A stretch of 64,000 nt of DNA, taken from the NCBI GenBank assembly GCA_905250025.1, contig CAJNOJ010000164.1, positions 124,001 to 188,000 of the forward strand, in the 5' to 3' direction. This DNA is from Adineta ricciae (taxonomy: Eukaryota > Rotifera > Eurotatoria > Adinetida > Adinetidae). Both the position numbers and the translations under genes were made by a program. Shown piece by piece: positions 1-64,000 of the stretch (position 1 is its first letter; every line of letters begins with the position of its first letter). The notes under the pieces are model-generated. The model was not told where the DNA came from. It did not search any database and saw only the letters and a list, made by a program, of their open reading frames with translations.

Positions 1-1336
1 CACTAGTGTTTTTTTTCTTTTCTTCAACGTCCAATAATGCTGCCGTATGCAATAACGCTTTTTCATTCTCTTTCGATGTTGGTTGACCAGCATAAAAGCG
101 TAGTTGTGAAGCTATTAATATGCCATTTGTTCCTGTATTTTCTTTGTTTTCAAAAACTTTCTCGATGGCATCTTGGCATGCATCGCTAATTAAATCTCGT
201 TCGGTAGATAACGCACAGACCATGCTTCGAGCTCCCGGTGTTTCACATCCAAAAATCAATCGAGCGGCAACTCTATCACCAACCACACGGCCAAGTAAAT
301 CAAAGCTTTCATCAATATCCCGAGGCATTTCAGACATAATCACATGTGTCTGAAAGTGTTCTTTTGTCATTAGCTGTTGAAATAGCTTCTGGCGAGGATT
401 ATCGTGACCAACAGGCCAAACAGTTGGAATGATCACATAAGTATCTGTCCATTTACCCATCGCTTCCAATTCCGATTTCCAAGCTTCTAATTGAGGTTTC
501 GCAGAAACGACTTGAATCTCTGCTGCACGAGCCATAGAAACTATCACATGAGGAAGTATCGATTGGCAATATTTTTGAAAATTATGAACATGAACTGCTT
601 TGTCATTTAAACATTGTTGAAGATATTCTTGTGTATAGGTTAACATAGTTCGATAGTGTTCATGTTCACTTGATTGCGTTTGTAGCGTTGAAAGGGCAAC
701 AATAATCTTATTATTTACCACCATTAATTTATCTTCCCATCCACTGACGGTGGGCTGAGCAAAATATGGACTGATGATACTGTAAACACACAATGGCATG
801 TGGGAAAGATTTTTGTAGATTTCATATTTAGCTGGTGGAATCTTTGTTCGACGCGTTGATCCATCTTCCAGATATAAAGTAAACATTGATCCGACGCCAC
901 GATGATGCATATCATTCTCACTGGCTATGATGCAAGGAAAAATATTTCGGCCAACTTGACGGATCATTTGACTATAGTGTTCGCGCATAGTCAGATGAAT
1001 ATCGCGAGTAGCAAAGAGAATTTGCTTTGTATCAGAACCACGCCAAGCTGCTACGGGCAGGAGTTGTTCAATGGAAGGTGCAAAGAATGCAGCTAATTTC
1101 GTCGGATCATCCCAAGTTGGGATGGAGACAGAAACTGATTGACCATGATGGATGTCAGAAGATGCATGGGTGATATACGTTTCTTTTCTCTTCGCATGAT
1201 AATCTGCTGCTTCTTTTTCGATGGTTTCTTCTTTAATGTAAAAAATAAATCGATTTCCGATCTTATCAACAATCTTACCTGAATGATTCGAACTCATGTT
1301 GCTTTTGGATGTATAACCGTACGGGCACACGCTCAT
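1..1336 (-). CDS. Unknown conserved protein, copy 1 (3' end cut by window)
   Basis: I do not recognise this family. The reading frame runs on the minus strand from an ATG at 1336 to the window edge without a stop and matches the complete copy at 7678-9033 base for base in length: position 1 here equals 7698 there, so there is no net insertion or deletion over 1336 bases. Differences are scattered substitutions (three in the first 60 bases). Only the last few codons are missing because the window starts there. It is a single exon. No signal peptide or membrane segment is evident. Conservation of an open frame in both copies argues for a real protein-coding gene. Confidence 0.8.
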   Translation of the reverse strand, partial: MSVCPYGYTSKSNMSSNHSGKIVDKIGNRFIFYIKEETIEKEAADYHAKRKETYITHASSDIHHGQSVSVSIPTWDDPTKLAAFFAPSIEQLLPVAAWRGSDTKQILFATRDIHLTMREHYSQMIRQVGRNIFPCIIASENDMHHRGVGSMFTLYLEDGSTRRTKIPPAKYEIYKNLSHMPLCVYSIISPYFAQPTVSGWEDKLMVVNNKIIVALSTLQTQSSEHEHYRTMLTYTQEYLQQCLNDKAVHVHNFQKYCQSILPHVIVSMARAAEIQVVSAKPQLEAWKSELEAMGKWTDTYVIIPTVWPVGHDNPRQKLFQQLMTKEHFQTHVIMSEMPRDIDESFDLLGRVVGDRVAARLIFGCETPGARSMVCALSTERDLISDACQDAIEKVFENKENTGTNGILIASQLRFYAGQPTSKENEKALLHTAALLDVEEKKKNTS

Positions 1337-3573
1337 GATTACAACAACGGCTAACTTCAAATTTTGTTAAGAAAGAATTTTGCAGTACACTTTATATAGG
1401 AACAGATGACTAGAAGTCTTACATTGATTACTCGTACGTCACACACGTTGTTTATGTTCGTATCTATGTCATCTATCTTTTAAAATACGTCAGTAGCAGA
1501 ACTATCAGCAGACAATTTACGTATGTCTCACGTCTGCATGTGTCTTCAATGCCAAAGTCAATACAATCACCATATACTTTGACCTACGTATTTTCTTTAT
1601 CCATATACATATATTGTTACATTGAATGCGTCAATACCACCCGAAAAAACATCATCATTTGCACACATCTCCACTTTCTATGTGATTTTAATGGATTTAC
1701 TTGTTAACTTATAAATGTGAATGTGTATTGTTTGATGTATTTTTCTGAATTATTGCCTTTCATATAGCTCGTGTTTAATCAAGACATTTCAAATTCACTT
1801 TGTAGGTTTTCTATCACAATACCAACAGTAACGACAATGGATCTGCACTAAATTTTGGCTTAAAATAGGAAGAAAAGAAAACGAAAAGCCAAGATTCGAT
1901 TGTTCTAGATTTTAATCAATGTACGACCTATGGAAAAAAATTTTCTGTTCGTGTAACTTACCAAGCCTTGATGTATAGTATCCAATACGAAGTAATGCAT
2001 TTCTAATGATTCGAAGAGACTATGGAACGATGAATTACGTATTACAATTTTTCATCGATGTACTTGAAAATAATTTGATCAGAAGGTCACTTCCAAATAA
2101 CATTTTACTAATAAGAATTCGAACAGATGAAAAGAAGTTTTCATCAAACTATTTGTGTACTTCCGAAACGAGATGATTTCTGTAGAACATGTTTTGTATA
2201 TGGTCAATTACCTGTCTTGACCATAATCGAGATTTGTACCGATTACGCGTTAGTTAAGAAGATTTATTGAATACTATAGCTTTCGAGTGTCAGACGAGTA
2301 AGGTAACGATTTACTTTCGACAGCTTCGTATGCTGAGGTTTATAATTGTGCTTGTGTTTGTGGTCAACATCCGATTATATATGCTAAAGAAGATGATTAC
2401 TAGTATCTTACAAATCATGATTGTATCAGTTTTTCAAAACAATATGTCGGACCACTTACCTCTAGTTTGTCTATAAATCAATAACAAAAAATATGTCCAT
2501 ATATAGTCAACTAATTACCACTGAAGACAAGCGTGTTACATTATTTTAAAAAAGTACACGAAACTTGCTGTTGTATACAGATACGTTGAACAATTGTCCT
2601 TATATTCAACACCACACATGTGTATTATTACGAAGAACAAAAGACTAATGTTCATCCACGGAATTTTATGATTTTTGTTTTGATGCTATAGAATAGCTAA
2701 ATGAAAATCGAGCAAATCATAAGACTAACACTCTGGTATTTTATCGTGTGCATTTTTTTTGCCCATGTTGCTCCGATTAAAATTGATATGCAAGCCATTG
2801 TGATGCCGTACGGAGGAAGTCTACACAAGATTTCTTTCTCAACACGACGCTATTCAAAGACAAATCATTGATCGTCGGAAGAAAAACAAAACGATTGATA
2901 TTCATTGATGGACATCCTATTTAGTTGTCTTTTGTATCGGTACTTTATTATCTTGAACAGTAAACGTCAGTATTGAATCATTTTCTTTCTGAGTACTAGG
3001 TGTACTGATTACGAATTTCCTTCTCACTTTTGCATATCAAAACCAAATGTGCTTCTGTATGTATCTTATACGAATAAAAAAATATTTGGTCGCTTTTCTT
3101 TCTTTCCGACTCTGGTACATAATTTAGCAGATAAAAAAAGTGAGATAGTATGTCGCTGTGATCGAGTTTATTTGAATGATAGTCTTCGCGTGAAATGATT
3201 GTCATTGTTATCGAATATGATCTCTATCGGAATAGGGTATTGGAAACACGTGTTTGTGCAAAAAAATCAAAAGAATTGATTCTGTTGTGTAATTCGATTA
3301 TATGAAACTTGCAAGTAAAACATATGTAGTTATTTTTGATGGAATATAAACTTGAAATTGATCAAGAACTGCATATCAGATGAGAAAAAAACAAAAAATA
3401 CATACATACTGTGATCTACTTTGAAGATAGAATGCTGTCGAAAGCGAAAAAGAAACGAACGAATTGAAGACTATGAGTTACATCTATGTTTGTGCATCGT
3501 TCTAGACTTTTCATTTTTTGTTTTCACACACGAAGATATATCACCATAGGTTATTATAGTGTTCATCGTAGAA
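1337..3573. other. Intergenic, homologous to 9034-11545
   Basis: No gene is supported here. The stretch aligns along its length with 9034-11545, which is longer because of two insertions (9843-10020 and 10168-10263). Short open frames inside are not matched by open frames in the partner copy. It lies between the divergent unknown gene (-) and the mucin-like gene (+), so it probably holds promoters for both, but I see no recognisable motif. Confidence 0.6.
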
Positions 3574-6491
3574 ATGGTATTGTTTGTAAAAAGCATTTTC
3601 GTTGCGTTCTCGATTTTTCAAGTAAGTTCATTTCGTTTCTTTTCTTCCTAAAAAAAGACACTTAATTTGTACAGGTCGTTTGCGCGCGACCCTTCGGAGA
3701 AAATGGCGATGATTTATCGAGTGATACTCTCTTCGATGATTATGAAATGGTGTCTAATCAGCATAGAATATCAGGTACTAACAATAACTCGAAGGATGTA
3801 AACAAAATAAAATGTTTTCGATTGAATTTAGATGATCTTCGATTGAGATTGACAAACATTTATCCTGGGAATACGTGTCCTATTGGCGAATTGTATCATA
3901 CGATCGTTAACAGCGGCCAGAGAGATAATTCTTACTACTGCCGGTTCCATCGAGAAATTATGAATTATTTCAGTGATCGATTATTCGTCGGCGAACTGAC
4001 AGAAGAGAAAACAATCAACAGAGTAGAAGTATTGTTCTATGATCAATCGAATCAACCTGTCTTAGATCCATATGGCAGTCTAATTCGATATACATCCAGT
4101 GCACACGATTTGGGATATACTTTGGAATTACTCGAATTACAATTTTCATTTACGTATATTGAATTTGTGTTAACATTACAATCTGACACTGCATTTAATA
4201 GACAAAATCTTTTCTTCCATTTCTCACATTCAATATCAGAAAGTAGGTGATGAAGAAGATGGTGTGAAACAGTAAAAATGTATCGTTTTATTTTGTGTTA
4301 AGACGATGTAACAGGAAGAATTATCGGTCCAACGTTGTATCTTCTTGGCCCAAGAAAACCCATCTACACCGTAACAACGACCTGTCCAGTCGATATAAGA
4401 TGTGTATGGCTGTTAGCAAATCAAATTATTTTCGATGGGCCCGATACGTCTGTCGCTTTAGATTGTACTGAAAATCATATTGGCAATCCAGTATTATCTT
4501 ATGTAAGTATCATCGATGGCATTCAACAAATCCTGGCATCACTTTCAATACAAATATGCAGAAAATGCACGAAGAGTAAGCTAGCCTTATTATTGAATCT
4601 TACAACGATAGTTACTTTCTAATCACTCGCCTTCCACCAAATAAATCATCATCATCAACATTAAGTCCTCCCTATTCGATGATACGCATCAGCAGAAGTA
4701 GCCAATTGCCTGTTAGCCGGGAGTCATTGGTAGCCAGAACCTTTAGTTTTTTCATAATTTGAGAGATCATTTTCAAGCATTTTAAACCTACGGCTACTGC
4801 CAACGTCCTTTGCCCTCCATAACAGTCGGAACAATTCATTCTCAAATTTTCCTATCACCAAACTCCTGCGGAAAACTCGCACACTCCAATTACAGCTCAA
4901 AATACTATCCGTACATAGAACGCTGCACAGACAGCTCTGATCCGTAAAGTCTTCTACATTATAGACTTTCCCACGTCACCCAACCACTCCAAATCTGCTA
5001 ACCCCAAAGCTTCCCTTATTCTTCCCGAGCATCTCACCCTGCATCTTCAAGACACAATAGACCACATTCTCCTTACCGACCACAATCCTATCTCATCCGA
5101 AACTTTCACACATCCATTCCTTTTTCTCAAGATCATCCAAAAACAACCAACACATTCCCTTCAATCGCCACTAAGGATAGCACGATTTCCAATACACCAC
5201 CCATCACGGCCACTACCCAAGACCCATATCCGATTCTTTCATACTCTACCACCGTAACAACCGAATATACCGCAAAAGAAACAAATTCCACCATCGGTGC
5301 CACTCAATACACAAATACAACCCTATCAGATACCACGCCAACCAATACAACCATTGCCCCGACAGCATCAAGCCCAGCGCCGACTGATTCGTCTATATCC
5401 GCCGATTCTACCAACGCTGCAATTGACTGGAGCGCGACCGTAAACGATTCTTCTGGATCAACAGACTCCACCAATGCTACCACTGAATCCAGCACACCAG
5501 ATTCTACCACTAGTACGACAGAATCGGCCACACTCGATTCTACCAGTGGTACGAACGAATCTGGGACGGCCGTTACCGATTCGTCTGTATCGACAGAATC
5601 TACCAATGCTACGAATGAATCCAGAACACCTGATTCTAGCACTAGTACGACAGAATCGATCAGACCAGATTCTAACAGTGCTATAATTGACTCTAGCACG
5701 GCCGATACCGATGCGTATGGATCAACAGACTCTACCAATGCTACGACTGAATCCAGCACAGCAGACTCTAGTACTACTACGACACAATCGACCACACCAG
5801 ATTCTACCAATGGTGTAATTCCCTCGAGCACGACCGTAACCGATTCCACTGTATCCACAGACTCCACGAGTGCCAAGAACGAATCCAGCACTAGTACGAC
5901 AGAATCGACCACACCAGATTCTACCAGTGCTATAATTGACTCTAGCACGACCGTATCCGATTCGTCTGCATCGACAGATTCTACCAATACTACGAATGAA
6001 TCCAGCACACCGGATTCTAGCACGAGTACGACAGAATCGACCACACCAGATTCTAACACTGCTACAATTGACTCGAGCACGGCCGTATCCGATTCGTCTG
6101 GATCAACCGACTCAACCAATGCCACGACTGAATCCGGCACAGCAGACTCTAGTACTACTACGACAGAGTCGAGCACGCCAGAGTCTCCCATTGCCACGAC
6201 AGTATCGATCGCACCAGACTCCACCAATGCTACGAGTGAATCCGGCACACCAGACTCTATCGCTAGTACCACAGAATCGGCCACACCAGATTCTTCCACT
6301 GCTACAATTGACTCGAGCACGGCCGTATCCGATTCGTCTGGATCAACCGACTCAACCAATGCCACGACTGAATCCGGCACAGCAGACTCTAGTACTACTA
6401 CGACAGAGTCGAGCACGCCAGAGTCTCCCATTGCCACGACAGTATCGATCGCACCAGACTCCACCAATGCTACGAGTGAATCCGGCACACC
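3574..6491 (+). CDS. Mucin-like secreted modular protein, copy 1 (5' half, ends at gap)
   Basis: Exons are 3574-3621, 3675-4242, 4303-4575 and 5152-6491, with GT/AG introns and the same phases as the complete copy at 11546. Exon 1 plus the start of exon 2 encode a hydrophobic signal peptide ending near a CARPF motif. Exons 2 and 3 encode a cysteine-bearing domain of about 280 residues that I do not recognise. Exon 4 is a Thr/Ser/Asp/Glu array (motifs such as TESSTPDS and TNATNES) expected to be heavily O-glycosylated. The frame is open into the 18-N gap at 6492. The downstream exons are missing here, but a same-subtype continuation lies at 46483-50593. Splice sites are read by eye; frame closure supports them. 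Confidence 0.75.
5430..6491 (+). repeat. Ser/Thr-rich coding minisatellite, copy 1
   Basis: Degenerate repeats encode alternating Thr/Ser runs with Asp or Glu. Near the right end 6061-6251 and 6301-6491 are identical over 191 bases at a 240-base spacing, and the second copy stops exactly at the N gap. The subtype (with the recurring TSGTNESGTAVTDSS-like unit) matches 46483-47300 and differs from the array at 13589-14228. Confidence 0.8.
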
Positions 6492-6509
6492 NNNNNNNNN
6501 NNNNNNNNN
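6492..6509. other. Assembly gap (18 N)
   Basis: Eighteen N separate a plus-strand mucin exon from a minus-strand asparagine synthetase exon. Both coding frames are cut in mid-domain at this point, so the two sides are not contiguous in the genome. Confidence 0.98.
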
Positions 6510-7494
6510 GCCGACTTTAACATCAGCTCGCATGCGAAGACGAACTGCTGTGAGAAGTTGTTCTTGTACACCGTCGATCATTTCCTTCTCCGTACGTTGT
6601 TCACGCTTCTCTTCCTCGCGTGTGATGTACGACGTTTCATAGTATTTAGATACATTGACTGTACCATTGGCCGTTGCAATTAATAGATGAGCAGGTGGAA
6701 CTTGTTGAATATTTTTGTAAATTGTTTGTAAACTACGTAATTGCCCTGTATTATAAATAACTTCTTCATTCCAAATGGCTGGAACACTAAATAAAGTCAT
6801 ATTTTGAAAGAGAAAACAATTACTTATTGACCAAATTACCCGAATTCGAACAAAGATTTGATTTCCGATGCAAACAAAAGTTTGTTATCATGATAGGTGT
6901 AATACAATGGTTTAATACCAAACCGGTCTCGCGCTGCGATGAACATCTAGACAAACTGATCATTAGAAAGAGATTAACAAACAACGATAGAAATACTTTG
7001 CGTTCATTGTCGTAAAGAGTAATGGCAAATTCGCCACGAAGATATTTAACAAAATCTAATCCATATTTTCGATAGAGATACAACGCAATCTCGCTGTCAC
7101 TTTCGCTGAGAAAATCATATTCATTCTGTTCGATCGCTTGTTTACGAATACGATCATGATCATACAGTTCACCATTCATTGATAAATGTAGTTGTCTATC
7201 GTAAGAATGCAATGGTTGTCGACCGCGATCACTAAGGTCGATAATTGATAAACGAGTATGACCAAGACCAACCGTTCGTTCATCATTCTGCCATAAGGAC
7301 GGTTCGCCATCTGGACCACGATGTTTTACGGTGGTTAAACCACGCAATAGCGATTGATAATCTCGATCAGATTGAATATGAGAAGGACGTGAGGTGTAAA
7401 CATATGATACAACGCCACAGCAACGACGAGATGTTGTATGAATTTCTCGATAGTTTAGTTTTGTCTTTAGATGAAGGAACATGCGTAGAAGCAT
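6510..7494 (-). CDS. Asparagine synthetase (glutamine-hydrolysing), N-terminal part, ends at gap
   Basis: Exons on the minus strand are 7494-6997, 6946-6840 and 6786-6510, and frames join across both introns. The product is the class II glutamine amidotransferase domain plus the beginning of the synthetase domain. Visible motifs are the Cys-Gly start (CCGVVSYV), [35 protein letters not shown] and [12 protein letters not shown]. The sequence stops at RADVKVG, immediately before the expected SGGxDSS ATP-pyrophosphatase motif, because the N gap begins. The catalytic Cys is preceded by about 25 basic, hydrophobic residues, whereas the enzyme normally begins Met-Cys. The ATG at 7494 is chosen over an upstream GTG at 7518. 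It converts aspartate plus glutamine to asparagine in an ATP-dependent reaction. Confidence 0.88.
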
Positions 7495-7677
7495 CTTGAC
7501 TATATTCTGATCGTACACATTCGTGAATTAAATGACATAGTTACATATATATATATGAAGAAAGAAAGTAAACCCTGGAAAGATAAATATACACTTTGAA
7601 TAAGTCCTTTCTCGTATATACGTAGATATAACGGCAGAAGAATTTAAAGAAAAGAATTGTTTTTCGATCTTTTATTC

Positions 7678-9033
7678 TCAATAGAAACTTTTCTCGTCAC
7701 TAGTGTTTTTTTTCTTTTCTTCAACGTCCAATAATGCAGCCGTATGTAACAACGCTTTTTCAATCTCTTTCGATGTTGCTTGACCAGCATAAAGGCGTAG
7801 TTGTGAAGCTGTTAACATGACATTTGTTCCTGTATTTTCTTTGTTTTCAAAAACTTTCTCGATGGCATCTTGACATGCATCGCTAATTAAATCTCGCTCG
7901 GTAGATAATGCACAAACCATACTTCGAGCCCCTGCTGTCTCACATCCAAAAATTAATCGAGCGGCAACTCTGTCACCAACTACGCGGCCAAGTAAATCAA
8001 AGCTTTCATCAATATCCCGAGGCATTTCAGACATAATCACATGTGTTTGAAAGTGTTCTTTTGCCATTAACTGTTGAAATAGCTTCTGGCGAGGATTATC
8101 GTGACCAACAGGCCAAACAGTTGGAATGATCACATAAGTATCTGTCCATTTACCCATCGCTTCCAATTCCGATTTCCAAGCTTCTAACTGAGGTTTCGCA
8201 GAAACGACTTGAATCTCCGCTGCACGAGCCATAGAGACTATCACATGAGGAAGTATCGATTGGCAATATTTTTGAAAATCATGAACATGAACTGATTTAT
8301 CATTTAAACATCGTTGAAGATATTCTTGTGTATAAATTAACATAGTTCGATAATGTTCATGTTCGCTTGATTGCGTTTGTAGTGTTGAAAGAGCAACAGT
8401 AATCTTATTATTTACCACCATTAATTTATCTTCCCATCCACTGACGGTGGGCTGAGCAAAATATGGACTGATGATGCTGTAAACGCACAATGGCATATGG
8501 GAAAGATTTTTGTAGATTTCATATTTAGCCGGTGGAACCTTCGTTCGACGCGTTGATCCATCTTCCAGATATAAAGTAAACATTGATCCAACGCCACGAT
8601 GATGCATGTCATTCTCACTGGCTATGATACAAGGAAAAATATTTCGGCCAACTTGACGGATCATTTGGCTATAGTGCTCGCGCATAGTCAGATGAATATC
8701 GCGAGTAGCAAAGAGAATTTGCTTTGTATCAGAACCACGCCAGGCTGCTATGGGCAGGAGTTGTTCAATAGAAGGTGTAAAGAGTGCAGCTAATTTCGTT
8801 GGATCATCCCAAGTTGGGATGGAGACAGAAACAGATTGACCATGATGGATGTTTGACGATACATAGGTAATATGCGTTTCTTTTCTCTTCGCATGATAAT
8901 CTGCTGCTTCTTTTTCGATGGTTTCTTCTTTAATGTAAAAGAAGAATCGATTTCCGATCTTATCAACAATCTTACCTGAATGATTCGAATTCATGTTGCT
9001 TTTGGATGTATAACTGTACGGACACACGCTCAT
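7678..9033 (-). CDS. Unknown conserved protein, copy 2 (complete)
   Basis: A single-exon frame of 451 residues runs from an ATG at 9033 to TGA at 7678. An in-frame TTG at 9057 lies just after a stop and is not a eukaryotic start. A second in-frame Met at 8994 is an alternative start. I recognise no domain. Visible features are a hydrophilic N terminus, a central SGWEDKLMVVNN segment, a GRVVGDRVAARLIFG segment followed by two Cys, and a Lys-rich tail. There is no signal peptide or membrane helix. It lies 180 bases upstream of the asparagine synthetase start on the same strand. The other copy (1-1336) keeps the same length, so purifying selection is likely. Function is not assigned. Confidence 0.82.
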   Translation of the reverse strand: MSVCPYSYTSKSNMNSNHSGKIVDKIGNRFFFYIKEETIEKEAADYHAKRKETHITYVSSNIHHGQSVSVSIPTWDDPTKLAALFTPSIEQLLPIAAWRGSDTKQILFATRDIHLTMREHYSQMIRQVGRNIFPCIIASENDMHHRGVGSMFTLYLEDGSTRRTKVPPAKYEIYKNLSHMPLCVYSIISPYFAQPTVSGWEDKLMVVNNKITVALSTLQTQSSEHEHYRTMLIYTQEYLQRCLNDKSVHVHDFQKYCQSILPHVIVSMARAAEIQVVSAKPQLEAWKSELEAMGKWTDTYVIIPTVWPVGHDNPRQKLFQQLMAKEHFQTHVIMSEMPRDIDESFDLLGRVVGDRVAARLIFGCETAGARSMVCALSTERDLISDACQDAIEKVFENKENTGTNVMLTASQLRLYAGQATSKEIEKALLHTAALLDVEEKKKNTSDEKSFY

Positions 9034-11545
9034 GATTACAACAACGGCTAATTTCAAATTTTGTTAAGAAAAAACTTCGCAGTACACTTTATATAGGTAC
9101 AGATGACTAGAAGTCTTACATCGATTACTAGTACGTCACACATGCTTTTTATGTTCGTATCCATGTCATCTATCTTTTAAAATACGTCAGTAGTAAAACT
9201 ATCAGAAGACAATTTACGTATGTCTCACGCCTGCAAGTGTCTTCAATGCCAAAGTCAATACGATCACCATGCTTTGACCTACGTATTTTCTTTATCCATA
9301 TACATATATTGTTACTTTGAGTGCGTCAATGCCAACCGAAAAAAAAACATCATCATTTGCACACATCTCCACTTTCTATGTGATTTTAATGGATTTACTT
9401 GTTGGCTTGTAAATGTCAATTTGTACTGTTCGAAAGATTTCGCTGAATTATCGCATTCCATAACTCGTGTTTAATCAAGACATTTTAAGTTCACTATATA
9501 GTTATTCTGTCACAATACCAACAGTAACGACAATGGAACTGCACTAAATTTTGGCTTAAAATAGGAAGAAAAGCAAACGAAAAGGTAACATTCGATTGTT
9601 CTAGATTCTAATCAATGTAAGACCTACAGAAAAATCGTGTAAATTATTAAGCCTTGATGTAGTATCCCATATGAAGTGATGAATTTCTAATGATTCGAAG
9701 AGGCTATGGAACGATGAATTACATATTACAATTTGTCATCGATGTGTTTTAAAATAATTTGATCAGGAGGTCACTTCCAAATAATATTTTCGTGATAAGA
9801 ACTCGAGCAGATGAAAACAAGTTCTCATCGAACTATTTATGCGTATTAAATATTCAAAACAATAGTGATTCAGTTATCTCGAAGACTTTGCTGTTGAATC
9901 AACACATGCCGACTGCTGAATATGAAATCTGACCGAGAGAGAGAGAGAGTATTCTCTTACTATTCTTGCTGACATCTGTGTATTTTGTATGAAATGAAAA
10001 CTGATGGTGATCAATGAATTGTATTTCCGAAACGAGATGATTTCTGTCGAACATGTTTTGTATATGGTCAATTAGCTGTCTTGGCCAATCAAGATTTGTA
10101 CCGATTACGCGTTGTTTTAGAAGATTGACTGAATACTATAGTTTTCGAATGTCAGACGAACAAGGTACCCACCGACTGAAATTAGGCCCATAAACGAAAA
10201 CGAATGCTACATATTCGTTGAATGATTACAACAATATGTAGTTTTCAACTAAAGACAAAGGTAAAGATTTACTTTCGACAGATTCGTATGCTGAGGTTTA
10301 TAATCGTGCTTATTGTCTTTGTGGTCAACATCCGACCATATATTCTAAAGAAGATGATTACTAGTATCTTACAAATCATGATTGTATAAGTTTGTCAAAA
10401 CAATATATCACACCACTTAGCTCTAGTTTGTCTATGTATCGATGACAAAAAATATTTCCATATAGTGAACTAATTATCAATACACATAAGTGTGTTTTAT
10501 TATTTTAAAAAAGTACACGAAACTTACCGTTGTACAGATACGTTGAATAATTGCCCTTATATTCGATACCACACATGTGCATTATTACGAAGAAGAAAAG
10601 ACTAATCTTCATCCACGAAATTTTATGATTTTTGTTTGATGCTATAGAATAGCTGAATGAAAATCGAGCAGACCATAAGACCAACGATGTGCTATTTTAT
10701 CATGTGCATTTTTTTTTGCTCATAGGTCGATTTGAACGTATCGCCCATGTTGCTCCGATTAAAAGTGATATCTAATCCATTGTGATGCTGCGTACGGAGG
10801 AAGTCTACACAAGATTTCTTCCTAATCACGACATTACTCAAAGACAATTCATTGATCGTTGGAAGAAAAAAACAATTGATATTCATTGATGGATATTCTA
10901 TTTAGTTGTCTTTTGTATTGGTACATTGTCTTGAACAATACACGTCAGTATTAGATCATTTTCTTTCTGCGTACTAGTTACATTGATTACGACTTCCCTT
11001 CTTACTTTTGCATATCGAAACCAAATGTGTTTCTATACGTATCTTATACGAATAAAAGAAATATTTGGTCGCTTTTCTTTCTTTCCGGCTCATCGTACAT
11101 AACTTAGCAGGTAAAATCAGTGAGATAGCATCTCGTTGTGATCAAGCTTATTTGAATGATAGTCTTCGCATGAAATGATTGTCATTGTTATCGAATATGA
11201 TCTTTATTGGAATCGGGTATTGGAAACACGTGTTTGTGCAAAAAAAAATGAAAAGAATCGATTCTGTTGTATAATTCGATTATATGAAACTTGCAAGTGA
11301 AACATATGTAGTTATTTTTGACGAAATATAAACTTGAAATCGATCAAGAACTGCATATCAGATGAGGAAAAAAAACAGAAAATATTCACATATTGTGATC
11401 TATTTTGAAGATAGAATGCTGTTGAGAGCGAAAAAGAAACGAACGAATTGAAGACTATGAATTACATCTAAGTTTCTGCATCGTTCTAGACTTTTCGTTT
11501 TTGTTTTTACACACAAAGATATATCACCATAAGCTATTAGCGTTC
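9034..11545. other. Intergenic, homologous to 1337-3573 with two insertions
   Basis: No gene is supported. Relative to the partner copy it contains a 178-base insertion between two GTATT repeats (9843-9847 and 10021-10025), carrying a GA microsatellite at about 9935-9949. It also contains a 96-base insertion between two AAGGTA repeats (10162-10167 and 10258-10263). The rest aligns with block A. It probably contains the divergent promoters of the flanking genes. Confidence 0.6.
10168..10263. mobile_element. Small insertion with flanking direct repeat and internal hairpin
   Basis: The 96-base segment is absent from the homologous site near 2300 in block A. AAGGTA occurs at 10162-10167 and again at 10258-10263, as a target-site duplication would. 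Inside, CTACATATT (10207-10215) and AATATGTAG (10233-10241) form a perfect nine-base inverted repeat. A miniature element is possible; no terminal inverted repeats are clear. Confidence 0.4.
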
Positions 11546-14500
11546 ATGGTGGAGAAGGTATCGTTTGTAAAAAGCATTTTCGTTACGTTCTCGATTTTTC
11601 AAGTGAGTTTACTTCGTTTCTTTTTCTTCTGTAAAAAAAAAGAGACTCAATTTGTACAGATTGTTTGCGCACGGCCCTTCGGAGAAAATGGTGACGATTC
11701 ATCGAGTGATAGTCTCTTTGATGATTATGAAATGGTGTCTAATCAGCATAGAATATCAGGTACTAACAATGACGCGAAGGACGTAAACAAAATAAAATGT
11801 TTTCGATTGAATTTAGATGATCTTCGATTGAGATTGACAAACATTTATCCTGGGAATACGTGTCCTATTGCCGAATTGTATCATACGATCGTTAACAGTG
11901 GCCAGAGAGATACTTCTTATTATTGCCGGTTCCATCGAGAAATTACGAATTATTTTAGTAATCGATTATTCGTTGGCGAACTGACAGAAGAGAAGACAAT
12001 CAACAGAGTAGAAGTATTGTTTTATGATGAATCGAATCAAGCTGTCTTAGATCCATATGGTAGTCTAATTCGATACATATCCAGTGCAGACGATCTGGGA
12101 CATACTTTGGAATTACTCGAATTACAATTTTCATTTACGTATATTGAATTTGTGTTAACATTACAATCTGACGCTGTATTTAATAGACAAAACCTTTTCT
12201 TCCATTTTTCACATTCAATATCAGAAAGTAGGCCATGGAGACGATGATGCGAAACAGTAAAATTGTATCGTTTATTTTGTGTTAAGACGATGTAACTGGA
12301 AGAATTATTGGACCAACGCTGTACCTTCTCGGCCCAAGAAAACCCATCTACACCGTAACGACGACCTGTCCAGTTGATATAAGATGTGTGTGGCTGTTAG
12401 CACATCAAATTATTTTCAATGGGCCCGATACGTCTGTCGCTTTAGATTGTACTGAAAACCATATTGGCAATGCAGTATTATCTTATGTGAGTATCATCAA
12501 CGGCATTCAACAAATCCTAGCATCACTTTCAATACAAGTATGCAAAAAATGCGCAAAGAGTAAGTTAAGTTTATCGAATCTTAGAACGATACTTGATCTC
12601 TCGTGACTCATCTTCCACGAAATCAATCATCATGGTTAATATTGACTCCTTTCTATTTGCTGATGCGCATCAGCAGAAGTAGCGATTTACCTGTCAGACG
12701 GGAACCATTTGTTCACACTGTTCCATATGGTCATCTTACCATTCGTGGCCAAAACACTTCGTTTTCTCGTCATTTGACAGATCATTCTCAAGCATATAAA
12801 ACCGACCCCTACTATCAACGTCCTTTGTCCTTCACAATAATCAGAACAATTCATTCACACATCTTGCTCTCACCAAAATTCCAGTAGATCACTCAAACCC
12901 ACTCATATCAAAACTCCATTCATCCGTGACTTTCCATCCCCGAATTACAGTTTCAAAAACTGTCCCCTACATCCAATCCCACACAGACACCTACGGTGTG
13001 TGTGTGTATTTTTTTTACCTCACAGGCATTCCCACGTAACGAACCGCTCTAACCTTCTTAATCTGTGAAGCTTCCCTTGCCCATACCGAACATAACACCT
13101 TGTATTTACAAGCTACTATAGATTTACTTCTTCTCTTCCGACCACAACCCTATCTCATTCACAATTTTCATCTAACCATCCCTTTTTCTAAAGATAAACG
13201 AACAACAACCAGCACATTGCCTTCAATCACCACTTACAATACCACATTTTCCAATATACCACCCACCCTGACCACTAGTCAGGACTCATACGCGACTACA
13301 TTATACTCTACCGTCGCAGCAAACAAATACACCACTGACGAAAAACATTCTATTGTGACAACAGATTCTACCATGAGTTCAACCGAATCCACCACTACAT
13401 CCATACATTCTACAACCAAAACGATTGAATCGACCACCGCTACAGATGATTCTAGCACTGCTACGATCGAATCAGTCACCACGACACCCAATTCTACTTT
13501 AGCCACAGATTCTACTACTATCACCATTCAATCGACTACCACAACAGATTCCACCACTACTACTACTGAATCCGTGATCACCGTATCCGATTCCACTTCA
13601 GCGACGGATTCCACGAGTACTACCATTGAATCGACTACAACAACAGATTCCACCACTAGTACTGATGAATCGGTGACCACCACGCCCGATTCCACTTCAG
13701 CGACGGATTCCACGAGTACTACCATTGAATCGACTACAACAACAGATTCCACCACTAGTACTGATGAATCGGTGACCACCACGCCCCATTCCGCTGCGGC
13801 GACGGGCTCCACGAGTACTACCATTGAATCGACTACAACAACAGATTCCACCACTAGTACTGATGAATCGGTGACCACCACGCCCGATTCCACTTCAGCG
13901 ACGGATTCCACGAGTACCACCATTGAATCGACTACAACAACAGATTCCACCACTAGTACTGATGAATCGGTGACCACCACGCCCGATTCCACTTCAGCGA
14001 CGGATTCCACGAGTACTACCATTGAATCGACTACAACAACAGATTCCACCACTAGTACTGATGAATCGGTGACCACCACGCCCGATTCCACTTCAGCGAC
14101 GGATTCCACGAGTACTACCATTGAATCGACTACAACAACAGATTCCACCACTAGTACTGATGAATCGGTGACCACCACGCCCGATTCCACTTCAGCGACG
14201 GATTCCACGAGTACTACCATTGAATCGAATACCACAACAGATTCCACCGCTACTACCACTGAATTGATCTTCACCGCATCCGATTTTACTTTACCCACAG
14301 ATTCTACCACTACTACCACTGAATGGACTACAACAACAGATTCCACCGCTACTACTACTGAATCGATCTCCACCACACCGGATTCTACTTTAGCGACAGA
14401 TTCTACCACTACTACCACTGAATCGAGTACAACAACAGATTCTAACGCTATTACGACTGAATTGGTGACCACCACACCCGATTCCGCTGCGGCGACGGAT

Positions 14501-17500
14501 TCCACGAGTACTACCATCGAATCGACTGCAACAACAGATTCCACCACTACTACCACTGAATCGGTGACCACCACGCCCGATTCCGCTGCGGCGACGGATT
14601 CCACAATTACCACCATTGAATCGACTACCACAACAGATTCGACCGCTAGTACCACTGAATCGGTCACCACCATACGCGAATCTGCTTTAGCGACGGATTC
14701 CACGGCTGCTAGCATTGAATCGACTGCGACAACAGATTCCACCACTACTACCACTGAATCGGTGACCACTATACCTGATTCCGCTACGGCGACGGATTCC
14801 ACGAGTACTACCATCGAATCGACTGCAACAACAGATCCCAGCACTACTACGACTGAATCCGTGACCACCACACCCAATTCTACTTCAGCGACGGATTTCA
14901 CTGTATCATCAGACTCTAGCAGTGCTAGGATGGAATCAGTGACGATCACGCTCGATTCTACTTTACCGAGGGATTCCAGGACTAGTACCACTGAATCGGT
15001 CTCTAAGATAGCCGATTCTAGTTCAGCGACAGATTCCACGAGTGCTACCATGGAGTCGACTACCACGAACGATTTTAATGCTACTAAGACCGAATCAGCC
15101 ACCACGATACCGGATTCTACTTTAGCGACAGAATCGACGAGTATTACCATTGAGTCGGTCAGCGTCATACCTGATTCTAATTTAGCGACGGATTCCACTG
15201 TATCATCAGACTCTACCAATACTACCATTGAATTGACTACCACAACAGATGTTAACGCTAATACCACTGAATCGCTGATCATTGTACCCGATTTGACTTC
15301 AGCGACAGATTCTACTACTGCCACCATTGAATCGACTTCCACAACAGATTCCAATGCTACTACGACTGAATCGGTGACCACCACACCCGATTTTACTTTA
15401 CCGACAGATTCCACGAGTACTACCACTGAATCGACCACCAGAACAGATTCCACCACTACTACCACTGAATCAGTCAGCACTATACCCGATTCTACTTTAA
15501 CGACAGAATCGACCAGTATTACCATTGAATCGGTCACCGCGATACCTGATTCTAATTTAGCGACGGATTCCACTGTATCATCAGACTCTACCAATACTAG
15601 CATTGAATCGACTCCTACAGCAGATCCCACCGCTGCTACCACTGAGTCGGTTACCGCCACCACACGCGATTCTGCTTCGGCGGCAGATTCTACCACTACT
15701 ACCATTGGGTCGACTAGAACAACCGATTCGAACGCTACTACCACTGAATCGGTCACCGCCACGCCTGATTCTGCTTCAGGGACAGATTCCACTGTATCGT
15801 CAGAGTCTATCACGGCTGCGATTGAATCGATAGCGACCACGATAGGTGCCACTAGAACAATAGATCCCACGGTTACTGCGATTGAATTGGTCACCAGCAC
15901 ACGAGATTCTACAGTAGCCACAGTGGCCATCAGTACTACGATTGAGTCGACGATGACTACGGTTAGCACCGAATTGAAGAGCATAGCTGATTCTACTGTA
16001 GGAACGGCAAAATCTACTAGTCTGACTGGGTTGTTGACAACTGACAGGGCTGAAACCGGTGGAGGGATAAGTGGAAATGTTTTTGCCACATTAGGATCTT
16101 TTAGATCAAGCGCGCCGTCTGCCGGTAACACTAGTTTAGGCGGTGAAAATAGTAGTTTTCACGAGGACACCAATACTAGTAGCGATCCTGGAAAACGTAA
16201 TGTGACAACGACTGCAATAGGGCCCGCTACTTTAAGTAGTGAGGCAACCACCAAAGCTGCGTATCAAACTATAACTATGGGAATTTCGTCCAGTGGCACA
16301 ACTAGGGAGGCGACCGCCAGCACCACGCATCAAACTATGACCACAGGATTGTCGTCCACCAGTAGAAGTAGTCAGTCGACGACCACTAGCACCGCACAAC
16401 GAAATACAGCAACCACGATAGGTTAGTGCTTCTAGATTTCTGTTTTTGTTATCGGTAAATGATGGCAGTGTTGAGATTGATGAGCTGGTCTTAGAAAGAG
16501 TTTAGATAGGTTTGCTCTTGGCATGGAACGTTGAAGATGAGTTGATTTAGTGTGTTCGAGAAGCCAGATAGGAAGGCTTGAATGTTCTTATGAGGGAAGG
16601 TCATCAACATTAAAATCGCTTTCGATTCAAAGCATAGTCCACCGTAGGTTATCGACCATGCTGATTCCGAATAGGATGATCTCCACGGCTAATGCTCTGC
16701 CAGAGAGTCGGTTTTCTGAAAAGCCGACTTCCAGAACACCACTTTTTTTCAAATGTTGTTTTGTCCATATATCAATGTTTAATCCTTTCTTGAAAGAGTC
16801 TACTCCAGGAAAAGAAGATAAAGTTTTGAATTTTTATATAAAAATGCTATGATATACGTTCCTCATATAAATTTATATGATTGCGTGTCCTAGAAAAATC
16901 GATACTAAATAGAAACAGTTGTTGTTTTATAAACAATTCGACATGCTCTAGAACCTGAGATAATAAAAAACAACATTTGGAAAACATTGGTACCCTTGAA
17001 GCCAGATTTCCAGAAAAACGAGTCTCTGGTAGAGCATTAGCCGTGGAGACCGTCGTATTCGGGATCAGGATGGTCGATAACCTACAGTGGGCTATGTTTT
17101 CAATCGAAAGCGATTTTAAAGTTGGTGACCTTTCCGCGTTAGACATACAATGTGGCATGATAGCTTGTCGAGGGTTTTAGTGGTGATATGGAATGTATGA
17201 AAGTCGCGGTAGGAAATAGAATAATAGAGTGGGCCAGTTACAGCCTCAAGATTTACGAGGTGGAACAGTATGTGAAAGAAATAACGTTTGAGATCATGGT
17301 GCATGTACCGTAAAAATGGTTTTAGTATTTAGTTGGTAGGTTGCAGATGAATTGTTGGAAAAGAAATAGTACGATTGTAAATTTTTGAAGATAGAAATTG
17401 TTTCTGCAGTATTGCAATAAATTAGGCAAGTATGCCATGCAATACAAGAGTACCTCGGAAAGCGCTATTGCTCTTGCTATTCTTCCCGATCTTGTCGTCG

Positions 17501-19892
17501 AGAATGTATGTACGAGGCTCTTCCTAGGATTATGGAATAAGCTAGAGATGTTGATTGCGTCTTGCGTAGAAATTCTCAGAAAAGTTTCAATCGAGGTGTA
17601 TTCATTGGTGACGGTGGGATAAATTTCTTTGCAGTAAATTGTTTCCTATACAATAGTATGAGTTATATTCCTTCTTATTTCCTCGAAAACGATCGAATGA
17701 TAAAGAAATCTTTTTTTATTTTGTACAGTGTGTTCGTTGAGCAGTATCGAGAACGGTGGCTTCGAAAATGGTAGTTCTGTTGGGTGGATTGTCGGTGGTG
17801 GAAACCGATCTTCGGTACTATCATCCCAAATTCAGCCAGAGGACTATCTACCGAATGGCGCGCGATACGAAGAATCAATTGCTCTTAACAGTTCTTCAAT
17901 TGTAACACAGGGCGAAGATCCGTTAGTAACAAGCCTCCTATCCCGCATTGTTTATGCTGGTAATTACGCATGGCGTGTCGGTGATATGGCAAAAGGTACT
18001 CGTGTAGCCGTAATTAGTCGACAGGTCGATAACTATTATTGTTCGGATATGTACTTTGCATGGTTAGCTTATTTAGAAGTCGGAGATCATCCCCAAAACG
18101 AATCCAGCCTTATAATAATCGAACTGAAAGATATAAGTAACAACGAAACCTTACTTTCACGACGTTTCGATTCTGCAGTGAATTCAACAAGTGACTACAA
18201 GTTTATTTCCTATAGGGATAATACTATTTATACACCCAGTTGGCAAGTTGAACATGTATCTATTAACCAATCTTATCACGGTCACAATTTTACCTTGACG
18301 GTACTTGCTGCAGATTGTCGAGAACAATTTCATTCAAGTTACGTCTATATTGACAGTTTTGGTAGCGTCAATCCAAGTCAGTAGTGCTTATAGATGAAAA
18401 TAATGTTCTGGAAACTGCGTACTGTTTCGAGGAAACTTGATTTTGACAACGTCAAGTTTCATGTCCAACTTACAGTTCTTTTTGTTGTCGTTTTTTCAAT
18501 TTGAAATTCTTCAATAAAGTAGAACATGAATATTTCATTTCAACAGAATCCTTATATAATGACACTTTTAAGTAAAGATCGCTGACGATAAAGCCAGGAC
18601 AGATTTGTTTGGAATCTTCTCTATGTTTTAGAAAAATATGTAATTTTATGGATTGTCTTAGACATGTTGTTGTATGGCCAGAATAGGCCTTTGAAAGAAT
18701 TAATTATTAATGCAATAACAATTCGCCTTAGATGTCAGACGTGCCCTATGCATCGTATCTGAAAAGCGAACCAGAAATTGTGTAAGATGGTCATGAGGTA
18801 TACTCATAGGTAGCTTGGAACAATCGTCACTTCTTTTGAAAATCAACTACTACCCGACCAACGAAACGTAACATGAAAATCATAGAAATAAATCGATGAA
18901 TTGATTACTATGCGTATATTGTTCATCTTATTCCCTTGTCATTAAAGAAAAAAATTTGCCTCTTCTCTAGTGAGATTTGTTTTCCATGTAGCTTACAAAC
19001 AGCTTCATAAAACAACCCGAATATGAAAGATTATCATGAGAGAATATCCAAAATAAGAATAGTACCGATATGTTTATTAATATAACTTGCTGGATTATCG
19101 ATCTTCAATGTAGGTACATGTAGCCCACCCTGCCAAAACAACGGAACTTGTACGATATATCACAACTGTACATGTGCATCTGGCTTTACTGGTCAAACAT
19201 GTAACATTCGTAAGTATTCAAGAAGTGGGTGTTATGCACATACTTTATGCTTCTCTTTGCTAGAATCTGCTAATCTTTGCTCGGCAAATAATACATTCAA
19301 CAGCACTCCTATTATATTAGTTACATTTGGTTCTGGCAAACAGCAACATTCTGCCGCTCAACCTGCTAGTTTTAATTTTTCGACCACTTATTCGCAAGTT
19401 TTTCAAAGTGTACCAAGCGACGGCCATTTTGCTTTCGTCAATTCTGTTCCTTCTGGTTACGATACGTGGCATATCGGTGCTCTTGATCACACAGAAGATA
19501 CAAACGGATACATGTTTCTCGTAAACGCGGCTCTCGCAGCCGGCCAATTCTACAATAGTACAACCAATCACCTATGTATTAATAAACGCTATGAATTTTC
19601 AGTTTACTTAGCTAATGTTTGCAAGAAAGATTGCTTAATAATGCCAAACGTTCGATTTGAAGTTCGAAGCACATCAACTAACCATACATTACTTGCACAA
19701 CTAGATTCAGGAAACATACCAATGAATCCAAGTATTTTAGATTGGAAGAAGTATGGCCTTTCATTTATACCGCCGACCAATTCCGTTACTCTATTAATGA
19801 TATCGAACGCTGCAGGTGGCGATGGAAATGACATAGTCATTGACGATATCGCATTGCGTGTTTGTGCAGCGCAAGGTGCTGGTTTTTGCTGA
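11546..19892 (+). CDS. Mucin-like modular secreted protein with EGF and Bacteroidota-type C-terminal domain (complete copy)
   Basis: Seven exons: 11546-11602, 11660-12227, 12287-12559, 13194-16421, 17729-18376, 19114-19209, 19264-19892. They sum to 5499 bases, an exact 1832-residue frame. Order of parts: signal peptide; an unrecognised Cys-containing domain of about 280 residues; a Thr/Ser/Asp/Glu array of about 1000 residues; a beta-rich domain opening with ENGGFENGSSVGW; one EGF-like domain (CxxxCxNNGTC ... CTCASGFTGQTC); and a final domain with WHIGALDHT, GYMFLVNA, CINKRYEFSVYLAN, DWKKYGLSF and DGNDIVIDDIALRVC. The last set resembles a domain of large Bacteroidota surface proteins. All introns after the first are phase 1, typical of shuffled extracellular modules. 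No membrane anchor follows, so secretion to matrix or mucus is inferred. Exon calls are by eye. Confidence 0.82.
13589..14228 (+). repeat. 99-base coding minisatellite (33-residue unit)
   Basis: About six and a half nearly identical units begin at 13589, 13688, 13787, 13886, 13985, 14084 and 14183. Each encodes a Thr/Ser block ending in DESVTTTPDS. The third unit carries several substitutions (CATTCCGCTGCGGCG in place of GATTCCACTTCAGCG). More degenerate units with the same theme continue to about 16000. The unit length is a multiple of three, so copy-number change keeps the frame. Confidence 0.9.
16422..17728 (+). other. Intron 4 of mucin-like gene
   Basis: The intron joins the repeat exon (ending in one base, G) to the exon starting TG at 17729, restoring a Val codon. 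It is 1307 bases, against 783 bases in the homologous copy (47680-48462). The difference is mostly an inverted-repeat element at 16595-17135. Short open frames inside are not conserved as coding. Confidence 0.75.
16595..17135. mobile_element. Fold-back (MITE-like) element in mucin intron
   Basis: The left arm (about 16595-16762) and right arm (about 16969-17135) are inverted copies of each other over roughly 168 bases. Shared stretches include TTAAAATCGCTTTCGATT, GTAGGTTATCGACCAT and TCTCCACGGCTAATGCTCT. The centre is about 206 AT-rich bases with no convincing gene. The homologous intron at 47680-48462 lacks the whole element. No clear target-site duplication is visible, so the family is unknown. 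Non-autonomous DNA transposon is the best reading. Confidence 0.72.
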
Positions 19893-20476
19893 CCTCGAAA
19901 CAATCCAAATGCTTTACCTTATAATTAAAGTCATCAAATGATAATTTTTGCTTCAATAATTGGGAATCGATGTATATAATCGCTTGATTTTAATTTCGAA
20001 TAAACATTAGGTATGTGATAGACAACATGTCTATATTCCATACCTTTTGTAACAAGAAATATATAAACTTGTTCCGATTCAAGTTATAGTTCTTTTAGTT
20101 ACAAATGTTTTTTTCTTCTTTCGAAATTTCCTGTCACATCGCTTTGCTTCCCAATTCTCACTCAATTAATTGATTATTTCAATGTGAAGTTTGAGACATA
20201 CTTATTCATGATCCAACTTGCGGCACGAAAGCATTTCAGATTGAATGCAAATCGAAGTTTATGTGTAATGAGTCTGAGAATATATTCAGACTAATTAACT
20301 GTAACAGAAATCGGTAGATTATCGAGAAAAAAAGAACCGTGTTAGAATCTTATCATTTCGTCCCTTTCATATCGATTCTCATCTTCATGAACAACTATTT
20401 GTTTTGATTTTTTACTTTCCAGTCTAAATGATTAATATAAACAAAGTAGAGTACATCCATCTGACATTAATCAATC
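19893..20476. other. Intergenic between convergent mucin-like gene and SLC22
   Basis: 3' flank of two convergent genes. AATAAA-like polyadenylation motifs occur (for example in CGAATAAACATT near 20000). Homologous to 50594-51198. No gene seen. Confidence 0.6.
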
Positions 20477-22581
20477 TTACTTCATAAAATTCATCTGTTC
20501 GACATCAGCGACCGATTGAGGCAATGGTTGATGCAATGTTTCAGGAAACATCAATGCCAATAATGCAGCAATGAACGAAGCACAACCATAGAATAATACT
20601 GGAAAATGAATCCATAATCGTGTCTAGAACGAAATAGTTCGGAACATAAACGTGATTTTAATTTGATCTTTACCAGATTATCATTCGAAAATGTTCCGAT
20701 AATCGCACCGATACGTGCGACCATTGAACAAATTCCCATTCCGGTGTTTCGAACATTCGTTGGGAAAAGTTCGTTTGCATATATGTAAATAATTGCGTAC
20801 GATGACGATGCGAGGAATTTCAAAGTACCATTAATAATATTCATGATTATCTTTTCACCTAAACGAATCGAATTGTGGCATGGAAATAATTTGCGTAAAC
20901 GAACTTTGCCCATCTTTTTCCATCAGATATTGAACAGGAAGTATGAGAAATGAGACAAATGAGAACATGATGACAAATGTACAATAAGGAACTTTTCGAC
21001 CGACTCGATCAAGCATGGAATGAACAACAATATATCCGAGCAGTTCGACAAAGGCACTAATACCAAATGATGTATATGGATCGAAATCCCACGAACCTAT
21101 TTGTAAATTCGTATGTCATTTTATATGATTTCAGACGAAAAACAACCTGTATTCTGGGAAACACCGTAGAAAACAAGATTTTGCACGAGCCTAAATGACA
21201 AAATAACAATGTAAGAATGTTTTTTTTTATAAAATGTACTATACTACCATTGAAAAAACAGATTGATGCTAATCATTGCCATGATTTTCGATTGGAATAG
21301 ACTTTTTACTCCTTCCTTGTGTTTTTCCTGTGACATAATCTAAATTCGAGACATCGAACATTCATCCTCTCATCAAAAAGAACTTGCTACTTACTTCGAT
21401 TTGCTCCTGTTTAAGTTGTTCAAAAGCATTTGTATCAAACTTATGTCCATTCATTTTAGCAATCTTTCTTAAAACTTGTTCACCTTCATCAAATCGACCT
21501 TTACTTATCAGCCATCGTGGACTTTCGGGTAAAATGCTTCTCATACGAAAGAAGTTTACACATAATATTAGTTGTACTCTTCGAATTGATTAACTTACTA
21601 ATAAAAGAAAAGATACGGATATGTAAATAAAGATATAGCCCATGTTAGAGTTCGCCATGTTCGAATAAAATATGCGAATATTAATAGAATCATTTGGCCA
21701 AATGCAAAGAAATATTCAATAACAATGCCTGTCAACAGTCGTTTTTCTGGTCCAACTACAGATTATCAATAAAACGTTTTATGTCAAGAGACTTTCGCCA
21801 ATTACCTATTTCAGAACCGAGCACAAAACCAGATACGGAAATTCCCCTCGTCGAACAGGCAAGTAGAAACCTCGCCAAGACAAATATCACATAGGATGGC
21901 CAAAATCCCAGCGATTTCTGTGGTCCAAATGTACACAATAAACTCGATAATGTCATTAGAAGAAAACTAATGCTCATAATCGGTCGGCGACCATACCTAC
22001 GGAAAGAAAAACAATTACGAAAGGAGAGATTGGATCTCTAGGAGTGTTTATACTTATCAGCAAGGATGCCGAATAGAATCGAACCAACCATATAACCAAC
22101 AAAGAAAATCATTTGTACCCATGAACGGTAGCCAACACGATCGCAGACCATATTCCACTACAAGAAATGGCTTTAACTAAGTTGTTTATTCAAATCAAAA
22201 GTCTACTTCTTCGATTAATGTTTTTTTGTAGTATGTACGATCGAAAACGTAATCGTCACATGTTTGTAATGTCGAATTGATCAACGATGAACGCAGAAAA
22301 CATCGTTGACATTCTTTTAACGAAAGAGATTTTTGATGTAATAAACATTGTTCACTTGTTGGACGATAGTCTTCGTTGAATAAGGAATCAAACGTTTGAT
22401 TATACTTGTCTATTGATTGTAATGAAGGATTTCGACAACGAAAATTAGGTGTAGCAGCTGTAAATGAATATGTGTACACCATAATTGGCGGTAACATGTA
22501 TGTTAAACATATAATCGCGTATTTGATCTTTTGAAATCGTCCCCAATCGTTTATTACGAATAAAAACTCGTCAAACTTCAT
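20477..22581 (-). CDS. SLC22-family organic ion transporter, copy 1
   Basis: Ten exons on the minus strand: 22581-22207, 22157-22054, 21996-21806, 21755-21599, 21536-21395, 21339-21248, 21190-21147, 21096-20905, 20858-20674, 20623-20477. They give an exact 542-residue frame, the usual length for SLC22. Family signatures are the large Cys-rich extracellular loop after TM1, WNMVCDR, the DKYGRRP loop between TM2 and TM3, ILPESPRWL after TM6, NTG at the end of TM7, and [14 protein letters not shown] near TM11. It should move organic cations or anions across the plasma membrane; the substrate is not predictable. One acceptor (before CATTTTACCC) was chosen because the alternative creates a stop in both copies. 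It is transcribed divergently from the RING-VWA gene 388 bases away. Confidence 0.87.
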
Positions 22582-22969
22582 CAAGAAGATATTCTTCTTC
22601 TTCGTCTCTACTTCGTACAAGCACGAACACCGCAAACGTGTGCTATTCTTTGTTTTATCGAATCAATTGAAAGATGATTTCATACACAAGAATGAAACCG
22701 ATACATCGTTCTCATGCAACCATGTAGATTGATAACTATTCCAATGATAAAATATGGCAAAGTTGATCATCGGTGAGAACAAAAGAGCAAGCCTAACACA
22801 ACTATCACGCGAAGATACCTTTCTCATAATGACTCATCGCAATAAAACAAAGCACTTCCTTCGAATTAGTCACAGATGATGTATTTACAAAATGTAATAT
22901 ATTCAGGTGAAAAGATTCATTTGTATTGACTTTCTCTGCTGTAAACACGTCGCACGTGAAACAATAGCC
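22582..22969. promoter_or_regulatory. Divergent intergenic region, SLC22 / RING-VWA
   Basis: 388 bases separate the two start codons, with matching arrangement at 53306-53692. Shared regulatory sequence is inferred only from the geometry. Confidence 0.4.
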
Positions 22970-24847
22970 ATGTCCTCTACACATTCTTCGAAGTCGAAGC
23001 CGTATACACTTAACGAATGTTCGATTTGTTTGAGTGCTCTGAAACAAGGTGCACCAATTCTTACGCTATCGTGTGAGCACAAATACCATTTTCAATGTTT
23101 AATGTTAAGTATCCGAGCACAACATAAACAATGTCCATTATGCCGAGCGACAATTGACGAATCAATTGTTCAATTGATAGCTGCGAATCGTAATAATACT
23201 AGTTATCATAGTTCACGATCTTCATCTGTAAACAATCTCTTTCCAACAACACATCTCTCTAATCGTTTTCTATTTACAAGGATAATTTACTTGGATCAAA
23301 CGTTGAATCATCGTCTGGTCTTCCGACAATTTCCGTAACTCCCCGACTTGAATATAAAGGACAATCATCGGAAAGACCATCGAATATCTATGGACTTGTC
23401 ACACTCCAAGCAAATTCGACAGGACACCGTTCTTCGTCATCGTCGTCTCGTGTACCAATTGATCTTATTTGTGTTGTTGATCAGAGTGCATCGATGTCCG
23501 GAGCTAAAATGATTCTATTGAAAGAAACGCTGACTTACATTACCGAACAATTGACTGACCGTGATCGATTAGCCATTGTTTCATTTGATAATCATGCTTA
23601 TGATCGATCGCACGGATTGAAGCAAATGACTGAGCAAAAGTAAATCTAATTCAGTGCACATATATTTCACTGGATGTGTTCAATTTTACTATTTAGTAAA
23701 CATAGATTACATCGAGTAATTAAACACGATCTTGAAGACGGATTTAGTACGAACATCAAATGTGGATTGGAAATGGCAATTCGTCTATTTCGAAATCGGC
23801 AAGGGGAAAATCCGATCAGTGCATTATTCTTGCTCACTGATGGGCAAGATGATGAGATTCAAGATTATTCGCAAACTATGAGACAGGTACCTGCGAATGT
23901 CGTTTGCCATACTTTTGGTTATGGACCAGATCATGCTGCAGCTTTACTAGTGAAAATAGCTGAATCTGGTAATGATGGAACTTTCACCTATATTGTAAGT
24001 TTGCCCAAGAATCGACAATACAATTGTTCACTTCTTCTATTAGGATAAGTACGACGCTATTGGTCCTGCATTTGCTATTGCACTGGCTGGTCTGTTGACA
24101 TGTGTAGCGCAAAATATTCGTGTTGAGATTGAATTCAACGACGGATATCAAATAACTCATGCTCATTCTATATACAAATATGAGCCTGAACGTTTACCAT
24201 CGTCAAGAATTACATTCAAACTAAACAATCTCAATGCGGATGAAAAACGAAATCTCATCTTCCAATTATCTGTACCGAGTTTGAGGGGACAAACTTCGTT
24301 ACAGGATCATGTCATCGGTATGTTTATCACATCGTACAAAGACAAAAAAATATGTAGTTATCTTTCGTCGCCAGGTCATGTTTCAGTCCGATACGTTGAA
24401 CCAAATACCAATCGCACATTGACAACGACGCCAGCGCCCTTTCATCTAATTCGAAGATCTCCTATGTCTGCAGAATATTTACAAGTCGATCATACTTTAG
24501 ATGTTCAACGCAATCGAATTGAAACTGCTCTTGTTCTACGACAGGCTATGGAAGAACACGACTACAATCTATCGAAAGCTTTACTCAAAGCACAAGTTGA
24601 TAGAATAAAAGCTAGTGCATCAGCGCAAGATCCATTTTGCAGACAATTAATTCGCGATCTAGAACATCCTTACTCAACAGAAAACGACTATCGTTCGACG
24701 CATCACAATATTTACATGCAACATGCAACAGAGCGTGGGACTTATTCATCTGCAAGTAGTTCTAGTGCGCACGTCTACTCAAATCCGAACCACTTAAGCC
24801 AAATTCAAAATTACCAAAGACAAAATGAAGTATCATTTGACTTTTAA
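22970..24847 (+). CDS. RING-H2 / VWA-domain protein (putative E3 ubiquitin ligase), copy 1
   Basis: Exons 22970-23227, 23281-23639, 23697-23994, 24044-24317 and 24375-24847 give an exact 553-residue frame. Near residue 18 a RING-H2 finger is visible: CSIC, then CEHKYHFQC, then CPLC. A von Willebrand A domain follows with an intact MIDAS (VVDQSASMSG; later a LLTDGQDD loop). After it comes a beta-rich segment like the Vwaint region of plant WAV3-type ligases, then a helical Gln/Ser-rich tail. It probably transfers ubiquitin from an E2 to a substrate bound by the VWA part. The GTG upstream at 22907 is not used as start. Intron 24318-24374 is 57 bases and open, so retention would add 19 residues in this copy. 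Confidence 0.87.
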
Positions 24848-25492
24848 AAGAAAAGATATGTAAACAAAGACAATAAATAAACATCGAGAACTCTTTCTCT
24901 GTGCCTTTTGTTGTACATGAGTTTGTCTCCATGACTTTCAAAAATTATTGTTCAGTCAGTTAATCTTCTTGGTGAAGTGCTTTTAGTGTTGACCTGAAAA
25001 AAGGAAGATCAGTCAATTGAAAATCAAACAATTTTCCTAGATGATCAACTCAAACAGATTTGATAAGTTCCAGTTAATAACAAACCAAGAATTCTACTCT
25101 CTCCCACCATCTTACATGCAAAAACGTTTGACGTCAGCATTTCGAGCATACACCCTCACATCACAAATTGATATAATAAGCTAAAGGCAAAATACAATCT
25201 AGGGATCTCGATAACATTTGCATCATTTTTAATCCTAGAGCAACGCTCCGAAAATCATGCATAATTCATCTGACTATGTGCTATAGCTAATTGACTGCGT
25301 TTGCCCTGAAGGCATATTGCACTAGACACTAAATCAAGAACACTTATCCCTACTTTGCTCTGACGTCGTGATAATCGATTTTGGCTTTCAATTAAGTATC
25401 ATAGATTATCCTACAGCTTTCCATAATTACTCTTATTTCAGCTCTTTTCAACATCATCATATCTTATCTTCTCTATTGGACAAGACATCCTC
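24848..25492. other. Intergenic before GPCR copy 1
   Basis: Homologous to 55558-56232. No gene is supported; short open frames overlap the GPCR 5' flank only. An AATAAATAAACAT polyadenylation-like motif follows the RING-VWA stop. Confidence 0.55.
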
Positions 25493-26482
25493 ATGTCAGC
25501 ATCGATCAACTACGATTTCATTCTCACACTCTCGTCAATCAAACGAAATTTATTCTCAATTGGCGGTCCAGTTTTAGTCATCTTGGGCACAATCGGCAGC
25601 ATTCTAAGCTTCAGCATATTTATTCAAAAACATTTACGAAAGAATCCATGTTCAATTTACTTCATGGCATACAACATCGCAAGTATCGGCGTTATATACG
25701 GAGGATTACTTCCACCCGTACTGGAACTTGGTTATGGTATCGATTATTCTATTTACAATCTTGATATATGCCGTTTACGGCTATATGCGGCAGTTTCACT
25801 CGGTTGCATATGTCCATCGTATCTCATTCTAGCGTCAATTGATCGCGTTTTCATTACGTCGCCTAAAGTTCACATGCGAAGACTCAGTAGCCGCCGTTAT
25901 GCGGCTATATTTATAATCACTGGAACATTGCTTTGGTTATTATTTTCAATTCCTATCGGCGTGTTTGCTGCTATCTTGAATCCGTTACCGAACTATTTAA
26001 TTTGTCTTACGCAAGCAAATACTTATACAAATATAATTAGTTATGGATCATTGACTAAAGAAATATTGGTGCCATCAATGATGGTTTTCTTCGGTTTATG
26101 GGCAGTGAAAAATATCCATCGCATGAAACTCGTACGAGTTGCACCCACTGGCTCACTTCAGACAACCCAGCGCAAGACTGGCACACCTATGATTCAAGCA
26201 AAGGATCGTCAGCTTGTTGTTCTGATGCTTATAAATATCATTATTTATGTTCCCTTCAGTTGTGTTTTACCAGTCGTACTTCTTTATACACAACTAACAG
26301 CACGTCAGCCGAAAAGTATAGAAACACTGCAGTCGCAGGAGTTTCTCTTTCGTGTGGCAACTTATTGCGTATATGTTCCATACTGTATAAATTCTTATGC
26401 ACACTTATTTATGTCGAAAACGTTCCGCAAGGAATTGAAGGATATTATCTTGAGTGGACGATTGTTTCGATGTTGTGCATAA
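25493..26482 (+). CDS. Rhodopsin-like GPCR, orphan, copy 1
   Basis: A single exon encodes 329 residues with seven hydrophobic segments. TM1 has GTIGSILSF, TM2 lies in the SIYFMAYNIASIG stretch, the end of TM3 reads ASIDRVF (a DRV variant of the DRY motif), and TM7 reads YCINSYAHLF (an NSxxx variant of NPxxY) followed by a basic SKTFRKELK helix 8. It resembles the expanded FMRFamide/peptide-receptor-like sets of bdelloids. The ligand is unknown. The ATG at 25493 starts just before the extracellular N terminus. The homologous copy at 56233 has the same length. Confidence 0.85.
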   Translation: MSASINYDFILTLSSIKRNLFSIGGPVLVILGTIGSILSFSIFIQKHLRKNPCSIYFMAYNIASIGVIYGGLLPPVLELGYGIDYSIYNLDICRLRLYAAVSLGCICPSYLILASIDRVFITSPKVHMRRLSSRRYAAIFIITGTLLWLLFSIPIGVFAAILNPLPNYLICLTQANTYTNIISYGSLTKEILVPSMMVFFGLWAVKNIHRMKLVRVAPTGSLQTTQRKTGTPMIQAKDRQLVVLMLINIIIYVPFSCVLPVVLLYTQLTARQPKSIETLQSQEFLFRVATYCVYVPYCINSYAHLFMSKTFRKELKDIILSGRLFRCCA

Positions 26483-26966
26483 AGTTTTATGTAGTTTATC
26501 TGCGTTATAAAAATACATCATTCTAAATGAAAAAAAAACAAATATTTGATCGAATTCAACAGAGAGACAAACAAGTTCTAAGTTGGAGTGTGAAAATGAG
26601 AGTCAACCTGTTAATACAACTGTGATCAAAACAAACTTGCACAAAATTATCTTTTTTGTGTAATTTTTTTAGGAATATATATTCGTTAGTTATGGAATCT
26701 ATTCGTGGTATGAAAATATGTCTTTACTTCTTTCTTTCAAATAAATATTCGAGTATCATACGGTTAATCGTCTAATAAACTGTCAGACCTTAGTATTATG
26801 CTATATAAAAAAGGTATAAGATGGATTTCTATTGGTAGTCCTAATAATAAAGTCATTATAGTAAGTTGTGACGATCTCACTAACATGCGCTGTACGCATG
26901 TTGTTTTCTCTGCCGATAGATGCGTATATATACGTGTATTTTGTATTAGAACGACACGATTGTTGA
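26483..26966. other. Intergenic; homology between blocks B and B' breaks at 26861
   Basis: Bases up to 26861 align with 57223-57604. From 26862 the two copies differ completely until 28654/61365. No complete gene seen here. Confidence 0.6.
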
Positions 26967-28998
26967 GAGGAAGAAATACATATAAGTGCACTACCATCAG
27001 CTCATGTATCTCCTTCATCAGAAATCGTCAGAATGCTGGTTATCAATTATTTTCTCAACCATTTTGTTTTCCCACGCGAAGCAAAACAATTTCCTTATAA
27101 AATCGTTGCATCGGCATGGGATCTCTCGTTTTCGGAACGATCACAGACCATCACGGGATTCAGCGGCACAAACGACACACAATTGCTCTTACCTGAGTTA
27201 GAAAAGACCGACGCAATCGTTATCAATAATCTCTTACAAAGTGAAAACAAAAATTATTATTCTTTACCTATCAATGCCACTTCAAACGAGATATTGACAC
27301 AAATTTTTGATTACAAAGAAAGCATCAATGTCATTCTAGACGTTGGTGCATTGTTTATTGATAAAAGCAATCGCGATATTGCCGTTCATTGGCTGAATTT
27401 ATCGAATAAACATCGAATTGACTATGCAGTGTACTTCGATCTCGACTCGATCGTCGTCTGTGATCGACAATATCATCATCAACGATTCGAGACATCTCCG
27501 GCAAGCGAACGATTGCCTCACTGTGTCTTCTATCTCGACGAGATTCATACTCGTGGAACAGACTTGAAATTCCCTTCAGGCTTCCGTGCAGCAGTGACGC
27601 TAGGCAGCGGTTTAACAAAAGATCGATTTGTTCAAGCATGCATGAGAATGAGACAACTTGGACACGGACATTCGTTAACATTTTGGAGTTCAAACGAAGT
27701 TCATCAGCAGATAATATCATTAACTAAACATTTGTGCTCCAGCGAACAGAATTGTGTTATTGAAATTCTTCGGTGGGTGTACCAAAACACGATTCATTCG
27801 ACATGGGATGGATTGCACCATTGGGCAGAACAAAGTCTGAGTTTTCAACGAAAATTAAGTGCATCTCGACAAATGCAATGGGCAATGACCCAACAACGTC
27901 CAACACCAAATATACTCATGAAAGAATTTGCTGAACAGTGCCTAGAACCGGAAATAACCAAGTTAAAAAAAATGTACGGGCACATCCAAGAAACTGCACA
28001 CACTAGAGCGAATTTTCTCTGTTCGACGTCAACAGTGTGTTTCTTATCTATTGTCTGATATTCATAGTGCTGTTCTACAACGATTGCGAGAGTATGGAGG
28101 ATCGAAGAAGCGTCTAGCCCAATTACTAGATGAAGAGCAACAACGAGAACTACAGCAAGAATTAGAAGAGGAAAGGCAATTAGAACGGCCGTCATCTGTA
28201 ACACCAATGAAACCTATTCTTCACGAAGAAATAAAACGATTAGCTGACGTGTATGGCGCTGACTTAAACTTGAAATTATTAACAAATGTATTTCAACCGA
28301 TATCATATGCTTTTTCTGATACAACTCTGCTCAAGAATTGTCAAGCAGACACGTGGCCAAAGAATTTCTGGGTTACGACTGAGTTCCAACGAGTTATTTC
28401 CAATAAAGGCAACAAAGATGATCCAGTTTTACGACCACCACGCTGGATAATTGTCTATCGAAATAAACATATTATTTTCGTCAGTCCATTCGAAACCAAT
28501 TGGTTAATTAATCACTTACGCTACAATGATTCGACTAGTACTACTTTACGCATATTGTTGCCTCGTACAAAACGAATTCAATCCATACTTGTCAACATTC
28601 CAACATTAACAATTCCACCATTGATTCAGACTTCCGACCTATCTTCCTTTTCCATGTATTCTATACCAACTCAATGGTTAGCATCCTTGTTTGTGTTCAA
28701 CGGTACTCATTATTTTGGATCCGACGAAGAGCAACAAGTCTATTGTCAGTGCTTAGGTTTATGTCTCATACCTCGAACTAAAGCAGAAGATGAGGCTTTC
28801 GAAAAAGGTTGGATTGCCATCGATGGATTTGTTAGTAATCCAACACACCGTCCTCTTTTACATCTCAATGCTGCCCAATTCACATCGAATCCGTTGGCAT
28901 TCGTCAAACAATTACTCGAAACGCGAAATAATTCATACATACCGATAATATCACATGTTGGTAGTATTATTTTCAATACGCGAAAACTTAGCTTTTAA
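26967..28998 (+). pseudogene. DUF3638/DUF3645-type protein, C-terminal fragment with frameshift
   Basis: Two overlapping frames (to about 27998, then from about 28003 to 28998) form the C-terminal 650-odd residues of a family whose members usually exceed 2000 residues. The DEIHTRGTDLKFP and GLTKDRFVQACMRMR motifs identify it. The frame changes inside GCACACACTAGAG near 27997-28009; restoring one CA unit would rejoin the frames, so a dinucleotide loss in a short CA run is likely. There is no room for an intron. The 5' part is absent: the frame opens after a TGA at 26964. These proteins are linked by annotation to ubiquitin biology, but biochemistry is poor. Broken gene or sequencing error cannot be separated here. 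Confidence 0.75.
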
Positions 28999-29160
28999 AG
29001 TTCCTTCATCTTAACAAAACGACACACTTTTTTGTATGTATATTCGATGATATTTAATAATAATCAAAACCTATTGAAATCTATAAGAAACAACAGTTCT
29101 GCTACACTTCGACACAATAAGCTTGTGCGCCGTACGGTACAATTTTTTATACAGAAAGGA

Positions 29161-29782
29161 TTATTTTTTGGAAGATCGTTTCCCAGACTCCGCAACAATC
29201 GGCAATCTCCCATTTTCCCAAACAATAATCCATCCAAATCCTTGACCATTGAATATATCTTCGAATTCAATTGCTTCCGGTCTGTTTGCTACTGAATCTA
29301 AGACATACCACGAATCGTCGTGTTTTTTCGCGCACCAAACATGACCATCATCGAAGATGATCACTGATGCACAATCGTCGGAGAAGTTTTTTCTAAAAAT
29401 AAATCGTAATTGCACGCAGAACAAGAAAAGACAAGCGTTCGTACTTGAGTTCAGGAGGATTGTTCGGTGGGTAGTATGAACTTGTAGCGTGGAATTTATT
29501 CAAGATGAAATTGAAGATATTATTATTAATGGAATGAATAAAGACAACATCACGGCTTCCAGTACAGCGATTTTGCTTGTCAAATTCATCGCAATATTCG
29601 AAAAATCTACAAGAACATATATATATAGGAAGTACCAGTGGAAAATGATCTTACTTTGCTTCACTAAGAATCGATTGTCCTAATGCATTGTTGATTGCAT
29701 GGATTCGACAAGAATCCTTGTTTTTCTGTTTTTCAAAATAAAGCGATCGTACTGTTTTAAACTTTCTCTGATGCTTACTCAT
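29161..29782 (-). CDS. Josephin-like cysteine protease (putative deubiquitinase), copy 1
   Basis: Three minus-strand exons, 29782-29655, 29606-29445 and 29392-29161, give an exact 173-residue frame. The N-terminal part holds DSCRIHAINNALGQ, matching the Josephin catalytic Cys helix (C-x-x-H-x-x-N-x-x-L). The C-terminal part holds DDGHVWCA and WYVLDS, the expected His and Asn/Asp positions, then PEAIEF and GFGWIIVW ending NGRLP. This is the Josephin order and size. It would cleave ubiquitin or a similar tag in the cytosol or nucleus. It is small, without UIM motifs. The start lies 655 bases from the divergent UBA-aminotransferase gene. Family assignment rests on motif spacing, not a search. 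Confidence 0.72.
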
Positions 29783-30437
29783 AATTCAACGCGAGAATCA
29801 ACACGACGCGGCGATATTTGTTGTTTTAAGCTACTTGTTTACACGCGTATAAATAGAGAAGCGAATGCATGACGCATAAATATTTCATAATTTTCCTGCG
29901 TAATAAAACTGCATGATACACGTAGCGTAGACACTATACTTTATCATGATGAATCGTCAATAGGAAGTGACGCAAACTATTCAATGGCAAGGAATGTTTT
30001 AAAATTTAGTTAGAAAGAAAATCGAACAACTTCTCACCCCAAAGAAGTATATTCTTCCACTAGACTGTTGTCAAGATGACATTAGGAATTTATTCAACAT
30101 TGAAAAACCGAAAAATCCTACCCGCATCACGTTTGATTTTTGTGCTGTTATTTTCCAACTTGTCTATAGTGTTACAACGCAAGATGATTCACTGAAAAGT
30201 AAACATAACCCGAATAAAATTCCATCATCACTCGGTGTGTAATTTCGAAAAACAAACATTCTATCCAGCGTGTACGTATTGTTGAAGGGAGAAATCCACA
30301 GTTGTGTTCTGTAAGCTTTTATGAAATTTCCAATGATCTGGAAAAAAAAAGAATCGTGAAACTGGAAATTATGTACTTATATAGGCCGTGTCATATTGGC
30401 ATTGTAAGTACTCATTACTTGCATTTCTTCGATTAGG
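29783..30437. promoter_or_regulatory. Divergent intergenic region, Josephin-like / UBA-aminotransferase
   Basis: 655 bases between the two ATGs, with a matching 633-base region at 62493-63125. Long stretches are identical between copies. No specific motif recognised. Confidence 0.4.
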
Positions 30438-33213
30438 ATGGCTCAATCACGCGAAAATAAAATCGACTATTTTCGGGTGAGAATTGCTGGGAAAAACAAA
30501 TATTTCTATATTGCTTCTGTTTAGTCGGTGACAAATTGGTCCGATCGACTTTTTAGCTATGTGCGAATGGAATCTGTTTGTATGCGAACATTCTTTGTGA
30601 TATTATTTGTATTTTATCTTTCTGTTATTCTAGTTTGCCATAGATATATACTTAATCATCGCACGTAAGCATCTTTCGCTTTAAAACGTTTCGTGAACAA
30701 TTGCAATCCTGTGTATAGAAACGCCAGCGAATGAGGAGTCTGTTCCAAATGAAACAAAACCAGAAGAAAGCCTCATCGAATCGAGTCCGCGATTGTTCAA
30801 TTCCATGTCTTTGGCAGACACAACAACTGGCTACCCAAACCGAACTTCATTCGTTGATTATGTTGAGCAACTTCCTCCTTCGGTTGCCAGTCGGACATCC
30901 TCAATGTTTGTTCAGCTCGACAAATTTAGCCAAGGTATATTGAAACGTAAACCTCGTATTTGTCCAAATCACACTATTCATCGTCTAGATCAAAGGAAAC
31001 TTCTTCAATACGTAGATTCGAATGTTATTGGTCGAGATCGTTGGATTCAAACACCATGGGGACGACGAAAACGTCAGACAATGTACTTTCTATCATATTC
31101 CAATGTAACTGCGCTTTTGCTTTTAGTCATCTACGCTGATTACACCGCATCGGGTCGTGCTCTTCGATTTATCGAGGAATTTATTATGCAAAACGTTTTA
31201 CCATAGTACGATGAACTTCACAGTTAATATTTTATCGATTCTGTTTTTCAGCTATGCGAACACGCACAGTGAAAATAATGCATGTGCTTTGCAAACAACA
31301 CGATTTCGTGAAAGTGCACGAAAACTTATTAAAAAATTGGTCAATGCAATGATAGATGACGTCGCCATTTTTACCGGATCTGGTAAAGCAATTGAGATTT
31401 TGCTTTGAACGAACGGCAACAAATTGAGTTTATTTAGGATCCACAGGAGCAATCAACAAACTTGTCAGCGTTTTAAATCTGAACAATCAACAAGTTCGAG
31501 AACAGTATGTTGTTTTCGTCAGTACATTCGAGCACCATTCGAATATTCTTCCTTGGAAAGAAACCGGTGTCGAATTAATACGCATTACAAATACATCCGA
31601 TGGCCTTCTTGATCAAAATATGCTTGAAGATCGATTGAAATTCTACGCACTCGATCAGAAAAAGCATATCATTTGTACATTTAATGCTGCGAGTAATGTG
31701 ACCGGTATTCGAACTGATGTCGATGCCGTTTCCGCATTGGTGCATCGATATAACGGTCGGATTTTCTGGGATTACGCTGCTGCTGCGCCCTACGTGAAAA
31801 TCGATATGAATCCATCAGTAGACGCTTATAAAGATGCAGTTTTCATCTCTACACATAAATTCGTCGGTGGACCAGGCACACCTGGTAAATTCTCCAGATC
31901 GTTGTTAATTCTTTCGAGTATAAGAATGAGTATTTTAGGTATTTTAATTGCAAAGAAGAGTCTGTTTCAAAATCCTGTTCCATGTAACTGTGGTGGTGGC
32001 ACAGTCAACTACGTTACACGTAATGACGTTGAATACATTCACGATATCGAAGGACGAGAAGAAGGTGGAACGCCGGACATACTCGGTGCAATTCGGGCCG
32101 GATTAGTAATGCATTTAAAAGATGCAATCGGATGTGATTTGATCGAAGCACGCGAGGAGGAACTAGTTAAAAAATTCCTTCGATGTTTTAAAAAGCATCC
32201 AACATTGGTCATTCTCGGTTCAACAACCGTTCCTCGGCTAGCAATCTTCTCATTCTTGATCTATGTCAAATCTAGCGACAAATATTTACATCATCATTTT
32301 GTCTGTGTTCTACTAAATGATTTATTTGGTATTCAAGTACGATCAGGATGCTTGTGTGCAGGTCCTTACGTTCTAGTATGATGACTCAATGATTATAATG
32401 AAAGTTGTATGTTTCTTATCGTTAAGGATCTACTTAACATTGATGATCACACGGCTACGATTTATTCAGACTTCATTACTCAAGATGCAAAGTATATAAT
32501 AGGACAGAAGTTGATCTGTGAACGTATTTGTTTTGTTTTTGCAGCGGACGATTTGATTTCAAAGAACAGAATGCTCTGATGAAACCCGGTTTTACCCGAT
32601 TTAATTTATCATACTTTGCTAGTGACAAAGAAGTCGATTATATCCTCGATGCGTTGGATTTTATTGCGACTGATGGTTGGAAATTCTTACCATTGGTAAA
32701 TTGTTACACTTGATTTTTTTCTCAATGAATATGTACATTGAATTTGTATTTTGAAGTACACGTATGATCTCACAACTGCTAGTTGGCATCTTCGTGATCA
32801 CAAACACAACGTTCATGATTTTGCTCAATTCCATAGTCTTAGAATGATAACCTATGAGAACGGTACGTTGGAGGAAGATTTTTCTCAACGCAACCTTCAA
32901 CTAACGGTAAAAAGAAAATATCTAGACTCTATTTAATTTTCTTGCAATTAAATCATTGTAGAATACCAATGTTCTTCCTCAATTGGTCGTCACTTCGTCA
33001 TCGGATGACCCATTGGAGCAAGCGAAAGCAATAACTCTGAATATTGCCAACTACGTTTACGAAAATGTTGATTTTCGTATAGATCCACCATTGAATGTTC
33101 CCGATGAATATCGTCGCTACATCTGGTTCGTGCAACCGAGAGATATTATCTTGAAGATGTTGATAGATCACGAAAAACAACGTGAGCATGCAACAGTGCC
33201 GTTTCGTCCTTAA
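30438..33213 (+). pseudogene. UBA-like / class V aminotransferase fusion, copy 1 (14-base deletion)
   Basis: Exons: 30438-30476, 30525-30579, 30634-30664, 30719-31072, 31127-31205, 31252-31382, 31438-31884, 31939-32375, 32427-32491, 32545-32695, 32757-32906, 32962-33213. Exons 3-12 keep one frame of 698 residues. Motifs of a fold-type I PLP enzyme: IYADYTASGRA, YYANTH, FTGSGSTGAINK, WDYAAAAPYV and the PLP lysine in FISTHKFVGGPGTPG; SGCLCAGPY recalls cysteine desulfurases. Exon 2 is 55 bases against 69 in copy 2: bases AGAAGATCGTCGAC are missing between two TCGAC repeats, which breaks the UBA-like helix FLAMCEWNLFFAIDIYL. Skipping exon 2 would restore the frame, so residual function is possible. 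Substrate unknown. Confidence 0.75.
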
Positions 33214-33548
33214 TCGACATATTCATAATTACATTTTATTCTTTTTCCTTTATTCAACGAATAAAATCTCCGGTCGATATTGTGTTACTTTTTCTTTCTC
33301 AGTACCGAATGATAAGAACGAAAGAGAACGAACGATGTGTACCCTCACTTATTTCACAAAGTCCATGCGTGATCACAGCGATTAAAATTGCTGCGTCATG
33401 CTTGCATAGAATAGTGTGTGTGAACCATTCATATTCATACAGATATTCTCTTTCTCCATCATCATGACGTAGATGTTTCGTTCCGATGTATAAATACGCA
33501 GTTGGACTAGACTAACGATCATTTCTTTGGTGAGTACACGAATAAAAC
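33214..33548. other. Intergenic upstream of CmcJ/NvfI-type gene
   Basis: No gene seen. A TATAAATA-like motif occurs at about 33489, 60 bases before the ATG at 33549, and could be a core promoter. Confidence 0.4.
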
Positions 33549-34463
33549 ATGACGATTGAGAATAGCAGCAACAACACGCGCGATGTGAACACTACTTTGA
33601 CTTATAATAGAGCATTGTCTTCCAATGGTGCATCTGAACATTGGTTTATCAATATCAATGCGTCGAGTGATGGAAAGCGTGTTCAAAATTTTGAAGACGA
33701 CGTCATCGAAACCACTATACACGACATACGAGGTCGCGAATCAGAAACACACATCGACGTGACCGGTTTCCAAGCTATTCATTCACCAAGTACTGTCGAT
33801 CCTGATCTTATTCTCGATGGAACTGACGAGCAAGTGAAGGAGATATATTACGGCGAAGTTGAACAATTAATTAAACGTGTTACAGGTGCTGATCATGTCG
33901 TTTTCTTCGACCATACCATACGTCGAGTGAGACCAAATCAAGTAGATAATTCTCCAACCGTTCGTCAACCCGTACAGCGAGCACACGTTGATCAAACACC
34001 GATTAGTGCACATACACGTGTGCAACGACATGCACCAAACATCCAGTGGAAACGCTTCCAGCTAATCAATGTATGGCGACCGTTGAAGAATCCTGTATAT
34101 GATTATCCACTTGCTGTAGCCGATTGCCGTACTGTTGATGTAATCAATGACCTTGTACCGACAACACTTGTCTATCCACCACCATTACCGAATGGAGAAA
34201 CGTACTCCGTGGTTCATAATCCTAACCATCGATGGTATTACTGGTCGAAGATGACACCGGATGAAGTATTGTTTTTAAAATGCTATGATAGTGCTAGTCG
34301 AGCTTTGTCAACGGTGAAACAAAGTGCTGCACAAGTCGACGAGACACTTCTACGTGACGTGGCTGGTTTGACACCACACACAGCTTTCTATGACGCTCAA
34401 GGTGCGCAAGAAGGGCCAAGTAGAAATTCAATTGAAGTACGAGCTCTCGTTTTTTATAATTAA
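33549..34463 (+). CDS. CmcJ/NvfI-family Fe(II)/2-oxoglutarate oxygenase-like protein
   Basis: An intronless 304-residue frame. The family is recognised from FFDHTIRR, the AHVDQT motif (HxD iron ligands), FQLINVWRP, NPVYDYPLAVAD, WYYWSKMTPDEVLFLKCYDS and a late HTAFYD (second His) followed by RNSIEVRAL. Members are mostly fungal and bacterial and hydroxylate or desaturate secondary metabolites. In animals they are unusual, so horizontal transfer is likely. It lacks introns although its neighbours have many, which fits. Cytosolic, no signal peptide. Substrate cannot be predicted. Only one copy lies in this window because the homologous block ends at 64000. Confidence 0.85.
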   Translation: MTIENSSNNTRDVNTTLTYNRALSSNGASEHWFININASSDGKRVQNFEDDVIETTIHDIRGRESETHIDVTGFQAIHSPSTVDPDLILDGTDEQVKEIYYGEVEQLIKRVTGADHVVFFDHTIRRVRPNQVDNSPTVRQPVQRAHVDQTPISAHTRVQRHAPNIQWKRFQLINVWRPLKNPVYDYPLAVADCRTVDVINDLVPTTLVYPPPLPNGETYSVVHNPNHRWYYWSKMTPDEVLFLKCYDSASRALSTVKQSAAQVDETLLRDVAGLTPHTAFYDAQGAQEGPSRNSIEVRALVFYN

Positions 34464-34520
34464 CTTTTGTAACATTGTACTTAATAAAATATCAAAACAA
34501 GAAAAAACATAGTTTTATTT

Positions 34521-37390
34521 TCATATGTAAGAATTCGTCGTGTCTTCAATCTTGATAATCGGATTCCTTGGCGCGTTAACATAGACGAACCGTTTGATAA
34601 CAGGGCGTCTTCGTCGTCGCTGCGCGAGTCGAGTACGTCGTATTCGTTCTCGTTCTTCACGAACAGGATCAACGCCAAATCCATATCGCAAAATGTCCAT
34701 TATAATTACAAATGCTGCAACACATCCTAGAGCGATAACCACAATGTATGCAAATGATTTCGATACAATTTTAAATATAACGATCTTCTTTGAAGTAATT
34801 TCACAATGACGGCCTGAGTAACTATTACTCAAACATTCACATTTATAACCTCGTAGTAATGGTCGGCATACTCCGTTATTTGAACATGTAATATTATGAC
34901 AATGGTTCGTCATCGATTCACAATGAACGCCTTGCCATCCGTCATCACATTCACAGTGAAATGTTGTATCTGATGTCTGATTACATTTACCTAACAAACA
35001 ACAAAAACAGTCATCTATGTCGATGAAATGTAAATAGAGAAATAGATTACCATGATATAAACAAGTGTATGGTTTGCAAGGCCGACGATCGATCTCACAA
35101 GTTGTACCATTGAAACCGATCGGACAAGAACAGTCGTAACCGTGATGTTTTGTTGTGCTGATATTGCAAGTACCATTGTTTTGACATGGATTCGATATGT
35201 TACAGATATGATTAGGAATACTACAGTTAGAGCCAATGTATGTCGAGTCATTACAAGGGAATGCGATGAAAATAAACGACGATTCAGTATCTACACGATA
35301 GTAAAAACTAATTTGAATTTAAAATCAAAACGAAGATTACTTGTTACTAAAAGTGTTTCCAACGTAGTGATTATATCAGTAGTCGTGTTAGTACGATAAG
35401 AATGTTCATGACAAGAGTTCGTAGCTAGCGTAAACTTTTGAAGACGCGCATTGTCTAGATCAACGACAAATAAGTTACCGTAACTGTCGAAACTCATTGT
35501 TATTGGCCCGTTTAATTCGTTTGGTTTGGAACCACTTTTACCCGAGCATCCTACTAAACATCGAAAACCATTTGGTCCACTACCAATAATGCGAGCATTA
35601 CCAGAGTCCACAACGAATAAATATCCATCGAAGTCTACAATGACTCCTGAGGGCTTATTCAGTGTAGTTTCTTCAATAGTTTCATCGCCTAGAACAGTCT
35701 GACCGGTTTTATTTCCTCTATGAAAACATTGAATTCTATGATTTTCGGAGTCGGCCACATACAGATTGAGCTTAGTATCGACAAATATTCCTCGCGGATG
35801 TGTGAGTCTATCCGAAGTAAATCCAGGAGAACCATTGCCTGCTGCCATCGTCCAATTAACAGTGCTCTTGTACAATGAGTTTCTAATTACTTGATGCTTC
35901 GACTGAATAGAACAATAGATGTTATCGTTCACATCGATGAAAAGTCCAAAACAAGAGTCATTGTACTGCGACAATGGAATGCTATATGTTCCACTCCGTG
36001 TCCATAATTCAATACGATTCTTCTTACCATTGTCCACAACTATGTCAAAATTAGTCGTTACAAAGACACTGAATGGCTGATTCAATTCACCACGATTCAA
36101 TATCGTTGACATCGAACTTTCATTTGTCCATAATTCTACCCAATTCTTTACAATGTTAGTCACGTAAATACTATTATTGTTAGTAACAAAAATTGCAAAA
36201 GACCCATTATGGCCAATCATCAAAGTTGTAGCGTTTTCGGTCCAAGACATCGATGGACAAACCTTCGGTTGATTATAGAGCGGCACTATAAATTAAAAAA
36301 TTTATAAGCATAGCTAGAAAGTATAGTTGACCACTGTACTCACTACAAGAGTTGGATTGTATAAGAAATTTTTGAATCCGATGGTTCCCTAGATCAGTAA
36401 CAAACATATTACCGTCACTGTCAAACGCTAAGGTCTGTGGGTGGTCCAATTGAAACGAACTTGAACCTGCCGCACCATAACATCCCACTAAACATCGAAA
36501 TCCATACGGCCCTGAACCAACTATTCGATGGTTACCTTCGTCGACTACGTATAAATATCCGTTTGCATCCAATAGGACTCCAGTTGGCCAACGGAGTTCA
36601 ATAGTGTCCTTTGCTTCTTTTCCAGCCACTGTCACACCAGTTTTATTGCCATCTGTAAACAGTTGAACTCGGTCGTTACCGCAGTCAGCTACATAGAGAT
36701 CAAGCTTATTATTAACGAAAATTCCACGAGGCCAGTGCAACATTTCAGCGCTTGATCCTAGTTGTCCAGTGCCCGCCACGACGATTGATACATTGGCCCC
36801 AGTGGTAAGCGATTGTCTTATTACTTGATGTTTCTCACGGACAGTAAAATACAGGTTTTTTACAATATCAACGAATAAACCAAAGCAGGGTTCATTAACA
36901 TTGGATAGTAAAATATTACTTTCTTCATTCCTTGACCAAACCCTCACTGTATTGTTTACACCATTCTCAATATAAATATCTCCATTAGCCATGACGAAGA
37001 GACTCATTGGATTAAATGAGTGTTTGAATTTGATTTCCGATGGGTCGTTGCTACTGTTAAACCATACAATCACTTCATGTTTTTCCTGTCCAGCAACATA
37101 GATAGTGTTGTTTTGATCGATAAAGATTCCACGAGGCGATGCACCAACTATTTCCTTGCTAGCTAAAGTAATAGCTGCAGGATTCCAAGATGGAAACAAG
37201 CAGAATTTCGGCTGATTAAACGAAATACCTGTAACAAAAAATTCTTGGTGATTTTATACGTTGAAGGAGAAACAATGAAGCTAAACACTTTCAACATACT
37301 TTGCTCACTAGATTCTTGTGAAACGACTGATGGCAAATTGATCATTAATGTGAAAAGTAGCCATATGAGAAGAAGACTTTTTAGTAACAT
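34521..37390 (-). CDS. NHL-repeat / EGF single-pass membrane protein
   Basis: Five minus-strand exons, 37390-37300, 37228-36344, 36285-35341, 35290-35051 and 34990-34521, give an exact 876-residue frame. A signal peptide (LLLIWLLFTLMINL) is followed by two homologous blocks of about 300 residues with NHL beta-propeller repeats (PRGIFVxxKLxLYVAD, RIVGSGPYGFRCLVGC, MFVTDLGNHRIQKF). Three EGF-like Cys patterns follow (CQNNGTC, CECDDGWQGVHC, CSNNGVCRP ... CECLSNSYSGRHC). A transmembrane helix (YIVVIALGCVAAFVIIM) and a basic tail (RTRLAQRRRRRP) end the protein. It looks like an adhesion or recognition receptor. Both propeller exons start and end in phase 1, so the second block probably arose by exon duplication. 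Confidence 0.9.
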
Positions 37391-38088
37391 GTCCTACTAA
37401 TGGCAATCAAGAGATTGAAATGAACGTTGCAGACAAATCAAAAGCGTTTTTTCTTGTTATTTGACAGCAAATATCTGTCCGAATATTTGATTATATTTAA
37501 TTACACCAGAACGTGAGATCGCTGCGTGATTATTTATTGAATCGATAATGGACACAATACATCTGCAGATATAGAGCAAATCAAGATTTGTAGAACAAGT
37601 GAGAAAATGCTCGGCATCTCTCTCACTCTAGACGTCAAAATATTCTAGATAGATTACTTTCATTGTTGTTTTGCCGACGCCAGACTGAATTTTTTCTCAT
37701 CACCATGAATTATACGTTCTTGTAAAATAAACACCAATCTAACATATAAACCCAACTAAAATCTCTACCTAGATCAATTTGCTGAATTTCTAAGAGATTA
37801 TACTAATTGAAAGCATTGTTTATTCTCGTGCAATTCGACCTATTTCCCCACTGACTGTATTCTTTTTTTGTGAGATCAGTTAAAACTTATTTATTGAAGG
37901 AATCTACATTGTGACAATACGCGTTTGAGTGTTAACAAGCTTTTATTGGTATTTGTTCGAAGTGACACCAACAGTTCCACTCTTTTTATTTACATTCGAC
38001 TTCTTATAATGTTATGTAAAAGTTGTTTGTAAATGATGACGCCACATAGGAAATTAGGACACCTATTGAATACGGAATCAATCATTCG
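37391..38088. other. Intergenic, NHL gene / GPCR 2
   Basis: About 700 AT-rich bases with no supported gene. A TATAAA-containing stretch occurs near 37747. Both flanking genes are on the minus strand. Confidence 0.5.
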
Positions 38089-39077
38089 TTATGGAGCCGA
38101 GCACAGAAGTTTGAGTCGATTGATGAGATTCTGCAGTTCTTTCCGGTATAAATTCGCTGTTAACGTAAAGACATAAAAATTGATCTAAAGACAACAATTT
38201 ACGTAAGTATATTGAATAAATCGATCGCAGATCTCAAACTTACCGCTTGACTAAGATTGAGTGTAATATAAGTTATTTGATAAACAAATAGAAATACCTT
38301 ATCTGTAAGAAGTGCCGGTTGAATAGCTGCTGCTATTAGTGAAAGATGATATGGTAAAGCAAGAAAGGCATAACATACAACATGTATGAATAACATGAGT
38401 AACAATTGACTATCGCCTCGGGCACGTCGTTTTTCTCTCGTTGTCGGATTAGTTACCGTGCTGATCATCGGTTGAATCCGTTGAGTTTGAATTCGGATAT
38501 TATAGCTGGTGCCTAGTCCAAATATAAGAACTATGAATATAGCGATAAAATAATACCCTGTTGTGAAAAAGGGAAAGAAATTCTGATAAAAGCCAGATTC
38601 TGATTGACATCTGAGATTTTCAATGTTGAATCGAACAACGATGTGCATGTAAGCTAAAGCCGTGATGAAAATGATAATAGGTATTACTATATAAGCGATT
38701 CGAGCTCGAGAGCTTAAACGACGTAGTTTAGGATGGACTGAACTGGAACAAAATCGATCGATTGTGGCGCAAGCTGTGAAATATGGAGCCAAATTAAAAA
38801 TGACATAAAGCATAAACGTTCGAAAACGGCAGTATTCAAGGCTGACGCCAGTTGCGTATAAAACAGGAAATATCTGTGTCAACCATTGAAGAAACGTACC
38901 GAACAGGAGAATTATAAGACCGTTGATTGATCCAGCAAGGAAATATATTGAACACGAACGATGAAGTGCTGGACGAGTAAATATATAAACACTCAGAAGA
39001 TTACCAACAACACCAAACACAACTATTATTGGTAAGATATATAAATTCAAGTAATAAGATAGAACTGATAACTGCAT
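38089..39077 (-). CDS. Rhodopsin-like GPCR, orphan, two exons
   Basis: Exons 39077-38244 and 38184-38089 give a 309-residue seven-helix protein. TM1 has VVGNLLSVYIF, the end of TM3 reads CATIDRF (DRF in place of DRY), and TM7 crosses the intron as NLSQA/INFYVFTLTANLYRKEL, so the second exon supplies the NPxxY-like end and helix 8. Reading through the intron gives a false short C terminus. It is a different subfamily from the GPCRs at 25493 and 56233, which are intronless. Peptide receptor-like; ligand unknown. Confidence 0.85.
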
Positions 39078-39929
39078 TCTTATTCTGCACTAAATAAACT
39101 CGGATCTGCAAGATAAGATACAAACTCATATGTTCCTTTCACATAGAGCACAAAAAAAGTACAAAATTTATAAGAGGCCTCCTTAAATTCAGAATGATGA
39201 GTGGCAAGGGTGAGGAGAAGTTAATTGTGGCTCAGTCGACTTTCTAACACAAAGAATCGGTACCCTTTCATTATTATGGAACATCATTTACAGAGTGCGA
39301 TCCTTCATGTAAGATCGATTATACTCAAAGTTTTTCATCTTGCATAAAACTTCAAATAGAAATATTATCTCTATATGACAAAACGTGCAACTATCAATTT
39401 AATTTGCACCGTAACGATGATGATTATACGCGTTCTTTTTGTCGAATAAGCGATGAAGACCCCTAATTAATCTACGATTCGATATGTAGTCATCGAGTTC
39501 ATAATGTCACTGCGTTTAAATCTCGTTTTTTTTTCATATAAACCGAATTTATCGAGAATAGATAGTAAGTTAATCCGATAGTTTTGGTACTCGACAAATT
39601 TCTACAAAATTTATTAGACATCAGTTCAAATGATTTATCTCATAATCTACAATGGCTTCAGGCGATAATAAACTGTCAAACGATATACGATCACATAATA
39701 TAGAACGAAATGATCAGTACATTTAACTTCATATTTATCGGTTGCATATTTCAATCGTTATTTGGAATGTGTGTTATGAAAAAAATGTTAAGTAGGATAC
39801 TTGTATCTTTATTGGAGAGAAAAATATCTCACTTCTGATGATAAAAAAAAAGAAAACTTAAGTAATACACAAAGGAACATATTTAAACACAATGCCGAAC
39901 TAATAGAGAGAAACGAAGGCGGCAGAATT
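39078..39929. other. Intergenic, GPCR 2 / EF-hand gene
   Basis: No gene seen; AT-rich with poly(A/T) runs. Contains the 3' flank of the EF-hand gene and the promoter of GPCR 2. Confidence 0.5.
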
Positions 39930-40427
39930 TCAAACCGATTTCATAAATGATCCAAATTCTTGTTTGTCAATTCGTCCATCGTGATTAACATCGGCATAGT
40001 CAAACATAGCTCCAGCTGGATCATAATGATTGCTTTTTCTGGCGACGTTTGGTGCTCCAATACCAACATCAGGTCCAAGACCATATTTGTGTTGTTCACT
40101 TCCAGCTGCACCTGCTGTAAATTTTTCATATTGAATTGGATCTTGTGGTGCAAAGCCAGCTACAGCTACATCAAGACCAACTGGATATGTGATGGTTTCA
40201 GTTGCATGTCCTGAATGCGCCTATATCGAAATAAGTTCGATTCAAATTCCAAACGCAATGAAAAAGTAACTTACAGCAAAACTTTGAAGGTCTTGAGCTG
40301 ATCCCGATAATCTTCTCTCGTCTTTAACGGGACCAAGAAATTGTCGAAATTCTCGTTCATCGATTCCACCATCATGGTTGATATCGGCTTGATTGAATTC
40401 ATTGTCAAATCTTTGTGGGTTGCTCAT
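39930..40427 (-). CDS. EF-hand calcium-binding protein
   Basis: Two exons, 40427-40275 and 40220-39930, phase 0, give 147 residues. Two canonical EF-hand loops are visible, DINHDGGIDERE near residue 15 and DVNHDGRIDKQE near the C terminus, separated by about 100 residues rich in Gly and Ala. Paired loops that far apart are unlike calmodulin. No signal peptide or membrane helix. It probably binds calcium in the cytosol; partner unknown. Confidence 0.87.
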
Positions 40428-43400
40428 TGTGAAGTTTTGTATAAAATGTATATACTATCGAATGAAGGAAATTTCTCAGAAATAAATACTCCGTCAATGA
40501 CGCACATGCAATCAACCATGCAAAACATATCATCATTAATATCTCACTATCATTTTCTTTACTATATGCCTAAATATGATTTTTATCGGCTATCAAGGTT
40601 GTTTTTCTCATATCGACATGTTTTTTCTCCCTAAAATTGTGTTTCTTTTTATAGCTTCACTCATTAAGGTTATACTCAAAAATACCGTCAGTAGTTCAAC
40701 TATCAGTTCGATGTGTTTTATAGAACAATCAACAAAAATCAACATGCACTTTCCATTCATTTGCACCAACTTCTGTATCAACGATTGAAAGAATTCGATT
40801 CGAACACAAATCAGCAATGCTCTTTTATTCTACCATCATTGTTGATATATTTTATAGAAGAAATTTTCTCGTACAAGAACTCAGCAATAGAATTTTCAAA
40901 TGTACTACATGACCTATATTTTTTTCAACGCTGAAATAGCCGTTTATTTCTGCACTTTACTTATCTCACGTGTCGTCTCACATTACACTGACAATGACTA
41001 TAAATGTTCATCCGTTAAAGATTAGTGTCGATAGAGGTGACGCGCACACAAATGATCGTGACAGTTGATTTAGAATCGAATTCATTTGCTTATCTTCATG
41101 GTGAATGGAGAACAAACTGTAAAATCCTCGTAAGTCAATTATATCTTTTTGCGAAGGTAATGTCTATGTAGATCCGATGTGAATACAACACCTGTCTCGA
41201 ACAAAGATCTTCTTGTCGTACACGATGAATAGAATAATATGTATTGTTTTGTTTATCGTTAAGTTTAGTCGTTCGACGAGAATTATTTCACATGGTGTAC
41301 GTTAATAGTGAGGCCAATCAAGTACGAACTTTCATGAAATATACAACAGAAAAGTTACCTGCTCGTTGTGCAATATCTTCAACAGAAATAGATATATGTA
41401 TTGCATTCGTCCTTGTCGGCGTCATTATTTTCACATAATGTTTTGTTTCGCTTCTGTTGAAGTAAAGATTAACTAGATAGTGATTCGTAGTAAACAAAAT
41501 CAAAGTGCTTTATTGATTGAATCGTTGTGTTTTATTGGTATTTAGTTGTTATCTTTTTACAAAACAATTGTTTAAAGGGCTTCGCATTGTGAATTGTAGA
41601 AAAAGAGACAATAGTCGAAATATGACTATGGTAATATATAAAATCCTAAGACACGAACAGTAAGTGAATCAGTCACGAAAATAATATAAGGCGATTGGTT
41701 AAATTGACATCCAATATCGAAATGAAATGTAATTCAATGTCACTTTCTGATCAACAAGTGATTTGATGAGTTCATCAGGACTCTTAAATGCAATATCAAC
41801 ATAGTGTTTGTGTGTTCGTTAGTCAATAATCATGTTGTGAACAAATATCAAATGATCAGCAAGTTCACTGCAATGCTGATTATGTATTCGTAGGTATACA
41901 AATAATATTCAAGAGGCAACTAATGATGAAACTTCTATTGACTTCAGATGATTGAGAGACAGATTAAGATATATATCCAAACGTCGTATAATTACTCATT
42001 TGGAGAAACGAGGTGTTGTATAGGATGATTGCTATGATGTACGTCTTTGATTCGCTATACCTGTTCCATTCTTTGGTTATTACGTATGTGAAAAGACTCG
42101 TTTATTTCTGAAATAACCAGAGATATATACGCCAACGCCTGTATCGCTCGATGGAACAGCACGTTTTCGCTGGCTGATACTTTTGCTAACGCAAAGAAAC
42201 TAATAAAAAAAAAGAATCTTTTAGACATCCTTGAGCGACAGCCACACTGTATTGTAGTGATCCATTTTGCAACAAGACTTATTTCCAGAAGATCACATCT
42301 GTTAGGCAATTTATGCTCTTATGCACAATGAAAATTGATTCTAGTTATTCGACGAAGAGCGATTGAACTTATTGAAGACAAACGTAAACATATAAATTAG
42401 GAGGACTGACTAACGACTATAAGCAACAAGTTTTCGAATCGATATGGATCAGTTGAGGTATATCGTTGTCGACTTTTGTTGTTATATTGTATAACACACA
42501 AAGAGATTCGGTATCTTTAGAAATCAAACAAAGAATTTGAAGTGAGAACAACCAATGGAATACGACCTTTGCTAAACTTCATTGCCAAGTTCAATTACAA
42601 CGGCATTTCGAACAACGCAGCATTGAATTATAAGCACTATTCATCACAAGTGACTCTTCTCGGTCGTTCACTAGAGAATCTATATTTTGAATAATTTTGT
42701 TGAGAAGAATGACCTTGACAAATAGAAATACATATATTCTACCGAATAACAGATTCTACCAATATTATTAGAATTATTCCTAACTAAAAACACGTTATGG
42801 GCAACTATGATGTGTTTTTCTTTTTCTCAATCTACTCGTCAGATGTCTCTCAAAGTCATAGCTAGTTCTTTCTATATTTAACTGCACTGGCATTCTCCTC
42901 TAGCACTTCCCTTTCACAGTAAATCGAGAGATTCATTTCACCAATCGAAAACAATTTTCTAGTGTTTTCATTAGAAGAATACAAGTATATGTTTGGAACA
43001 ATATAAACGACGTTCATGATGAATTATTTCATTAGAACTAGGTATTTAGAATTATGCCTCTGTAGAGAAGACAAATACAGTCGTCTTATTACGTGTAACA
43101 TGTACGTATATAGTTATATAGTAGACACTGAATGCGTCATTCTCTTTTTATTTTACAAAAAGTACGAAACAATACACTTCTAGAAGAAAGTAACTCTACA
43201 ATCGATGAATTGAGTCATCTATTCGATCAGTAGAGATAGAAATCGCTCGATAGATCGCCGAGCATTTCGAAATATTGATCCATTCTCGATTGTTCTTTCC
43301 AATACAACGACAATTTAATAAACAATCATCAAAATTTAACTGTCATGCTTTGATATTTTCCTTCGTATATAGCTTTGTTTCATGCAATCAACAACATTGT

Positions 43401-43539
43401 TCTATTATAATTTTGTCTCTCTTAGAAAAACGTCAATACTTCTCACATGGAGAAAATAAACGCAACGAACCGCATTAAATAAATACGAGTATAAAATCAC
43501 TACCAAACTTTGTATACATTGCGGTTACACATTTCGAAT
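40428..43539. other. 3.1-kb gene-poor stretch
   Basis: No convincing gene. A three-exon small membrane protein around 41052-41441 was considered, but frames do not join (see rejected items). The rest is AT-rich with scattered short frames. Regulatory or non-coding RNA content cannot be judged by eye. Confidence 0.5.
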
Positions 43540-44049
43540 ATGGCTGGTTTAGCAAAAACATTCAATGGTCGTGTTTTGAATAAATCAGATGAGAAAATCA
43601 ATCTGACGGATCGAAAATATCAAGGCAAAATCTTTGGTCTGTACTTTGGTGCTTCTTGGTAGATGAAACAAGTTTTTCTTCATCGAATCCGATTATTAGC
43701 GTGTTTTTTTGTTTTGTCTTATAGGTGTCAACCTTGTCGCGCATTTAGTTCATTTCTGAGTGAAATTTATGATGAATTTCACAAAGAAAAACGATTTCAA
43801 ATCATTTACGTCAGTGCAGATGCTGATGAACAATCATACAAGCAATATTGTAAGACAATGCCTTGGTTAGCCGTGGATTTTAGAGATCAAAAGCTACGAG
43901 ATGATCTAGCTATGAAATATAGTGTAACCGATGTCCCGAAGTTGGTTTTACTCGATGGCGATACAGGCAAAACTCTTTGTACAAACGCAAAAGAACAAAT
44001 TCTGTATTTGGATACAGAAGGTGTCAATTTTCCATGGAGATCATCCTAA
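43540..44049 (+). CDS. Tryparedoxin/nucleoredoxin-like thioredoxin-fold protein
   Basis: Exons 43540-43658 and 43725-44049 give an exact 147-residue frame. The intron splits the Trp codon of the active site, giving GASWCQPCRAF (WCxPC). Downstream are IIYVSADADEQSYKQY and VTDVPKLVLLDGDTG, including the cis-Pro motif (VPKL) of the tryparedoxin/nucleoredoxin group. It should act as a cytosolic disulfide reductase. No signal peptide. It is flanked by long gene-poor stretches. Confidence 0.9.
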
Positions 44050-45680
44050 AATAAAAAGCCTTTTTTTGTTGTTTCACGACCATAATAAACAAAATTCGAG
44101 TGTTTTCATGAGATATTTATGAGTTTAGGGATCATATTTGCAAAAACCTTCTTCAATAAGAGGCACGGATTGATTAAAGGAATAATGAGTAGACTACATA
44201 TATGTCTCGTCACCGAAATTACAATAATATTAGTGATATACTCTTTTAGTTGATCTACTCTTGCTGAGGATCAGGGTTTGGGTAGACTAGAAGATTTGTA
44301 TGAGATGTGAATATTGGTGTGTTGGTTTATATTAATTCAAATGCTCCTATAGGAAGGTGAATATGTGATCGTAAGCCCGCGGTTCTTTGTTTTTGATGGA
44401 AATAAATCATTGTAATTATTAGAGTTGATTTATTTGTTGAGATAGTTTATTATGATACTTAACAAGCCTAAATGATCTTTATGATCACCCACTCACATAC
44501 ATCAAACTACGGACTATAAATAGTAGATTACATGGATATTTCTATAGATTAGATCATCGGAAAATGCGTGTGTTAAATCTTTCACTAGGAAAAGATCAAA
44601 CGAACATGCCAAAATTATAAGATAGAACGAAAGAAAGAATAAGGAAACACATTGCATAATTCCTTATGGAAGAAATATTCCATAACACTTTCTTTATTTC
44701 GGCGTTGCCTTTTCTCACACTTTTCACTTTACTCGGATAAAACAATCGAGAGAATACAAGCGATCTACAAAAGAAAACGAACACATTTTTTCATTTCGCT
44801 TTCGCTCAGTAGAATGTAAGTATATATTTCGTCTTTCCTCATCAAAAATAGAAAGTTTCGATTATAAAGCTATTGATTTCAACACAGACACATACTGAAC
44901 ACCTACCCATCTTGATCAAATGAAATAGACGCACTGTTTCTCAGTAGTTTTCTCACACATGTATGCGAAAGAAACAAATCATATTCTTCATTAGAAGCGT
45001 CTATTACCGTTTAGTAACCAACCAAATGTGCATTGAAATACATACTTAATTGCGAATTCAACATTCGATCTGTGAGTATCTATGGTTTCTCTCAATGTGT
45101 CAAATAAGAGCAGTTGTATGCTGCATACATCTTAAGTAAACAGAATATTTTGGCCTCGAATTAGAACACAATTACTTTGTAGTCAATCAAAAAGCTGTCG
45201 CGTATTGATTACTTAATCATTCCTTGTAACACTTACTTCGCAATTGTATTTTTTCGATGACTTTTCTTTGATAGTAAAAAGCAACTAATCGCGACATTGC
45301 TTCATTACAAAGGTTGTTTTTGCCACGAATTTTCATTCTGTTTGAAATAGAGTGAATAATATCTCATACACTTTTTAGGTTTGAGGCGGTGCTTTTTTTC
45401 AAAACTGTGGAAAGCGTGTTGATAAGAAAGGCCGTCTCTGCCTCTTACATACCTCCTCCCCTGTCTCCTGTCTGTGTAAACACAAAAATTCGTCTGTAAA
45501 AAGCCTTGCAAGTCGATCTTTTTATTCAGTATAATTAACATAATGTATGTCGAATACTTCTTGTCTTCGTGGATATTACAACTTTGCTTTATCCATAGCA
45601 CACATTTTCGTGGTGGAACAATTACATGGTAAACTCAAATGAAATATCTTATTTCTTTCGAGTTCATCTCTCTTTTATAG
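44050..45680. other. Intergenic, 1.6 kb
   Basis: No gene seen. The 5' exons of the gene whose exon starts at 45681 may lie here but could not be identified. Confidence 0.45.
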
Positions 45681-46474
45681 GCGACCTTTGAATGCAACTC
45701 CGTCTGGTGGTTCAGCTTCTTTTCTAGTTCGAGAACGATATTCATGGAATCGTAATACATACTATTGTGATGGTACAACTATTGCCAATAACGGTCTAAT
45801 AAGTGGTGGCAACAATGTTGCTTGCACAGCAGGTCCCTGCACCGGTTGGTCTAACATGCTGACATCCACGTATTGCACGGATTTCAGTGCTGCTCTTACT
45901 GTTAGTTCGGGTGAAAGAACTCAAGTGTATACATTCCCACTGAATATTTCATTCACGATTTATTTTTATGGCACTAATTGGTTTGATGGCCTTGAAGTAG
46001 GTAACAGTACAAGTTGGTATGTGTCGAATCGTATCATTACAAATGTCAGACCAGATGGTTATCTTAATACCAGCCCTATTGGTGTCACAATTCCTATCAT
46101 CTACAAGCCAATCAACATACAACAGGTGCATGTTGTTCAAATGGCTGACTTCGATCCAACTGATATCTTAAGATGTCGATGGTCCACTAATATATCTGCC
46201 AATAATACATGTCAATATAATGAATGTGGAGGAATCTGTAGCGGTGTTCCTGGTGCTGTACTTCTTCAGAACAACTGTACTATCGTATTTACACTAACAC
46301 ATGCTAAACTATACGCAGGGGTGGCACTACAAATTGAAGATTTCTTCAACAATGCAACATTGGTAGCTAATACACCAATGAGTTCTGTTCCACTTCAGTT
46401 TCTCTTCTATGGCTATTCTGTAACAGGTAATTGTACAAAACCGCCACAAATCATTGGTAATCGACCCAACCGAG
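45681..46474 (+). CDS. Partial gene: Cys-containing extracellular domain exon
   Basis: One long exon is bounded by a TTTTATAG acceptor and a GAG/GTAAGC donor at 46475. It encodes about 264 residues with many N-glycosylation sequons and Cys, and motifs such as VVQMADFDPTDILRCRW, NECGGIC, ALQIEDFFN and SSVPLQFLFYG. I recall this pattern from invertebrate adhesion-type extracellular proteins but cannot name the family. The exon starts with one base and leaves one base (phase 1 donor). The rest of the gene is lost at the N at 46482. Reading straight through into the mucin repeat is out of frame. Confidence 0.6.
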
Positions 46475-46481
46475 GTAAGCT

Positions 46482-46482
46482 N
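46482..46482. other. Single N, sequence junction
   Basis: One N lies eight bases after a splice donor and directly before in-frame mucin repeat. The left side is intron of one gene, the right side is mid-exon of another, so this marks a join between sequences that are not contiguous. Confidence 0.85.
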
Positions 46483-47300
46483 GTACGACAGAATCGACCA
46501 CACCAGATTCTACCAGTGGTACGAACGAACCTGGGACGGCCGTTACCGATTCGTCTGAATCAACAGGCTCCACCAATGCCACGAACGAATCCAGCACACC
46601 TGATTCTAGCAATAGTACGACAGAATCGACCACACCAGATTCGATCAGTGCTATAATTGACTCGAGCACGGCCGTAATGGATTCGTCTGGATCAACAGAC
46701 TCTACCAATGCGACGACAGAATCGACCACACTAGATTCTACCAGTGCTATAATTGACTCTAGCACCAGTACGACAGAATCGGCCACACCAGATTCTACCA
46801 GTGGTACGAACGAATCTGGGACGGCCGTTACCGATTCGTCTGTATCGACAGAATCTACCAATGCGACGAAAGAATCCAGCACACCTGATTCTAGCACCAG
46901 TACGACACAATCGAGCGCACCAGAGTCTACCAGTGCCACGACTGATTCCAGCACACCGGATTTTTCCAATGCTACAATTGAGTCGAGCACGAGCGTAACC
47001 GATTTGTCGAGATCAACAGACTTCACCAATACTACGAAGGAATCCGGCACACCAGACTCTAGTACTACTACGACACAATCCGGCACATCTGATTCTGCTA
47101 ATGCTACAATTGACTCGGGAACGACCATGGCTGATTCGCCTGTATCAACAAGCTCGAGTGGTGCTACGAAAGAATCGTCCATACCAGATGCTACTGATGA
47201 TAGAATTGAGTCGAGCACGACTACTATCGGTTCATCTGTATCAGCAAACTCTGCTGCTACGACGAGTGAAGGGACCATGATGAATATTACGAAGGAATTT
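46483..47300 (+). repeat. Ser/Thr-rich coding minisatellite, copy 3
   Basis: Degenerate units of Thr/Ser with Asp or Glu, the same subtype as block A. For example the unit around 46795-46880 is almost base-identical to 5540-5630. Units degrade towards the 3' end of the exon. Confidence 0.8.
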
Positions 47301-50300
47301 AGCAGAACAGCAGAGTCTACTGTAGGAGCTGATAAATCTACTGGGGTGACTGGAATGTTGACTACTGCTGTTGGCGAAACCAGTGGGGGGATAACTGGAA
47401 TGGATTTTGTGACAATTACATCTAGTACATTAAGCGCCACGTTTGGAGGTAACACGAGTGTAGGCGGGGAAAATAGTAGTTATCATGAGCACGCTAATAA
47501 TGGGAGCGATACAGGTAAAAGTATTACGGCAACAACTGCAATGGTGTCTGCGAGTACAGGTAGTCTGCAAACCACTAGCATTACGTATCATACTACAACT
47601 ACTGGAATGGCGGTCACTAGTGGAAATGGTCAGTCGACGACTACTAGCACGACGCAACGAAGTACTACAACCACGGCAGGTTAGTGGCTATAGAGTTCTG
47701 TTTTTGTTTTTGACAGAGAAGGGAGTGTTGAGACTTATGAGCTAGCTTTAGAAAGACTTTTGATAAGTTTACTGCCGGAATTTTGGGATTGAAGACGAGT
47801 TGAACTAGTATTTCCGTGAAGTGAAATAGGAGGGCGCAATAGTTTTTAGATATTTAATGTGGTATGACGGTGTGTCGTGGCGTTTAGCGGTGATATCGAA
47901 TGTATGAAAGTTGGGGTAGGAAATAGAATTATAGAGTGGGGCAATTGCAGCCTCAATATTTATGAGGTGGAACAGTATGTGAAAGAGAAAGACAACGTTT
48001 GAGATCGTGGTGCGTGCGCCGTAGAGATGGTCCTAGCAGGTAGTTTGTAGCTTGAAAATGAATTGTTTGAAAAGATAGAAATTCTTGGTGCAGTGGTGCA
48101 TCTTGATAAGACGGTAGTCGTTAGGAACCAAAGTTTGATTGTAGTTGTTGTGTAGTTTATATTCTTCGCGTTACAATAAATCAGGCAGATATGCCGTATA
48201 ATAGGAAAGCACTTCGGAAAGCGTTTTCGCTCTTGCTAGTCTTCCCGATCTTGCCGTTGAGGATTATGGAATAAGCTACAGATTTTGATTTGCGTCTGTT
48301 GTAGAAATTCTCAGAATAGTTTGAGTTCAGGTGTATTCATTGCTGATGATTGGATAAATTTCTCTGCAGTAAATTGTTTCCGATGCACTAGTATGAGTAA
48401 TACTCCTAATTATTTCCTCGAAAATGATTGGATGATAAAGAAAAACTCTTTATTTTGGACAGTGTGTCTGTTGAGCAGTATCGAGAACGGTGGCTTTGAA
48501 AATGGTAGTTCTGTTGGGTGGACTGTCGGTGGTGGGAACCGATCTTCGGTACTATCATCTCAAATTCAGCCAGAGGACTATCTACCGAATGGCGCGCGAT
48601 ACGAAGAATTAATTGCTCTTAGCAGTTCCTCAATTGTCACACAGGGCAACGATCCGCTCGTAAAAGAACTCCTACCCTGCATTGTTTACACTGGTACTTA
48701 CGCATGGCGTGTCGGTGATATGGCGAAAGGTACTCGCGTAGCCGTAATTAGTCGACAAGTCGATAACTATTATTGTTCGGATATCTACTTTGCATGGTTA
48801 GCGTATTTAGAAGTCGGAGATCATCCCCAAAACGAATCCAGCGTTATAATAATCGAACTGAAAGATATAAGTAACAATGAAACCTTACTTTCACGACGAT
48901 TCGATTCTGCAGTGAATTCAACGAGTGACTACAAGCTTATTGCTTATAGGGATAACACTATTTATACACCCGTTTGGCAAGTTGAACGTGTATCTATCAA
49001 CCAATCTTATCAAGGTCACAATTTTACCTTGACAGTACTTGCTGCAAATTGTCGCGAACAATTTCATTCAAGTTACGTCTATATTGACAGTTTTGGTAGC
49101 GTCAAGCCAAGTCAAGTCATTATTACTCATAGATGAAAATAATGTTCTAGAAACTGCGTATTGTTTTGGGAATCACTTGATTTTGACGACGTCAAGTTTC
49201 ATGCTTAACTTGCAGTTCTTTTTGTTGTTGTTTTTTCAGTTTGAAATTCTTCAATAAAGTAGAACGTGAATATTTCATTTCAACAGAATCCTTATAATAA
49301 CACTTTTAAGTAAAGATCGCTGACGATAAAGCCAGGACAGATTTGTTCGGAATGTTCTCTATGTTTTAGAAAAATATGTCATTTTATGGATTGTCTTTGA
49401 CATGTTGTTGTATGACCAGAATAGGTCTTCGAAAGAAATAATTATTAATGCAATAACACTTCGCCTTAGATGTCAAACGTGCCACATGCATCGTATCTGA
49501 AAAGCAAACCAGACGTCGTGTAAGATGATCATGAGGTATACTCATAGGCAGCTTGGATCAACGAAACTTAGCGTGAAAATTATAGAAATAAATCGATGAA
49601 TTGATTTCTATGTGTATATTATTCATCTTATTCCCTTGTCACTAAAGAAAAAAATTTGCCTCTTCTCTAATGAGACTTGTTTTCCATATAGCATACAAAC
49701 AGCTTCATAAAACAGCCCGAATATGAGAGATTATCAAGAGAGAATATTCAAAATAAGAATAGTGCCGATACGTTTATTAATATAACTTGCTGAATTATCG
49801 ATCTTCAATCTAGGCACATGTAACCCACCCTGTCAAAACAATGGAACTTGTACAATATATCACAACTGTACGTGTGCATTTGGTTTCACTGGTCAAACAT
49901 GTAACATTCGTAAGTATTCAAGATGAATGTTATGTACATACTTTATGCTTCTCTTTGCTAGAATCTGCTAATCTTTGCTCTGCAAATAATACATTCAATA
50001 GCACTCCTATTATATTAGTTACATTTGGTTCTGGTCGCAAGCAATATTCTTCCGCTAGCCCTGCTAGTTTTAATTTTTCCACCACTTATATGCAAGTTTC
50101 TTCTGGTAGCGCACCAAACAATGGCTATTTTGCTTTCGTCAATTCTGTTCCTAATGATTTCAGTACGTGGCATATCGGTGCTCTTGATCACACAGAAGAT
50201 ACCAAAGGGTACATGTTTCTAGTAAACGCGGCTATCGAAGCCGGCCAATTCTACAATAGTACAACCAATCACCTATGTATTAATAAACGCTATGAATTTT

Positions 50301-50593
50301 CAGTTTACTTAGCCAATCTTTGCAAACAAGGTTGCGCAATAATGCCAAACGTTCGCTTTGAAGTTCGAAGCGCATCATCTAACCATACATTACTTGCACA
50401 ACTAGATTCAGGAGCCATACCAATGAATCAAAACACTTTAGATTGGAAGAAGTATGGTCTTTCATTTATAGCGCCGACCAATTCCGTTACTCTATTAATG
50501 ATATCGAACGCTGGAGGTGGCGATGGAAATGACCTAGTCATTGACGATATCGCATTGCGTGTTTGTGCAGCACAAGGCGCTGGTTTTTGCTGA
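46483..50593 (+). CDS. Mucin-like modular secreted protein, copy 3 (3' half)
   Basis: Exons <46483-47679, 48463-49110, 49814-49909 and 49962-50593, all phase 1, reproduce the last four exons of 11546-19892: Ser/Thr array, ENGGFENGSSVGW domain, one EGF-like domain (CNPPCQNNGTC ... CTCAFGFTGQTC) and the Bacteroidota-like C-terminal domain (WHIGALDHT, GYMFLVNA, DDIALRVC). The N-terminal exons are missing at the N. Its Ser/Thr units match those of 5430-6491 nearly exactly, so it is probably the other half of copy 1. The last exon is one codon longer than in copy 2. The frame is intact to the TGA at 50591-50593. Confidence 0.8.
47680..48462 (+). other. Intron of mucin-like copy 3
   Basis: 783 bases, homologous to 16422-17728 but without the fold-back element. 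No gene seen. Confidence 0.7.
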
Positions 50594-51198
50594 CCTTGAA
50601 ACAATCCAAATGCTTTATCTTTTAATTAAAGTCATCAAATGACAATTTTTGCTTCAATAATTGGGAATCGATACATATAATCGCTTGATTTTAATTTCGA
50701 ATAAACATTAGGTATGTGATAGACAACATGTCTATATTTCATAGCCTATGTAACAAGAAATATAGTTATTATTCTTATATGAAAAATACACTTGTTCAGA
50801 TTCAGGTTATAGTTCTTTTAGTTACAAATGTTTTTTCTTCTTTCGAAATTTCCTATAACATCAGTTCGCTTCCCAATTCTTACTCAGCTAATTGAGTATT
50901 TCAATGCGAAGTTTTAGACATACTTATTCATGATCCAACTTGCACAGCAAGAAAGCGCTTGAGGTCGTATGCAAATCGAAGTTTATGTTTATTGACTCTG
51001 AGAATATATTCGGACTACCTAAGTGTAACAGAAATCGGTAGATTATTGAGAAAAAAAACCGTGTTAGAATCGTATCATTTCGTCTCTTTCATATCGATTC
51101 TCATCTTCATGAGTAACTATTCGTTTTGATTTTTTACTTTCCAGTCTAAATGATTAGTATAAACAAAGTAGAATACATCCATCTGACATTAAGCAATC
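50594..51198. other. Intergenic between convergent genes, copy B'
   Basis: Homologous to 19893-20476. No gene seen. Confidence 0.55.
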
Positions 51199-53305
51199 TT
51201 ACTTCATAAAATTCATCTGTTCGACATCAGCGACCGATTGAGGCAATGGTTGATGCAATGTTTCAGGAAACATCAATGCCAATAATGCAGCAATTAACGA
51301 AGCACAACCATATAATAATACTGGAAAATGAATCCATAATCGTGTCTAGAACGAAATAGTTCGAAACATAAACGTGATTTTAATTTGATCTTTACCAGAT
51401 TATCATTCGAAAACGTGCCGATAATCGCACCGATACGTGCGACCATTGAACAAATTCCCATTCCGGTATTTCGAACATTCGTTGGGAAAAGTTCATTTGC
51501 ATATATGTAAATAATTGCGTACGATGACGATGCGAGGAATTTCAAAGTACCATTAATAATATTCATGATTATCTTTTGATCTAAACGAATTGAATTGTAG
51601 CATGGAAATAGTTCGCGCGAACAAACTTTGCCCGTCTTTTTCCATTAGATATTGAACAGGAAGTATAAGAAATGAAACAAATGAGAACATGATGGCAAAT
51701 GTGCAGTAAGGAACTTTTCGACCGACTCGATCAAGAATCGAATGAACAACAATATATCCGAGCAGTTCGACAAATGCACTAACACCAAATGATGTATATG
51801 GATCGAAATCCCACGAACCTATTTGTAAATTTGTACTTCATTTTATATGATTTCAGACGAAAATCAACCTGTATTCTGTGAAACGCCGTAGAAAACAAGA
51901 TTTTGCACGAGCCTAAATGGCAAAATAACAATGTAAAAATGATTTTTTTACAAAATGTACTGTAATTACCATTGAAAAAACAGATTGATGCTAATAACTG
52001 TCATGATTTTCGATTGGAATAGACTTTTTACTCCTTCCTTGTTTTTTTCTTGTGACATAATCTAAATTCAGAACATCGAACATTTATTCTCTCATCAAAA
52101 AGAACTTGCTACTTACTTCGATTTGCTCCTGTTTAAGTTGTTCAAAGGCATTTGTATCAAATTCATATCCATTCATTTTAGCAATCTTTCTTAAAACTTG
52201 TTCGCCTTCATCGAATCGACCTTTACTTATCAGCCATCGTGGGCTTTCGGGTAAAATACTTCTCGTACGAAACAGGTATACACATAACATTAGTTGTACT
52301 CTTCGAATTGGATAACTTACCAATAAAAGAAAAGATACGGGTATGTAAATAAAGATATGGCCCATGTTAGAGTTCGCCATGTTCGAATAAAATATGCGAA
52401 TATTAATAGAATCATTTGGCCAAATGCAAAGAAATATTCAATAACAATACCTGTCAACAGTCGTTTTTCTGGTCCAACTACAAATGATCAGTAAAACGTT
52501 TTATGCCATGAGACTTTTGCCAATTACCTATTTCAGAACCGAGCACAAAGCCAGATACGGAAATTCCCCTCGTCGAACAGGCAATTAGAAACCTCGCTAA
52601 GACAAATATCACATAGGATGGCCAAAATCCCAGCGATTTCTGTGGTCCAAATGTACACAATAAACTCGATAATGTCATCAGAAGAAAACTAATGCTCATA
52701 ATCGGTCGGCGACCATACCTATACGGAAAGAAAAACAATTACGAAAGGCGAGACTGGCTGTCTATGAATGCTTATACTTATCAGCAAGGATGCCGAATAG
52801 AATCGAACCAACCATATAACCAACAAAGAAAATCATTTGTACCCATGAACGATAGCTAACACGATCGCAGACCATATTCCACTGCAAGAAATGGTTTTAA
52901 CTAAACTGCTTATTCAAATCAAACGTCTACTTCTTCGATTAATGTCGTTTTGTAGTATGTACGATCGAAAACGTAATCGTCACATGTTTGTAATGTCGAA
53001 TTGATCAAAGATGAGCGCAGAAAACATCGTTGACATTCTTTTAACGAAAGAAATTTTTGGTGTAATAAACATTGTTCGCTTGTTGGACGATAGTCTTCGT
53101 TGAATAAGGAATCGAACGTTTGATTATACTTGTCTATTGATTGTAATGAAGGATTTCGACAGCGAAAATTAGGTGTAGCAGCTGTAAATGAGTATGTGTA
53201 CACCATGATTGGCGGTAACATGTATGTTAAACATATAATCGCATATTTGATCTTTTGAAATCGTCCCCAATCGTTTATTAGGAATAGAAACTCGTCAAAC
53301 TTCAT
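51199..53305 (-). CDS. SLC22-family organic ion transporter, copy 2
   Basis: Same ten-exon design as 20477-22581. Exon 1 (53305-52931, 375 bases) has the same length, and signatures are retained: the Cys-rich loop, [44 protein letters not shown]. The donor before the TM6 loop reads TG/GTAAGT instead of TA/GTAAGT, which changes one residue (Cys for Tyr) under the acceptor chosen for copy 1. It is convergent with the mucin-like gene and divergent from the RING-VWA gene. I did not find a stop or frameshift in the parts checked; not every splice site was re-derived. Confidence 0.82.
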
Positions 53306-53692
53306 CAAGAAGATATTCTTCTTCTTTTCTACTTCGTACAAGTGCGAACACCGCAAATGTGTGCTATTCTTTGTTTTATCGAATCAAGTGAAAGATGATT
53401 TTATACATAAGAATGAAACCGATACATCGTTCTCATGCAACCATGTAGATTGATAACTATTCCAATGATAAAACATGGCAAAGTTGCGATCATCGTTGAG
53501 AACAAAAGAGCAAGCCTAACACGACTATCATGTGAAGAAACCCTTCTCGTAATGACTCATCGCAAGAAAGTAAAGCACTTCCTTCGAATGAGTCACAAAT
53601 GATATATTTACAAAATGTAATACACTCAGGTGAAAGGATTCATTTGTATTGACTTTCTTTGCTGTAAACACGTCGCACGTGAAACAACAGCC
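53306..53692. promoter_or_regulatory. Divergent intergenic region, SLC22 / RING-VWA, copy B'
   Basis: 387 bases, nearly the same length as 22582-22969 and clearly homologous. Promoter role is inferred from position. Confidence 0.4.
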
Positions 53693-55557
53693 ATGTCCTC
53701 TACATATTCTTCGAAGTCGAAGCCGTATACAGTTAACGAATGTTCGATTTGTTTGAGTGCTCTGAAGCAAGGTGCGCCAATACTTACGTTATCATGTGAT
53801 CACAAATACCATTTTCAATGTTTAATGTCAAGTATCCGAGCACACCATAAACAATGTCCATTATGCCGAGCGACAATTGACGAATCAATTGTTCAATTGC
53901 TAGCTGCGAGTCGTAATGATGCTAGTTATCACAGTTCACGATCTACATCTGTAAACAATCTCTTTTCAACAACGCATCTCTCTAATCGTTTTCTATTTAC
54001 AAGGATGATTTACTTGGATCAAACGTTGAATCATCGTCTGGTCTTCCGACGATTTCTGTAACTCCCCGACTTGAATATAAAGGACAATCGTCGGAAAGAC
54101 CATCGAATATCTATGGACTTGTCACACTCCAAGCAAATTCGACAGGACACTATTCTCCATCATCATTGTCGTCTCGTGTACCAATTGATCTTATTTGTGT
54201 TGTTGATCAGAGTGCATCGATGTCCGGGGCGAAAATGATTCTATTGAAAGAAACGCTAACTTATATTACAGAACAATTGACAGACCGTGATCGATTAGCC
54301 ATTGTTTCATTTGATAATCACGCTTACGATCGATCGCACGGATTGAAGCAAATGACTGAGAAAAAGTAAATCTAATTCAATGAACATATGTTTCACTGGA
54401 TGTGTTTAATTTTGCTGTTTAGTAAACATAGATTACATCGAGTAATTAAACACGATCTCGAAGACGGATTTAGTACGAACATTAAACGTGGATTGGAAAT
54501 GGCAATTGATCTGTTTCGAAATCGTCAAGGGGAAAATCCAATCAGTGCATTATTCTTGCTCACTGATGGGCAAGATGACGAGATTCAAGATTATTCACAA
54601 ACTATGAGACAAGTGCCTGCGAATGTCGTTTGCCATACTTTTGGTTATGGACCAGATCATGCTGCGGCGTTACTAGTGAAAATAGCTGAATCTGGTAATG
54701 ATGGAACTTTCACCTATATTGTAAGTTTGCCTAAGAATCGACAATACAATTTCTCACTTCTTCTGTCAGGATAAGTACGACGCTATTGGTCCTGCATTTG
54801 CTATTGCACTGGCTGGCTTGTTAACATGTGTAGCGCAAAACATTCGTGTTGAGATTGAATTCAACCACGAATATCAAATAACTCATGCTCATTCTATATA
54901 CAAACATGAGCCCGAACGTTTACCATCGTCAAGAATTGCATTCAAACTAAACGATCTCAATGCGGATGAAAAACGAAATCTCATCTTCCAATTATCTGTG
55001 CCGAGTTTGAGAGGACAAACTTCGATACAGGATCATGTCATCGGTATGTTTACCACATCGTACAAAGGCAAAAATTATGTAGTTATCTTTCGTCGCCAGG
55101 TCATGTTTCAGTTCAATACGTTGAACCAAATACCAATCGCACATTGAGAACAACACCAGCGCCCTTTCATCTGATTCGAAGATCTCCTATGTCTGCAGAA
55201 TATTTACGAGTCGATCATACTTTAGATGTTCAGCGCAATCGAATTGAAACTGCTCTTGTCCTGCGACAGGCTATGGAAGAGCACAACTACAATCTATCGA
55301 AAGCTTTACTCAGAGCACAGGTTGACAGAATAAAAGCAAGTGCATCAGCGCAAGATCCATTTTGCCGACAGTTAATCCGCGATCTGGAACATCCTTACTC
55401 AACAGAAAACGATTATCGTTCGACGCATCACAATATTTACATGCAACATGCAACAGAACGTGGGACTTATTCATCTGCAAGTAGTTCTAGTGCACACGTC
55501 TACTCAAATCCGAACCATTTAAGCCAAATTCAAAACTATCAAAGACAAAATGAATAG
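53693..55557 (+). CDS. RING-H2 / VWA-domain protein (putative E3 ubiquitin ligase), copy 2
   Basis: Exons 53693-53950, 54004-54365, 54423-54720, 54770-55043 and 55100-55557 give an exact 549-residue frame. The RING ligands (CSIC, CDHKYHFQC, CPLC) and the VWA MIDAS (DQSASMSG) are intact. Exon 2 has one extra codon relative to copy 1. The stop comes earlier (NE followed by TAG) than in copy 1, which ends EVSFDF. Intron 4 is 56 bases here, so reading through it shifts frame; the apparent break in the open frames around 55050-55150 is this intron, not a lesion. Confidence 0.86.
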
Positions 55558-56232
55558 TATTACATGATTTCTAAAAGAAAAGATATGTAAACAAAAACAA
55601 TAAATAAACATCTAGAACTCTTTCTCTGTGCCTTTTGTTCTACATGAGCTTGTGTTTTTCGTTTCTCTCCGTGATTTCCAAAAATTATTGTTCAGTCAGT
55701 TGATCCTCTTGGTGAAGTGCTTTTAGTGTTGACTTGAAAAAAGAAAGATCAGTCAATTGAAAATCAAACAATTTTCCTAGATGATCAACTGGAACAGATT
55801 TGATAAGTTCCACTTAATGACAAACCAAGATTTCTACTCTCTCTCTCTCTCTCATATTACAGGCAAAAACGTTTGACGTCAGCATTTCGAGCATTATACA
55901 CTCACACCAGAAATTGATATAATAAGCTAAAGGCAAAATACAACCTGGAGATCTCGATAGCGTTCGTATCAGTTTTAATCCTAGAGTAACGCTTCAAAAA
56001 TCATGCGTAGTTCATCTAATGATGTTCTATAGCTAATTGACTTGCGTTTGCCCCGAAGGCATATTACACTAAACCAAGAACACTTATCCCTACTTTATTC
56101 TGACGTCATGGTAATCGAGTTTGGCTTTCAATTAAATATCATGGATTATCCCACAGCTTTCCATAATTATTATTATCTCAACTCTTTTCAACATCATCAC
56201 ATCTTATATTCTCAATTGGACAAGACATCATC
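55558..56232. other. Intergenic before GPCR copy 2
   Basis: Homologous to 24848-25492. Contains a CT microsatellite at about 55838-55854. No gene seen. Confidence 0.5.
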
Positions 56233-57222
56233 ATGTCAGCATCGATCAACTACGGTTTCATTCTCACACTCTCGTCAATCAAACGAAATTTATTCTCAAT
56301 TGGCGGTCCAATTTTAGTCATCTTGGGCACAATCGGCAGCATTCTAAGCTTCAGCATATTTATTCAAAAACATCTACGAAAGAATCCATGTTCAATTTAC
56401 TTCATGGCATACAACATCGCAAGTATCGGAGTTATATACGGAGGATTACTTCCACCCGTACTGGAACTCGGTTATAGCATCGATTATTCTATTTACAATC
56501 TTGATATATGTCGTTTACGATTATATGCGGCCGTTTCACTCGGTTGCATATGTCCATCGTATCTCATTCTGGCGTCAATTGATCGCGTTTTCATTACGTC
56601 GCCTAAAGCTCACATGCGAAGACTCAGTAGTCGCCGTTATGCGGCTATATTTATAATCACCGGAACATTGTTTTGGTTATTATGTTCAATACCTATCGGC
56701 GTGTTTGCTGCTATCTTGAATCCGGCACCGAACTATTTAATTTGTCTTACGCAAACAAATACTTATACACGTACGATTAGTTATGGATCATTGGCTAAAG
56801 AAATACTGGTGCCATCAATGATGGTCTTCTTCGGAGTATGGGCAGTGAAAAATATCCATCACATGAAACTCGTGCGAATTGCACCCACCGGATCACTTCA
56901 CACAACTCAGCGCAAGACTGGCACACCTATGATTCAAGCAAAAGATCGTCAGCTTGTTGTTCTGATGCTTATAAATATCATTATTTATGTTCCCTTCAGT
57001 TGTGTTTTACCAATTGTACTTCTTTATACACAACTAACAGCAAGTCAATCAGAAAGTATAGAAACGCTGCAGTCGCAGGACTTTCTCTTTCGTGTGGCAA
57101 CTTATTGCGTATATGTACCGTACTGTATAAATTCTTATGCGCACTTATTTATGTCGAAAACATTTCGCAAGGAATTGAAGGATATCATCTTGACTGGACG
57201 ATTGTTTCCATGTTGTGCATAA
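56233..57222 (+). CDS. Rhodopsin-like GPCR, orphan, copy 2
   Basis: A single exon of 329 residues, the same length as 25493-26482 with scattered substitutions and no indel. The ASIDRVF and YCINSYAHLF motifs and the SKTFRKELK helix 8 are kept. Most changes lie in extracellular loop 2 and intracellular loop 3. Ligand unknown. Confidence 0.85.
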   Translation: MSASINYGFILTLSSIKRNLFSIGGPILVILGTIGSILSFSIFIQKHLRKNPCSIYFMAYNIASIGVIYGGLLPPVLELGYSIDYSIYNLDICRLRLYAAVSLGCICPSYLILASIDRVFITSPKAHMRRLSSRRYAAIFIITGTLFWLLCSIPIGVFAAILNPAPNYLICLTQTNTYTRTISYGSLAKEILVPSMMVFFGVWAVKNIHHMKLVRIAPTGSLHTTQRKTGTPMIQAKDRQLVVLMLINIIIYVPFSCVLPIVLLYTQLTASQSESIETLQSQDFLFRVATYCVYVPYCINSYAHLFMSKTFRKELKDIILTGRLFPCCA

Positions 57223-57604
57223 AGTTCTATGTAGTTTATCTGTGTTATAAAAATACATCATTCTAAATAAAAAAGACAAACAAATATTTTATCGAATTCA
57301 ACATAGAGACACACAAGTTCTAAGTTGGAATGTGATAATGAAAGTCAGCCTGTTAATAAAACTGATCAAAACAAACTTGCACAAAATTTTTTTTTGTGTA
57401 AATTTTTACAAATATACGTATATTCGTTCGTTACGCAATCTATTCGTGGTATGAAAGTATGTCTTTACTTCTTTCTTTCAAATAAATATTCGAGTATCAT
57501 ACGGTTGATCGTCTAATAAACTGTCAGACCTTAGTATTATGCTATATAAAAAAAAGATATAAGATGGATTTCTATCGGTAATCCTGATAATAAAGTCATT
57601 ATAG
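57223..57604. other. 3' flank of GPCR copy 2, homologous to 26483-26861
   Basis: Aligns with block B up to 57604, where homology ends abruptly after ATAG. No gene seen. Confidence 0.55.
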
Positions 57605-60600
57605 AAAGCACCATATATTATGATAACAATTAATTAGAATAAACCAATGCAGTTAACTATCGAGACCAAAATAATCGAATGTTTTTTGTTTCGAACATGT
57701 TGCAAATCAGTAGCAAAGTAGCAGTAAGTATTTTTATCAAGAATGTTGTGTACGACACAGCAGTGTTCTTATCCGCAAGACTCATATTAATATATAGTCT
57801 ACCACCACCGATCTACACCTTGTGTTGTGGTGAATTTTTAGCGGAAAGCATTGAGTCATTATATAAAGTGCCTGATTGATAAATTCGCGCTTTTCTCCGA
57901 TTTAAAATTTACAAAATACTTGAATTAGTGTTGTAAATAATTTTATGATAGCTGCTAAAAAAATTCCTTTTCCCTTTCATTTCTTGTCGAGAAGTATGAG
58001 TAAAATATTGAAATATGTCGTACAATACTACTTGTCATGGGTTATCAGACAGTATATGAAATATCTCTCAAGTAACAAATATATTTGTACGACAAGATGT
58101 TCAAGTTTCTTCCACTACAGCTCTACGTCTTTGGTAGATGAGCAAAGTTCTAGTGGGTATAGGAGTTCTGCTGGCGTGACGATGAAATGATCGTATTGGT
58201 AGATAAATAAGCTATGAACACATTATATTCATCATTACTCGTATAGAGGAAGTGCATCAACTATGTTCAAATGTACACAAACAAAATTTCTTAGTCAACT
58301 GAAAGCTTCATATCTCTATGCAACTGTTGGACTTCGCCAACTCAGAATAATAAATTCAATTCCGTTGAATTTTAAGTTATGTATGGCGTTATTGTAAATG
58401 GATTTTTTAACGAATTGACTCGAATAATCTGTGTACATTTTCATCGAATCAAACAAGGATTTATTCATGTTGCAAGCTATTCTTAAAATCTATCAAATAT
58501 CGTCATCTCCGTCTTCTTGCTCGTTAATAACTGTTTCTAAATCTGATGAACCGTGTATTGATAATAGGCTCAGACCGATTATCATGAATATTTACTTGAA
58601 ATTGATTTAATTCACAACACTAAAAGTACAGACAAAGCAATACCAGGCACTGAGGCATCAATCAACAAGCCGTACATGCAAGTGTATGGCATGTCATTGT
58701 TCATCATTATGTCATATCGTGCCGATCACGGTAGTCACTCTCAAATACGACTTGATTTCAAACGATCAGATGAATTCCAAAAAGTCTATAATTACATCTT
58801 CTATTAATAACCTAACAGATATCTGTATGGAAAAAAATGATAACCAGTATACTGAAAATGCGCGTACGAAATATGCCTATGTTTGTGCAAATATGCGCCC
58901 GTCGAAAAGTTCTCAAAACTGCAAGGCATCTTTATATTTTACTATTGATTTTAAGCACAATTTATAATTATTTTATTGTCTTATAGAAGATTTTGTATGG
59001 CCTCTTTCAAGGATTGTACCGTGGAAATACAGCGGCTTTCATTCAACAGTTCTCATCATGTTCGCCCATTAAAATGCTAACTAGATTAGCTGTACTGTAC
59101 CAAAGGGAGATCAATAACGGCAAAGTAGAGTTTCCTTGATACCTTGCTGAACTTTATGCACAGAGAAAATAGATTTACGTGAGCAAAGCAATCGGAAGGG
59201 TGTGACAACTGGTGAGGGTATGTCACTTTTTCCTTTCTCAACTTTGAGAAAATTTTGCCATACAAATTAACCTCAAGATTTGTTTCGCTTCAATACACAT
59301 TGTTCGACTGTCACGATAGGAGCGTCGTATTCTGTACTTTCATTTGAACTTTAAAAAAAATTTTTGTCAAAGTACTTTTATGTCTCATTGTGTTCTCTCA
59401 CTGCAAACGGTGTAAATATATCTTTCAATCGTTTGTCCGCGTGAGACCAGATAAAACAATCTACAGATGTTAGCATATTCTTCTTATCTTTTTAAGCCAT
59501 AACGAATTCTTTTTCTTCACAATGCCGAAATGTTTAAACCATGTCTCTGATGCTTGAGGAGTGACGAGCGCGTTGATTTCATCTTGTGATAGTTCTCTGG
59601 CATAAACACGTAATTCGTCAATCAATCCTTGATATATTCTTGAACGAACGATCATATTCGAATCATACGCAGAGCCCGCGATCGCGCCGATAGAGGATTG
59701 GCTATAAATGTGATATCGTCGCTCTGACCAGATGCTGAATAAGAAAATGATGTTGACTGAGACATTAATATTCCATTGACATATAGACGAAGGCCAACCG
59801 GCGGAGAATACGTTGTTGTTATATGAGTCCATACGTCCGTAGACAGAATTGAGCCATTAGCAATAACTGGAGATGATTTCTAACGGCGACTAAGAATTGC
59901 GCCACTGACAAGAAAGCCTAACAGATCAATACACCATCCCTGGCCGTCATTTTGCGCAGAGAGATGTATAAGTGATGCTTCTTGGATAGTTGCTGGTTGA
60001 GTCCAAAGCGAAACGGAATACGGTTGATTCGATTGACCTAAAGGAGTGAAACCTTCAATCTAAATCGAAAGAAATATGTTAATTTTTGAAGAGCAAACAG
60101 TAGCCATTTTTACTTTGTACAATGATGTATTAGATGAAAAGTTCAACGCTTGATTAATTCGTCCAACTGCTGATGATACATCAACAGCTTGAATGGCATG
60201 AAGATTGTTTTCACTTGAACCAGCATATGAACCATTGTCATAGGTATGTCAGGCAGATAAATCTGAGTTACCTAACTCTAAGGAGTAAAACAAACAGTTC
60301 GAAAATAAAATGCAGAACAGTTTCATACTCGTCGGTGACTGAAATATGTAGAAGTTCGTATTTGTATTACGCGTCATCCAAAAATCATAGAATGTTCTTT
60401 GCGAAAAAATATTATTGTCGATGAAACAATAAAAAGAGCTGATACGGATTGAATTCGAATTCGATGAGTTCGTTACTACAGTACATAGGCATTCCTCACA
60501 TATTCATTGCATAACCGGAACATCCACGGAGCGTGAACTCCATTGATGTACATTCAATGATACATTATTTATAATACCAAAAAGCATGAATAAGTGGTTT

Positions 60601-61364
60601 GCTGGATAAAATACAGAAGATAATTGAAAAAAACAGCATGATCAGATGATAGAAATTTTGCAGTTGTTCGGTTTATTAAGGAACGTTTGTGAGAGAAAAA
60701 GAACTGCTTCTCTGTTTCTTTTCTTCCTCCAGTAATTAAGGAATTCTGTTATTCGATTTTCTTCCGTCATCATTTATCCTTTCCGTTAGATTACAAATAA
60801 AAACAGTTTTATGGAGAGTTCTCCATAGATGATTAGGCGCTTAATAAATGAAACAAAAGTACGTGTTGTTCTTTCTCATTTCCGCCTTAACTCACATATA
60901 AATGAATCTTATTTGACGATGTGCAAGCATGATACTAAAACATCTGAAACGATAACAGTCACGATGCCATCTGTATCCTCGGTCTAGTACACTTTTTTGT
61001 CTTGACGCTGCCTTACAAATTTTAATTTTTCACCTTGTCTTGCGGTAAGTGTATGAAGAATACTGACATTTTTCTTAGCCCAAATAAAGTATTTACAATT
61101 GTCAAGACTGCCTGCAACGAGGTGAATATTTGGAGTGAGTATTATTTTTACTCAGTCTTCTCGACAGAATTGTCGATGATAAAGTTTCTCTCTCGTGATG
61201 TGTGTAATAAACCGCGTATCTAAACGTGTAAAATTGGTGTACTTTGGATCCTGGTTGATGAACTAAGAGATGAGCAAAACGTCTATCTCAACTAACTTCT
61301 TCAAGATCAGATACGTTAAATAAATACCTTGAATTGACTGCGAAAATAGAATGTAAATATTCAG
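57605..61364. other. B'-specific 3.76-kb segment replacing most of the DUF3638 gene
   Basis: In block B the same interval is 26862-28653 (1.79 kb) and holds DUF3638 coding sequence. Here the sequence is unrelated. It contains a LamG-like pseudogene at about 59480-60240 on the minus strand. The remainder (57605-59460 and 60250-61364) shows no gene I can support. No terminal repeats or transposase were seen. Confidence 0.6.
59480..60240 (-). pseudogene. LamG-like domain remnant
   Basis: Minus-strand pieces encode a concanavalin/LamG-type domain: GSYAGSSENNLHAIQAVDVS, then across a small intron IEGFTPLGQSNQPYSVSLW, QNDGQGWCIDLLGF, WTHITTTYSPPVGLRLYVNG and finally GLIDELRVYARELSQDEINAL. The order is right for the fold. 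It is broken by an in-frame TAG (after SGAILSRR) and by a frame change between TFIANPLS and the GAIAGSAYDS stretch. No upstream signal peptide or downstream gene was found. It looks like a decayed copy of a bdelloid LamG-repeat secreted protein. Confidence 0.7.
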
Positions 61365-61709
61365 ATGTATTCTATACCAACTCAATGGTTAGCATCCTTG
61401 TTTGTGTTCAACGGTACTCATTATTTTGGATCCAACGAAGAGCAACAAGCCTATTGTCAGTGCTTAGGTTTATGTCTCATGCCTCGAACTAAAGCAGAAG
61501 ATGAGGCTTTCGAAAAAGGCTGGATTGCCATCGATGGATTTGTTAGTCATCCAACACATCGTACTCTTTTACATCTCAATGCTGTCCAATTCACATCGAA
61601 TCCATTGGCATTCATCAAACAATTACTCGAAACGCGAAATAATTCATATATACCGATAATATCACATGTTGGTGGTATTATTTTCGATACGCGAAAATTT
61701 GACTTTTAA
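61365..61709 (+). pseudogene. DUF3638-type gene, last 114 codons only
   Basis: An open frame of 114 residues matches the C terminus of 26967-28998 (YSIPTQWLASLFVFNGTHYF to the stop) with few changes. Homology starts exactly at ATGTATTCTATACC (28654 in block B). The start ATG is an internal Met codon of the longer gene. Without the upstream part it is most likely a remnant, though the frame is still intact. Confidence 0.75.
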
Positions 61710-61870
61710 ATTTCTTTCATCTTAACAAAACGACACACTTTTTTTGTATGTATATTCGATGATATTTAACAATAATCAAAACCTATCGAAATCTATAAAA
61801 AGCAACAGTTCTGCTACATTTCAAGACAAGCATGTGCGCCGTGAGGTACAATTTTTTTATACAGAAAGGA

Positions 61871-62492
61871 TTACTTTTTCGAAGATCGTTTCCTAGACTC
61901 CTCAACAATCGGCAATCTCCCATTTTCCCAAACAATAATCCATCCAAATCCTTGACCATTGAATATATCTTCAAATTCAATTGCTTCCGGTCTGTTTGCT
62001 ACTGAATCTAAGACATACCATGAATCGTCGTGTTTCTTCGCACACCAAACATGACCATCATCGAAGATGATCACTGATGCACAATCGTCCGAGAAGTTTT
62101 TTCTAAAAATAAATGGTACCTGCATGTAGAACAAGAAAAGACGGGCGTTCGTACTTGAGTTCAGGAGGATTGTTCGGTGGGTAGTATGAACTTGTAGCGT
62201 GGAATTTATTCAAGATGAAATTGAAGATATTATTATTAATGGAATGAATAAAGACAACATCACGGCTTCCAGCACAGCGGTTTTGCTTGTCAAATTCATC
62301 GCAATATTCGAAGAATCTACAAGAACAGATATCTAGGAAGTACTGGTGCGGATAATGATCTTACTTTGCTTCACTAAGAATCGATTGTCCTAATGCATTG
62401 TTGATTGCATGGATTCGACAAGAATCCTTGCTTTTCTGTTTTTCAAAATAAAGCGATCGTACCGTTTTAAACTTTCTCGAATGTTTACTCAT
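61871..62492 (-). CDS. Josephin-like cysteine protease (putative deubiquitinase), copy 2
   Basis: Exons 62492-62365, 62316-62155 and 62102-61871 have exactly the same lengths as in copy 1 (128, 162, 232 bases) and give 173 residues. The DSCRIHAINNALGQ, DDGHVWCA and WYVLDS motifs are intact. Differences are conservative. Two intact copies with identical exon lengths support a functional gene. Confidence 0.72.
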
Positions 62493-63125
62493 ACCTCAAC
62501 CCGACGATATTTGCTGTCTTAATTTACTTGTTTACATGCGTATAAATAGAGAAACGAATACATGATGCATAAATATTTCATAATCCTCCTGCGTAATGAA
62601 ATCACACACGGATCGTATATACGATACTTTATCATGATGAATCGTCAACAGGAAGTGACGCAAACTATTCAATGGCAAGGAATGTTCTAAAATTTAGTTA
62701 GGAAGAAAATCGAACAAATTCTCACCCCAAAGAAGTATATTCTTCCGCTAGACTGTTGTCAAGATGACGTCAGGAATGTAGACAACATTAAAAGACAGAA
62801 AAAGCCCTACCCACGTCACGTTTGATTTTTGTCCTGTTCTTTTCCAACTTGTCTATAGTGTTACAACGCAAGATGATTCACTGAAAAGTAAACATAACCC
62901 GAATAAATTTCCATCATTACTCGGTCTGTAATTTTGAAAGACAAACATTCTATCCAGCGTGTACGTATTGTTGAAGGGAGAAATCCACAGTTGTGTTCTG
63001 TAAGCTTTCATGAAATTTCCAATGATCTCGAAGAAAAAGAATTGAGAAACTGGAAATTATGCACTTATATAGGCCGTGTCATATAGGCATTGTAAGTAAT
63101 CATTGCTTGCATTTCTTCGATTAGG
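62493..63125. promoter_or_regulatory. Divergent intergenic region, copy B'
   Basis: Homologous to 29783-30437, with small indels. Promoter role inferred from position. Confidence 0.4.
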
Positions 63126-64000
63126 ATGGCTCAATCACGCGAAAATGAAATCGACTATTTTCAGGTGAGAATTGCTGGGAAAAACAAATATTTCTATATT
63201 GCTTCTGTTTAGTCGTTGACAAATTGGTCCGATCGACAGAAGATCGTCGACTTTTTAGCTATGTGCGAATGGAATCTGTTTGTATGTGAACATTCTTTGT
63301 GATATTATATATTTCATCTTTCTGTTATTCTAGTTTGCCATAGATATATACTTAATCATCGCGCGTAAGTATTTTTCTCTTTAAAACATTTCGTGTACAA
63401 TTCCAATCCTGTGTATAGAAACGCCAGCGAATGAGGAGTCTGTTCCAAATGAAACAAAACTAGAAAAGAGTCCCATTGAATCGAATCCGCGATTGTTCAA
63501 TTCCATGTCTTTGGCAGACACAACAACTGGCTACTCAAACCGAACTTCATTCATTGACTATGTTGAGCAACTGCCCCCTTCGGTTACCAGTCGGACATCC
63601 TCAATGTTTGTTCAGCTCGATAAATTCAACCAAGGTATGTTGAAACGTAAACCTCGTATTTGTCCAAATCACACTATTCATCGTCTAGATCAAAGGAAAC
63701 TTCTTCAATACGTAGATTCGAATGTTATTGGTCGAGATCGTTGGATTCAAACACCATGGGGACGACGAAAACGTCAGACGGTGTACTTTCTACCATATTC
63801 AAATGTAACTTCGTTTTCTCTTTTAGTCGTCTACGCTGATTACACCGCATCGGGCCGTGCTCTTCGATTTATCGAAGAATATATGATGGAAAACGTTTTA
63901 CCATAGTACGATGAACTTTTCAGTTAATATCTTATCGATTCTATTTTTCAGCTATGCGAACACGCACAGTGAAAATAATGCATGTGCTTTGCAAACAACA
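63126..64000 (+). CDS. UBA-like / class V aminotransferase fusion, copy 2 (3' end beyond window)
   Basis: Exons 63126-63164, 63213-63281, 63334-63364, then from 63419, with later exons as in copy 1, run to the window edge. Exon 2 is 69 bases, so the frame is kept and encodes a UBA-like helix set, WSDRQKIVDFLAMCEWNLF joined to FAIDIYLIIA. The MCxWN...AIDxYL pattern is typical of UBA-like domains. The aminotransferase part begins at the YADYTASGRA motif. This is the intact version of 30438-33213, which has lost 14 bases here. Inferred role: a PLP enzyme that can dock ubiquitin; substrate unknown. Confidence 0.8.

Follow-up and report, generated by a model that had tools for sequence, protein, structure and literature searches.

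Gene transfer into bdelloid rotifers is well known and mostly concerns whole genes, often those of enzymes. The domain considered here, domain A of Adineta ricciae, is likewise foreign-looking sequence in a bdelloid; unlike the horizontally acquired genes described in the surveyed parts of this literature (e.g., PMC4632278, PMC3499245), it is a single domain, built into animal modular proteins and expanded. The surveyed texts do not name domain A in rotifers, though this does not prove that such a description is lacking, and while the kind of transfer is known, domain-level capture into EGF/mucin proteins followed by expansion is a variant that we did not find described in them. On the bacterial side, the N-terminal domain of a CHU_C protein of Phaeodactylibacter luteus (L038) shares ~42% identity with A, the same motif series and the same terminal cysteines. 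In the Bacteroidota CHU_C proteins the domain comes right after a signal-peptide-like start, with other modules and CHU_C behind it; this type IX secretion domain closes the P. luteus protein, and Pfam CHU_C was found in all three bacterial proteins scanned. The rotifer domain, in contrast, is C-terminal behind EGF and mucin segments, in a gene with introns and without CHU_C. In the window (the whole 64,000-nucleotide stretch analysed here) the exon terminates directly after A, and judged by a C-terminal CHU_C, the encoded protein as a whole is not a type-IX-secreted surface protein.

Described proteins also resemble A in fold. Its predicted model is a beta jelly roll, as in carbohydrate-binding modules, and CBM4/9, CBM22, CBM61 and the porphyran-binding module 8XMZ, named in the PDB as a T9SS-target protein, share 11-17% identity with it, a likeness drawn from the predicted fold. 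The domain in the window matched no Pfam family, PF00629 (MAM) included; among the 51 family members, nine matched CBM_4_9 at E ≤ 0.1 (best 8.1e-5) and 18 gave a weak match to PF00629. Meprin, an animal protein carrying a MAM domain, fits the fold of A as well as the CBMs do, with 16-17% identity in structural alignment. A further candidate is 6YF6, which we take to be the C-terminal fucose-binding domain of Enterobacter cloacae EclA; its profile match to the longer A covers ~110 residues including the loop SMGND, presumably its calcium/fucose site, at an E of only 0.001-0.005. The same profile search ranked titin, as a composite of short stretches, above 6YF6; 6YF6 was not among the 50 structural matches listed for the A model, and with a single bacterial member as query no such chain was found.

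Domain A occupies the terminal exon of the first gene copy (19264..19892, forward strand, as are all features given here), with an acceptor AG at 19262-19263, a frame open throughout its ~208 residues and a TGA stop at 19890-19892; its GC is 0.399 against 0.374 for the window. A sequence-only reading of this DNA had quoted six motifs of Bacteroidota type, and all six are present in the translation. The Bacteroidota affinity it proposed on that basis was borne out, as relatives could be found from sequence alone: a profile search gave matches in 46 of 296 Bacteroidota genomes at E ≤ 1e-3, the centre genome counted in, and a profile search of the order in 59 of 198 at E ≤ 1e-10. Compared by BLASTP with 70 Bacteroidota domains, A scored up to 127 bits; none of its 100 shuffled versions exceeded 25.8 bits; identity is ~40% over 180 residues, and homology to the CHU_C-associated N-terminal domain spans the whole domain. 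The expectation that the bacterial proteins are very large fits only part of them: some frames reach 6118 codons, but 48 of the 69 matches lie in frames of less than 1000, and just three of the best 24 lie in frames of 1000 codons or more. Membership of NTTRR-F1 (NF033675) was rejected, since the window domain scores 25.8 bits against a curated cut-off of 70; the three matches in its own genome reach 27.4 bits at best, none above that cut-off. One of 14 control genomes, that of Methanosarcina acetivorans, also gave a match below the cut-off, so distant relatives may exist in archaea.

Upstream of A lies an EGF exon of 96 bp (19114..19209; AG at 19112-19113, donor GTAAGT from 19210, boundaries read from sequence) flanked by phase-1 introns at both ends, which reaches 25.2 bits against PF00008 (gathering cut-off 21.5) and 29.2 bits against PF23106 (cut-off 24.3), in agreement with the EGF module claimed earlier. 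The mucin array claimed with it is equally real: a Ser/Thr-rich frame (13196..16421, start approximate) stays open as far as the donor GTTAGT from 16422, where its final codon is split in phase 1. At 11546..11602 lies a candidate for the first coding exon, whose N-terminus resembles a signal peptide, and a trial join of the 5' exons fell out of frame; the gene front at 11819-12226, to which we can give no family name, differs from that of the second copy. Behind A, a poly(A)-signal-like AATAAA stands at 19999..20004 (second-copy equivalent at 50700). The modules are thus there, but A stands behind EGF and mucin only if one further exon, B, is skipped, because B ends in a stop and sits between the two.

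Exon B (17729..18384, 217 residues, stop at 18382-18384) is entered in phase 1 and followed by an AATAAA at 18513..18518 (equivalent at 49253); it is a candidate alternative last exon. Its own genome holds nine matches, and in the seven copies read, both window copies included, the stops all fall within a few codons of one position, so that B looks C-terminal. Since the mucin, B and EGF exons are all in phase 1, the mucin exon could splice either to B or to EGF-A, and alternative last exons would be the simplest reading of the window gene: the mucin exon would lead into B and end there, or pass over B to EGF-A, giving two secreted forms with different heads. As for a separate EGF-A gene that would start within 18385-19113, neither copy offers an ATG exon whose donor is consensus-like and in phase 1, and trans-splicing directly onto the EGF exon would yield no in-frame start. 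Modules similar to B are known from other bacterial phyla; the relatives detected here are weak matches in six of the 296 Bacteroidota genomes (best E 5.2e-9), with none among plasmids or viral contigs, and a bacterial origin of B is therefore a lead only. One might go further and regard A, clearly related to a surface domain of Bacteroidota, and B, which remotely resembles a different module found in large proteins of that phylum, as bacterial-type jelly-roll-like modules of separate origins that became phase-1 terminal exons of one mucin gene, alternative last-exon splicing switching bacterial-type glycan-binding heads on one stalk; we offer this extension tentatively and hold it to be doubtful.

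The whole arrangement occurs twice. The block 17139-26865 is duplicated at 47846-57608, the two being direct copies on one contig, 30.7 kb apart, with 90.7% DNA identity; a further direct-copy pair, 28654-31300 and 61365-64000, is 92.2% identical. The second copy comprises a mucin array (46483..47679, start approximate, an N at 46482) with the phase-1 donor of the first copy, a B exon (48463..49136) whose end extends six codons beyond the first, an EGF exon (49814..49909), and an intact A (49962..50593) with 85% protein identity to its counterpart. The mucin arrays are not the same in the two copies, nor are the 5' parts of these genes. The mucin-B intron of the first copy is ~520 bp longer, the extra piece at ~16590-17140 appearing as an alignment gap; by eye it has long inverted ends and resembles a small transposable element. 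Before the second mucin array, 45643-46455 is an open stretch of 271 residues that matched no Pfam family at E ≤ 0.1.

Between the copies, A has a Ka/Ks of 0.68, calculated from 41.7 and 17.3 changes, a weak constraint; the ratio is 0.33 for B and 0.07 for the EGF exon, the last resting on just 2 and 6 changes. All three are raw ratios below 1. The higher value for A than for B would suit a gene in which mucin-B is the live form and EGF-A a 3' end left over and out of use, as would the strong-looking acceptor of B (judged by eye), its nearly constant stop and its poly(A) signals in the window copies. Against this, neither copy of EGF-A shows damage to its frames, splice sites or poly(A) signals, and the EGF exon, on its few changes, has the lowest ratio, and we consider such a leftover unlikely, though worth keeping in mind. 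We prefer to think of EGF-A as an alternative end of the mucin gene.

Beyond the window, A is not merely kept in two copies, as had been supposed; the assembly (130.5 Mb, 1033 contigs) contains 28 matches at E ≤ 0.01, some of them fragments, on many contigs. Among 23 near-full copies checked, 12 have the EGF exon directly upstream, and it was not found in the upstream sequence examined for the other 11. The copy on C124 has the order repeat, Cys module, mucin, EGF, A. A Cys-rich module with DCGG motifs precedes EGF-A in other members (L013, 176-883, where the stretch matched no Pfam family, and L077). On contigs C209, C112 and C473 several A domains lie close together, perhaps as multi-A proteins or local gene arrays, and in the upstream part of L014, on the + strand, the open frame next to an A gene looks, as we take it, like a family 16 glycoside hydrolase. 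The idea that copies followed by GGTTAG or GGTTCG (L018-L020, L022, L025, L027) are symmetric 1-1 exons was dropped because several of them run into a stop at GGT-TAG. In the alignment of 51 rows G81, N117, G187 and D193 are invariant and cysteines stand at both ends in 46; D189 is missing in five of 19 rotifer rows.

In the trees, all rooted at the midpoint, the 23 rotifer rows form one clade (100/99 with 76 rows, 100/100 with 93), which groups with the Phaeodactylibacter-type rows and L047 (95/81 and 97/86, respectively). The 76-row tree was built after removing three loci that repeat L037 and L038, six short hits and four duplicates, the 93-row tree after removing six long rows; a trimmed set of 78 rows, with 11 bacterial and four rotifer rows (three loci) taken out, unites the rotifers with four Phaeodactylibacter-type rows at 100/96. 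The immediate sister in the 76-row tree is L047, with support of just 83/30, and a tree constrained to rotifers plus the three L037/L038 rows lies 1.5 log units above the free search (p 0.559). Holding the core bacteria together without the rotifers costs 14.6 to 21.1 log units, yet the AU test does not reject it (p 0.081 with 35 rows, 0.127 with 55, 0.103 with 50). The phylogeny suggested as a check on transfer thus places the rotifer clade beside the Phaeodactylibacter type among Bacteroidota, while a group of core bacteria alone stays unrejected under a midpoint root; within these limits it supports transfer as first proposed. In our view the domain was by far most probably transferred from Bacteroidota, though this falls short of proof, and we infer the direction accordingly. 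That A recurs in many genes for putatively secreted proteins, and that its nearest relatives detected here are Bacteroidota surface proteins, suggests one old transfer, then expansion inside the animal.

The donor might have been another one, from a different phylum or with a eukaryote in between, considering that bacteria were sampled in depth only for Bacteroidota and that a long stem, of 0.60 changes per column in the 93-row tree, leads to the rotifers. When a single degenerate pattern derived from the rotifer alignment was run against 84,980 prokaryote species, though, it gave eight stretches, and the two loci confirmed are both Bacteroidota (P. luteus and an uncultured bacterium in which two such genes lie close together); no relatives were found in phages, plasmids or viral contigs, nor in plasmids with a bacterial member as query. 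We therefore hold another donor to be rather improbable. Still less probable is vertical inheritance of A as an ancient domain of animals, related to MAM but diverged, that Bacteroidota took up from them or that both lineages kept: the nearest relatives found are bacterial, at ~40% identity as opposed to the 16-17% of meprin; the rotifer rows form a single clade; and core bacteria and rotifers join in a group that leaves out 15 remote Bacteroidota rows (97/94, 93-row tree). Bacterial contamination of the assembly, for which the similarity itself is the sole support, we dismiss because of the introns, the EGF exon, the GC, the linkage and the 28 matches across many contigs.

The animal setting of the gene, another claim that stood, is evident from the introns, the EGF exon, linkage within a contig of 241 kb and rotifer-type spliced-leader arrays in the assembly. 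A leader common to three species is printed for rotifers (PMC3795323), and a shared 23-nt leader is ascribed to bdelloids in a study that found none in its Brachionus ESTs (PMC1925144). The assembly has no exact match to these 23 bases; there are 46 matches with up to three mismatches, 41 of them with one, in clusters on several contigs, and the reversed control gave none. Variant arrays lie on C6, C8, C43, C77, C79, C99 and C146, often as divergent pairs ~150 bp apart. When tested, the sequence proved integrated and its recipient bdelloid; the leader of this animal probably differs from the known one by a single base.

Taken together, we propose the following scenario. A bdelloid ancestor would have taken up, once, a surface domain from the N-terminus of a protein that a Bacteroidota bacterium near the Phaeodactylibacter (Haliscomenobacteraceae) lineage secreted by the type IX system. 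Turned into a single exon with phase-1 entry and preceded by an EGF exon with phase 1 on both sides, the domain would then have multiplied to more than 20 near-full-length copies, of which some belong to mucin-bearing genes. As a CBM-like jelly roll, A would bind glycans, a process in which calcium probably takes part at the conserved GGxGND loop close to the end of the domain, and if secreted, could be displayed on a rod of glycosylated Ser/Thr repeats with an EGF spacer, in a surface coat, mucus or feeding current; glycan and calcium binding here, like secretion, are predictions from the model and sequence. For origin and function combined, i.e., a single acquisition by bdelloids from the Phaeodactylibacter side of the Bacteroidota and a glycan-binding jelly roll on a mucin/EGF stalk, we estimate a probability of roughly 0.7.

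A single bacterial surface domain thus seems to have joined the extracellular modules of an animal, EGF, mucin and phase-1 exons, and then multiplied. If true, this would be a clear case for how foreign sequence turns into an animal protein module, and it would raise the question of whether bacterial-type glycan recognition serves rotifer surfaces, feeding or defence.
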